Shown here: one piece after another, positions 1 through 41,703 of the stretch
Numbering within the stretch: the first letter of the stretch is position 1
Layout: the number at the start of each line of letters is the position of its first letter
Virus record (IMG/VR): IMGVR_UViG_3300017742_000027
Location: 1 to 41,703 of that record
Origin: a virus
Length of the DNA: 41,703 nucleotides
Strand: one strand, 5' to 3'
Program-made: the position numbers and the translations under genes
The notes under the pieces: generated by a model
What the model was told of the DNA's origin: nothing
Databases searched by the model: none
The model's input: the letters and a program-made list of their open reading frames with translations, nothing else

Positions 1-43
1 AAAAAAGACAAGACTATTTAAATAAAAAATTTCCTTATAAACA

Positions 44-388
44 ATGAAGATAAGATTAAGTAGTGGTTTTAAAATAAACCCTCCGTTTAAACAAGACTCT
101 ACACCTATCTATGCAACTGATCTTGAAGAAGGAGTTTTAGGTAAGGCAAATAATAATGGTACTATATTAGTATCAGATAAAATAACCGATCCGCAAGAAA
201 GACAGAGTGTTGTAGATCATGAAAAGGTTCATATAGATCAAATGAAGCGAGGCGATCTTGATTATGATGATGACTTTGTTTATTGGAAAGGTAAAAAATA
301 TTCACGAGACGATATGAAAGAAGGTGCTCAAAATCTACCTTGGGAAGCTGAAGCGTACTCAAAAACCGATTCATTTGAAAAATATTAA
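44..388 (+). CDS. Small zincin-like putative metallopeptidase
   Basis: This 114-aa protein has the zinc-binding signature H-E-x-x-H (DHEKVHIDQ, about residues 58-66). An acidic helix follows about 35 residues later (PWEAEAYS), where gluzincin-type folds place their third ligand. No signal peptide or membrane segment is visible. Small zincin domains are common in phage virion and accessory proteins, but the substrate cannot be read from sequence. It is the first complete gene in the window and is separated by 2 nt from the next gene, so the two are probably co-transcribed. The start follows an AT-rich leader without a Shine-Dalgarno motif. The zinc motif is seen directly; peptidase activity is inferred. 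Confidence 0.6.
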   Translation: MKIRLSSGFKINPPFKQDSTPIYATDLEEGVLGKANNNGTILVSDKITDPQERQSVVDHEKVHIDQMKRGDLDYDDDFVYWKGKKYSRDDMKEGAQNLPWEAEAYSKTDSFEKY

Positions 389-390
389 TT

Positions 391-1113
391 ATGGCATATA
401 GACAAAAAAATCCTTTGAACAAAAACTACAGTCCTTTAAATAATGTTATGGCATTAGCAAGAGGTGTTAAAAAAGCTGTTCAAGATATAAATGATAATAC
501 TCAAATAGATCCTGGTTTTAATCCAGAATATAGAAATAAATATAAAGTAGTAGACGAACAAGGAAGATCAGGAGACGATATAAGTGGTGGATATTCTGGT
601 TATACAGAATCCGGAAGTCCAGATGGTGTTTATTCACCATCAGGTTCACAGGCTAATTTGTACAGAACAGGAGATGTATGGATTAATGATACCACAAAGC
701 AAAGAGCTATGAGATTTGATCCAGAAACTGGATATTCTCCTAGGTTACTAGATATTGACTACGAAAAAACTAAAGACGGAAAACCATACAGAGCATATAT
801 AGATGATACTAATAAAACATATGACTTAAGTAAGACTAAACAAAAAGAGGAGTTTGAAAAAGCTAGACTAAAAATGTATCAAAATAGAATGGATATGGTA
901 AATGAAGCTAATGCTATGTATCAACTTGCTGATCCAGAAAAATATCTAGAATATTATCAAGACGAAAGAAATAATCTTAATCAAGCGCCAACGTCCGAAA
1001 AGCCAGGTATTCAATATCCTTGGCAAGAAGAATTATATAAGAGAACAGGTGCTCCTGGATCAGATGAAAGAGCTAATTATCTAAGGTCAAGAAACGAGAT
1101 GTACGATAGATAA
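391..1113 (+). CDS. Hypothetical protein with N-terminal NPLN/SPLN motifs
   Basis: A 240-aa hydrophilic protein of unknown function. Its N-terminus carries two copies of a short motif, NPLNKN and SPLNN (residues 8-18), that recurs in several late proteins at the far end of the plus-strand block. The middle is Gly/Ser/Tyr-rich and may be extended. The C-terminal third is charged and predicted helical. No enzymatic motif was recognised. Its stop overlaps the ATG of the holin-like gene (TAATG), implying translational coupling. A virion-associated or accessory late role is possible but not demonstrated. Confidence 0.7.
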   Translation: MAYRQKNPLNKNYSPLNNVMALARGVKKAVQDINDNTQIDPGFNPEYRNKYKVVDEQGRSGDDISGGYSGYTESGSPDGVYSPSGSQANLYRTGDVWINDTTKQRAMRFDPETGYSPRLLDIDYEKTKDGKPYRAYIDDTNKTYDLSKTKQKEEFEKARLKMYQNRMDMVNEANAMYQLADPEKYLEYYQDERNNLNQAPTSEKPGIQYPWQEELYKRTGAPGSDERANYLRSRNEMYDR

Positions 1114-1565
1114 TGTCGAAAAAATTTAAAGATACTACCGTTGGACAATTATTGTTTGGCGCAGCGTCTGTAATAAATCCTACACTAGGAAATATATTAC
1201 AAGGAGTAAAATCTCCTAAAGAAGCAATAGCTGAAATAACTAAAGCTGACGTTTCTTTAGATGATAAAATTAAATTACAACAATTAATATACGAACAACA
1301 GAATAAAGAAATAGAGTCTATAACTTCTAGATGGAAAGCAGATTCTATGTCCGATTCTTGGATGTCAAAAAACGTGCGTCCACTAGTTCTTATATGGTGT
1401 ATTGTTGTATTTTCTTTTGCAGGTATACTAGATAGTGTAGAAACTATACCATTTACAATACATGATAACTGGAATGATACTTTTGAGAAAGTAATGATGT
1501 CCGTAATATTAGCTTATTTTGGAGGTCGAACGACTGAAAAGGCTAGTAGTATGTTTAAAAAGTAA
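1113..1565 (+). CDS. Holin-like 3-TM family membrane protein
   Basis: A 150-aa protein with the layout of the phage '3TM holin' family. It has a hydrophobic N-terminal stretch (GQLLFGAASVINPTLGNIL), a charged helical middle, then the conserved patch RWKADSMSDSWMSKNVRPLV (about residues 68-87). This leads into a membrane helix (LIWCIVVFSFAGILDS) and a final hydrophobic helix (VMMSVILAYFGGRTTEKASS). Members of this family sit in the inner membrane and are proposed to release endolysin or alter the membrane at lysis. The predicted endolysin of this phage lies 31 kb away at the other end of the same block. Family membership is well supported; timing and pore formation are inferred. Confidence 0.8.
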   Translation: MSKKFKDTTVGQLLFGAASVINPTLGNILQGVKSPKEAIAEITKADVSLDDKIKLQQLIYEQQNKEIESITSRWKADSMSDSWMSKNVRPLVLIWCIVVFSFAGILDSVETIPFTIHDNWNDTFEKVMMSVILAYFGGRTTEKASSMFKK

Positions 1566-1619
1566 AAGTTAATAATAATAAGTAATTATACACTTATAAA
1601 TTAAATCAAATTAAATATT

Positions 1620-1979
1620 ATGAAAAAACTATTATTAAGTATAATGATACTATTTAGTGTCGTTGTACACGGTACAGAATTAAGCGATAAATTAAGAGGA
1701 GCTTGGTCTAGCGAAAGTACAAGTTATTACGTTGTTATATTACACAGCGAAAACAAAGGTTATGAATTAGTTAATTTTTCTTTTAAAGAAAATCAAACAT
1801 TACAAGAAACAGTAATAGGTCAAGGTAAAAATTACATAAAAACTAAAATATATAACCCTGTAAACGATTTTGAGACTTTTGTTACTTATACTTTTATAGA
1901 TGATGAATTACATTGTGAATTTGAAGGCAAATCAAATCACGTGACTATTTATAAAAGATATTGGTTAATGACAAATTAA
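1620..1979 (+). CDS. Small secreted protein with signal peptide
   Basis: The 119-aa product starts with a classic Sec signal peptide (basic MKK, then LLLSIMILFSVVVHG, cleavage near residues 18-20). The mature part is about 100 residues, predicted mostly beta strand, and ends YKRYWLMTN. It could be a small periplasmic beta-barrel or lipocalin-like protein, but no family was recognised. There is no lipobox cysteine, so it is not an obvious lipoprotein. A 54-nt AT-rich spacer separates it from the holin-like gene. Export from an infected cell suggests an envelope-directed function such as lysis or superinfection exclusion (inference). Confidence 0.7.
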   Translation: MKKLLLSIMILFSVVVHGTELSDKLRGAWSSESTSYYVVILHSENKGYELVNFSFKENQTLQETVIGQGKNYIKTKIYNPVNDFETFVTYTFIDDELHCEFEGKSNHVTIYKRYWLMTN

Positions 1980-1989
1980 ATTAAATAAA

Positions 1990-2229
1990 ATGGAAAAAAA
2001 TAAAATAACTAAAGAAGAGTTAGAAAAGATTGTAGACTTTCAAAATAAACTTTATAAAATTACAACTGACGTAGGAGTTCTTGAAACACAGAAACACGCT
2101 GCTTTACACGATCTAGCAGGTGTTAATCAAGAACAAGAAGAATATAAAAAAACCTTAGAAAACAAGTACGGTGCTATTAATATAGATTTAAACGATGGCG
2201 CTTATACTAAAGTAACTAAAGATGAATAA
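1990..2229 (+). CDS. Small coiled-coil hypothetical protein
   Basis: A 79-aa charged protein, predicted almost wholly alpha-helical with heptad-like Leu/Ile spacing (residues 8-55). It ends in a short acidic tail (INIDLNDGAYTKVTKDE). Small coiled-coil proteins of this kind recur next to packaging genes in environmental phages, with no known function. Its 3' end overlaps the next gene by 8 nt (ATGAATAA arrangement), which favours coupled translation. Confidence 0.65.
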   Translation: MEKNKITKEELEKIVDFQNKLYKITTDVGVLETQKHAALHDLAGVNQEQEEYKKTLENKYGAINIDLNDGAYTKVTKDE

Positions 2230-2449
2230 TATAATAAGAAAGATTAGTATAGGTTCTGATTATAAAAACGATGCAATGCATTATTCTTTAGGTCAACAAG
2301 TTTATGGTGGTCATGAAATATCTCACATATTATTTGATGAAAAAGATAACTCATATAATATTTATATAAAGAAAAACAATGAAGTATTGCCATGGAAAAA
2401 GTTTAACTTTAACATGTCTATATCAATTGAATATGATTTAGAGTATTAA
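2222..2449 (+). CDS. Hypothetical protein
   Basis: A 75-aa protein with alternating hydrophobic and polar residues suggesting a small beta-rich domain. It contains no Cys and no recognised motif. It overlaps the preceding gene by 8 nt, and its stop shares a base with the start of the GroES-like gene (TAATG). The tight junctions on both sides argue that it is a real gene. Confidence 0.6.
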   Translation: MNNIIRKISIGSDYKNDAMHYSLGQQVYGGHEISHILFDEKDNSYNIYIKKNNEVLPWKKFNFNMSISIEYDLEY

Positions 2450-3057
2450 TGAATAGTTTATACGATTTTATAGTAAAACCTATAGGTGAAGACAGGTATG
2501 CTAATAGTAAAAAAATAGGTGAAAAAGAATTAATTTTAAATACTAAAATTGAATCTTGGAAGTTTGTTAATAGATTTGCTAAGGTTATTTCTACACCTTT
2601 AGCAATTAACACTGATATAAAAAAAGGTGACACTATAGTTTTACACCAAAACGTGTTTAGAAGATTCTATAATATGCAAGGTAAACAGACTAATAGTCGT
2701 TCTTATTTTAAAGATAACTTATATTTTGCAGCGCTTGATCAAATATATTTGTATAAAAACAAAGACAAATGGGAGAGTTTTGGTGATAGATGCTTTGTAA
2801 AACCAATAAAAAATTCTGACAATATAAGAAACAGAAAAGAACAACCTTATGTTGGTATACTAAAAATAGGTAATAATAAGTTAGAAGCATCTAATATTAA
2901 CTCAGGCGATATGGTTGGATTTAAACCCGGTGCTGAGTGGGAGTTTTTTATAGATGATGAGCGTCTTTATTGTATGAAATCAAATGATATTGTAATTAAA
3001 TATGGAAACAAAGAAAATAAAAAGGAATATAATCCAAGCTGGGCGTATAGCAGTTGA
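2449..3057 (+). CDS. Two-lobed GroES-like (co-chaperonin fold) protein, putative
   Basis: The 202-aa protein appears to contain two copies of a GroES-like barrel. Lobe 1 has an opening strand IVKPI (residues 8-12) and a GDTIVLHQNV turn (60-69). Lobe 2 restarts with GDRCFVKPI (112-120), followed by VGILKIG (135-141), GDMVGFKPGAEWEF (153-166) and a closing strand YCMKSNDIVIKYG. The order 'DRV.VKP ... G.I ... GD.V.F ... I...DI..I' is that of GroES. Phages such as T4 (gp31) encode co-chaperonins to fold their capsid protein, so its location just upstream of packaging and capsid genes fits. The fold assignment rests on motif order only. The last 56 nt overlap the next gene. Confidence 0.5.
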   Translation: MNSLYDFIVKPIGEDRYANSKKIGEKELILNTKIESWKFVNRFAKVISTPLAINTDIKKGDTIVLHQNVFRRFYNMQGKQTNSRSYFKDNLYFAALDQIYLYKNKDKWESFGDRCFVKPIKNSDNIRNRKEQPYVGILKIGNNKLEASNINSGDMVGFKPGAEWEFFIDDERLYCMKSNDIVIKYGNKENKKEYNPSWAYSS

Positions 3058-3280
3058 AGAACTTATTAAAGTAGCTAAGGAACCTATTATTGATTTTGGT
3101 CCTGATATTTCTGCAGATAGATTAAAAAACGCAGCTGCAACTAAAAAACTAGCTATCTTTGATGCCTTTGAAATACTGTCTAAAATCAATGAAGAAGAAA
3201 ACATTATTGAAGGTAAAGTAGAACAAGAAACTAAAAAACCAAAAGAATTTAAAGGTTTTGCAGAAGGGAGGTCTAAATAA
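3002..3280 (+). CDS. Putative small terminase subunit / TerL-adjacent helical protein
   Basis: A 92-aa, mostly helical, lysine-rich protein placed directly before TerL, the usual site of the small terminase subunit, which recognises packaging sites on DNA. Residues 1-65 are predicted as three helices (METKKIKRNIIQAGRIAVEE..., DRLKNAAATKKLAIFDAFEIL), and the C-terminal tail is charged and flexible. No helix-turn-helix is clear, so the assignment depends on position. Its 5' end overlaps the GroES-like gene by 56 nt, and its stop overlaps the TerL start (TAATG). The only Met is the first residue, so this start is forced. Confidence 0.45.
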   Translation: METKKIKRNIIQAGRIAVEELIKVAKEPIIDFGPDISADRLKNAAATKKLAIFDAFEILSKINEEENIIEGKVEQETKKPKEFKGFAEGRSK

Positions 3281-5493
3281 TGTATCAGCAAAGTTTATAT
3301 AAAATATTAGATAATCACATTAAACCTAAAATACTTAAAAAAAATAATAAGTATAAGAAATGGGAGTATGGTTATAATATAGAACACGATATTGTAATTA
3401 TAAGTAGAACAGGTGAGATAAGTGACGTTGTAGAAATACAAAATTTAAAAATAGCCTTACCAAAAGCTAATGATATTTGTAAATTTAAATCTGATAGATT
3501 TGAATACAAACCTTTGCCAAAAGAATTAAAAAGAATTAAAACAATATTTGATTGGGAGGAATATCCGTTAGATTTTAAGGAAACATGGTATGATTACATT
3601 GATAAAGAATTTGCTCGTAGAGAAGAAGGTTTTTGGTTTTATAACAAAGACAACCCTACTTACATTACTGGCACTCATTATATGTACTTGCAGTGGAGTA
3701 AAATTGACGTTGGGAAGCCAGACTTTCGAGAGTCAAATAGATTATTCTTCATTTTCTGGGAAGCTTGCAAGGCAGATTCACGATCCTATGGGATGTGTTA
3801 CCTTAAGAACCGTAGATCTGGTTTCTCTTTCATGGCCTCAGGAGAGGTGGTTAATTTGGCGACCATATCCTCGGACTCGAGATATGGAATTTTATCTAAA
3901 TCTGGGCCTGATGCCAAGACGATGTTTACCGATAAAGTGGTACCCATATCAGTTAACTATCCCTTCTTTTTCAAACCGATCCAGGACGGTATGGACAGGC
4001 CTAAGACCGAGCTCGCCTACCGTGTCCCCGCAAGTAAACTTACCAGACGTAAGCTTACCGCAAACGAAACCGCACCGGACTTACAAGGTCTTGACACGAC
4101 CATCGATTGGAAAAACACCGGTGATAACTCCTATGATGGGGAGAAACTCAAACTCCTCGTCCACGATGAGAGCGGTAAATGGGAGAGACCGAACAACATC
4201 CTTAACAACTGGCGTGTTACGAAAACCACCCTTAGATTAGGTAGTAGAATTATTGGTAAATGCATGATGGGTTCAACTTGTAACTCATTAGACAAAGGTG
4301 GTGATAATTTTAAAAAATTATATTATGACTCAGATGTCACGAAAAGAAATGCAAATGGACAGACTCGTTCGGGACTCTATTCTTTGTTCATTCCTATGGA
4401 GTGGAATTACGAAGGATACATTGATTCTCATGGAATACCTGTCTTCGACACTCCGACCGACATTATTAAAGGACCGCAAGGAACACCTATAACATTAGGA
4501 GTTATAAATTACTGGCAAAACGAAGTTGACGGATTAAAAGATGATCAAGATGCTTTAAATGAATTTTATAGACAGTTTCCTAGAACTGAAGAACACGCGT
4601 TCAGAGATGAGGCTAAATCATCATTGTTTAATCTTACAAAGATATATGAGCAAATCGATTGGAACGCTGATCTAAAACACTCACCGATGGTTACTCAAGG
4701 TAATTTTCAGTGGTTAGGAGGAATAAAAGATACTTCTGTAATTTTTGTACCACAAAATAATGGTAGATTTTTTATATCATGGATACCTAAACAAAAAATG
4801 CAAAACAATGTAATTCATAAGTTAGGTAAAAAATATCCAGGAAATGAACACATAGGAGCATTTGGATGTGATAGTTATGATATATCTGGAACAGTAGATA
4901 GGAGAGGTTCTAAAGGATCTTTACACGGTTTAACTAAGTTTAGCATGGAAGATGTTCCGGCTAATCATTTTTTCTTAGAATACATAGCTAGACCACAAAC
5001 TGCAGAAATATTTTTTGAAGATGTGTTAATGGCTTGTATATTTTACGGTATGCCAATATTAGCAGAAAACAATAAACCTAGATTGTTATATCATTTTAAA
5101 AGACGAGGTTATAGAGGTTTTGCAATGAATAGACCTGATAAAATATATAACAAACTATCAATTACAGAAAGAGAAATAGGTGGAATACCTAACTCTAGTG
5201 AAGATATAAAACAAGCGCACGCTGCTGCTATTGAAAGCTACATAGAAACATATGTGGGTTTTCGCAGTGATAATACTCATGGTGATGTGTATTTTCAAAG
5301 AACACTGGAAGATTGGGCTAAGTTTGATATAAACAATAGAACTACTCATGATGCATCTATTAGTTCAGGATTAGCAATAATGGCTTGTAATAAAAATAAA
5401 TATAGACCTGTTCCAAAAATTGTAAGACAAAATTATAATTTAGGAATAAAAAAATTTGATAATAGTGGGTTGTTATCTAAAATTATAGATTAA
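3280..5493 (+). CDS. terL: Terminase large subunit (ATPase + nuclease)
   Basis: This is the 737-aa packaging motor that pumps DNA into proheads and cuts concatemers. The ATPase domain shows a Walker A-like KNRRSGFS (residues 176-183) and Walker B LLVHDE (acidic pair D296/E297). The nuclease (RNase H-like) domain has FGCDSYD (D531, D534) and the late acidic motif THDASISSGLAI (D691). The length is typical for TerL. The segment from about residue 128 to 320 (nt 3661-4240) has strikingly GC-rich codons: about 51 percent G+C at nt 3961-4200, against 20-30 percent in the flanks. The reading frame is intact and the motifs are conserved across it, so the gene should be functional. Portal follows immediately. 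Confidence 0.95.
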   Translation: MYQQSLYKILDNHIKPKILKKNNKYKKWEYGYNIEHDIVIISRTGEISDVVEIQNLKIALPKANDICKFKSDRFEYKPLPKELKRIKTIFDWEEYPLDFKETWYDYIDKEFARREEGFWFYNKDNPTYITGTHYMYLQWSKIDVGKPDFRESNRLFFIFWEACKADSRSYGMCYLKNRRSGFSFMASGEVVNLATISSDSRYGILSKSGPDAKTMFTDKVVPISVNYPFFFKPIQDGMDRPKTELAYRVPASKLTRRKLTANETAPDLQGLDTTIDWKNTGDNSYDGEKLKLLVHDESGKWERPNNILNNWRVTKTTLRLGSRIIGKCMMGSTCNSLDKGGDNFKKLYYDSDVTKRNANGQTRSGLYSLFIPMEWNYEGYIDSHGIPVFDTPTDIIKGPQGTPITLGVINYWQNEVDGLKDDQDALNEFYRQFPRTEEHAFRDEAKSSLFNLTKIYEQIDWNADLKHSPMVTQGNFQWLGGIKDTSVIFVPQNNGRFFISWIPKQKMQNNVIHKLGKKYPGNEHIGAFGCDSYDISGTVDRRGSKGSLHGLTKFSMEDVPANHFFLEYIARPQTAEIFFEDVLMACIFYGMPILAENNKPRLLYHFKRRGYRGFAMNRPDKIYNKLSITEREIGGIPNSSEDIKQAHAAAIESYIETYVGFRSDNTHGDVYFQRTLEDWAKFDINNRTTHDASISSGLAIMACNKNKYRPVPKIVRQNYNLGIKKFDNSGLLSKIID

Positions 5494-7887
5494 ATGAAAA
5501 GTATATACACGAATGGTAATAGTATTTTTCCTAGCCAAGTAGTTAGTGACGCAGAAAAAGCCAGTTGGGAATATGGTGAGAGAGTTGCTCAAGCTATAGA
5601 ACAAGAGTGGTTTAGTCAAGGTAGAACAAGTGGTAACAGATACTTGACTACTTGGAATAACTATAATAGATTAAGATTGTACGCGAGAGGTGAACAACCT
5701 ACTTCAAAATATAAAGACGAATTATCTATTAACGGTGATTTATCTTATTTAAATTTAGACTGGAAACCCGTGCCTATTATTTCAAAATTTGTAGACATAC
5801 TTACTAATGGTATTTCTAATAAAGAATATGATATAAATGCTTTTGCCCAAGATCCAGCTTCTTTACAAAAAAGAACTAATTACGCAGAGTTATTAGCTCA
5901 AGATATATTTGCTAGAGAGACTATGAATAAAATTAACGCTCAATTAGGTGAGAATTTATTCAACACTCAAGTACCAGAAGATCAGATGCCACAAACTCCA
6001 GAAGAACTGGAATTACACATGCAGTTGTCTTACAAGCAAAGTGTTGAGATAGCTGAAGAAGAGGTTATTAATCAAGTGTTAGATTATAATAAATGGGAGT
6101 TAACAAAACGTAGAATAAATTATGATTTAGTTACGTGTGGAATTGGAGCTGTTAAAACTGATTTTAATATATCTAATGGTATAACTATAGATTATGTAGA
6201 TCCAGCTTATTTAGTATACTCTTATACAGAAGATCCTAACTTTGAAGATATATATTATGTTGGTGAATTAAAAGCAGTTACGTTACCAGAAATAGCTAAG
6301 CAGTTTCCTAATATAGATGATTCTGTTTTAGAAAAAATACAAGAATATCAAGGTGATAAAACATACATGTATGGTTATGGTAATGGTCCATGGGATCAAA
6401 ACACTATTCCTTTATTATACTTTGAATACAAAACATATACCGATCAAGTTTTTAAAATAAAAGAAACAGATCAAGGTTTAATGAAAGCTATTGAAAAACC
6501 AGATACTTTTAATCCACCTGAAAATGATAACTTTGAAAGAGTAGGTAGAACTATTGAAACATTATATAGAGGTGTAAAAGTCTTAGGTACTAATATATTA
6601 TTAAGATGGGAGTTATGTCCTAACATGACTCGACCAATGGCAGATACTACTAAAGTAGAAATGAATTATGCTATATGTGCACCACGTATGTATAAAGGAC
6701 GTATTGATTCTACAGTGAGCAGAATAACTGGTTTTGCAGACATGATTCAAATAACTCATTTAAAACTACAACAAGTAGTAGCTAGAATGGTACCAGACGG
6801 TGTATTTTTAGATATGGACGGGTTAGCAGAGGTTGATCTTGGTAATGGAACAAACTATAATCCAGCTGAAGCTTTAAATATGTATTTTCAAACTGGTTCT
6901 GTTGTAGGTAGATCACTTACTCAAGATGGAGAGTTAAATAGAGGTAAAATACCTGTGCAAGAATTATCTACAGGATCTGGACAAGCTAAAATACAAAGTT
7001 TAATATCAACGTATAATTATTATTTACAAATGATAAGAGACGTTACAGGATTAAACGAAGCTAGAGATGGTGCTTTAGCCGATAAAGACACTTTAGTAGG
7101 TTTACAAAAAATTGCTGCACAAGCTTCTAATATAGCAACAAAGCATATTAACAATGCTAGTTTGTATTTAACTTTAAGAATGTGTGAAAACATATCTAAA
7201 AAAGTTAATGATATGTTAGATTATCCGTTAACGGCAAACGCTTTAAATCAAAGCATTACGGTTTTTAATACTAAAACGCTGCAAGGTTTAGAAGAATTAA
7301 ATCTACACGATTTTGGTATTTTCTTAGACCTTGAACCAGACGAGGAAGAAAAAGCAAAGCTTGAACAAAACATACAAGTAGCTTTATCAAGTGGTGGTGT
7401 AGATTTAGAAGACGCTATTGAGATAAGACAAATACGTAATTTAAAATTAGCTAATCAAATGCTAAAAATGAAGCGTAAGCGTAAGTTGCAAAGAGAAAGA
7501 CAAATGCAAGCTGAAATGAGTCAACAACAAGCTCAGGCAAATTCTCAAGCATCTCAAGCAGCGGCAGAAGCAGAGGTTCAAAAACAACAAGCTTTAACTA
7601 GTGAAAAAGTAAACTTTGAACAAGCTAAGTCTCAGTTTGAAATACAACGTATGCAAACTGAAGCTGAAATTAAACGTCAGTTGATGGCTGAAGAGTTTAA
7701 TTATCAATTACAATTAGAACAAGTAAAAAATCAACGCGAGTCTAAAAAAGAGCAATCAATTGAAGATCGTAAAGATAAAAGAACAAGAATAGCTGGCACA
7801 CAACAAAGTCAAATGATAGATCAAAGAAAAAATGATTTATTACCAATTAACTTTGAAGCTCAAAGTGGGCAACAACCAACTATTTAG
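5494..7887 (+). CDS. Portal protein
   Basis: A 797-aa protein directly downstream of TerL (adjacent codons), with the size and layout of a podovirus-type portal, the dodecameric ring through which DNA enters and leaves the head. The core includes the conserved YNRLRLYARGEQ and DWKPVPIISKFVDIL segments (about residues 50-100), a long central region, and a stretch resembling the portal stem and clip (LQMIRDVTGLNEARDG). From about residue 640 the C-terminus becomes a long Gln/Glu/Lys/Arg-rich helix (QRERQMQAEMSQQQAQ...). This is consistent with a barrel extending into the capsid, as in long-barrel portals. Assignment rests on position, length and architecture. Confidence 0.88.
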   Translation: MKSIYTNGNSIFPSQVVSDAEKASWEYGERVAQAIEQEWFSQGRTSGNRYLTTWNNYNRLRLYARGEQPTSKYKDELSINGDLSYLNLDWKPVPIISKFVDILTNGISNKEYDINAFAQDPASLQKRTNYAELLAQDIFARETMNKINAQLGENLFNTQVPEDQMPQTPEELELHMQLSYKQSVEIAEEEVINQVLDYNKWELTKRRINYDLVTCGIGAVKTDFNISNGITIDYVDPAYLVYSYTEDPNFEDIYYVGELKAVTLPEIAKQFPNIDDSVLEKIQEYQGDKTYMYGYGNGPWDQNTIPLLYFEYKTYTDQVFKIKETDQGLMKAIEKPDTFNPPENDNFERVGRTIETLYRGVKVLGTNILLRWELCPNMTRPMADTTKVEMNYAICAPRMYKGRIDSTVSRITGFADMIQITHLKLQQVVARMVPDGVFLDMDGLAEVDLGNGTNYNPAEALNMYFQTGSVVGRSLTQDGELNRGKIPVQELSTGSGQAKIQSLISTYNYYLQMIRDVTGLNEARDGALADKDTLVGLQKIAAQASNIATKHINNASLYLTLRMCENISKKVNDMLDYPLTANALNQSITVFNTKTLQGLEELNLHDFGIFLDLEPDEEEKAKLEQNIQVALSSGGVDLEDAIEIRQIRNLKLANQMLKMKRKRKLQRERQMQAEMSQQQAQANSQASQAAAEAEVQKQQALTSEKVNFEQAKSQFEIQRMQTEAEIKRQLMAEEFNYQLQLEQVKNQRESKKEQSIEDRKDKRTRIAGTQQSQMIDQRKNDLLPINFEAQSGQQPTI

Positions 7888-7894
7888 TATTAAT

Positions 7895-7919
7895 TATTTA
7901 ATTATATTATATTATGGCA
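7895..7919 (+). repeat. 25-nt AT-rich leader/start repeat, copy 1
   Basis: The 25 nt ending in the first codons of the scaffold gene (TATTTAATT...ATTATGGCA) are identical to 10636-10660 in front of the gene after the capsid. The element spans the spacer and the ATG. It could be a shared translation-initiation leader or part of a late promoter; sequence alone does not decide. Confidence 0.7.
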
Positions 7920-9125
7920 GAAAAAAAAGCGGCCGTAGAGGTCAAGCAAGAAGGTGAATTTACTTTAAAAGGTAAAATAAAACCAAAAAGAAAGGCAAAA
8001 GATTTAGGTAAAACTAACACTGAGCCTGTAAAAATGGAGATGAAAAAACCTATAGAACAAAAGGTAGAAACTCCTAAAATTGATTTAACTAAAAAAGAAG
8101 ACGATGCCGTTCAAGAGCGAAAAACAGAGGAAGTACCTGTGGGCAACGAACCCAAAGTTGGCACAGAAGTGGACAAAGAAGTACGGGTCAGCGATACAGA
8201 TGCTAATGAAGAATCTCCGCTCCAAGTAATTGAGGAGATAACTGAAGAAGTTAAACCAGTTGAAGTAAAAAAACAAGATACTCCGATAATTAAAATGCCT
8301 GAATTACCAGAAAATGTAGAAAAGCTGGTAACATTTATGAATGAAACAGGTGGTACGGTTGAAGATTACGTAGAGCTTAATAAAGATTATACTAAGCTAG
8401 ACAACGATCAATTGTTGAAAGAGTATTTAAGAAAAACAAAACCTCATTTAGACTCAGAAGACATTAATCTTATAATGGAAGATTATAGTTTTGATGAAGA
8501 ATTAGATGAGCAAAAAGATATACGAAGAAAAAAATTAGCTTATAAAGAAGCTGTTGCTAACGCTAAAAAAGATTTAGAAAATAAAAAATCTAAATATTAT
8601 GCTGAAATAAAGCAAAGACCTGGTGTTACGCAAGAGCAACAAAAAGCGATGGATTTTTTTAATCGTTACAATAAACAGCAAGAAAATATAAAGCAGTCTC
8701 AGGAAAATTTTAAACAAAAAACTAGCGATTTATTTAATACTAATTTTGAAGGTTTCGATTATACGGTAGGAGATAAAAGATTTAGATATAAGTTAAAAGA
8801 TCCTAAGGCAACTGCTAATTCACAATCTAATATAGAAAACTTTGTAAACCGATTTTTAGACAAAGATGGAAATATTGGAGATACTGCGGGTTATCATAAA
8901 GCTTTATATGCTGCGATGAATGCTGACAAGCTAGCTTCTCATTTTTATGAGCAAGGTAAAGCAGACGGTGTTAAAAACATAGTTAAACAATCTAAAAACC
9001 CAGCTACGGATGCGCCAAGGCAAGTTGCCAGCGGGGATGTCTACGTTAGCGGTTTTAAGGTAAAAGCTATTAGTGGAGCAGATTCATCAAAATTAAAAAT
9101 CAAAAAACGAACATTTAATAATTAA
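7914..9125 (+). CDS. Putative capsid scaffolding protein
   Basis: The 403-aa protein between portal and capsid genes has the features of a scaffold that guides prohead assembly and then leaves or is cleaved. It has a disordered Lys/Glu/Val/Pro-rich N-terminus (residues 1-125), a charged helical middle with coiled-coil character (about 190-290, LDEQKDIRRKKLAYKEAV...), and a basic C-terminus (KLKIKKRTF) that could contact the capsid shell. No catalytic motif is visible. Residues about 64-105 are encoded by a locally GC-rich stretch (about 48 percent) in which a different frame encodes a recognisable small phage protein (see 8104-8229). Assignment is by position and composition. Confidence 0.75.
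   Translation: MAEKKAAVEVKQEGEFTLKGKIKPKRKAKDLGKTNTEPVKMEMKKPIEQKVETPKIDLTKKEDDAVQERKTEEVPVGNEPKVGTEVDKEVRVSDTDANEESPLQVIEEITEEVKPVEVKKQDTPIIKMPELPENVEKLVTFMNETGGTVEDYVELNKDYTKLDNDQLLKEYLRKTKPHLDSEDINLIMEDYSFDEELDEQKDIRRKKLAYKEAVANAKKDLENKKSKYYAEIKQRPGVTQEQQKAMDFFNRYNKQQENIKQSQENFKQKTSDLFNTNFEGFDYTVGDKRFRYKLKDPKATANSQSNIENFVNRFLDKDGNIGDTAGYHKALYAAMNADKLASHFYEQGKADGVKNIVKQSKNPATDAPRQVASGDVYVSGFKVKAISGADSSKLKIKKRTFNN
8104..8229 (+). CDS. Nested out-of-frame MPFKS-type small phage protein (41 aa)
   Basis: In the +1 frame inside the scaffold gene an ATG opens a 41-codon frame encoding MPFKSEKQRKYLW, NPKLAQKWTKKYGS and a basic tail ending LRSK. This matches a small basic protein pattern I recognise from many phages (MPFKSxxQRxYLWxxxPxxAxxW), of unknown function. 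The frame coincides almost exactly with a GC-rich island (about 48 percent over 8101-8220) in an otherwise AT-rich gene. The host frame here encodes a low-complexity acidic segment that could tolerate overprinting. It is either a live nested gene or a captured cassette kept as coding filler. The similarity is by recall, not search; expression is unproven. Confidence 0.6.
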   Translation: MPFKSEKQRKYLWATNPKLAQKWTKKYGSAIQMLMKNLRSK

Positions 9126-9136
9126 AATTTAAAATT

Positions 9137-10576
9137 ATGGCTTTAAATCCCCAGTTTGGTACTATTGTACCAAGCCAAGTACAAGAAGTCTTACAAACTA
9201 ACTATTTACAGTGGACTGATCCTGCTGCAGCTGATTTTACATCATTTGCTCAACAGTATTTACCAGAGATCTACGAAGCTGAAGTTGAAAGATATGGTAA
9301 TAGAACTTTATCTGGATTCTTAAGAATGGTTGGGGCGGAGCTTCCAATGACAAGTGACCAAGTAATCTGGTCTGAACAAAATAGATTACATATTGCATAT
9401 GATAACTGTACATTTGTTAGTGCTACAGGTATCATTACACTTAACCCAGGTGCTGTTGCAGGAGTAAACAATGTTATTTCTGTAAATGCTACTGTTGTAG
9501 TAATGGACGACTTCGGAAACGAAGCTAAAGCTCTTGTTACTGCTAGTACTCCTGGTGCTGCAGGTACAATTACTGTATCCACATACACGGCTGCTAACTT
9601 AGCAGGTGCTGGACTAGTTGGTAATGTAAAAGTATTCGTATATGGTTCTGAGTATAGAAAAGGATCTATTACTCCTAACTACGATGCTGCTACACAACCA
9701 GATGGATACATTAGTGTTGACCCAGCGTTTACTCAATTTTCTAACCTACCTGTAATTATCAGAAACAAATACGTAGTAAATGGTTCTGATACTGCTCAAA
9801 TTGGTTGGGTAGAAGTTGCTACTGAAGATGGAACTGGAGGATACTTATGGTATCTAAAGGCTGAATCTGAAACTAGATTAAGATTTGAAGATTATTTAGA
9901 AATGATGTGTGTAGAAGGTGAATTAGTTGATGCTGCTGTATCTCCTATCACTGGATTAAAAGGAACTCAAGGTTTATTTGCTGCTATTGAAGATAGAGGT
10001 AATGTACAAGTTGGGTTTGCTGCAGCTACAGGTATCAGTGATTTCGATGATATTCTTAGAAACTTAGATACTCAGGGTGCGATTGAAGAGAACATGTTAT
10101 TCTTAGACAGACAAACTGCTCTTGATTTTGATGATATGCTTGCTGCTATATCAGCTGGATCTGCAGGTGGTACTGCTTTTGGTTTATTTGAAAACTCAGA
10201 AGAAATGGCGTTAAACTTAGGTTTTAGCGGTTTCAGAAGAGGTTCATATGACTTTTACAAAACAGATTGGAAATACTTAAACGATGCTTCTACAAGAGGT
10301 GCGCAAGTTGGACCAAACTCGATTGAAGGAGTTTTAATTCCAGCTGGTACTACAACTGTTTATGACCAAATTTTAGGAACTAACATCAGAAGACCTTTCT
10401 TACACGTAAGATATAGAGCTTCACAAACTGATGATAGAAGAATGAAGTCTTGGTTAACAGGTTCTGTTGGTGGTGCATTTACTAGTGATCTTGATGCTAT
10501 GGAAGTTAACTTCCTATCAGAAAGATGTTTAGTAACTCAAGCTGCTAACAACTTTGTACTATTCAAAGGAGTGTAA
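9137..10576 (+). CDS. Major capsid protein
   Basis: The 479-aa product follows the scaffold gene at the expected place for the main shell protein (HK97 fold). The N-terminal segment (PSQVQEVLQTNYLQWTDPAAADFTSFAQQYLPEIYEAEVERYG) fits the N-arm and E-loop region. Residues about 95-180 form a Gly/Ala/Thr/Val-rich beta insertion (VNATVVVMDD...GTITVSTYTAAN) that could be an Ig-like surface domain. The C-terminal half (LEMMCVEGELVD..., RRPFLHVRYRAS...) fits the A and P domains. The gene is richer in C-ending codons than its neighbours, as expected for the most highly expressed gene. A strong terminator hairpin lies 15 nt after the stop. Confidence 0.85.
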   Translation: MALNPQFGTIVPSQVQEVLQTNYLQWTDPAAADFTSFAQQYLPEIYEAEVERYGNRTLSGFLRMVGAELPMTSDQVIWSEQNRLHIAYDNCTFVSATGIITLNPGAVAGVNNVISVNATVVVMDDFGNEAKALVTASTPGAAGTITVSTYTAANLAGAGLVGNVKVFVYGSEYRKGSITPNYDAATQPDGYISVDPAFTQFSNLPVIIRNKYVVNGSDTAQIGWVEVATEDGTGGYLWYLKAESETRLRFEDYLEMMCVEGELVDAAVSPITGLKGTQGLFAAIEDRGNVQVGFAAATGISDFDDILRNLDTQGAIEENMLFLDRQTALDFDDMLAAISAGSAGGTAFGLFENSEEMALNLGFSGFRRGSYDFYKTDWKYLNDASTRGAQVGPNSIEGVLIPAGTTTVYDQILGTNIRRPFLHVRYRASQTDDRRMKSWLTGSVGGAFTSDLDAMEVNFLSERCLVTQAANNFVLFKGV

Positions 10577-10591
10577 TTACTCATGTAATTT

Positions 10592-10631
10592 TTACCCTCG
10601 TTATATTGACGGGGGTAATTATTACTTTTAT
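10592..10631 (+). terminator. Hairpin terminator after major capsid gene
   Basis: TTACCCTCG (10592-10600) pairs with CGGGGGTAA (10610-10618) with one T-G wobble, around a 9-nt loop. A T-rich tail follows (ATTATTACTTTTA). It sits between the capsid gene and the next gene and probably trims or stabilises capsid mRNA. Confidence 0.75.
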
Positions 10632-10635
10632 AAAC

Positions 10636-10660
10636 TATTTAATTATATTATATTATGGCA
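10636..10660 (+). repeat. 25-nt AT-rich leader/start repeat, copy 2
   Basis: Identical over 25 nt to 7895-7919, again ending in ATGGCA of a structural gene. It lies directly downstream of a terminator, so this spot needs either read-through or a new promoter. That makes a promoter or ribosome-loading role plausible. Confidence 0.7.
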
Positions 10661-11479
10661 AAAAAGAAAAAACAAGAAGACGTAGCTGTAGAAGAAGTTG
10701 CTGTTGCAACTCAAAAACCTACACCTATAAAACCAGTTAAAAAAGATGACTGGGAAGTAAAAGATAGAACTTATATACTAACTCAAAACAAAGAACCTTT
10801 AACGTTTACAATACCTGCTAAACATACTAGAAGACACCCGTTATTATGGTATGATGCAGCAAGTAAAGAACAAAGAGAACTTAGATATGCTACAAACATG
10901 TCAAGTCCATTTGTAGATGAGCAAAAAGGTGAAGTAACTTTAGGACATATAACTTTTAGAGATGGTACATTAAATGTTCCAAAAGAAAAAATTGCATTAC
11001 AAAAACTATTATCTTTATATCACCCAATGAAAACTTTAAGATATAAAGAACATATACCACAACAAATAGCTGATGATCAAATTGAAATTATTGAGTGGGA
11101 AATTGAAGCTTTAAATGCTGCTAGAAACATGGACGTTGATATGGCTGAAGCAATAGTAAGAGTAGAGTATGGTTCTAAAGTAAATAAAATGTCTTCAAAA
11201 GAACTAAGAAGAGATTTATTACTTTTAGCTAAACAAAACCCTAAGTTATTTTTATCACTAGCCTCTGATGAAAACGTGCAACTAAGAAACTTTGCTATCA
11301 ACGCTGTTGAAGCTCAGATTATTAGAGTATCACCAGATAATAGATCTGTACATTGGACTAGTAATGATAGAAAGCTTTTAAACGTTCCATTTGATGAAAA
11401 TCCATATTCAGCAATAGCTGCTTGGTTTAAAACTGATGAAGGAATAGAAGTATTTAAGTCTATAGAAAAAAGACTATAA
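10655..11479 (+). CDS. Conserved head-associated hypothetical protein
   Basis: A 274-aa protein with a lysine-rich start (MAKKKKQEDVAVEEV), then a beta-rich domain (residues 38-115: TYILTQNKEPLTFTIPAKHTRRHPLLWYD, ELRYATNMSSPFVDEQKGEVTLGHITFRDG). A helical C-terminal half follows (KELRRDLLLLAKQNPKLFLSLA...). I associate this pattern with proteins found next to the capsid gene in uncultured marine phages, where the function is unknown. It stands alone between two hairpin terminators, suggesting its own transcript level. A head decoration, assembly or regulatory role is possible, but no specific activity can be claimed. Confidence 0.7.
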   Translation: MAKKKKQEDVAVEEVAVATQKPTPIKPVKKDDWEVKDRTYILTQNKEPLTFTIPAKHTRRHPLLWYDAASKEQRELRYATNMSSPFVDEQKGEVTLGHITFRDGTLNVPKEKIALQKLLSLYHPMKTLRYKEHIPQQIADDQIEIIEWEIEALNAARNMDVDMAEAIVRVEYGSKVNKMSSKELRRDLLLLAKQNPKLFLSLASDENVQLRNFAINAVEAQIIRVSPDNRSVHWTSNDRKLLNVPFDENPYSAIAAWFKTDEGIEVFKSIEKRL

Positions 11480-11486
11480 CAATAAT

Positions 11487-11508
11487 AAGGCGGGTTCGCC
11501 CGCCTTTT
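11487..11508 (+). terminator. UUCG tetraloop terminator
   Basis: AAGGCGGG (11487-11494), loop TTCG, then CCCGCCTT (11499-11506) form a perfect 8-bp stem running into TTTT. The very stable UUCG loop and GC stem stand out in this AT-rich genome. It is a textbook intrinsic terminator after the 274-aa gene. Confidence 0.9.
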
Positions 11509-11525
11509 ATTAAAATAATAATATA

Positions 11526-12263
11526 ATGATAAACGTAAATTCAGTATATCAAACCGTTTTATTAATACTTAACCAACAACAAAGAGGTTATATAACACCA
11601 GATGAGTTTAATAAAATAGGCACACAAGCTCAATTAACTATATTTGAGGCATATGCTAGTGATTTAAATCAACAATATCGCTTACAACAAAATGATACTG
11701 AATACTCTAATCGTATAAAAAATATTGAAGAAAAACTACAATTCTTCCAAAGAACAACACCTATTCCTTATGATGGAGTAGTTAGTGGGTTTCCACTATT
11801 AGATTTTGGAATTCCTGATGCACCGACTGTATTTGGTACCGCTGACACGTTGTACAGGTTGGGATCTGTATTTTACAGAGATTACGATCTTGGTCAATAT
11901 GTTCAACCTAATGAGTTAAAACAATTAATTCTTTCTCCTTTAACTCAACCTACAGATAAATTTCCATTATATACTTATGAGAATTATGTTGTAAAAATAT
12001 ATCCACGTTCTATACGTACTGATATAAGTATTTCATATTTAGTTAAACCTAGAGACGTTGTTTGGGGTTTTACATTAGACGCAACAACAGGAGCTTATTT
12101 GTATGCAGAAACTTCTTCAATACAATTTGATCTAGATGTGACAGAGCAAGACGAATTAATAATGAGAATATTAGCTTACGCTGGAGTTATAATACAAGAT
12201 CCAAACATTATACAAACAGCATCGCAAGCCGTAGCTAATCAAGATAATAACGAAAAACAATAA
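11526..12263 (+). CDS. Putative head-tail adaptor / neck protein
   Basis: A 245-aa protein whose N-terminal helices (VYQTVLLILNQQQRGYITPDEFNKIGTQAQLTIFEAY) resemble a family of marine phage neck proteins placed between capsid and tail tubular genes. The middle is beta-rich (YTYENYVVKIYPRSIRTDISISYLVKPRDVVWGF). The C-terminal helix (EQDELIMRILAYAGVIIQDPNIIQTASQ) is shared by adaptor-type proteins that bind the portal. It starts 20 nt after the UUCG terminator and is followed after 3 nt by the tail tubular gene. Assignment is by synteny and fold impression. Confidence 0.6.
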   Translation: MINVNSVYQTVLLILNQQQRGYITPDEFNKIGTQAQLTIFEAYASDLNQQYRLQQNDTEYSNRIKNIEEKLQFFQRTTPIPYDGVVSGFPLLDFGIPDAPTVFGTADTLYRLGSVFYRDYDLGQYVQPNELKQLILSPLTQPTDKFPLYTYENYVVKIYPRSIRTDISISYLVKPRDVVWGFTLDATTGAYLYAETSSIQFDLDVTEQDELIMRILAYAGVIIQDPNIIQTASQAVANQDNNEKQ

Positions 12264-12266
12264 GAT

Positions 12267-13520
12267 ATGCCAATGCCAAATGGTGGATTAATCACCGAAA
12301 CTAATGCACAATATTACGCGGGAGCGCAGGGATTTGTAGTAACAGCGCCTGCTGGTCAAACTGAGTTTACGTTTACATTTGACACGCTGTTAGAATTTGG
12401 TTCGTTTGATCCTGCTATACCAGAATATGCTTTAAATAATTTTAAACTATATAGTAGTACAGATGGAATAACTTATACGGAATATATTTTAAACTATAGT
12501 GTAAACGCGCAACCAAACAACAATACTATAGTTATATTAGCAGCACCACTTCCTCAAAACAACGTTTTAGTTTGTCAATTAAAAACTATTGATGGTGGAA
12601 GTTTTGGTAGTAGAAATGCTTATGGAACTGCTACAGAAGAAAATTACGGTAGTTATGCCTACACAACATTGCAAGATGTAGTAAACAATTTTATTGTTGG
12701 TTACGTTGGTCAAGATAAATTAATAGCTAGAGCAAATAGAAGTGATATAATATTTCACGCTAAAAGAGGTTTACAGGAGTTTAGTTATGACACATTAAAA
12801 TCTATTAAGTCACAAGAGCTAACAGTGCCTCATACTCTTAGCAATGTGTTACCACAAGATTATGTTAATTATGTAAGAGTTTCTAGAATAGATGCTTTAG
12901 GTGTAAAAAGAATAATTTATCCCGCAAACAATTTAACCACATCTCCCTATGAAAATCCTGTACAAGATAATTTTGGTAGATTAACTCAAGATAATTTTGA
13001 AGATAACTTAGAAGGAACTTCACAAACAGAAAGTAAATGGAAGCAAGGTAACACTAATTTAATTAATGGTTTACCAAATTTTGCTTTATATAATGAAGGT
13101 ATGGACTGGGCTGGTTACAACTGGGGTTATGGAGGTTTTTGGTATTGGGGTTGGGGCGAGCAATACGGTATGTCACCTCAATATGCTCAATGTAACGGGT
13201 GGTTTAATATGAATGCTAGAGAAGGTAAAATATCTTTTTCAAGTAATTTAATAGGCGCTCAAATAGTGTTAGAATACATATCAGATGGACTTGCTTATGA
13301 TTTAGATAGTAGAATACCTAAAATGGCTGAAGATGCTTTATATTCATATATATCACATGCTATAATTTCTACTAGAATTAATCAACCTGAGTACATAGTA
13401 CAAAGATTAAAACAAGAAAAAAGTGCAAAACTGAGAAACGCTAAAATTAGATTATCTAATGTAAAACTAGATGAGATAGTTCAGGTTATGCGCGGAAAAT
13501 CTAAATGGATAAAAAGATAA
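12267..13520 (+). CDS. Tail tubular protein A-like (gatekeeper / tail tube)
   Basis: The 417-aa protein has an N-terminal beta domain (residues 1-125) resembling an adhesin-like insertion. A helical core follows (LQDVVNNFIVGYVGQDKLIARANRSDIIFHAKRGLQEFSYDTLKSI), then VPHTLSNVLPQDYVNYVRVSRID, typical of tail tubular A-type proteins that close the portal channel in podoviruses. A Trp/Gly/Tyr-rich loop (about residues 275-300, GYGGFWYWGWGEQYG) is an unusual insert, probably exposed or membrane-interacting. The C-terminus (MAEDALYSYISHAIISTRIN...) is helical. Its context between neck and tail stabilisation genes supports the role. Confidence 0.72.
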   Translation: MPMPNGGLITETNAQYYAGAQGFVVTAPAGQTEFTFTFDTLLEFGSFDPAIPEYALNNFKLYSSTDGITYTEYILNYSVNAQPNNNTIVILAAPLPQNNVLVCQLKTIDGGSFGSRNAYGTATEENYGSYAYTTLQDVVNNFIVGYVGQDKLIARANRSDIIFHAKRGLQEFSYDTLKSIKSQELTVPHTLSNVLPQDYVNYVRVSRIDALGVKRIIYPANNLTTSPYENPVQDNFGRLTQDNFEDNLEGTSQTESKWKQGNTNLINGLPNFALYNEGMDWAGYNWGYGGFWYWGWGEQYGMSPQYAQCNGWFNMNAREGKISFSSNLIGAQIVLEYISDGLAYDLDSRIPKMAEDALYSYISHAIISTRINQPEYIVQRLKQEKSAKLRNAKIRLSNVKLDEIVQVMRGKSKWIKR

Positions 13521-13523
13521 AAC

Positions 13524-16500
13524 ATGCCAAATATAGTTAATACATTTCTAAAGTCTAAAATGAATAAAGACTTAGACAATAGATTAGTACCAAACGGCGA
13601 ATATAGAGATGCTAATAATCTACAAATAAGTAGATCACAAGGATCTGAAGTAGGAGAGTTTGAGAATATTTTAGGTAACAACGAATTAGCTTATTTATAC
13701 ACTGGTACAATTGGTCAAGATGATTACACTGGTAAAATTATTGGTCAATTTACAAATGAAACTGACAATATAATATATGTGTACAGCGCTGGTTACGATG
13801 GTAATGGTAGGTGTCCTAGAGATTTAGTTTTTACTGCTCAAGCTAACACAGCACAAACAAATGTTACCACAATACAATTGTTTACACCAGCAGGGCAAAA
13901 AGTAAATGCTATCACGTGTGGTGTAGAAGTTGGTATGTTGTTGTGGGGTGATAATTGGAATGGACAACCTTCCGGTGCTGGAGGTCAAAGAGTTGATCCT
14001 ATAGTTAGGGGGTTTTCAGCAAGTGGAGAGATTATAATAAGTCAAGCTGTTAGTTTTGCTAATAGTGGAGGAGTTGGTATACCTGGAGACACTATAAATA
14101 TTGGTTTTACAAATACAATACATGAATATAATATTAATACAGGAATATTAACTCTTTTGGTAAGAGGTTCTTTTTTAAATTTTCATAAAGATTTTAGAAT
14201 ATATGGTATTAATTTAATACAGGATTTACTTTTTTGGACAGATAATCGCAATCAACCAAGAAAAATAAACGTTTCTCTTGCAAATCCAACTTCTTTAATA
14301 TCACCAATTCATTATATAAATGAAGATCAAATCTCTGTAGCTAAATATTATCCTTATGAAGCTCCTTTAGTTTTACATCAAACAATATTAAACGTAGAGT
14401 CAGGAGCTCAAAATATTCCTTTAAAAGGTTATGATTTAACCTGCAAAGCGGGCGCAGATGCTACAACTATAAAAATAGGTGATATAGTTTCAGGTTTTCC
14501 TGGTCAAGGAGAAGAAGAATTATGGAATGTAATAGATATAGATGATACGTTAGTTGCACCTGTAATAACAATATATAATAATTTTAAAGATGGTGACATT
14601 GCGGCTAATATGCAACCTGGCACTTGGGACGAAGTCACAAAGTTAAAATTAAAGTTTAGTAGTAGCACTATGAAAAACTCAGCCTCTAGATTATTTAAAA
14701 GAGGTTTTAATAGTAGTGTTATAAATGCCGCGGGAGCAATTCTTGCTGGTAATGATGTTGAAATTAATTATCCTTTTAATAATACGTCAACAGATCCATC
14801 TTCTCAACCATCTCCTAGGGTTGGTGATTTTATAACTAGTGAAACATTGATAAATCCTAGCGGTGTTGTTGGAATAACTATAGCTGACGAGGTAGTTATA
14901 ACATCTATTGAAAGCTATACTTATGCTTTATCTAAACAAATTGTTATTAGATTAAACAAAGACATTGAAGTTGTAGCTATTGGTGATGATATAAGTGTTG
15001 CTGTTAATCCAAACTTTGATGATCAATTTACAGGTGATCCTGATTTAATTGAAGAAAAATTTATAAGATTTAGTTATAGATTTAAATTTGAAGATGATGA
15101 GTATTCGCTAGCAGCTCCTTATACACAAATATGCTTTATACCTAGACATGACGGTTATTATGGAGGTGGAAAAAATGAGCAACTACAAGACATGGTTAAC
15201 AACTATGATTCAAGTATTGTAGAGTGGTTCGTTAATAAGATAGATACAGTAAGTTTAAATTTACCATTACCAGACGGAGGTCAAACTCCTTCAGAAGCAA
15301 TATCAACATTGATAGATGGTTATAAAGTAAAAGAGATTGAAATACTATACAAAGAATCAGATGCGTTATCTACTAAAATTTTAGAAGTTATAGATATTAA
15401 TACTGCTTCTTCTTCGTTTGTAAAAGAAATACCAATCACAAGTGCTGGAATTGGCCCACAATGGTTTTACGAATTTGACTATAAGTCTATAAAACCTTAT
15501 AGAACTTTACCTACAAGTGAGCAAAATAGAGTTTACGACAATGTTCCTTTAAAAGCTTTAGGCCAAGAAATTTCTGCAAATAGAGTTATATACGGTAATT
15601 TCTTACAAAAACACACACCACCAACAGGTTTAAATTATGAAGTTGTGCAGGCAGATAAGTCTGTTAACAACGATAATTATGCTCAATATCCTAACCATTC
15701 TGTTAAGCAAAATAGAAATTATCAAGTTGGTTTTGTTTTAGCTGATAGGTATGGTAGAGCTTCTAGTGTAGTTTTATCTACTAATGATAGCAATCCAGCT
15801 CTTTCTGGTTCAACTATATACGTTCCTTATAAATCATGGAGCGATGTTGGTGGTCCAGAATCTAACGTTGCAACTGGCGTTACAAGTTCTTTAGAGAGTG
15901 TATATTCTTGGTTAGGAAACGCTTTAAGAGTAAAATTAAATAGTGGTGTAAATCAATTAACTAATAATGAACTAACAGGTGAACCTGGTTTATATAAATC
16001 AGAGCAAGATACAAGTGTAGATAATTTAACTATAAATTCTGGCGGCGCTGGTTATGCGGTGGGAGATGGAATATCGTTTACATATGATCCTTTTATTGGT
16101 CTTGGAGCAGGTAGTGGTTTAAAAGCAGAGGTTGTAAGTGAAACCGCTGGTGTCGTGACTGGTTTACAAATTACCGATAGAGGTAGCGATTATTATAATG
16201 GTCAACAATTAGAGGATGCGGTAAATGGATGTATAGTAACAATAGATGTTTTTGACGCAAACCCTACTGGTTGGCAATCATATAAATTAGTTGTTAAACA
16301 ACAAGAACAAGATTATTATAATGTATACTTACCGGGTTATGTCTCAGGTTATCCTGTAACGCTTGCTAAAGAGTTAGGTAGAGTAGCTTTTGCTGTTTTA
16401 CTAGGAGATAATATAAATAAAATACCTAGAGATTTAAATGAAGTAGGTCCTTTACAAACAGAGTTTTCTACTTCTATTAAATTGTTTGGTAGAGTAAACA

Positions 16501-18665
16501 ACCCTAATATAAACAACACAAATAAAGGTGGTCTTAATTACTACTATGTAAACAGAGAATATCCTTGGAATACACAGTATTTTCCAGGTAGAATAAATGA
16601 TGAAGCTGTAACTGTTGGTGCTGTTGGGCAAGGTGGTTTAGAATTAGCTAATTCACCGTTTGTAAATGGAACAAGTAGTGGTGGTTCTGCGCAAAAAGGA
16701 GCGTTTAGCAATGTTGTCACCTCTGTTCCTACAGGACCATTTATACCATGGGGAATACCTGGTGCCGAACAAAATTTTTATAACGTAGAGCAAAACCCTT
16801 TAGCTGTAGGTTTAAAAGTTGGTGCAGAAGATCCTCAACCTCAGTTGCAACAACCAGGTTCTCCACAATTAAATACATTAGGAGCAAAGGTAACAGGTAT
16901 TGCTGTTCCTCCTGCGCTTACTGAAGTTGCTAACATGATACCTTTTTTAAGTGTTTCAGAAACTTTACCAGTAGAAAGTCAGTTAGAAATATTTTATGAA
17001 TCATCTACATCTGGAAATTTTGTAGATTTAAATAGAGAAGTTACAGCAGGTTATGGTGGTATTACTAGCGCAACAGTAGTTAGTGCTAGTTTTGACGAAG
17101 ACGAACCATCAGGCACTACAATAATCACCGCGTTTAGTTTTACTGATTCAGCAGGTAACGAATTGACATTACAAGGAGTTCCTGCAATAACAGCTATAAC
17201 GGACGGTAACGGTACTGCATTACCAGGTATATTTAACATTGTACAAAATGGAGGTACTCCTTTAGACTTTGATATTCAAACAAATCAACTATTTGCTTTC
17301 CTAGCTCCATCAGGAGCGCTTCTAGGTAGCAATAAGTTTTTTATAAGCTTTACAACAACTTATAACAATGGTGTTGAAACTTTTGTAGATAACCTACCAA
17401 ACTTAATTGAAATTAATTTAAATAATATTAAACCAAGCATTGGTGGTTTTACACCAGCCTATGGTGTTGATGCAGGTGTAGAATTAGCTTGTGGTGCAGT
17501 AGGTGGAGCAACAGGTTATGACCCAACTATGACGGGTATATTAGGTCAGTTCACTAATGGAGTTAATGGTAGTGCTGATCCAACTCAAAACACAGATGAA
17601 TTGTGTTGGTCTTTAACCGTTGACGCTGAACCAGTAGGTAGCACAGCTAATTTCAAAATTGATCAATGTACTGGTGAACTAGAAATAACAGGTGGTACAG
17701 CTGTAAATGGTGATTACGACTTTACCGCAACATTAACAGACGCGGCTCCTGGATGTCCAACATGCACTCCTTCTGCTGAAAGTTTAACAGAGACTTGTAG
17801 TGCTAGATTAGTTTATGGCACACCACCAACAAATCAAGCAATTTGTTTTGGTCCAACTAACCAAATGGCTGGTAGTACTTTAAGCACTTTAAATACTACT
17901 TGTAATACAAATACAGGTAGTGGTACTTGTACGGGTGGTCAATTACAAGTTTTTTTTACAAATAGTAGCGCGTCCGGCGCAACAGCTTCAAGTCTTGCAA
18001 GTTACATAGCTGCAAGTGTAGACCCTTCAGCTCCTGGAGGTAGTGGTTATAATTTCAACGGTGGTCTTTCGGTTGGTACGTATTTACAAACATATAATGT
18101 ACTATCTGAGGCTAAATTTGGAGCTCAAAAACATACATGCACAATTTTACCAGACCCTCCATTTACGCCTAATTTTCAAGGTGGAGATTTAACTCAAGGG
18201 GTAATGGCTATAGAAGTTATTTTAGAAAAATTTGCTTATCCTTTTGCAGGTCTTAGTCAAAATTTTGACACAGATTATTTAATAGTTTATAGACCTACTT
18301 CAAGTGATCCTTGGGTTCCAGCAACGTATACAGCATCTTATGATAACAACGGGGGTTCTGGACCAAACCCAGTTGCCTCAGGATCTGGTGTTGTTAATAG
18401 TTTTAGTAGTTTAAGTCCTTTAAACACTAACAATACAAACACTATTCATATAGTAAGATATGATTTCAATCAATTAGGCGAATATGCAGTTAGAAATAAT
18501 GGTATAAGAGGTGTTGGTTGTAACACTGGTTGTGCTGAAATTGAGTTTAGAGTCAACTTTTATGACGCAACTCAATTTCCTTATGACACGTCAGTAACAG
18601 GTGATGCTAGATTTAACAGTGGTCCTCCATCGGCAGCTTGTCTTGACTGTAACGGAGCGCTGTAA
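13524..18665 (+). CDS. Large tail stabilisation / receptor-interaction protein (1713 aa)
   Basis: The N-terminus (FLKSKMNKDLDNRLVPNGEYRDANN, with SEVGEFENILGN) matches the start pattern I know from podovirus stabilisation-type tail proteins. Residues about 100-700 are beta-rich, propeller-like (ETDNIIYVYSAG, INLIQDLLFWTDNRNQPRKINVS). A Gly/Asp repeat-like module follows at about 835-900 (SGGAGYAVGDGISF... ITDRGSDYYNGQQL). The C-terminal part changes character. Residues about 1315-1430 look cadherin/Ig-like (NFKIDQCTGELEITGG...GDYDFTATLTDA) and are Cys-rich (CPTC; many spaced Cys to the end), as in secreted adhesins. This suggests a tail scaffold fused to a host-contact region. The domain calls are pattern-based; virion location is inferred from context. 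Confidence 0.7.
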   Translation: MPNIVNTFLKSKMNKDLDNRLVPNGEYRDANNLQISRSQGSEVGEFENILGNNELAYLYTGTIGQDDYTGKIIGQFTNETDNIIYVYSAGYDGNGRCPRDLVFTAQANTAQTNVTTIQLFTPAGQKVNAITCGVEVGMLLWGDNWNGQPSGAGGQRVDPIVRGFSASGEIIISQAVSFANSGGVGIPGDTINIGFTNTIHEYNINTGILTLLVRGSFLNFHKDFRIYGINLIQDLLFWTDNRNQPRKINVSLANPTSLISPIHYINEDQISVAKYYPYEAPLVLHQTILNVESGAQNIPLKGYDLTCKAGADATTIKIGDIVSGFPGQGEEELWNVIDIDDTLVAPVITIYNNFKDGDIAANMQPGTWDEVTKLKLKFSSSTMKNSASRLFKRGFNSSVINAAGAILAGNDVEINYPFNNTSTDPSSQPSPRVGDFITSETLINPSGVVGITIADEVVITSIESYTYALSKQIVIRLNKDIEVVAIGDDISVAVNPNFDDQFTGDPDLIEEKFIRFSYRFKFEDDEYSLAAPYTQICFIPRHDGYYGGGKNEQLQDMVNNYDSSIVEWFVNKIDTVSLNLPLPDGGQTPSEAISTLIDGYKVKEIEILYKESDALSTKILEVIDINTASSSFVKEIPITSAGIGPQWFYEFDYKSIKPYRTLPTSEQNRVYDNVPLKALGQEISANRVIYGNFLQKHTPPTGLNYEVVQADKSVNNDNYAQYPNHSVKQNRNYQVGFVLADRYGRASSVVLSTNDSNPALSGSTIYVPYKSWSDVGGPESNVATGVTSSLESVYSWLGNALRVKLNSGVNQLTNNELTGEPGLYKSEQDTSVDNLTINSGGAGYAVGDGISFTYDPFIGLGAGSGLKAEVVSETAGVVTGLQITDRGSDYYNGQQLEDAVNGCIVTIDVFDANPTGWQSYKLVVKQQEQDYYNVYLPGYVSGYPVTLAKELGRVAFAVLLGDNINKIPRDLNEVGPLQTEFSTSIKLFGRVNNPNINNTNKGGLNYYYVNREYPWNTQYFPGRINDEAVTVGAVGQGGLELANSPFVNGTSSGGSAQKGAFSNVVTSVPTGPFIPWGIPGAEQNFYNVEQNPLAVGLKVGAEDPQPQLQQPGSPQLNTLGAKVTGIAVPPALTEVANMIPFLSVSETLPVESQLEIFYESSTSGNFVDLNREVTAGYGGITSATVVSASFDEDEPSGTTIITAFSFTDSAGNELTLQGVPAITAITDGNGTALPGIFNIVQNGGTPLDFDIQTNQLFAFLAPSGALLGSNKFFISFTTTYNNGVETFVDNLPNLIEINLNNIKPSIGGFTPAYGVDAGVELACGAVGGATGYDPTMTGILGQFTNGVNGSADPTQNTDELCWSLTVDAEPVGSTANFKIDQCTGELEITGGTAVNGDYDFTATLTDAAPGCPTCTPSAESLTETCSARLVYGTPPTNQAICFGPTNQMAGSTLSTLNTTCNTNTGSGTCTGGQLQVFFTNSSASGATASSLASYIAASVDPSAPGGSGYNFNGGLSVGTYLQTYNVLSEAKFGAQKHTCTILPDPPFTPNFQGGDLTQGVMAIEVILEKFAYPFAGLSQNFDTDYLIVYRPTSSDPWVPATYTASYDNNGGSGPNPVASGSGVVNSFSSLSPLNTNNTNTIHIVRYDFNQLGEYAVRNNGIRGVGCNTGCAEIEFRVNFYDATQFPYDTSVTGDARFNSGPPSAACLDCNGAL

Positions 18666-18695
18666 TAATCGAATAAAACAAGTAATAATAAACAT

Positions 18696-20126
18696 ATGGC
18701 AGTTACCTTAGAATTATCCTATTTTAATACATTCTGGTTGAAAAGATTAAAAAACTTTACTCAATACCAAGAAAGACAAGCAGATGGTACGGTAGACGTT
18801 GAAAGCGGTGGTACTACAGTAGGAACACCAGATATAACTACTGGAGCAGGTTATATAGACACAAATGTTTATGAAGACTGGTTTGTTGAAGAATCAAGAA
18901 TAGAAGGTGGTTTTAATAATACAACTGTAGATTTTGGTAATAAAGCATACATTGTAGAAGAAGAAGAAAAGCAAATTAGAAGAAAAAATGCTTTAATATA
19001 TTCTGGTATTTATAATGCTAAAAATGGTATTAATAATAGTAATCAATTTCCAATAGGAGAAGATATAACTAGATCCGTTGATCCTTCCTCAGGAAGTATT
19101 CAAAAACTTTATGCAGAAAATACAAATCTACTTATACTACAAGAAAGAAAAGTTAATAGAGCTCCTATAGATAAAGATGTTATATTCACTCAAGAAGGTC
19201 AACCAGTGACTGCTAATAGTACAAAAGTTATTGGAACTCCTAGCGCTTTTGAAGGTAATTTTGGTATATCAAGAGACCCAGGTTCGTTTGCTGTTTATGG
19301 TTATAATAAATATTTTACAGACAAAGACCGTTCAGTTGTTATGCAATTAGGACCAAACGGTTTAAATCCTATTTCTAACTACGGCATGATAGATTATTTT
19401 AGAGACAAGCTAAATATAGGTGGTGAAATAACCGGTGGATACGATGTCTTTAATAAAAACTATGTACTAACAATTAATGAAACAAGTGGAGCAGCTACAA
19501 CAGTTGTATTTGATGATTTGATTAATGGGTGGGTAAGTTTTATGGAGTATACGCCTCAGTTAATGACTAGTTCTCAAGGTGAATACTATACTTTTAAAAA
19601 TAATGGGATTTGGCAACATTATGTAGGTCCAGAATATAATTTATTTTATGAAAAGAAAGTACAATCTAGTGTTCAGTTTATTTTTAATCCAGATCCTACG
19701 CGTACTAAAACTTTTAAAACTTTAAATTATACAGGGAGTAACGGTTGGAGCGCCACAACATTAACTAATGAATATACCGGTATTGATGATAATCCTCAAC
19801 AACCAGCATTAGGTGAAACTTCTTATACAGATTCTGGTCAAACTATATTAAGCTACGATGAGGGTTATTACGTAAGCGGAAGTACTCAATATAGAGCTGG
19901 TTTTAATAGAAAACAAAACGTTTACTACGCGGCTATAAAAGATTTATCTCCAGCAAGACCTCAACAAGTAGTTATAGGTAATATAGATGCTGGTGGAACA
20001 GTAGTAGGATCAGGAACTACTGGAATTAAAGGACAGTATTTAAATGTAATATTTACTCAATCAGTATCAACAGGAAGAAATCCCGTTCAATTATTTAGCG
20101 TAGGAGCAGAATACAATAATAGATAA
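18696..20126 (+). CDS. Tail stabilisation-like structural protein
   Basis: A 476-aa beta-rich protein with the pattern DWFVEESRIEGGFNNTTVDFGNKAYIVEEE (residues 66-95). It also has repeated propeller-like strands such as SIQKLYAENTNLLILQERKV and NKYFTDKDRSVVMQLG. These features are seen in podovirus tail stabilisation proteins and continue the type of fold in the preceding 1713-aa protein; the two may form one tail complex. It lacks transmembrane segments and catalytic motifs. A 30-nt spacer follows the large gene, and the GNAT-like gene begins 4 nt downstream. Confidence 0.65.
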   Translation: MAVTLELSYFNTFWLKRLKNFTQYQERQADGTVDVESGGTTVGTPDITTGAGYIDTNVYEDWFVEESRIEGGFNNTTVDFGNKAYIVEEEEKQIRRKNALIYSGIYNAKNGINNSNQFPIGEDITRSVDPSSGSIQKLYAENTNLLILQERKVNRAPIDKDVIFTQEGQPVTANSTKVIGTPSAFEGNFGISRDPGSFAVYGYNKYFTDKDRSVVMQLGPNGLNPISNYGMIDYFRDKLNIGGEITGGYDVFNKNYVLTINETSGAATTVVFDDLINGWVSFMEYTPQLMTSSQGEYYTFKNNGIWQHYVGPEYNLFYEKKVQSSVQFIFNPDPTRTKTFKTLNYTGSNGWSATTLTNEYTGIDDNPQQPALGETSYTDSGQTILSYDEGYYVSGSTQYRAGFNRKQNVYYAAIKDLSPARPQQVVIGNIDAGGTVVGSGTTGIKGQYLNVIFTQSVSTGRNPVQLFSVGAEYNNR

Positions 20127-20130
20127 TTAT

Positions 20131-20529
20131 ATGAAATTTAATGTAAAAAACTTAACAGAGAGTGATTATGCAACTCTTGTTGAGTGGTGGGATTGGTGGC
20201 CTGGATGGGTTGCACCACCTAAAACTTTTTTACCGGAAACAGGTTTAATGGTAACTAAAGGTGATAAAAATATAGCTGCATGTTATTATTATTTAACTAA
20301 TTCAAAAGCGGCTTTTATTGAATGGATAGTTTCTAATCCACAATATAGAGATAAAGATAGAAAACAAGCTTTAGGTACATTAATAACTGTAGCTGAACAA
20401 GTTTTAAAAAAATTAGGTGTTGTTCACGTTATGACTATGAGCAGACACCCGAGTTTATTAAAAATACATGAAGAGTTAGGTTGGACCATAGATCCAAAAC
20501 CTTCTCATGAAATAATTAAAAATTTATAA
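20131..20529 (+). CDS. GNAT-like acetyltransferase-fold protein (T7 gp13-like position)
   Basis: The 132-aa protein shows a compact GNAT pattern. Strand 4 is AAFIEWIVSNPQYRD. The acetyl-CoA pyrophosphate-loop region is KDRKQALGTLITVAEQVLKKLGVVHVMTMS (the canonical Q/RxxGxG/A is degenerate here: RKQALGT). It ends HEELGWTIDPKPSHEIIKN. Proteins of this fold stand before the internal virion genes in T7-like phages (gp13), where they act structurally rather than catalytically. Lying between tail and internal-protein genes, it may do the same here. Catalytic activity is uncertain given the altered loop. Confidence 0.65.
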   Translation: MKFNVKNLTESDYATLVEWWDWWPGWVAPPKTFLPETGLMVTKGDKNIAACYYYLTNSKAAFIEWIVSNPQYRDKDRKQALGTLITVAEQVLKKLGVVHVMTMSRHPSLLKIHEELGWTIDPKPSHEIIKNL

Positions 20530-20530
20530 T

Positions 20531-21253
20531 ATGGCAGCAATAGCAGCAGTCGTCGGTGGAGTAGCAAAGGCAGTAGGTGGAGCAGTTCAAGCAGGACAAG
20601 CTCATAAAGCTATGCGTAGTGCTCGTAATGCTAAAAACGAAGCTAAGTATAAAATGGAACAAGCTATAAACGATAGAAGAGATATAACAAATCCTTACGC
20701 GGGTGTTACAGATCTATCAGGATTAGCTAGTGACTTATCTTCACAAATATCAAATCCATTTAATAATCTAACTGTATCTACAGCAGCGGCGGAGATGCAA
20801 GCTGAAGAATCAGATATAGCTTTAGCAAATACATTAGATACTTTAGAACAAACAGGAGCTAGTGCAGGTGGAGCTACAGCTTTAGCAATGGCTGCTTTAA
20901 AATCTAAAAAAGACGTTGCAACTAGTATATCAGAGCAAGAAGCTGCTAATTCAATTAAAAGAGCAGAAGGCGAGCAAGAAGCGCAACGAAAACAAGTAGA
21001 AGCAAAACAAAAATATCAAGATACTTTAATAGATCAAGGACAAAGAGTTCAAGATTCTGAAATTGCTGGTGAAATATTTCAATACCAAGCACATGAGGCT
21101 AGATCTAATGCAGATATAGAAAGATACCAAGGTATGTATTCAGGTTTTGCAAAGCAACAGTCACAAGCAAAATTAGCTAGAGGAGCGGCAACTGCTAGTA
21201 TGATTGGAGGAATAGGCGATATTGCCGGAGGTTTACTATCATCTGATGAATAA
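20531..21253 (+). CDS. Ala-rich internal virion protein, T7 gp14-like
   Basis: A 240-aa protein, Ala/Gln-rich and nearly all helical. It has a hydrophobic Gly/Ala/Val N-terminus (AAIAAVVGGVAKAVGGAVQAG) and a second Gly/Ala hydrophobic end (ATASMIGGIGDIAGGLL), separated by long coiled-coil-prone helices (EQEAANSIKRAEGEQEAQRKQVEAK). This is the profile of gp14-type internal proteins that are ejected and form a channel in the outer membrane. It sits after the GNAT-like gene and before two larger candidate ejection proteins, as in T7. The role is inferred from composition and order. Confidence 0.65.
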   Translation: MAAIAAVVGGVAKAVGGAVQAGQAHKAMRSARNAKNEAKYKMEQAINDRRDITNPYAGVTDLSGLASDLSSQISNPFNNLTVSTAAAEMQAEESDIALANTLDTLEQTGASAGGATALAMAALKSKKDVATSISEQEAANSIKRAEGEQEAQRKQVEAKQKYQDTLIDQGQRVQDSEIAGEIFQYQAHEARSNADIERYQGMYSGFAKQQSQAKLARGAATASMIGGIGDIAGGLLSSDE

Positions 21254-21263
21254 AAATTTAAAA

Positions 21264-22814
21264 ATGAATAAATTAATACAAGCACATAATGAAAAAATGA
21301 ATCGATTGGTTAACGTTTCCTCTATAAGACGCGTTAATGAATTAGATTTTTTTACTGAATGCAGCATTAGGTATCAAAAATATTTAAATGCACCTTTAGC
21401 TTTAAACCCACATGAAGGCAAAAAATTATCTGATATTATAAAACAAGATTTTATTCAACAGGCTCAAGATCAAGAGTTTGGCGTTATTTTGAGATCTACT
21501 AGATTAGCTACTGACATTAAAAACATGAGTCAACAGCAGGTTAAAGAAGATAAAAAATATATAGATCAATATTTTAGTAGGTTAGATCAAATACAAAAAC
21601 TTGGAGGTTATTTAATTGTAGCAGTAGAAGAATTAAGCGTTGATAAACTACCTGAGTTTATAGCTAATTATAGAAATGTAAACATAAACGGTACTGATGA
21701 AAAATCCAAAGATAGAAACATGTTTATGTTGGCTGCTTGGGCTAATTTATTTGATTATTTTGCAGATGTAAAAGTTGAAAAAGGTTATACATTTAGAAAA
21801 ACTAATAATAGTGAAATAGCTGTTTTAACACAAAGAATTAAATTCTTAATAGAAGGTAAAACTTTTAAAAAATATTTACACAAAAAAGATTATATAGTAA
21901 ATGATTTCTTAAACAACAACAATATTGTTTATGATGAAATGGGTAGAGCTTATTATAGTATATATGGAGAAGTAGATAGCAGCCAAGTTGGTAATGGAGA
22001 TTTAATAGACTTGTATTTAAGTGATGTACCAGATTCAATGGATTTAGGTGAAACTTTTGAAAACGGTGGTATTATGAGAAATTCTACGTTACAACCTCAG
22101 TATTTTTTAGGGGGTACTATTCCATCAAACGATACTGATGATCTTAGTCAAGATACTTCTATAAAGATACCTATGTATAATATTAAAAATGATAAGCTAG
22201 TTAGGTTTTTTGTAAAACCAGTAAACACCGTGGCTATAAATAAAACACCAGCTTACAACTCAGAAGTTAATTCACATTTAGCCGGTTTATTTGCTGTAGC
22301 AAGTGGTGATATATCTGTTTTATCAGGTTATACAAATAAAAGACTAGGGATTGATTTACCTTTAGGTATGAATGAAATTGTTGGAGAAGATCTAGAGGCT
22401 ATGTATGAAATGCTTTCTCCAGAGGGTAAAGTTGGTTTTGTGGGTAACAGATATATGTTTAATACTTCTGGTTTAGATAAGAAAAAAATAAGTTTAGTTG
22501 ATGCTCAAAAAGCGTTTTTAATGGATTTAGTTTTAGATTCTAATCTAGATATTAAGTTAGTGCAAGAAAATGTACCAGGACAACCTCAAATGATTAAAGA
22601 AGTGTTAAGAGATGATAGCCCACAAGGTTTGGATTTAATAAAAGCGTTAAATGATAACGAAATGCCTATACCTGAATATTATAAAAACATGTTAGGCGTG
22701 ATTGAATGGCAGGCTGGCATGCCAGTATATTTACAAAAATTACCAGAAGAAACTACAAGTTTACCGTCAGAAAGAAATGAGCAAGTAAACAAATTTGTTG
22801 AAAAATATTCTTAA
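21264..22814 (+). CDS. Putative internal virion protein (gp15-like position)
   Basis: A 516-aa protein from the ATG at 21264, chosen because its leader (TAAAAATTTAAAA) resembles those of neighbouring genes and begins just after the preceding stop. An in-frame ATG at 21246 and a TTG at 21222 are alternatives. It is soluble, with helical N- and C-terminal parts and a central region containing MRNSTLQPQYFLGG and GDISVLSGYTNKRLGIDLP. No catalytic motif was recognised. Its position between the gp14-like gene and the giant protein suggests part of the DNA-ejection apparatus, but this is inference only. Confidence 0.6.
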   Translation: MNKLIQAHNEKMNRLVNVSSIRRVNELDFFTECSIRYQKYLNAPLALNPHEGKKLSDIIKQDFIQQAQDQEFGVILRSTRLATDIKNMSQQQVKEDKKYIDQYFSRLDQIQKLGGYLIVAVEELSVDKLPEFIANYRNVNINGTDEKSKDRNMFMLAAWANLFDYFADVKVEKGYTFRKTNNSEIAVLTQRIKFLIEGKTFKKYLHKKDYIVNDFLNNNNIVYDEMGRAYYSIYGEVDSSQVGNGDLIDLYLSDVPDSMDLGETFENGGIMRNSTLQPQYFLGGTIPSNDTDDLSQDTSIKIPMYNIKNDKLVRFFVKPVNTVAINKTPAYNSEVNSHLAGLFAVASGDISVLSGYTNKRLGIDLPLGMNEIVGEDLEAMYEMLSPEGKVGFVGNRYMFNTSGLDKKKISLVDAQKAFLMDLVLDSNLDIKLVQENVPGQPQMIKEVLRDDSPQGLDLIKALNDNEMPIPEYYKNMLGVIEWQAGMPVYLQKLPEETTSLPSERNEQVNKFVEKYS

Positions 22815-22823
22815 TAAAATTAT

Positions 22824-25800
22824 ATGAATAATATTAATGAAATACTAGGAGAATTTGATCCTAGTTTATTATTTACAACACCTACTGATGAAGAGAAAAG
22901 TAACACTGAAGTCATTGATGCAAGCAACGACGTTGATGGTGATACAATGGGTACTACTATTCCTGCGCCTGAAAATATAACAACAAACGTAGAGGTTGGT
23001 AACACTGATATTGAAACGGTTCAACCACCAGTGACAACAGATGAGCAAAACGAAAAGATACAAAAAGATATAAACAAGGAAGTAGAGGTTCAACCTTGGG
23101 ATAATATAGAATTAATCACAGAAAATTCTACGGTTGATAATAGTGACTCTTATTTTACTCAACAAACTGTTCAAGATTTACAAAAAAAAATAAATAAACT
23201 TTCTGGCAAAAACGCTTTTGAAGATTTAGAAGGTGATGAAATAGAAAAGCAAAATAATATAAACCTTATTGAACAAGGCTTAGATCCAAGCTTTGATATA
23301 GACGATGTAAACACCTGGTTTTTAACAGCTGAAGAACAAAAAAGACGACTAGACACTCATAAAATGGTGGTGCCTGTAAGAAATGATAAGTTCAAGACAG
23401 CCACAGATCTTGTAAATTCAATAACCAGTGAAACCTCTGAAGAAGAAAAAGAAGAAATATTAAATCAAGCTACAACAATAGTTAGAACGCTAGACAAAAA
23501 GTATGGTGAGATTCAAGGAGACGCAAATGCTCAAACAGCAAAAATATTAGAACCCTCATATAATGGTAGTACAGACTTTACCAATGAAGATGATGTTTTA
23601 GCTTTTTATGAAAACGCTTTTAAAACAGTTGTAGATAAAGATAAAGCTTTAACTGATATACAAGATGTTATATTAAAAGAAAACGAAGAATTGTTATTAG
23701 AAAAACAAGCACAACTGCAAGCTTCTTTAAGTCAATACCAATCTTATCAATTTGAAGAAAATTACTTTACAGGTATAAGCAGAGCTTTAACAGGTAAAGG
23801 TATAGAGCATGACTCTTTTATATTTAGTCCTCAACAAGAAGAACAAGAAGCTTCTTTGCTTTTAGCTAATAAAGAATACACAGATTTTGTTAATAACTTA
23901 ATTACATCAGATCCTAGATTTAAAGAAAGAATTACAATTCTAAATGAAAGCGTAGCTCAGTCTATAGATCCACAAATAACAGCTGCTATGCAGGCTCAAC
24001 AAGATAAATTAACAGAAGAACAAAAAGCAGCGATCAGAGCAAGAAGACTAAACTCTAGTATAATTGGCGCTACAAGTAAGTTTGATGATTTAGGACTTAA
24101 TTTTAGTGTTGATGGTTTAAAGTCTTATGTAAGTGGAAGCAACTCTTTAAGCCCATTTAATCCATACAGGATAGTTGAAAATATTTTGGGTTATGAGACA
24201 ATGTCTTTAAGCAACAGCTTGTACACAGGTATTAGTAATATAAACTTAGACGACAGTACAGGTCTTATTCTTATGAATAAACTATTAGACGATCAAGATC
24301 GATATGATTCGTTTGTAATGGATGAAGACGAATATAATAATAGAATAAATAAAAGAGAGCACACTGGAGCTACAGCTGCTAATAAATTTTATTTAAGATC
24401 TAAGAAAAGATTATTACCAGAAGGTGACCAATCTTTAGTTTACTGGGACAACAAAAGAGGAGAAATAGTTACTTATATAAGTAATTATTCTGACGGTAAA
24501 CAAATATATACAGGTGTAAGCGCTTTAGGAAACTCGTTTAAAAAACCTAGTGAAAATTACATAAAAAGTATTGAAGATAAAAACGGTTGGAAATTAATGA
24601 CTTTTGCAGAAGCTAAAGATTTAATGAAAGCTAAAAATAATGATTTAAGTAATCAAGTAATGGATCACATGGTTGGTATCATGCAGAAAGAGCATGAAGC
24701 TGAGTTGTTTTCTGAAGAACAGTTTACTGACTTTTTATCAAACGTAATGTCTGGTAATGTAGCTGATGCTCTTAGGTTTATTCCTAAAACTATTTTAAAG
24801 CAAGTTCCTTACATGGCAGCTAACCTTTTCTCTGCAGGAACGTATACTTTATTTCAAGAAGGTGGTAATTTAACTTTTGACTTAATACAAAATGCCGCAG
24901 CTGCTGATTTAGGTATTGATGTTAACGATTTAACAACAGAGCAGATGTTAAGTTATATGGAAAATAATGACGATGCTGTTAGCAATAAGATAATGGTAGG
25001 TGTCACAGGTGGTGCCGCAATAGCTGGTTTAGAAAGAGCTGGTATTGGGTATATGATAAAGTCTATGGATTTTGCTAAGTCTGGTTTTTCACAATTATTA
25101 AAAGGAAATGTAAGAAAAGCTTTATCACAAAGTAAGAAGGTTCTTGCTAATCAAGTAAAAACTGGATTAAATGAAAGTTTAACTGAAGGTTTACAAACAG
25201 GCGTAGATCAAATTATAACAGGTAGATTTGATCCTATGGAATACGTAAACTCTATGGGTGAAGGATTTATAGGAGGTGTTGCTTTACCTATTGGTGGTGC
25301 TTTTGTTTCTTCTACTATAAATAGAATACAAAATTTAGCAAAAAATACAAGGTTAAATATTAGAGATCCTAAGTTTTACGAAAAAGCAAACAAGGTATAC
25401 GAACTAGCTAGAACTGATTTAGACGCTAAATTAAAAGCGGGAACTATAACTGAAGTAGAATATGATAAACAATTAAATCAAGTTTCTGGAGACAGAGACG
25501 CTTTGTTAAAAATACCTAAACATTTTACAGTTGAAGCTAAGCAAGAAAGTTTTGAGCTGTTTAAAGAACTAACAACATTAAGAGATGCTGTGGCCAAAAG
25601 CGAGCCTTCTATGGTAGAAAGCGAAACTGCAAGAATAAAAGATATTGAAGCTCGACTTAAAGAGCTAAGTGCTGAGCAAGGTTTAATAAAACAAATAGGT
25701 CAAGTAGAAGGATTAATTGATCCTAATGGTAATCTATCAATGAGATCTTTTGATACAACTATAGAGGCAGATGCTTTTATTGAAGAACAAAATGAAACAG

Positions 25801-28800
25801 GTAATTGGGATAGTACAGCTTCTAGCGATGGTAATGGAACTATATTACAAAACAAAGAAACCGGTCAACAATTAATTATAGTAGATAAACAAAACTCTGC
25901 TAAAGTTTTAGATATAGCAGTAGCAGATCATGAGTTTTTACATGCGTTAATGTTCCAAACAGTTAAAGACAACCCTGCGGCTCAACAAGCTCTGGGGTCT
26001 TCTCTTTTATCTTATATAGAAAAAATTGATGCTGATGGATTAATGTCAGATAATTTAAAAGAAAGATATAAAGTATATAAAAACAAACCTATAAACGATC
26101 AATACGAAGAAGCTCTTAATTTCTTAGCTGACGCTTTTATTAATGAAGAAATAGCTGTTAACGATGGTATTCTTGATAAGTTAGGTAGAATGGTTAGAAA
26201 CTTGCTAGGAACTCTAGGCGTACCCGTTAAGTTTAACAGTGGTCAAGATGTTTATAATTTTGTAAAAGATTATGCAGTAGCTAGAAAAAAAGGTAAAGGA
26301 TTAAATAAATCTCAAAGAAAACTGTTAACCACAAGTGCTATTGTAGGTAAAGATTTAGGCAAAGGTGTAACAAGTCAAATAAGTGATATAATAAAAAACC
26401 AATCTGGTGATATAAACATTGGCAAACAGAGTAAAAGAACTGCTCAAGAATTAATGTTACAATATCAAGAACTTGGCACTGAAATGAATATTGATTTGCA
26501 AGAAGATTTAATAAGTCAATATTATTCTTTAGGTTTAAAAGCTATGGGTTATGATAGAGCCGCTGGAGATATAAAAACAGATGAAGCTTTAAACTTTTTA
26601 AATAGTGAATTTCCTAGTATTGCTCGTAATTATAATTCAGCTGATGGATCTTTAAGTAATTACATGAGAAACACTATTGGCCCAAGAGGTAAAGGATTTT
26701 TTCAAACTGAAATAGAAAGAAAGAAAAGAACTGTAAGTAAAGAAAAACTTGAAGATAAAGGTAGACAAATAGTAGATACAGATACGCAAGTTGATTTTGA
26801 TCAACGTGTTAAAGAAGATATAGGTAGAGCTAAAGTATATCCATCATCTATAAAGGTTATAGAAAACAATATAACAAGTGAAGTAAGAGCAGAGCAAACT
26901 ACTAATATTAAAGATGATATAAATAGAGCTATAGCTAGTGATAAAACAAATCCTAAGCAAACAGCTAAAGCTATTATTGAGCAGACTAAAACTAAAGAGT
27001 ATAGATCTTCTATTAAAAAAGCTTTAGGAAAGTGGAATAGTGATCAGTATAATAACAATGTTGATAATCTTATTACTAGGTCGTTTATTAAAACATTGCC
27101 AATAGCTCAAATAAAAAGAAGGTTTGGTAAGTTATTTAATATAAAAGAAATAGATAGAGTACCAACTGTTAAAATTGAAAACGGTAAACGTACTGATTTT
27201 AAAAAGCCAGTTTATTTAATACCTGAAATTACAACTGAAAAATTAAATGAAATAAAAAATTATTTCAAAGCAGGAGAAAAAAGACACCAATCACTTATGA
27301 GTTTAATTGCTGAAGGCGTAGCGGTTGAGCAAATGGAAGAAATAAAAAGTGATAAAGATTTCATGAATGACCTACAAAGTAGATTAGAAATTAAAAACTC
27401 TAATCTTACGGCTGATCAATTTATAGACGAAGTTATTTTTAATATTGATAAAAGAAACTTAGAAGATAAATCTTTTGACATAGCTAAAGCTAGTACTAGA
27501 TCTAAACCTGTTTCAAAAGTTAGTAAAAATTATAGTAAAGTAGTTAAAGCTAGTATTGCAAAACAATTGCAAGATTATGATTTAAAGCTATATCCAACAT
27601 TTGAAAATAAATTTTTACATGATAAGATGAGTGCTGATCAAGTAAAAGGAAGAAACGAAAGTGTAATTAGAAGTTTGCCTGAACTTGGTTTAGACTTTTT
27701 TGAATATATATCTTCTAGAGGTGATGAAGCTTACGCTCCTGGTATCGCTAATAGCAGTAGAAGTATATTTAATAAAAAAGGAAACGTAAACGAATTAAGA
27801 GATTTAATTAACGCTCCTTTATCTGGTGAGTTTATTAAAAATAATCCTTCGTATGTAAAAAAATATACAAAAACTGTTAACGGTGAAGTGTATTTAGATA
27901 AAGATAAGTTACGAGTTGGCACTGTTTTAAGCGCTAATGACATGAAGATAATAAGAGAAGCTGAAGCTAATCAATCTTCTTACGCTAATTTAAGTCCAGA
28001 AAAAAGAATAGATAGATTAAAAGATCCAAATTTTAGAAATAATCAAGCAGAAAAAACTAATATATTAAAGAAAATACTCAATGTTATAAGTAAAGACGTA
28101 AGAGTAGACAAAAAAATAGTACCGGCTAGAATGGAATTTTGGGCAACTTGGATAAATAGTCAAGTTAATAATTCAAAACATCCAATTAGAGTTTTAGCTC
28201 CTATTGAATTCTTTTCTTTATCTAAAATACCAAAACGTAGCACGGTTGAAGGATATAAATTAAATAAAAAAGGTGAAGTAATTTCTGTAGATATTTTAAA
28301 CTATGTTGCAGAACATTTAATGCCAGCTAATAACACAGCTAAAATAGCTGTTGATCTTATATACAACAACACTGTTAACAAAGATTTTAGTCTTATAAAA
28401 GATAATTATGTTCAAGGTCAATTATTAAAAACAGACGACAACTACGTAAATGATAAAAACATAGGTGAAGGTGGTTTTAAATCTCAATTTCCTAGTGAGT
28501 TTTGGAATATGGACAAACCAAATGTTTGGGTTAGATATTTATTAGGTAATCCTAATATAAATCTAAATGAATACGTTACTTATAAAAACGGTAAAGTAAT
28601 GACTATTGCTGAAAGTTTAGGATTACCTTTAGGTAACTTAGAAAACAATCCTGACAACGTTCAGTTTCAAAATAAATTACTTAAAGAAATTTTATTAGAA
28701 AACAAAAGTGTTAAAAGTGCTCAAGCAGAATTTAAAACCGCTGCGCCAACTAACGCTAAACAAAGTAAAAGAGTTAAGATAAATAAGAAAACTTTATTTC

Positions 28801-31592
28801 CACTTATAAACGCTAATGGAACTACAGAGTCTTCTATTGAGGCGATGGGTGGCGCTGATAAAGCTGCTGAACTGGCTAGAGCTTTAGATACACCTTCAAA
28901 AGGTATTAGCGTGTTTGATTTTGACGACACGCTAGCTTACAGCAATAGTAAGGTTATTGTTAAAATGGAAGATGGAACTACAAGAAAAATAACACCGGCT
29001 GAGTTTGCTAGTGAAGCAGAAACGTTGGAACAAAACGGTGCTGAATTTAATTTTGATGAATTTAACAAAGTTGTTGATGGTAAAAAAGGACCATTAGCTG
29101 ATCTAGCTTTAAAACGTCAAGACAAGTTTGGTAGTGGAGATATATTTGTATTAACAGCAAGACCACAAGCTTCTGCTGAAAGTATTAAAATGTTTTTAGA
29201 TGGTATTGGTTTAAACTTACCTATTGAAAATATAACTGGCTTAGAAAATGGATCAGCTGATGCAAAAGCTTTATGGGTGTTGGATAAAGCAGCAAAAGGT
29301 TATAATAACTTTTATTTTGCAGACGATGCTATAGCTAATGTTCAAGCTGTTAAAAATATACTTGACCAAATAGATGTTAAGTCAAAAGTTCAAATAGCTA
29401 AACAAAGTAAAAGAGAAAGAATAAGTAAAGAGTTTAATGTTATTATAGAACAACAAAGTGGTAAAGAATGGTTTAAAACTTATTCTACAGCTAGAGCTAA
29501 AGTTCAAGGTAAAGCAAAGAATAAATTTGAATTTTTTATTCCTCCATCAGCAGAAGATTTTGTAGGTTTAATGTATAAAATTTTACCTAAAGGAAAAAAT
29601 GGTGATAGAGCTTTGGTTTGGATAAAAGAAAATCTTTTAGATCCATATAATAAAGCTGAACAAGAAGTTATTGCAGCAAAAATATCTGTTGCTAATGATT
29701 TTAATGAGCTAAGAAAAAGTATAGATAATATTCCTAAAAACTTACAAAAACAAGCTGGATATAGTAATTTTACATGGTCTCAAGCTTTACGCGTGTACAT
29801 GTGGAATATGCAGGACATGGATATACCAGGATTATCTGTAAGAGATAAAAATGCTTTAGTAAAACTTATTGAAGATAAGGTAGATATGAAAGTGTTTGCT
29901 GAAAAAATAATTTTCATACAAAAAGATAAAGAATATCCTGCGCCTTCAAGTAATTGGGTTGGTGGTAGTATTACTAGTGATATAATAAATAGTATACAAA
30001 AAACTTTTAGAAAACAAACTTTACAACCTTGGCAAGAAAATGTTGATGCTATATTTTCTGAAGACAACATTAATAAATTAGAGGCGTTATACGGTTCTAA
30101 TTATATAACAGCTTTAAAAAATATTCTTAATAGAATGAAACGTGGTAACAACAGGCCTGTAAGTTCTAGTAAACAAGTTGAAAACGTTATTGATTGGCTT
30201 AACAATTCTGTAGGTACTATAATGTTCTTGAATAGAAAATCAGCTTTGTTGCAGCTTATATCTTCTGTTAATTTTATTAATTGGTCTGATAATAATATTG
30301 TAGCCGCTGGTAAAGCTTTTGCTAACCAACCTCAATATTGGAAAGACGTTATGTATTTAATGAACTCTGATTATTTAGTTCAAAGACGTAATGGTATGAA
30401 GATCAATGTAGCTGAATCAGAAATAGCTGATGCTTCAAAAAAAGGTGGATTAAAAGGAGTAATAGCTTATTTATTAAATAAAGGATTTGTATTCACAAGA
30501 ATAGCAGATAGTTTAGCTATTGCTACTGGTGGTGCAACTTTTTATAGAAATAGAGTAAATGCGCTGCAAAAACAAGTAAATATAGATACAGGTAAACCTT
30601 ATACTGAATCTGAAGCAAGTACTAAAGCTTTTGATGATTTTTATCAAATATCTGAAGAAAGTCAACAGTCAAGTAGAGCCGATAGAATATCAATGCAGCA
30701 AGCTAGTGGATTAGGTAGATTAGTATTAAACTTTGCTAACACACCTATGCAATACGCTAGAATTATAAAAAAATCAACTAAAGATTTATTAGCTGGTAGA
30801 GGTGATTGGAAAACTAATTTAAGTAAAATAGTATATTACGGAGCTGTTCAAAACTTAATATTTAGCGCTTTACAAGCTGCGGTATTTACTCTTTTATTTG
30901 ATGAAGAAGAAGAAAAGAAAGACAGAACAATTTCAGATAAAGCAGAAGGTATAGGTTTTAGTATGTTAAGCTCGTTGTTAAGAGGTTTAGGATATGGTGG
31001 TGCTTTAGTAGACACAATCGTAGCAGTAAGTAGAGAAGTAGCGGTACAATCAAATAAAAAATCACCAGATTTTGAAGAAGCTGTGTGGAGTGTGTTTGAT
31101 TTTTCACCAGCTATAGATTCTAAAGTAAGAAAACTTAGAAGCGCTGCTAATACTTTTAAGTATAATAAAAAAGAAATTGCAAGAAGAGGGTTTAATTTAG
31201 AAAATCCAGCTTATTTAGCTTTAGGTCAAATTGTATCGTCTACATTTAACGTACCTTTAGATAGAGCTTTACGTATGGCAATGACTTTAAAACAAGCTTC
31301 GGATCAAGACGTTGCTCTTTGGCAAAGAATAGCTTTGTTAGCTGGTTACAGTAGTTGGTCTGTTAATTTACCATATTGGGGAACTACAACTACTATTGAA
31401 AGAGAAACTAAGGAAGATGAAGAGATAAAAACAAAATACAAAAAAGAAGCTATTAGATTAAAAAAAATAGGTTACAAAAGGATACCAATGACTAAAGGTA
31501 AACCAAAAGGTAAACTAAATGTTGATTTTATAGAGGTAGCAAGACCTACCGGTAGCATTGAATATTGGTTAACTCCAGTTAAAAACAATTAA
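22824..31592 (+). CDS. Giant 2922-aa multidomain (polyvalent-like) internal virion protein
   Basis: This is the largest gene in the window. Residues 1-620 are acidic and coiled-coil rich. About 650-830 are hydrophobic (PYMAANLFSAGTYTLF, GGAAIAGLERAG, GGVALPIGGAFVSS). A zincin motif DHEFLHALMF (H1036-E-x-x-H1040) has a downstream acidic helix near E1095. KQSKR boxes stand at 1201, 1979 and 2193. A sigma-factor-like stretch lies around 1206-1330. A HAD-like phosphohydrolase module lies between the second and third boxes (DFDDT with D2032/D2034, VLTARP at 2109, FADD at 2165). The C-terminal 450 residues match a module common in very large environmental-phage proteins, with hydrophobic segments near 2670 and 2715. 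By position it replaces T7 gp16, the ejectosome protein. Enzymatic roles on entry into the host are inferred. Confidence 0.8.
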   Translation: MNNINEILGEFDPSLLFTTPTDEEKSNTEVIDASNDVDGDTMGTTIPAPENITTNVEVGNTDIETVQPPVTTDEQNEKIQKDINKEVEVQPWDNIELITENSTVDNSDSYFTQQTVQDLQKKINKLSGKNAFEDLEGDEIEKQNNINLIEQGLDPSFDIDDVNTWFLTAEEQKRRLDTHKMVVPVRNDKFKTATDLVNSITSETSEEEKEEILNQATTIVRTLDKKYGEIQGDANAQTAKILEPSYNGSTDFTNEDDVLAFYENAFKTVVDKDKALTDIQDVILKENEELLLEKQAQLQASLSQYQSYQFEENYFTGISRALTGKGIEHDSFIFSPQQEEQEASLLLANKEYTDFVNNLITSDPRFKERITILNESVAQSIDPQITAAMQAQQDKLTEEQKAAIRARRLNSSIIGATSKFDDLGLNFSVDGLKSYVSGSNSLSPFNPYRIVENILGYETMSLSNSLYTGISNINLDDSTGLILMNKLLDDQDRYDSFVMDEDEYNNRINKREHTGATAANKFYLRSKKRLLPEGDQSLVYWDNKRGEIVTYISNYSDGKQIYTGVSALGNSFKKPSENYIKSIEDKNGWKLMTFAEAKDLMKAKNNDLSNQVMDHMVGIMQKEHEAELFSEEQFTDFLSNVMSGNVADALRFIPKTILKQVPYMAANLFSAGTYTLFQEGGNLTFDLIQNAAAADLGIDVNDLTTEQMLSYMENNDDAVSNKIMVGVTGGAAIAGLERAGIGYMIKSMDFAKSGFSQLLKGNVRKALSQSKKVLANQVKTGLNESLTEGLQTGVDQIITGRFDPMEYVNSMGEGFIGGVALPIGGAFVSSTINRIQNLAKNTRLNIRDPKFYEKANKVYELARTDLDAKLKAGTITEVEYDKQLNQVSGDRDALLKIPKHFTVEAKQESFELFKELTTLRDAVAKSEPSMVESETARIKDIEARLKELSAEQGLIKQIGQVEGLIDPNGNLSMRSFDTTIEADAFIEEQNETGNWDSTASSDGNGTILQNKETGQQLIIVDKQNSAKVLDIAVADHEFLHALMFQTVKDNPAAQQALGSSLLSYIEKIDADGLMSDNLKERYKVYKNKPINDQYEEALNFLADAFINEEIAVNDGILDKLGRMVRNLLGTLGVPVKFNSGQDVYNFVKDYAVARKKGKGLNKSQRKLLTTSAIVGKDLGKGVTSQISDIIKNQSGDINIGKQSKRTAQELMLQYQELGTEMNIDLQEDLISQYYSLGLKAMGYDRAAGDIKTDEALNFLNSEFPSIARNYNSADGSLSNYMRNTIGPRGKGFFQTEIERKKRTVSKEKLEDKGRQIVDTDTQVDFDQRVKEDIGRAKVYPSSIKVIENNITSEVRAEQTTNIKDDINRAIASDKTNPKQTAKAIIEQTKTKEYRSSIKKALGKWNSDQYNNNVDNLITRSFIKTLPIAQIKRRFGKLFNIKEIDRVPTVKIENGKRTDFKKPVYLIPEITTEKLNEIKNYFKAGEKRHQSLMSLIAEGVAVEQMEEIKSDKDFMNDLQSRLEIKNSNLTADQFIDEVIFNIDKRNLEDKSFDIAKASTRSKPVSKVSKNYSKVVKASIAKQLQDYDLKLYPTFENKFLHDKMSADQVKGRNESVIRSLPELGLDFFEYISSRGDEAYAPGIANSSRSIFNKKGNVNELRDLINAPLSGEFIKNNPSYVKKYTKTVNGEVYLDKDKLRVGTVLSANDMKIIREAEANQSSYANLSPEKRIDRLKDPNFRNNQAEKTNILKKILNVISKDVRVDKKIVPARMEFWATWINSQVNNSKHPIRVLAPIEFFSLSKIPKRSTVEGYKLNKKGEVISVDILNYVAEHLMPANNTAKIAVDLIYNNTVNKDFSLIKDNYVQGQLLKTDDNYVNDKNIGEGGFKSQFPSEFWNMDKPNVWVRYLLGNPNINLNEYVTYKNGKVMTIAESLGLPLGNLENNPDNVQFQNKLLKEILLENKSVKSAQAEFKTAAPTNAKQSKRVKINKKTLFPLINANGTTESSIEAMGGADKAAELARALDTPSKGISVFDFDDTLAYSNSKVIVKMEDGTTRKITPAEFASEAETLEQNGAEFNFDEFNKVVDGKKGPLADLALKRQDKFGSGDIFVLTARPQASAESIKMFLDGIGLNLPIENITGLENGSADAKALWVLDKAAKGYNNFYFADDAIANVQAVKNILDQIDVKSKVQIAKQSKRERISKEFNVIIEQQSGKEWFKTYSTARAKVQGKAKNKFEFFIPPSAEDFVGLMYKILPKGKNGDRALVWIKENLLDPYNKAEQEVIAAKISVANDFNELRKSIDNIPKNLQKQAGYSNFTWSQALRVYMWNMQDMDIPGLSVRDKNALVKLIEDKVDMKVFAEKIIFIQKDKEYPAPSSNWVGGSITSDIINSIQKTFRKQTLQPWQENVDAIFSEDNINKLEALYGSNYITALKNILNRMKRGNNRPVSSSKQVENVIDWLNNSVGTIMFLNRKSALLQLISSVNFINWSDNNIVAAGKAFANQPQYWKDVMYLMNSDYLVQRRNGMKINVAESEIADASKKGGLKGVIAYLLNKGFVFTRIADSLAIATGGATFYRNRVNALQKQVNIDTGKPYTESEASTKAFDDFYQISEESQQSSRADRISMQQASGLGRLVLNFANTPMQYARIIKKSTKDLLAGRGDWKTNLSKIVYYGAVQNLIFSALQAAVFTLLFDEEEEKKDRTISDKAEGIGFSMLSSLLRGLGYGGALVDTIVAVSREVAVQSNKKSPDFEEAVWSVFDFSPAIDSKVRKLRSAANTFKYNKKEIARRGFNLENPAYLALGQIVSSTFNVPLDRALRMAMTLKQASDQDVALWQRIALLAGYSSWSVNLPYWGTTTTIERETKEDEEIKTKYKKEAIRLKKIGYKRIPMTKGKPKGKLNVDFIEVARPTGSIEYWLTPVKNN

Positions 31593-31602
31593 AACTAACG
31601 AT

Positions 31603-31659
31603 ATGAAAAATAAAAAAAATACTTGCCCTGTTTGTAATGGTTATTGCGGTATTTGCTAA
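31603..31659 (+). CDS. 18-aa Cys-pair microprotein (possible)
   Basis: A tiny open frame, MKNKKNTCPVCNGYCGIC, lies between the giant gene and the next gene and has an AT-rich leader. Four Cys arranged CPVC...CGIC could bind one zinc ion. It is too short for statistical support; the regular Cys pattern is the only argument. Confidence 0.35.
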   Translation: MKNKKNTCPVCNGYCGIC

Positions 31660-31678
31660 TTAATAAATAAAAATAAAT

Positions 31679-31897
31679 ATGAGTAATTTTAAAAGTCCAT
31701 TCATGGCAAAAAGTCCTTTGAGAAATGATAGTAAATGTTCTAGCTTAAGATCTCAATTAGAAACCCAAAAAGCAAAGCTAGCTAAAATTAAGTCTGAATG
31801 TAAAGGTAATATTAGCTGTCAAGGAGAAAAAGGTATAGACACAGTACAAGAAACGATAAGCGTTTTAAACGAACAAATAGTAAATAATAATTGTTAA
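31679..31897 (+). CDS. Small coiled-coil protein with SPF/SPL motifs
   Basis: A 72-aa protein beginning MSNFKSPFMAKSPLRND. The two SP(F/L) motifs match those in other late proteins here. The rest is a charged helix (SLRSQLETQKAKLAKIKSEC) with three Cys (KCSS, SECKGN, ISCQ) and a C-terminal Cys. No family is known to me. It lies 1 nt before the membrane coiled-coil gene, suggesting one late transcript with the lysis genes. Confidence 0.6.
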   Translation: MSNFKSPFMAKSPLRNDSKCSSLRSQLETQKAKLAKIKSECKGNISCQGEKGIDTVQETISVLNEQIVNNNC

Positions 31898-31898
31898 A

Positions 31899-32180
31899 AT
31901 GGATAATAAAATTTCGGAAAACACTGAATTAACTTTAGATTTAAAAACACTTGCTATCATTGTAAGTTTTGTTGTAACTGTCGTAGGTATGTGGTTTGCT
32001 CTTCAAAAAGATATAGATCTAGCTAAAGAACTACCTAAAGCAGAAGTAAGCAGAACTGAGTATGATTTAAAGGATCAGTTAATCAGGGAAACAATAATGA
32101 ATACGCAAGAGAAGGTGGAGCAAAATAGCGAGAAGCTAGATAAAATTGACGAAAAGCTTTACCAAATAATTAAAAAATAA
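31899..32180 (+). CDS. Membrane-anchored coiled-coil protein (i-spanin/holin-like)
   Basis: A 93-aa protein with one membrane helix (TLAIIVSFVVTVVGMWFAL, about residues 17-35) and a long charged coiled coil (SRTEYDLKDQLIRETIMNTQEKVEQNSEKLDKIDEKLYQI). The layout is that of inner-membrane spanins, which link the membranes in the last step of lysis. It lies in a small cluster with a secreted protein and the M15 peptidase. A holin accessory role is the alternative. The membrane topology is clear; the specific role is inferred. Confidence 0.6.
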   Translation: MDNKISENTELTLDLKTLAIIVSFVVTVVGMWFALQKDIDLAKELPKAEVSRTEYDLKDQLIRETIMNTQEKVEQNSEKLDKIDEKLYQIIKK

Positions 32181-32184
32181 AATC

Positions 32185-32511
32185 ATGAAAAATATTTTAA
32201 CTTTGATAGCGTTTTTAATTACTAGTTTGTTGTATTCACAAGAATATGTTTTAGTAGAAATTAATTCTGAGTGGAATTGGAGAAACTCTGCAAAAATAGC
32301 TAAGGTTAAAAATGTAAAAATAAAAAAAGCTTTGTTAGAAGATCAACCAGTGTCTTTACAAAAAAAAATAAAAGCTGTTCCAATTGCTATATTATATAAA
32401 GATAACAATGCTATAGCTAGATGGGATGCTGATATAAGCTTTAAGCTTGTTGTTACTGAAAGTGAAATAAATAAAGCTATAAAAGAAAGTGAAGAAAAGA
32501 AAATTAAATAG
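32185..32511 (+). CDS. Secreted small protein in lysis cluster
   Basis: The 108-aa product opens with a signal peptide (MKNILTLIAFLITSLLYSQ, cleavage near SQ/E). A mature domain of about 88 residues has a beta start (EYVLVEINSEWNWRNSAKI) and a Lys/Glu helical end. The Gln/Glu after the cleavage site is frequent in Bacteroidota exported proteins. There is no lipobox, so it is not a standard outer-membrane spanin. Lying between the coiled-coil membrane protein and the endolysin candidate, it may act at the envelope during lysis. Confidence 0.6.
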   Translation: MKNILTLIAFLITSLLYSQEYVLVEINSEWNWRNSAKIAKVKNVKIKKALLEDQPVSLQKKIKAVPIAILYKDNNAIARWDADISFKLVVTESEINKAIKESEEKKIK

Positions 32512-32620
32512 TACAAATCCTAAATATTATCCTGTTGAGGAAGTACAAAAAAAAGAAAGAAAAGAATTATTAGCTTCTGGTAGGGTTAAAGTATACGCAA
32601 TATTTACTGAAAATAAATAA
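32489..32620 (+). CDS. Possible 43-aa ORF with GTG start, or 3' extension in another frame
   Basis: After the preceding gene a clean open frame encodes STNPKYYPVEEVQKKERKE and ASGRVKVYAIFTENK, with protein-like composition up to 2 nt before the M15 peptidase gene. The only start seen is GTG (32489) inside the upstream gene. It may be a short separate gene, or a piece once joined to the 108-aa gene by a different frame. It fills an otherwise unexplained 110-nt gap. Confidence 0.35.
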   Translation: MKKRKLNSTNPKYYPVEEVQKKERKELLASGRVKVYAIFTENK

Positions 32621-32621
32621 T

Positions 32622-33086
32622 ATGGAAAATATAAGTAAAAATATAACTTACGCGGAAGCAATACATTCAAGCACCGCTAAACGTAAAGGTATAGATAACA
32701 CTCCTAATCCTACTCAATTAGAAAACATGAGGATTACTGCAGAGAAAATATTTCAACCATTGAGATCGTGGGTTGGTGGACCAATAAAAGTAAATTCATT
32801 TTTTAGATCACCAGAACTTAATACAGCAATTGGAGGAGTTGCTTCAAGTCAACATTGTAAAGGTCAAGCAATTGATATTGACGATGTGTATGGATGTAAA
32901 ACAAACGCAGAAATGTTTACTTACATAAGAGAAATACTTGATTTTGATCAATTAATATGGGAGTTTGGTACAGATATGAATCCTAATTGGATACATGTTT
33001 CATATGTATCAGAAGAAGATAATAGAAATAAATGCTTAAAAGCTTATAAAGACGAATACAACAAAACAAAATATAAAACAATTTAA
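32622..33086 (+). CDS. M15-family peptidase, candidate endolysin
   Basis: The 154-aa enzyme has the peptidase M15A pattern found in D-Ala-D-Ala carboxypeptidases and phage L-Ala-D-Glu endopeptidases. It shows VNSFFRSPELNTAIGG (residues 57-72), zinc ligands SSQHCKGQAIDID (H78, D85), and the final ligand in NWIHVSY (H125), with an acidic residue E114 in LIWEFG that could be catalytic. It would cleave peptidoglycan peptide stems at lysis. There is no signal peptide, so it needs a holin or similar route out. It follows two envelope-targeted genes. The length matches single-domain M15 endolysins. Confidence 0.88.
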   Translation: MENISKNITYAEAIHSSTAKRKGIDNTPNPTQLENMRITAEKIFQPLRSWVGGPIKVNSFFRSPELNTAIGGVASSQHCKGQAIDIDDVYGCKTNAEMFTYIREILDFDQLIWEFGTDMNPNWIHVSYVSEEDNRNKCLKAYKDEYNKTKYKTI

Positions 33087-33087
33087 A

Positions 33088-34050
33088 ATGGGTTACAAAA
33101 GTTATGCACAGCAAAAAGCCGTATGGGCTGATAGAAAAGATGGGGGTAAAGGACATCCAGATAAAAAGAAAGGTTCTCCAGCAAAAGCTCATGGAGGTTC
33201 TCATTTAGGTGAAGGACATGATACAAAACAACGAATGAAGTTTGATCCTGCTAATCGCAAGAGAGTACAAGCAATGCCTCAAAAAACTAAAGATAGTTTA
33301 CAAGGTGAAGCTTGGAAAAATGATGGTCCTTTCTACAGTCCTAAATACCAGGTTAATGTAGATCCTGAAGATGGGGTATTGTCAAATAGACCTATTTATT
33401 CTGATGGTACTATGTTAACGTATCCATCTCTTAGCAAACCTGTTAAGCGTGAAACACCTTTAAATCACTGCGCTTCAGATATGATGCATTCAGGTGGTTG
33501 GCAAGAAATGAGAAAACACAATAGTCCAGGAACTACAGGTAATAAAGAAGGGATTAAGCATAATGAAAAAATGAGAGAAGATATAGGTACATTTAAAATG
33601 CCTCATTCACCTTTAAATAAAAACAATGAAGTTGATAAAGATAGTATCGCAACTTCAAAAGCTTGGAAAGATTTTAAAGAAGGTTATATGAGTAGAACAA
33701 AACACCCAGCTACTGGTAAACCAATAGATTCTACTTATAATAAAAATGAATATGATAGAGAGAAGCATGAATTCTATTTTGACAAGAATAAAAAGAAAAT
33801 GAAACTAATACCTACAGATGATGGCGAGCAAAGAATATTAGATGGTATTGATAAAAGTCAATTAGCACCAGATAGAAAATCATCTAATGATAAAATATCT
33901 CCTTTAAACAAAGAAGGTAAAAAAGATGCTTGTTATCATAAAGTAAAATCAAGAGTTAAGGTTTGGCCAAGCGCTTATGCTTCAGGTCAACTAGTTCAAT
34001 GTAGAAAGGCAGGCGCTGCTAATTGGGGAGAAAAATCAAAAAAGAAATAA
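33088..34050 (+). CDS. Basic SPLN-motif protein with C-terminal WPSAYASG domain
   Basis: A 320-aa hydrophilic, Lys/His/Gly-rich protein. Repeated short motifs occur along it: GSPAKAHGG, TPLNHC, HSPLNKN and ISPLNKEG. The last 45 residues form a compact conserved unit (DACYHKVKSRVKVWPSAYASG, then QCRKAGAANWG) that I recognise from many marine phage and large algal-virus proteins, of unknown function. The rest is probably disordered. Its stop overlaps the start of the next, similarly built gene (TAATG). It may be a DNA- or virion-associated basic protein, but no activity can be assigned. Confidence 0.65.
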   Translation: MGYKSYAQQKAVWADRKDGGKGHPDKKKGSPAKAHGGSHLGEGHDTKQRMKFDPANRKRVQAMPQKTKDSLQGEAWKNDGPFYSPKYQVNVDPEDGVLSNRPIYSDGTMLTYPSLSKPVKRETPLNHCASDMMHSGGWQEMRKHNSPGTTGNKEGIKHNEKMREDIGTFKMPHSPLNKNNEVDKDSIATSKAWKDFKEGYMSRTKHPATGKPIDSTYNKNEYDREKHEFYFDKNKKKMKLIPTDDGEQRILDGIDKSQLAPDRKSSNDKISPLNKEGKKDACYHKVKSRVKVWPSAYASGQLVQCRKAGAANWGEKSKKK

Positions 34051-34922
34051 TGGCACATCCGTATAATAATAAATCACCGTTTAATTGTTGGAAAGGTTAT
34101 GAAAGAGTATCAGGAACAACTCCTGGTGCTAAAGGTAGTTGTAAAAAATCTTCACCTGCAAATGCAACAAAAGGTGGTGGTACAACTAAAGTTTGTTTAC
34201 CCAAGTCTAAAGTTAACAACATGAGCGCTGATCAAAAGAAAAAAGTTGTTAGTGCTAAAGAATCAGCTGGTAGATCAGGTAAAAGAGAAAGATCACAAAG
34301 ATCTGAAATTAAAGGTGCTCGTAAAAAAGGAGCTACATTAAAAGATTGGTTTGAAAAAGAAAATTGGGTAAACGTTAAAACTGGTCAAGAGTGTGGCGCA
34401 CCTACAAAAATGATTAAATCACCTTTAAACAACGATTATGAACCTGGTGAAATAAGATCTATAGAAGAAGACTTTGGACCAGCAGAAGTGAAAGGTGGAA
34501 CTATAGGTGCTTTAGGAGGAGTTGGTAAGAGTTTGTTTAAAGCAGCAGAATTTATGATTTCAAATAGAAATAACCCACGAGATGAGGCTAGAAGCGCGCA
34601 ATATAGACAAAAGATGAAAGACATTGGAAGCATGCGATTTGATACATCGGATACTGCTTTGACATCTCCAGTAGATAAAGTTGCTAAAACAACTAAGGGT
34701 AAAGGTAGAAATTTTAGAAGTACAGATGAAGGAGCTGGTATGACTGAGAAGGGTGTTAAAGCTTATAAAAAAGAAAATCCAGGTAGTAAATTACAAACAG
34801 CTGTGACAGGTGATGTAAAACCTGGTAGTAAAGCTGCTAAACGTAGAAAATCATTTTGTGCACGATCAAAAGGTTGGACTGGTGAAAGAGGTAAAGCTGC
34901 TAGACGTAGATGGAAATGTTAA
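34050..34922 (+). CDS. Basic Cys-containing SPFN/SPLN-motif protein
   Basis: A 290-aa protein from the ATG at 34050; an upstream in-frame TTG at 34023 lies inside the previous gene and is less likely. It begins with KSPFNCWKGYERV and SSPAN and later has KSPLNND. Residues about 45-130 include a segment similar to a conserved viral unit (CLPKSKVNNMSADQKKKVV ... LKDWFEKENWVNV). The basic C-terminus (KKENPGSKLQTAVTG ... AKRRKSFCARSKGW ... RRRWKC) resembles a second conserved phage/algal-virus unit. Overall it is strongly positively charged. It is the last gene before the convergent terminator. Function unknown; a nucleic-acid-binding virion protein is a guess. Confidence 0.65.
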   Translation: MAHPYNNKSPFNCWKGYERVSGTTPGAKGSCKKSSPANATKGGGTTKVCLPKSKVNNMSADQKKKVVSAKESAGRSGKRERSQRSEIKGARKKGATLKDWFEKENWVNVKTGQECGAPTKMIKSPLNNDYEPGEIRSIEEDFGPAEVKGGTIGALGGVGKSLFKAAEFMISNRNNPRDEARSAQYRQKMKDIGSMRFDTSDTALTSPVDKVAKTTKGKGRNFRSTDEGAGMTEKGVKAYKKENPGSKLQTAVTGDVKPGSKAAKRRKSFCARSKGWTGERGKAARRRWKC

Positions 34923-34960
34923 GGATCAAATATAACGGGCGTACCATACCCGAAGATCCT
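34922..34960. other. Long imperfect stem-loop between convergent blocks
   Basis: AGGATC (34922-34927) pairs with GATCCT (34955-34960), and an inner stem CGGG...CCCG (34936-34939 with 34949-34952) is closed by a small GTA/TAC hairpin. It has no T-run of its own. It could assist termination or protect the 3' end of the late mRNA. Confidence 0.45.
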
Positions 34961-34966
34961 GTAACT

Positions 34967-35000
34967 AAAGGGGAGTTCAATCGAGCTCCCCTTTTTTTTT
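34967..35000. terminator. Intrinsic terminator at convergent junction
   Basis: AAAGGGGAG (34967-34975) pairs with CTCCCCTTT (34986-34994) around a 10-nt loop, followed on the plus strand by a run of T to 35000. It ends the late block. On the minus strand the hairpin lies just after the nrdA stop, with a shorter T tail, so it may act in both directions. Confidence 0.88.
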
Positions 35001-36693
35001 ATCCATCACAAGCAACGCAGTCTTCCATAGCTTTGTTAGCTATATCTCCACGTAATACTGATTCAGTTCTCATATAGTATAATGTTTTAATACCTTTTTT
35101 CCACGCGTCTAAATGAACTTGATTAATCCACTTAGGACTTGCTTGAGAAGGAAATGCTAAATTCAAACTAACCGATTGATCTATGTATTGTTGGCGTATT
35201 CCTGCTTGCCTAACTAATTCTAATTGATTTATTTCTTTAAAAGTTTTAAACACTTCTTTGGTAGAGTCGTCTAGATCTTTTATATCTTGAACCGAACCAC
35301 CATCTGCTAATATTTTGTCCCATGTTTCTTTGTTATTAATTCCTATCTTTTCCAAAACTTTAACCAGTGTAGGATTTTTCCTAATGAACGTCCCTTTAGC
35401 AGATTGCTCTGTGAATACATTAGCTGCCCAGGGTTCAATCCCTGGAGATACGTTTCCAGAAAGTTTTGAATTACTAACAGTGGGAGCAATAGCGCGTAAA
35501 TGGGTGTTGCGAAACCCAGTACCAACACACCAAAGAGGTTCTCCATAAACATCAGCAAGAGCCATGCTAGCTCGTTCAGATTCGATTTTGATTTGGCTAA
35601 AAATTCTTCTTGTTTCATATTGTGATAATAAACCCTCAAATGGTAAACCTTTTTCTTGTAGATACGTATGCCAACCAAGTACACCAAGACCTAAAGCTCT
35701 GCTTTTTTCAGCAAAACGTACAGAGTTTTCAAAACCTTTTCTGTATTTAGCTCTTTGTATAAATTCTTCAAGCACACCATCTAAAAACCATATTGAGTCA
35801 TAAATGATATTTGTGTTTTTCCATTCGTCATACTTAGCTAGGTTTAAGCTAGATAGACAACAAACGAATGAATGATTTTCATCTGTGTGTAATACTATTT
35901 CACTACATATGTTTGTCATATGTACCTTCAGAGCGTTGTCTTTGTAAGCCGAAGGATTTTGTTTGTTAGTGTTCCCTTTAAAAAGCACGTAAGGTTCTCC
36001 AGTAGCTTTACGCTTTTGAAGTAGTTTTCCCCAACGTTTTCTAGCTTCTCCATCTCCTTGTTCAAGTCGTCGCATAAATTTATCGCCGACGACAGCGCAT
36101 TGATGTAAGTTAAGCGATTGTCTGTTGACGTCTCCTTTAGGTTCACGTATTTCGATCCACTCTTCGAAATCGGGGTGATCAATGTTAATATTAACTGATG
36201 CAGCTCCTCGTCTGACAGATCCTTGATTAGTGGCAAGTATTGTGCTATCGTATATTTTACAAAAAGGCACAACTCCGTCGCTTGTTCCATTTCCTTTTAT
36301 TTTAGCTCCAGCGGGTCTAATTTGATTTATACCGATACCAACTCCACCGCCGTGTTTAGCGAGTAGCATCATCTCTAAGTTCTTCTGTCCAATATCGACA
36401 ATACTGTCAGCAACATCAATACCAAAGCAACTAATAGGAAGCCCACGATCAGTCCCAGTATTTGAAAGAACTGGCGAAGCCAAGCAAAGCCAACCTTTCC
36501 ATATGTAATTAAAAAACGAATCAGCCATTTCAGGCTTATCCAACCTTTTAGCAACTGTTTTTGCAACTCTTTCATAAGCTTGTTTAGGGTTTTCGTCATT
36601 ATATAAATAACCTCCACCTATTGTTTTTTTATAAACTTCATTATCTCCCCACTCTGGGTAATCCACTCCTTTTTTCCATTCATTATTCCACAT
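34999..36693 (-). CDS. nrdA: Ribonucleotide reductase class I, alpha subunit
   Basis: The 564-aa enzyme reduces ribonucleotides to deoxyribonucleotides together with NrdB. Visible active-site elements are the redox Cys C89 (PISCFG), the radical/substrate motif NICSEI (N261, C263, E265), the partner Cys in VCCLSSLNL (C278/C279), the radical-transfer Tyr pair Y539-Y540 (TLYYMRTES), and the C-terminal shuttle Cys (C559, C562 in DCVACDG). There is no N-terminal ATP cone, so allosteric activity control is probably absent. The start is ATG 36693; a TTG further upstream is inside the preceding gene. The gene is closely linked to nrdB but separated from it by three small genes. Several internal patches are GC-richer than flanking DNA. 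Confidence 0.95.
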   Translation of the reverse strand: MWNNEWKKGVDYPEWGDNEVYKKTIGGGYLYNDENPKQAYERVAKTVAKRLDKPEMADSFFNYIWKGWLCLASPVLSNTGTDRGLPISCFGIDVADSIVDIGQKNLEMMLLAKHGGGVGIGINQIRPAGAKIKGNGTSDGVVPFCKIYDSTILATNQGSVRRGAASVNINIDHPDFEEWIEIREPKGDVNRQSLNLHQCAVVGDKFMRRLEQGDGEARKRWGKLLQKRKATGEPYVLFKGNTNKQNPSAYKDNALKVHMTNICSEIVLHTDENHSFVCCLSSLNLAKYDEWKNTNIIYDSIWFLDGVLEEFIQRAKYRKGFENSVRFAEKSRALGLGVLGWHTYLQEKGLPFEGLLSQYETRRIFSQIKIESERASMALADVYGEPLWCVGTGFRNTHLRAIAPTVSNSKLSGNVSPGIEPWAANVFTEQSAKGTFIRKNPTLVKVLEKIGINNKETWDKILADGGSVQDIKDLDDSTKEVFKTFKEINQLELVRQAGIRQQYIDQSVSLNLAFPSQASPKWINQVHLDAWKKGIKTLYYMRTESVLRGDIANKAMEDCVACDG

Positions 36694-36901
36694 TTGTTTC
36701 AAACTTTTTTTGTTCAATTTTTCTTTCTTCTACTTCTTTTAGTTCATTAACTATTTTTTCCCAATCATCTTTTCCTATGTGCATTTGAAACGCTGTTAAA
36801 GTTCCTTGCGCTAGAGACGTTGTGTTTTGAAGTTCTTTTATTAATTCTCTTACAACATTTGTAAGGGCTTCTACTTTTTTCTTTAATTTATTCTGTGACA
36901 T
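36683..36901 (-). CDS. Small coiled-coil hypothetical protein
   Basis: A 72-aa charged helical protein (KLKKKVEALTNVVRELIKEL, then NELKEVEERKIEQKKFE) with coiled-coil character and no catalytic motif. It overlaps the oxygenase gene by 14 nt upstream and the nrdA start by 11 nt downstream, so the three are almost certainly co-translated. Function unknown. Confidence 0.65.
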   Translation of the reverse strand: MSQNKLKKKVEALTNVVRELIKELQNTTSLAQGTLTAFQMHIGKDDWEKIVNELKEVEERKIEQKKFETNVE

Positions 36902-37451
36902 ATTTATAAAATATTACTAAAACTTTTCTAGGGTTATTAAATTTATTAGGGTACTTGCTATGAAAATAATTACAAGGATATGACAATAATCTATTAGGTT
37001 TATATCCTATTATTGATTTTAATTTCCATTTAGACTTATCATCAGCATCGTCTATCAACATGCGGTTAAATTCTTCTGCATCTGATTCTATATAAGTTTC
37101 ACCATAATTTTCATGTTCCCAGAACGCTGTGCCGTTTAAATCATGATAATTAGATTCAAGATATAATACTGCTGCTCTATCAGGTTTTTGTCCCTCTATA
37201 ATAGTATCATTATGTATTCTCCATTCATCATCTTCATTACCTTCTGCTTTTCTAATAAACGCTCTTATTATGTTTATGTTTTTACCTTCAATACTATATA
37301 AACCTTTTGCTAATAAATTAGGAAATTGTTCTGGTAATTCTTTAACCCAAAATGATTTGCCAGGTGTTTTAATTTCTTTAAAATCATCAGCGTAATCTAA
37401 TAACGCTTTGAATATCATAGGTTTTAAAAAACTATCTTGTATATATATCAT
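36888..37451 (-). CDS. 2-oxoglutarate/Fe(II)-dependent oxygenase
   Basis: A 187-aa protein of the prolyl-hydroxylase-like 2OG oxygenase type. The iron triad is visible: WRIHND (H80, D82) and FHSKYP (H164), with the 2-oxoglutarate-binding Arg at R175 (NNPRKVLVIFY), 11 residues after the second His. The first strand (MIYIQDSFLKPMIFKALLDYADDF) is also typical. Phage enzymes of this class hydroxylate proteins or nucleic acids; the substrate here is unknown. The start at 37451 is favoured over the longer frame because its ATG overlaps the upstream TGA (ATGA). It sits between nrdB and nrdA, which share the need for iron and oxygen. Confidence 0.82.
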   Translation of the reverse strand: MIYIQDSFLKPMIFKALLDYADDFKEIKTPGKSFWVKELPEQFPNLLAKGLYSIEGKNINIIRAFIRKAEGNEDDEWRIHNDTIIEGQKPDRAAVLYLESNYHDLNGTAFWEHENYGETYIESDAEEFNRMLIDDADDKSKWKLKSIIGYKPNRLLSYPCNYFHSKYPNKFNNPRKVLVIFYKYVTE

Positions 37452-37702
37452 ATCATGTAATGCATTATTAGAAACATACCAGCAGGTATACATGTATAAA
37501 CAAAGTCCATTATTTCAGGACTACCTTTATCTAAGTACCAGTCATAAACTAGTTCTTTTGCAGCGGCTATTATTACTGTTAACCATAAACCGTTTACTCC
37601 TATTAGAAACAAAAATATAAAACTTAATATTGCTCCGTAAAAAAAGTGTAACAGTTTGTCTTTTGGTATACTACCAAATATCTTCAAAATCTTCTCCTTC
37701 AT
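37448..37702 (-). CDS. Small integral membrane protein
   Basis: An 84-aa protein (start at 37702; a longer frame to 37858 would overlap nrdB by nearly 190 nt and is unlikely). It has a short amphipathic start (MKEKILKIFGSI), DKLLHFFYGAILSF leading into a membrane helix, a second hydrophobic stretch (GLWLTVIIAAAKELVYDWY) and a third (MDFVYTCIPAGMFLIM). The pattern D-K-x-x-H-x...KE-x-x-D resembles small VanZ-like/DUF membrane proteins found in phages and bacteria. It overlaps the nrdB 3' end by 32 nt and the oxygenase start by 4 nt. Function unknown. Confidence 0.65.
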   Translation of the reverse strand: MKEKILKIFGSIPKDKLLHFFYGAILSFIFLFLIGVNGLWLTVIIAAAKELVYDWYLDKGSPEIMDFVYTCIPAGMFLIMHYMI

Positions 37703-38639
37703 TTGCTTTACTATAGTCAGTCGGCCGAATTGCAAAAAAGTCAGTGTGAGTGTGACCCCCAGTAAGATGATAGAACCAATCAAGATTCGCTGCTGCGTCT
37801 TTGTCATATTGGAAAAATCTTCTTTTATCTGTGTAACCAAGTTCTGATAATTTTTCATTTGTTCTTTTTCTTATAAATTGTTTTAAATCGTATGACTTTA
37901 AATTTTCTATATCACCCATTTCAAACATCTTATCAATATATTTTTCTTCAAGATCTATCATTATTTTTGCAGCAGAATAAATATCTTCTTTGCATTCATC
38001 TTTTAATTCAGGTAATTCTTCACACATATGTCTATATAATTGACAACCCATTCTACTATGTAGTGATTCATCTCTTACAGACCATTTCATTTGTTGTCCG
38101 ATTCCCTTGAGAAGATTACGTAGTTGAAAAGAGTATAAAACAGCAAAAGCTGAGTACAGACTAACACCTTCTGCGAATGCTGAAAACACCGCCAAGCTTC
38201 TACCAATGCCCACAGGATCAGTGCCGTCATAGCTAACCAGGTTGTCAAATCTTTCCGACGTCGCCGGTTCGTGAAGAAACGCTTCAAAGTTTTCAAGTCC
38301 AAGTGTTTCATTTAAATAACTGTATGCAACAGCATGTATTGTTTCTTGTGAGCCGAACATCATAGCCATCTGTTGCACTTCATGTTTTGGAAACCATGAT
38401 ACGACTTTTTGTGTCCAGTAATCTGATACTGCACATTCTGTTTGAGCAAAACCTAATAGTATATTACCTACTAGGTTTTTTTCGGAATCAGTAAGCTTTT
38501 CATTCCAGTCTTTCACATCACCTGACATAGGTATCTCTGTGTGTAACCAAAATGCTTGCGCTTGCTTTAACCAACCTTCAGTATAATATATAGGGTATTC
38601 AAACGGTTTATAAGGTATTCTCTCTTTAAATAAACTCAT
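37671..38639 (-). CDS. nrdB: Ribonucleotide reductase class I, beta subunit
   Basis: The 322-aa radical-generating partner of NrdA. The dimetal ligands are E68 (FAQTECAV), E99 and H102 (QETIHAVAY), E157 (FAEGVS), and E191 and H194 (RDESLH). The radical tyrosine is Y106, four residues after H102 as in E. coli Y122. The first ligand is Glu instead of the usual Asp (E. coli D84), at the same 31-residue spacing. The acidic/aromatic tail (EGEDFEDIW) is the peptide that docks on NrdA. Start ATG 38639 replaces a TTG six codons upstream. A region around nt 38161-38280 is about 51 percent G+C. Confidence 0.95.
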   Translation of the reverse strand: MSLFKERIPYKPFEYPIYYTEGWLKQAQAFWLHTEIPMSGDVKDWNEKLTDSEKNLVGNILLGFAQTECAVSDYWTQKVVSWFPKHEVQQMAMMFGSQETIHAVAYSYLNETLGLENFEAFLHEPATSERFDNLVSYDGTDPVGIGRSLAVFSAFAEGVSLYSAFAVLYSFQLRNLLKGIGQQMKWSVRDESLHSRMGCQLYRHMCEELPELKDECKEDIYSAAKIMIDLEEKYIDKMFEMGDIENLKSYDLKQFIRKRTNEKLSELGYTDKRRFFQYDKDAAANLDWFYHLTGGHTHTDFFAIRPTDYSKANEGEDFEDIW

Positions 38640-38640
38640 A

Positions 38641-38790
38641 TTAATAAGGTATTTCAAATGCTATATCTACAAACGGTAGATAAAACACGTATGTTATTTG
38701 ATTTTCTTCTTCATAAGCTCTGCACCCAAATAGTATACCTGGGTAGAAACCAAATGATAAAGACCAGTTCCATTTTTCTTTATTATCCAT
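38641..38790 (-). CDS. 49-aa conserved small protein (WSLSFGFYPGILFG)
   Basis: A short gene encoding MDNKEKWNWSLSFGFYPGIL, then FGCRAYEEE and YVFYLPFVDIAFEIPY. I recognise the F-x-PGILFG-x-R-x-Y ... YLPFVD arrangement from small proteins near nucleotide-metabolism genes of marine phages; function unknown. It begins inside the 3' end of the preceding 57-aa gene (8-nt overlap) and ends 1 nt before the nrdB start, so it probably belongs to the same transcript. Confidence 0.6.
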   Translation of the reverse strand: MDNKEKWNWSLSFGFYPGILFGCRAYEEENQITYVFYLPFVDIAFEIPY

Positions 38791-38956
38791 AAACTTTTAT
38801 ATTATACTGGTCTTGATATTCAACCAGTTCTTTATATTTAACTTTTCCTCTTTGTTGCCAAGACCATTTAACCCACTTGTCAATTTGTCTTTCAGCATAT
38901 TTTTTTCTAGCTACTAACTTCGCGAGGTTAGGATTAGGTCTACTGTTTCGTCGCAT
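38783..38956 (-). CDS. 57-aa basic small protein
   Basis: An open frame starting MRRNSRPNPNLAKLVARKKY and ending YNIKVYG, rich in Arg/Lys and Trp/Gln (KWVKWSWQQRG). It overlaps the 3' end of the endonuclease gene by 43 nt and the next small gene by 8 nt. Its regular position in the chain of overlapping genes, with no alternative explanation of the DNA, supports it. Function unknown. Confidence 0.5.
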   Translation of the reverse strand: MRRNSRPNPNLAKLVARKKYAERQIDKWVKWSWQQRGKVKYKELVEYQDQYNIKVYG

Positions 38957-39363
38957 TCTTTTTGATTTTGTGGTTTATACAATGTTACGTTAGGAAACTG
39001 CGTCATAACAAGTCTTTTAAACAATTTCCAACGCATAGGAAAAGATTCATTTGCTCTCCCTTTTGTTTCAATTATAAAATCTTCTCCAATAAAATCAGGA
39101 GTATACTTAATAGGTAGAATACGTTTGCATCCTCTATTTTTATACATACCTTTTCCATTAGAACATCTTTCATAAACTTCATTTTCAAAATGAAAACCAG
39201 CTAGCAGAACAAATGTCTCTCCTTCATATTTTGATTTAATTTTTGCTTTTTTTAAAGCCATATACATATATCGCTCTAAACCTGAAGCAAAGTTAATACC
39301 ATCATATGATACTTTTTTTGATTGTACAGGACCTTTTTTGCGTTTATAAAATTTCTTCTTCAT
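38914..39363 (-). CDS. PD-(D/E)xK endonuclease (Holliday-junction resolvase-like)
   Basis: A 149-aa nuclease with the T7 endonuclease I-like/DUF1064 pattern: FASGLERYMYMALKKA (catalytic Glu), YTPDFI (Asp) and FIIETKGRA (E-x-K). These make a complete E...D...ExK metal site. A CxxxxxxxxC insert (YERCSNGKGMYKNRGCKRI) and a Lys-rich N-terminus (MKKKFYKRKKGP) fit DNA binding. Such enzymes resolve branched replication or recombination intermediates before packaging, or degrade host DNA. It overlaps the upstream gene by 20 nt and lies within the replication block. Confidence 0.82.
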   Translation of the reverse strand: MKKKFYKRKKGPVQSKKVSYDGINFASGLERYMYMALKKAKIKSKYEGETFVLLAGFHFENEVYERCSNGKGMYKNRGCKRILPIKYTPDFIGEDFIIETKGRANESFPMRWKLFKRLVMTQFPNVTLYKPQNQKECDETVDLILTSRS

Positions 39364-39631
39364 TAACGTTTATATTAGTTACATCTGTCGTAAATCTTTT
39401 GTAAGCCACTTCTTCTATTTCATCTTGCAAACAACGTTTAGCAGCTTCAATATAAAGTAACGCATCCATTAATTCTTCTTGTACATCAATCAAGAAACGA
39501 TTAAGATCTTTTTCTTGACCTTCTATTTCTTGCATCATTGTAGCTCCATATTTCTTTTGACCTATTAAGCTACGTTCGTCCATCTTCCTTAGTACTTGTT
39601 GTACTATCTTGTCTTTAGTTTTAATCTGCAT
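39344..39631 (-). CDS. Small helical protein, possibly NTP-pyrophosphohydrolase-like
   Basis: A 95-aa, all-helical protein. QKKYGATMMQEIEGQEKDLNRFLIDVQEELMDALLYIEAAKRCL carries an acidic helix (VQEELMDALLYIE) like those of all-alpha NTP pyrophosphohydrolases and related phage proteins. Its E-E-x-x-D pattern is incomplete compared with the MazG gene just upstream, so activity is doubtful; it may be a partner or paralogue. It overlaps neighbours by 11 and 20 nt. Confidence 0.5.
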   Translation of the reverse strand: MQIKTKDKIVQQVLRKMDERSLIGQKKYGATMMQEIEGQEKDLNRFLIDVQEELMDALLYIEAAKRCLQDEIEEVAYKRFTTDVTNINVNEEEIL

Positions 39632-40406
39632 CTTTTACAAATGTTCCATTAATCATTTTACCTGTTCTTTTACTAATAACTCTATAAGCGCTTTCTATAC
39701 ATTCCTCAATTGTAACACCTTGCATGTGTGACAAATTTGTTAGTACAACAACCATATCGCCAATAGCATCTATTATTTCAGGTTTATCATTTTTAAGTAA
39801 TGCTTTAGCTAGTTCACCAGCTTCTTCTTGAAGCTTTACATATTGAGTATGCGCGTTACCTTCGTCATATAAACCTCTATCTTGTGCCCATTCTCTAATT
39901 CTGCTAAACATTGCGTCATCTTCACATTGAACCATAACGGGTTCTGTAAACATATCTCTATTGTCATAAGCTCTAGCAAAAGCTTTATTGTAAACATAAC
40001 ATCTATTATTATTATACATAGATGTTTTAACGTTATCCATTATCCATTTAATTGTTTGACTAGTAATCTCTAAAGTACCGTGTTCTGTTTTCCACTCCAT
40101 ACCTATATTATCTAGCAACTGTCCTTTTAGTTTATTAACAGGACATGGAAACGTAGTAGTTTGTTCTGTTACGTTTATTTTCATTTTATTTGATTTAAAT
40201 AATTCATTATATTTTTTACGATCAACTTTATAGCCATAAGACTTTTGAAGTTCTATCTCTTTCTCTGATATATAATCTATATCATCGGACTGATCAAGAA
40301 CTTCATATTCGTCTGCAGTATAACCCTGCGTTAACGTAACTCTCTTAGTAAGATTACATGTAACGCCGATCTTTTTACCCGGAATGTGATATAAATAATA
40401 TGTCAT
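39621..40406 (-). CDS. GIY-YIG-like domain fused to MazG-type nucleotide pyrophosphohydrolase
   Basis: The 261-aa protein has a C-terminal MazG-type all-alpha domain with the metal motif E194-E195-x-x-E198 ... E210-x-x-D213 (KLQEEAGELAKALL, KPEIIDAIGDMVVVL). This predicts hydrolysis of (d)NTPs to monophosphates, or of alarmones. The N-terminal 65 residues (YYLYHIPGKKIGVTCNLTKR ... YISEKEIELQKSYGYKVDR) resemble a small GIY-YIG nuclease-like domain, with YLY, IGVT, a basic helix and an EKE segment. The two are joined by a linker of about 100 residues. The start ATG overlaps the stop of the thymidylate-synthase-family gene by 1 nt. The MazG call is strong, the GIY-YIG call moderate. Confidence 0.75.
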   Translation of the reverse strand: MTYYLYHIPGKKIGVTCNLTKRVTLTQGYTADEYEVLDQSDDIDYISEKEIELQKSYGYKVDRKKYNELFKSNKMKINVTEQTTTFPCPVNKLKGQLLDNIGMEWKTEHGTLEITSQTIKWIMDNVKTSMYNNNRCYVYNKAFARAYDNRDMFTEPVMVQCEDDAMFSRIREWAQDRGLYDEGNAHTQYVKLQEEAGELAKALLKNDKPEIIDAIGDMVVVLTNLSHMQGVTIEECIESAYRVISKRTGKMINGTFVKDAD

Positions 40407-41047
40407 TATAATTTATTGTTATATAAGTGTAAATTATGTGCGTAATGATAATATTCACCAATTTCAATATTTAATCTCTCTGCAACCATTGTTTGCAACA
40501 TACTAAATTGGTATTGATCATTGCAAAAGCCGTACCAGAGATCATTAGAACGCATTAAAACAGCCATATTAAGCTTATCGTTTAGTATTGTGAACTGAAC
40601 AGCATAAGTACAAGGCGTATCTTTAGCATAATACTTATGTTCTTTAGCATCATAAATACTTATTGCCGCGTGTCTAGTATCTTTGCAATTCTTTAGCTTT
40701 GCAACAACATAATCAAGTTGATCTTTACGTTGCCATTGCCAACCGTAATTACTATTAACATTGCCTTTACTGTCAGCCATACGCTCCCATATTTGTGGTA
40801 CTTTACCATATATTTCTCCTAGCTTTTTAATATTAGGATTACCAGATAAATACCATTCCCACTCTGCCATCGCGTAGTTTAGTTTCCAGTCACGTTCGTC
40901 GTTAACAATATAATTTTGTTCGGGTTTTTCTAACGTAAAACCTACGTTGAATAAAGCTTTAGTATCACCGAACTCGATACCATTGATTCTTATTTCGTTT
41001 AAGAAATAACAATAAGCTTCGTCTGCATTTTTAAATTTTCTGCGCAT
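40406..41047 (-). CDS. Thymidylate synthase family enzyme; predicted dCMP-preferring (hydroxymethylase-like)
   Basis: A 213-aa protein with thymidylate-synthase architecture. It has a catalytic Glu (E62 in AEWEWYLSG), nucleophile Cys C146 (DTPCTYAVQF), RSND (R166-D169), and HNLHLY with H207 and Y209. Spacing from C146 to Y209 equals that of E. coli ThyA. At the position of E. coli N177, which selects dUMP over dCMP, there is Asp (D177, FCNDQYQF). Asp at this site is characteristic of dCMP hydroxymethylases. The protein ends about 50 residues earlier than ThyA, lacking the C-terminal segment that closes over folate. The start at 41047 minimises overlap with the upstream gene (17 nt). The product may feed modified dCTP synthesis, or be an unusual dTMP synthase. 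Confidence 0.8.
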   Translation of the reverse strand: MRRKFKNADEAYCYFLNEIRINGIEFGDTKALFNVGFTLEKPEQNYIVNDERDWKLNYAMAEWEWYLSGNPNIKKLGEIYGKVPQIWERMADSKGNVNSNYGWQWQRKDQLDYVVAKLKNCKDTRHAAISIYDAKEHKYYAKDTPCTYAVQFTILNDKLNMAVLMRSNDLWYGFCNDQYQFSMLQTMVAERLNIEIGEYYHYAHNLHLYNNKL

Positions 41048-41282
41048 ATTTATTATAATAGTATTTATAGAACTCGTACATTTGTATCCATATTGATACT
41101 GGACCATATGCTAATGGAGATCTATTTGTTTTATTATTCATTTTAATTTCTATATACCAAGTACCTTCACCCGTTGCAAACGGAGATATATATATTCCAT
41201 TGTTTATACACCACCTGTATGCTTCCGTTTCCAGAACAGTAGGCATATAGTTTCCCATTTTGTTTTTCTTTATTCGTGGCAT
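41031..41282 (-). CDS. Small conserved hypothetical protein
   Basis: An 83-aa protein (MPRIKKNKMGNYMPTVLETE ... NGIYISPFATGEGTWYIEI ... YKYYYNKYAQKI) with a basic start and a Tyr/Lys-rich end. I associate its WYIEI...NRSPLAYGP pattern with small proteins beside replication genes in marine phages; function unknown. Its ATG follows the helicase stop directly, and its end overlaps the next gene by 17 nt, showing operon membership. Confidence 0.6.
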   Translation of the reverse strand: MPRIKKNKMGNYMPTVLETEAYRWCINNGIYISPFATGEGTWYIEIKMNNKTNRSPLAYGPVSIWIQMYEFYKYYYNKYAQKI

Positions 41283-41703
41283 CTATTCCCAAGGCATTGG
41301 TTCTTCTTTTATTTTATCCATAACGTGAGGTATAAAACAACCTGATTTTGGTTCCCATTTAAAATGAGCTTCAGCACCGTTTTCACCTAGGTTTTGGAAC
41401 TTAACTTTTAACACTTTTGCTTTAACTGTTTTAGCATCATAGTCACGATGTACTAATATACCGTGGTAACTAGCATCGTACCATTCACCACCACCTTTAA
41501 TGTTATACATATTTGGCTCTTCAATTTTACCATCATTTGTTTTATACATTTTAGTAGGGTGTGCTACAATAAAAACTAATACATCAAACTTCTTAGCAAA
41601 GTTTTCTATTTTAGTTAAGTATTCCATTGTATAAGTATTAACATCTAATGAGCTAGCATTTTTATCTCTAACTTTATTAAATGGATCAATGACTAAGCAT
41701 TTA
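41283..41703 (-). CDS. Replicative helicase (DnaB / T7 gp4-like), C-terminal part, truncated by window edge
   Basis: The open frame runs to the window edge, so only the last ~140 residues are present. They contain the Walker B strand (CLVIDPFNKV), a long helix, FIVAHPTKM (the sensor/H4-like motif of RecA-type phage helicases) and GGGEWYDASYHGILVHRDYD, characteristic of DnaB-family and twinkle/T7 gp4-type helicases. The internal Met at 41627 is not the start, because conserved helicase sequence continues upstream of it. This enzyme unwinds DNA at the phage fork; whether a primase domain precedes it lies outside the window. It is followed without a gap by the 83-aa gene. Confidence 0.88.
   Translation of the reverse strand, partial: KCLVIDPFNKVRDKNASSLDVNTYTMEYLTKIENFAKKFDVLVFIVAHPTKMYKTNDGKIEEPNMYNIKGGGEWYDASYHGILVHRDYDAKTVKAKVLKVKFQNLGENGAEAHFKWEPKSGCFIPHVMDKIKEEPMPWE

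Follow-up and report, generated by a model that had tools for sequence, protein, structure and literature searches.

Two nested genes of phage lambda offer points of comparison for the locus analyzed here. The Nu3 scaffold of lambda is nested in gene C, where a head-assembly protein arises from an internal start within the gene of another head protein. Rz1, a lysis lipoprotein, has the product of its own host gene as its partner and is not known to have changed that host gene. The location of Rz1 within Rz, the lambda spanin genes, illustrates that nested genes are a known kind of arrangement in phages (PMC5295617; reviewed in PMC8227390). The locus described here lies in a 41,703-nucleotide stretch (IMG/VR record IMGVR_UViG_3300017742_000027, positions 1 to 41,703; hereafter the window) from a marine bacteroidete phage of a podovirus lineage. 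It is similar to Rz1/Rz in that a small phage gene occupies another frame of a larger one, although Rz1 shows no homology to the window microprotein, and it differs from Nu3, which is in frame with its host gene, because the window microprotein is encoded in the +1 phase and is unrelated to the host protein. A nested phage gene that changes its host gene is an unusual variant of this known kind of arrangement.

The host gene (7914..9125, 403 amino acids) is located between the portal gene directly upstream (5494..7887; phrog_6547, E 9.8e-144) and a downstream gene encoding a capsid-like virion structural protein (9137..10576; phrog_13704, E 5.9e-90), all three on the plus strand, and the terminase gene occupies 3280-5493 (phrog_6681). 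Because the relatives of the 403-amino acid protein are annotated only as "structural protein", the term scaffold is used here as a positional name, for a gene placed between those of the portal and major capsid proteins. The cultured relatives of the window phage infect Flavobacterium and other Flavobacteriia. Directly 5' of the scaffold start, at 7890-7913, there is an AT-rich string, TTAATTATATTATATT, that is highly conserved in 49 relatives, several of its positions at 100%, and that is a candidate promoter or initiation signal; the frames before the window ORF at 10655 suggest a similar string there.

The nested gene (8104..8229, plus strand) starts with ATG and encodes 41 amino acids, MPFKSEKQRKYLWATNPKLAQKWTKKYGSAIQMLMKNLRSK, followed by a stop codon. 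According to the ORF list it lies wholly within the ORF at 7914-9125, in a different frame (phase +1), and its DNA also encodes scaffold residues ~64-105. The length of such an ORF was rejected as evidence, since an ATG-initiated ORF of at least 41 codons overlapping in another frame is present in 36% of the synonymous shuffles of the window scaffold gene; it is homology, conservation, and selection that carry the case. The earlier note had described a GC-rich segment within an AT-rich scaffold gene, and the composition agrees with that description, including its count of 30/60 G+C for the line 8101-8160, except that the line 8161-8220 contains 29/60 rather than 28/60; the neighboring lines contain 15/60 and 18/60. 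The G+C content of the 126-bp segment is 0.476 against ~0.32 around it, a value reached by 0.7% of the window positions, and the family as a whole shows 0.467 in the overlap versus 0.286 upstream and 0.321 downstream. A wobble T preceding a Lys, Arg, Glu, or Asp codon of the microprotein would create a stop in the scaffold frame, and hence the high G+C content is plausibly a result of dual coding, together with amino acid composition, rather than the mark of a recent import.

The same note had proposed that the +1 frame resembles a small phage protein normally encoded by a stand-alone gene, and homology searches with the 41-residue translation bear this out. tblastn revealed stand-alone ORFs in Phage C75C1 (75% identity over 24 amino acids, E 1e-4), Streptomyces phage FlowerPower (gp48, E 2e-3), and phage 023Pt_psg01 (E 5e-3). 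The microprotein also matches PHROG 1375, a 70-amino acid phage family of function not known (E 3.7e-4), as do two nested relatives, at E 2.3e-4 and 0.05. This likeness is partial, because residues 3-26 align with profile positions 17-40 of 70, a third of the profile, and the Cys and Ile-Ala-Met subfamilies of the microprotein give no match to it. The genes of Phage C75C1 (34579), 023Pt_psg01 (28335), Prochlorococcus phage P-RSP2, Synechococcus phage S-CBS2, and FlowerPower (gp48) have in common with the window copy the core MPF/MPY-K-S-x-x-Q-R-x-Y...P..A..W, but they are free-standing, whereas the window copy is nested; all of them are uncharacterized, and in several records the stand-alone relatives are not annotated at all. 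Searches of Pfam, NCBIfam, and PDB sequences with the microprotein returned nothing usable, and the PDB profile matches were discarded as repeat-protein artefacts with per-domain E values over 100.

The conservation of the nested gene was analyzed in an unbiased set of 80 IMG/VR loci that were found by the scaffold protein query only, and not by the microprotein. A relative of the microprotein, starting with MPF, MPI, or MPL and carrying the same motif, is present in 72 of these 80 scaffold homologues (~62 distinct microproteins), in phase +1 in 72/72 and with its start in the same alignment column in 71 of the 72 carriers. A larger set, which is biased towards carriers because it was partly ascertained through microprotein searches, contains the nested gene in phase +1 in 249 of 259 scaffold loci and in 206 of 216 distinct scaffold ORFs. 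Thus, of the earlier proposal that a small gene was inserted into or overprinted on the scaffold gene, the nested dual coding stands, but the arrangement is conserved across the homologues and is not a one-off of this phage. The microproteins are 36-52 residues long, and those of the unbiased set can be grouped into three subfamilies, MPFKSEKQRxYLWxxxPEIAxxW, MPFKHKRQMIAMLLSKxPKTVATAKKWLKKYG, and MPFKxxAQxxACYAQNNPKWDCKKW; M1, P2, and Q8 do not vary at all, and F3, P17, and W23 hardly vary.

No trace of the microprotein was detected in 8 of the 80 homologues (L008-L012, L027, L076, and L079), and because these are scattered among carriers on the scaffold tree, which was read without rows L338-L341 (where the wrong ORF had been chosen), they are most simply explained as losses. 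In the larger set six changes of presence or absence were counted, and two of its ten loci scored as absent are L106 and L316. In L316 (2298-2408) the microprotein is interrupted by an in-frame stop (ATAK*WLKKYG) and the scaffold frame is unbroken, which makes it a candidate for an early loss of the nested gene. In L106 (3001-4041) the microprotein shares its frame with the C-terminal part of the scaffold, whose N-terminal part runs into a stop shortly past the overlap, an arrangement that is either a real frameshift fusion or an assembly indel. The nested microprotein was likewise not seen in cultured relatives from Cellulophaga, Tenacibaculum, and Maribacter. The losses, the cultured relatives lacking the gene, and the stop in L316 together indicate that this capsid system does not, in general, require the microprotein. 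The subfamilies change 22 times on the scaffold tree (gains and losses included), compared with 106 times when the labels are shuffled, and these repeated changes indicate that the nested piece has been exchanged somewhat independently of the surrounding gene.

To compare selection in the two frames, changes at 69 distinct loci of the main subfamily were counted on a tree of the downstream scaffold sequence, with 268 downstream codons as the control. Per site, the first, second, and third codon positions of the scaffold required 10.3, 5.4, and 4.5 changes in the overlap and 6.0, 3.8, and 13.2 downstream; substitutions in the overlap fall at scaffold codon position 1, which is the wobble base of the microprotein. 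The ratio of nonsynonymous to synonymous rates, obtained by parsimony with an assumed transition weight of 3 and expressed relative to opportunity rather than by a fitted overlapping-gene model, was 0.41 for the microprotein frame and 2.28 for the scaffold frame in the overlap, whereas the control downstream gave 0.34 for the scaffold frame and 1.75 for the phantom +1 frame. Within the overlap, the scaffold frame therefore looks like a phantom frame, except for the absence of stops: the scaffold phase is open in 91 of 91 genes, against 0.13% expected if the microprotein sequences were encoded by synonymous codons chosen at random, and the third phase is open in 1 of 91. The +1 frame is thus conserved beyond chance and under purifying selection in a host frame that is kept coding, which strongly supports dual coding. 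Both frames are maintained for different reasons, the microprotein for its sequence and the scaffold for passage; the constrained reading is that of the microprotein, and the passage of the scaffold frame through it is tolerated, its residues there forming an unconstrained linker. Since purifying selection sits in the microprotein frame and the scaffold frame is only stop-free, the direction implied by a gene overprinted on the scaffold is probably the reverse of the real one.

Immediately upstream of the nested gene there is a putative A-rich translation initiation region (8090..8103, plus strand). Among 78 distinct sequences of the family, A is found with a frequency of 0.90 at -3, 0.99 at -6, 0.95 at -11, 0.85 at -12, and 0.90 at -13, and most of the other sites around these adenines are near saturation. 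They match the initiation determinants A-3, A-6, A-12, and A-13 established in Flavobacterium johnsoniae by ribosome profiling and reporters (PMC6847099), although the conserved adenines also encode scaffold residues. In 12 copies nested in another gene (see below), A is present at -3, -6, -12, and -13 in 11, 12, 8, and 11 cases, respectively. Ribosomes would initiate within the scaffold mRNA, using an AUG that follows a bacteroidete-type A-rich region, and the nested microprotein is probably translated as a separate product.

The microprotein is also found outside the scaffold gene. Elemoviruses of Flavobacterium and podovirus ctfjg026 (MW202828) harbor a scaffold homologue without the ORF, and in them the microprotein (MPFKSKAQMKACYSQDNPKWDCKKW...) is nested in +1 within a giant structural gene of ~3,700-3,860 codons; the copy in elemoF, an elemovirus that infects Flavobacterium sp. 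BAL314, lies at 52379-52504 and its predicted peptide reads MPFKSKAQMKACYSQDNPK.... The giant structural genes L090:3740-14824 and L089:6405-17984, of 3,694-3,859 codons, are hosts of the nested gene. Ten further distinct IMG/VR cases of +1 nesting in giant virion-protein genes were identified, and the genomes with a giant-hosted copy have scaffold genes without the nested ORF. The variability of the giant host frame over the nested part in these cases is 0.33, 0.136, and 0.110 at codon positions 1, 2, and 3, the same signature as in the scaffold overlap. When compared with one another, the giant proteins can be aligned only around the nested gene. That of elemoF carries DUF3293 (E 1e-12) and matches no other Pfam or PHROG family. 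The window itself contains a 2,922-codon ORF (22824-31592) without a PHROG match, and no similarity between it and the giant genes of elemoviruses was detectable. Seven more +1 copies occur in ORFs of 1,010-2,029 codons, five of which are similar to the giant genes; the respective contigs, binned with Aliivibrio, Cytophagales, Chitinophagaceae, Pseudomonadales, TMED88, Sulfuritalea, and Cloacimonadota genomes, are probably phage contigs.

Free-standing copies are located downstream of portal or head-tail-adaptor genes (L117, L128, L131, L139, and L166), often beginning at the end of the upstream gene, and in 023Pt_psg01 the free copy lies between the head-tail connector and a head gene. Near the copy downstream of the head-tail adaptor gene in L128, psbA (photosystem II D1) is present at 3673-4749. 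In other cases the microprotein forms the N-terminus of a larger protein, encoded after the portal gene (L141) or after a phrog_3287 virion protein gene (L110, L116, L121, and L130). The motif (e.g. MPFQSEKQRRYLWANEPEIARDWTDTYGS) is found at the N-terminus of longer proteins in L110:3001-4017, L112:3001-4179, L121:2672-3814, L130:3001-5394, and L141:3001-3558, several of them with GGRIG-like repeats and directly downstream of portal or virion genes, and in these fusions it looks like a portable N-terminal module. Tail and tape-measure families of PHROG gave weak matches to the fused proteins, and these were set aside. A single copy per genome was found in all carriers checked (9 scaffold-hosted, 12 giant-hosted, and 13 free or fused), many of these records being fragments.

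On these sequence comparisons, 8104-8229 is very probably a genuine dual-coding gene in an alternative frame, a degree of confidence that refers to the gene and not to its role. A chance ORF, kept free of stops by the scaffold composition and resembling a microprotein by coincidence, would be compatible with the 36% of shuffles containing an overlapping ORF this long and with a short product that has a Lys-rich tail, but it is refuted by the conservation of the ORF in one phase and one column in 72 of 80 homologues, by a selection signature located in the +1 frame, and by the existence of independent nested and stand-alone relatives. That the segment is instead conserved as a nucleic acid element, involved in packaging, RNA structure, or a recombination hotspot, might be suggested by its distinctly high G+C content, its presence in two different genes, and the exchange of subfamilies. 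Nevertheless, the variation follows a period of three bases whose wobble falls in the +1 frame, and subfamilies with different DNA have an amino acid motif in common, which leaves this explanation with next to no probability. The arrangement in L106, where microprotein and scaffold C-terminus are read in one frame, raises the question of whether the +1 frame is made by programmed frameshifting as part of a scaffold variant rather than as a separate protein. This is very unlikely, because an invariant ATG followed by Pro is preceded by a conserved initiation region, the free-standing homologues begin at the same Met, and the copies nested in an unrelated gene also start at ATG.

With regard to the origin of the dual-coding gene, unrelated phages have the microprotein as a free gene, and selection acts in its frame; the microprotein is therefore most likely the older coding sequence, through which the scaffold reading frame most likely came to run. 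The scaffold ORF may have been extended over a neighboring microprotein gene, or that gene may have been inserted along with its initiation region. That nesting occurs in two unrelated genes favors at least one move, in either direction. As a tentative model, which we regard as possible rather than probable, a portable dual-coding gene with its own initiation region would move between unrelated virion genes, scaffold-position and giant, of bacteroidete and other phages, always in +1, with synonymous codons tuned for an open host frame and with subfamilies replacing one another in the same slot.

The microprotein is strongly basic (mean net charge +10.9), and AlphaFold2 predicts helices at 6-15 and 17-39 (mean pLDDT 78, pTM 0.45). 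A Foldseek search of this model against PDB gave no similar fold, and the best matches in BFVD were uncharacterized phage microproteins and one 503-amino acid protein. The product would thus be a basic helix-break-helix microprotein made together with the head proteins. Its portal-side position across unrelated phages favors an accessory of head assembly or packaging, and from this synteny we tentatively suggest a one-copy accessory that may act on portal, scaffold, or capsid, or bind DNA. A serious alternative, to which we give only slightly less credence, is that the same nested gene has another role, its product being a small protein that binds DNA or RNA or is directed at the host, and that profits from late expression. 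The very basic and helical character of the microprotein is in agreement with such a role, its scattered losses and the exchange of subfamilies (at least 22 class changes) would be in keeping with a partner that changes, and it is also nested in giant multi-domain virion genes, one with DUF3293; the portal-adjacent synteny in unrelated phages argues against it.

Text searches of the literature, whose coverage is incomplete, returned no paper for the microprotein motif and nothing relevant on nested genes in phage scaffold genes, and this supports novelty only weakly. Examples of one gene lying wholly inside another in tailed phages are mostly isolated ones, and here hundreds of sequences are available and selection is measurable in both frames. 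Two unrelated genes act as hosts to one and the same nested gene, which also occurs free, and the existing annotations that were examined miss the nested copy. The locus provides a concrete, unannotated microprotein of the head region for study, and with it the questions about the origin of overlapping genes, i.e. the relative age of the two frames, the survival of a second frame, and the way in which a nested gene moves, become directly testable.

Follow-up and report, generated by a model that had tools for sequence, protein, structure and literature searches.

Short basic boxes mark the seams between modules of a giant phage protein, and we suggest that they are recognition or cleavage sites at which the chain would be processed by the zincin-like metallopeptidase embedded in it. 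We put the probability of this reading at about 0.52; that the boxes are sites of proteolysis of some kind, whichever enzyme cuts, seems rather likely. A sequence-only reading had noticed three copies of KQSKR in one protein. That observation is real and considerably broader than was then reported: KQSKR is one form of a broader motif, [KRQ][FYASQ]S[KR], carried by up to five homologous seams, namely A after the zincin, B between the middle modules (at the end of the conserved block next after the zincin), C and D before a HAD module, and E after it.

The window, that is, the whole stretch of DNA analysed, is a 41.7-kb virus record. Its head genes (capsid, portal and others) resemble those of flavobacterial podovirus-type phages, the capsid matching those of elemovirus, Maribacter phage Panino and Manatee Spring phage at 43–49%. 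Within the late gene block, the giant gene (Table 1) sits where the genes for giant "structural proteins", elemovirus gp18 and Cellulophaga phi38:1 gp101, sit in those phages. Since the syntenic genes of elemovirus and the Cellulophaga phages carry a structural annotation, the protein is probably packaged in the virion, from which it would be delivered into the host. At least two unrelated domains, a zincin with HExxH and a downstream glutamate and a HAD module, are combined in one chain with further conserved modules, and the N-terminal part contains hydrophobic stretches. Pfam and PHROG searches with the window protein returned no match, and profile searches of solved structures with the HAD, zincin, C-terminal and middle modules gave nothing significant. 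No relative was found in the phages collection by tblastn with the full protein, nor a cultured one when C-terminal and N-terminal pieces from divergent members served as queries. The genome collection yielded nine matches, all of them contigs of metagenome-assembled genomes (MAGs), and so no host can be assigned.

Table 1. Coordinates of the giant protein gene and of its modules and boxes in the window.
Feature	Residues	Positions	Strand	Basis or remark
Giant modular protein gene	2922 aa	22824..31592	+	open frame, no internal stop
Zincin-like metallopeptidase module	about 940-1170	25641..26333	+	alignment, AlphaFold2 model
HEFLH zinc-binding/catalytic motif	1036-1040	25929..25943	+	sequence, invariant columns
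Box A, KQSKR	1201-1205	26424..26438	+	after zincin; low-confidence linker
Box B, diverged KASTR	1555-1559	27486..27500	+	alignment; KASKK in relatives; starts pLDDT<50 stretch
Box C, KQSKR	1979-1983	28758..28772	+	alignment; pLDDT<50 stretch; before HAD
HAD-superfamily phosphatase-like module	about 2026-2190	28899..29393	+	motifs, PHROG, Foldseek
Box E, KQSKR	2193-2197	29400..29414	+	alignment; after HAD; starts pLDDT<50 stretch
C-terminal conserved domain	2198-2922	29415..31589	+	box-free, most conserved part

Several neighbouring genes can be named. A small acetyltransferase-like gene (20131-20529, +) lies between the tail and ejection-type genes, and the matching position in Manatee Spring phage is taken by an annotated N-terminal acetyltransferase subunit gene. 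The gene just upstream of the terminase (2449-3057, +) shows weak similarity to GroES (Cpn10), and elemovirus and Panino have genes annotated GroES in a comparable position. A nucleotide-metabolism block (34999-41107, -) encodes the large and small subunits of ribonucleotide reductase, a MazG-like protein and thymidylate synthase.

The metallopeptidase assignment is by motif and alignment only: H1036, E1037, H1040 and E1096 are invariant in the alignment of 66 relatives, giving HExxH and a downstream glutamate ligand. An AlphaFold2 model built from the 66 sequences has a mean pLDDT of 80, and Foldseek found no significant match between it and any named zincin; the hits of Foldseek and VIA-align were mainly partial matches to glyoxalase-like sheets, the sole long VIA-align match listed having a Z of 5.7, below the level at which it could be trusted. 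The HAD assignment follows from the invariant FDFDDT, LTAR and FADD, which correspond to HAD motifs I, II and IV, from matches of homologous modules to phrog_415 polynucleotide kinase (E about 4e-4) and from a Foldseek match to the HAD protein 6cgk (prob 0.84). The C-terminal domain is 48–88% identical to its relatives, is strongly conserved over many marine contigs, has a near-invariant QQSSR segment of its own, and has neither a Pfam entry nor a cultured relative that we could find; it may possibly be an encapsidation or anchor domain. A small stand-alone protein with DHEKVH, again an HExxH (44-388, +), shares 67–85% identity with counterparts in five relatives and is possibly a second zinc peptidase, able to act in trans.

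The three KQSKR copies are exactly where the first reading had placed them: the first follows the zincin region, with HEFLH at 1036-1040, and the last two bracket the HAD-like module, with FDFDDT (2031-2036) and FADD (2165-2168) between them. KQSKR is the sole 5-mer that occurs three times in the protein; any triple 5-mer arose in 6 of 1000 composition shuffles, and the expected count of KQSKR itself was 0.00. When residues 1150-2299 were modelled with AlphaFold2 (mean pLDDT 61), all four boxes fell within pLDDT<50 stretches or at most one residue from where one starts, box C being modelled as the end of a low-confidence helix; as about 31% of the modelled residues lie in such stretches, this placement is supportive, not decisive. 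In the separate zincin model, box A again lies in a low-confidence linker past the domain. Directly after box A, residues 1206-1345 (26439-26858, +) come, among close relatives, in three or more versions that look unrelated to one another, as though the segment had been swapped; a resemblance of this segment by eye to sigma factor region 2 was without Pfam support and was set aside.

Relatives were gathered from IMG/VR, the first eleven there and all further ones through profile scans with the HAD module, giving 290 giant-protein reading frames; once redundancy was removed and a complete 5' end required, 127 of them remained. This phage giant protein is also encoded on three contigs (L338, L339 and L340) of a Red Sea Woesearchaeota MAG, probably phage sequence that binning assigned to the wrong organism. 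Aligning related giants, as the sequence-only reading had advised, shows the boxes recurring at homologous seams. The exact KQSKR is private to the window phage; the same seams in relatives carry KASKK, KSSKK, KFSKx, KYSKx or QFS[KR]x (in the first eleven, among others, KASKK, KSSKK, KFSKK and KYSKT). Box D is present only in some relatives, and box E in nearly all that cover the region. Each phage tends to keep one spelling, for example AKFSKT/MKFSKS/LKFSRS/AKYSKS in one and IQFSKT/LQYSKT/IQFSKT/LQFSKK in another. That the boxes mark module borders, as had been claimed, is upheld by the conserved seams, the alignment break points and the low-pLDDT linkers, and as far as predicted structures and alignments allow this to be judged, they are conserved and do not fall inside folded domains. 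Boxes are all but missing from more distant HExxH giants (elemovirus gp18 and the Manatee phage), and the box rule is thus a lineage feature, not a universal one. We count this against processing by the zincin, as we do the 26 of 111 zincin-bearing giants that lack any box before the HAD module and the retention, by some zincin-less giants, of the one after it.

The genome is A-rich and the linkers lysine-rich, and the boxes could in principle be functionless look-alikes thrown up by lysine- and serine-rich composition. The box pattern was chosen on a first batch of sequences and was no longer changed when the held-out giants were tested. Looser ones such as [KR]x[ST][KR] were not clearly enriched, which fits such an origin and means that the claim rests on the narrower motif. 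With that motif, zincin-bearing giants have 189 boxes before the HAD module versus 84 in shuffled sequences, whereas zincin-less giants have 9 versus 11 (Mann-Whitney p 0.0034 for the contrast). Among 57 held-out giants, zincin-bearing members have 71 boxes versus 34 shuffled and 34 reversed, and zincin-less members 7 versus 8 and 7. The C-terminal domain, its own conserved QQSSR set aside, shows no excess (31 versus 30 reversed), nor do 376 other ORFs of at least 300 aa from the same loci (31 versus 46 shuffled). These controls, together with the reuse of spelling within proteins, make an origin in composition very improbable. The four-letter spelling of the box after the HAD module is found elsewhere in the same protein 47 times, versus 14.4 (sd 4.0) when permuted, 44 versus 23.1 when permutation is restricted to closest relatives, and 19 versus 4.6 among the held-out giants. 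As a homologous seam is counted anew in each of many phages, these counts are not independent events; the near-relative and held-out tests address this in part.

The boxes also lie close to the ends of local alignments, that is, to module borders (2.99 versus 1.11, sd 0.18). Such a position would be expected if they were recombination seams, short DNA homologies that help modules to be exchanged, as had also been suggested at first. At the DNA level the three copies of KQSKR are alike but for one base in 15, and two relatives without the zincin (L010 and L011) align with the window protein from residue 1201 onward, exactly at box A. Across giants, however, identical box residues share codons at chance level (0.572 versus 0.568), which indicates that selection acts on the protein, the flanks of the boxes are dissimilar (0.088 versus 0.068), and spelling differs between phages in a way that would spoil exchange. 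This part of the original proposal thus finds no support, and we regard it as very improbable. The codons of the box serine, taken alone, agree above expectation (0.365 versus 0.269), which we leave unexplained.

A site that one factor reads at all seams would fit the position at seams, the flexible linkers, the conservation at the amino-acid level and the single spelling within each phage, and two further observations point to the embedded zincin as that factor. An excess is found only on the downstream side of the zincin (147 boxes versus 53 shuffled and 76 reversed, the latter count probably being raised by palindromic spellings such as KSSK that match both ways), with no enrichment upstream of it (36 versus 30 and 32), and zincin-less giants show none. 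In L010 and L011, which have no zincin, boxes A–D have decayed, yet their flanks can still be aligned. The same seam, linker and spelling evidence would also be compatible with cutting by another protease, whether a maturation protease of the phage or a basic-specific host enzyme met during ejection. Basic boxes suit trypsin-like or dibasic-cleaving host proteases, and the window and five relatives encode a separate small HExxH protein. We nevertheless consider another protease unlikely: the excess occurs where the embedded zincin is present and on the downstream side of it, and a general maturation protease would need boxes in other ORFs of the same phages, where there is no excess. A KQSKN in a scaffold-like ORF (7914-9125) is QQSKN, KKSKN or NKSKN in relatives; the position is not conserved as a box, and we treated it as chance.

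The boxes might instead remain uncut and arrange the packed chain, as docking sites for the portal, DNA or an ejection partner, or as sites of serine modification. Basic residues flanking an invariant serine, in linkers, would suit such a role, and co-evolution with a single binding partner would also give one spelling per phage. Docking or modification predicts neither the restriction to the downstream side of the zincin nor the lack of excess in zincin-less giants, and we think it improbable. The suggestion that the boxes are processing sites for the embedded zincin stands in so far as the pattern fits it, with boxes in excess only downstream and only where a zincin is present; the link to that enzyme is weakened by two results. 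Paired on a backbone tree with nine clades, the association of zincin loss with box loss is no more than suggestive (one-sided p 0.08), and spelling shows a weak partial Mantel correlation with zincin sequence (r 0.11, p 0.007) that an unrelated upstream segment nearly equals (0.09, p 0.01), so that the signal is unspecific.

Under self-processing by the zincin, the reading we prefer, the giant would be a polyvalent, virion-packaged chain made up of an N-terminal part, the zincin, exchangeable modules ending in the HAD and the C-terminal domain. Each box would be a recognition or cleavage site in the flexible linker of a seam that follows the protease. Once packaged or injected, the chain would be cut at the boxes and the modules freed, in the simplest case by its own zincin acting in cis or on other copies. 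Packaging or injection, the identity of the protease and cleavage are what we infer. More tentatively, and at somewhat less than even odds, this large uncultured marine phage lineage may possess a bacteriophage counterpart of viral polyproteins, an injected chain whose zincin reads the box at every downstream seam, with spelling co-evolving with the protease and swapped-in modules having to acquire the local spelling.

Self-processing by zincins has already been proposed (Iyer et al. 2017); for the box itself we found no published account, and our literature search returned no description of such interdomain boxes. Where and whether polyvalent phage proteins are cut is a question raised by Iyer et al., to which the box contributes specific candidate sites, a rule of spelling within each phage and, in the very chain that carries the sites, a candidate protease. 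With its help giant phage "hypothetical proteins" would be easier to divide into functional modules, and new sequence-specific proteases could come to light.

Among known systems, elemovirus gp18 (3694 aa) and Cellulophaga phi38:1 gp101 share with the window protein their gene order relative to the portal, capsid and tail genes and are annotated as structural, but have no homology to it detectable in the phages collection and almost no boxes. The crAss-like cargo proteins gp45–gp50 of phi-crAss001 (PMC10172136) are likewise large, virion-borne and encoded in a similar late-gene block, and are believed to leave the virion ahead of the DNA, partly unfolded; neither cleavage nor a box is described for them there. 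The polyvalent proteins of phages and conjugative elements, including P1 DdrB and N4 virion RNAP, as treated in the part of Iyer et al. 2017 (PMC5512222) considered here, resemble the window giant in joining unrelated domains in one large chain, with a zincin-like peptidase recurring among them. The same part of that paper proposes zincin autoprocessing, citing P1 DdrB as processed, and has N4 vRNAP, with its zincin-type domain, packaged uncut, which we count against self-cutting by the zincin of the window giant. It describes no interdomain box, whereas a defined motif, spelled in one way within a phage, stands at the seams of the window giant; the window giant also matches no Pfam domain. 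Substrates such as SPN3US gp245 belong to the head and ejection proteins of giant phages that are matured by a prohead protease (PMC10052503), and there too a short motif repeated in virion proteins is the site of one phage protease. In SPN3US the motif is A-X-E, and a separate protease cuts several head proteins, mostly removing N-terminal propeptides. The boxes of the window protein, basic K-x-S-K without glutamate, differ from the S/A-X-E cleavage motif of the phiKZ/SPN3US type, and they lie within one giant chain that carries its own candidate protease.
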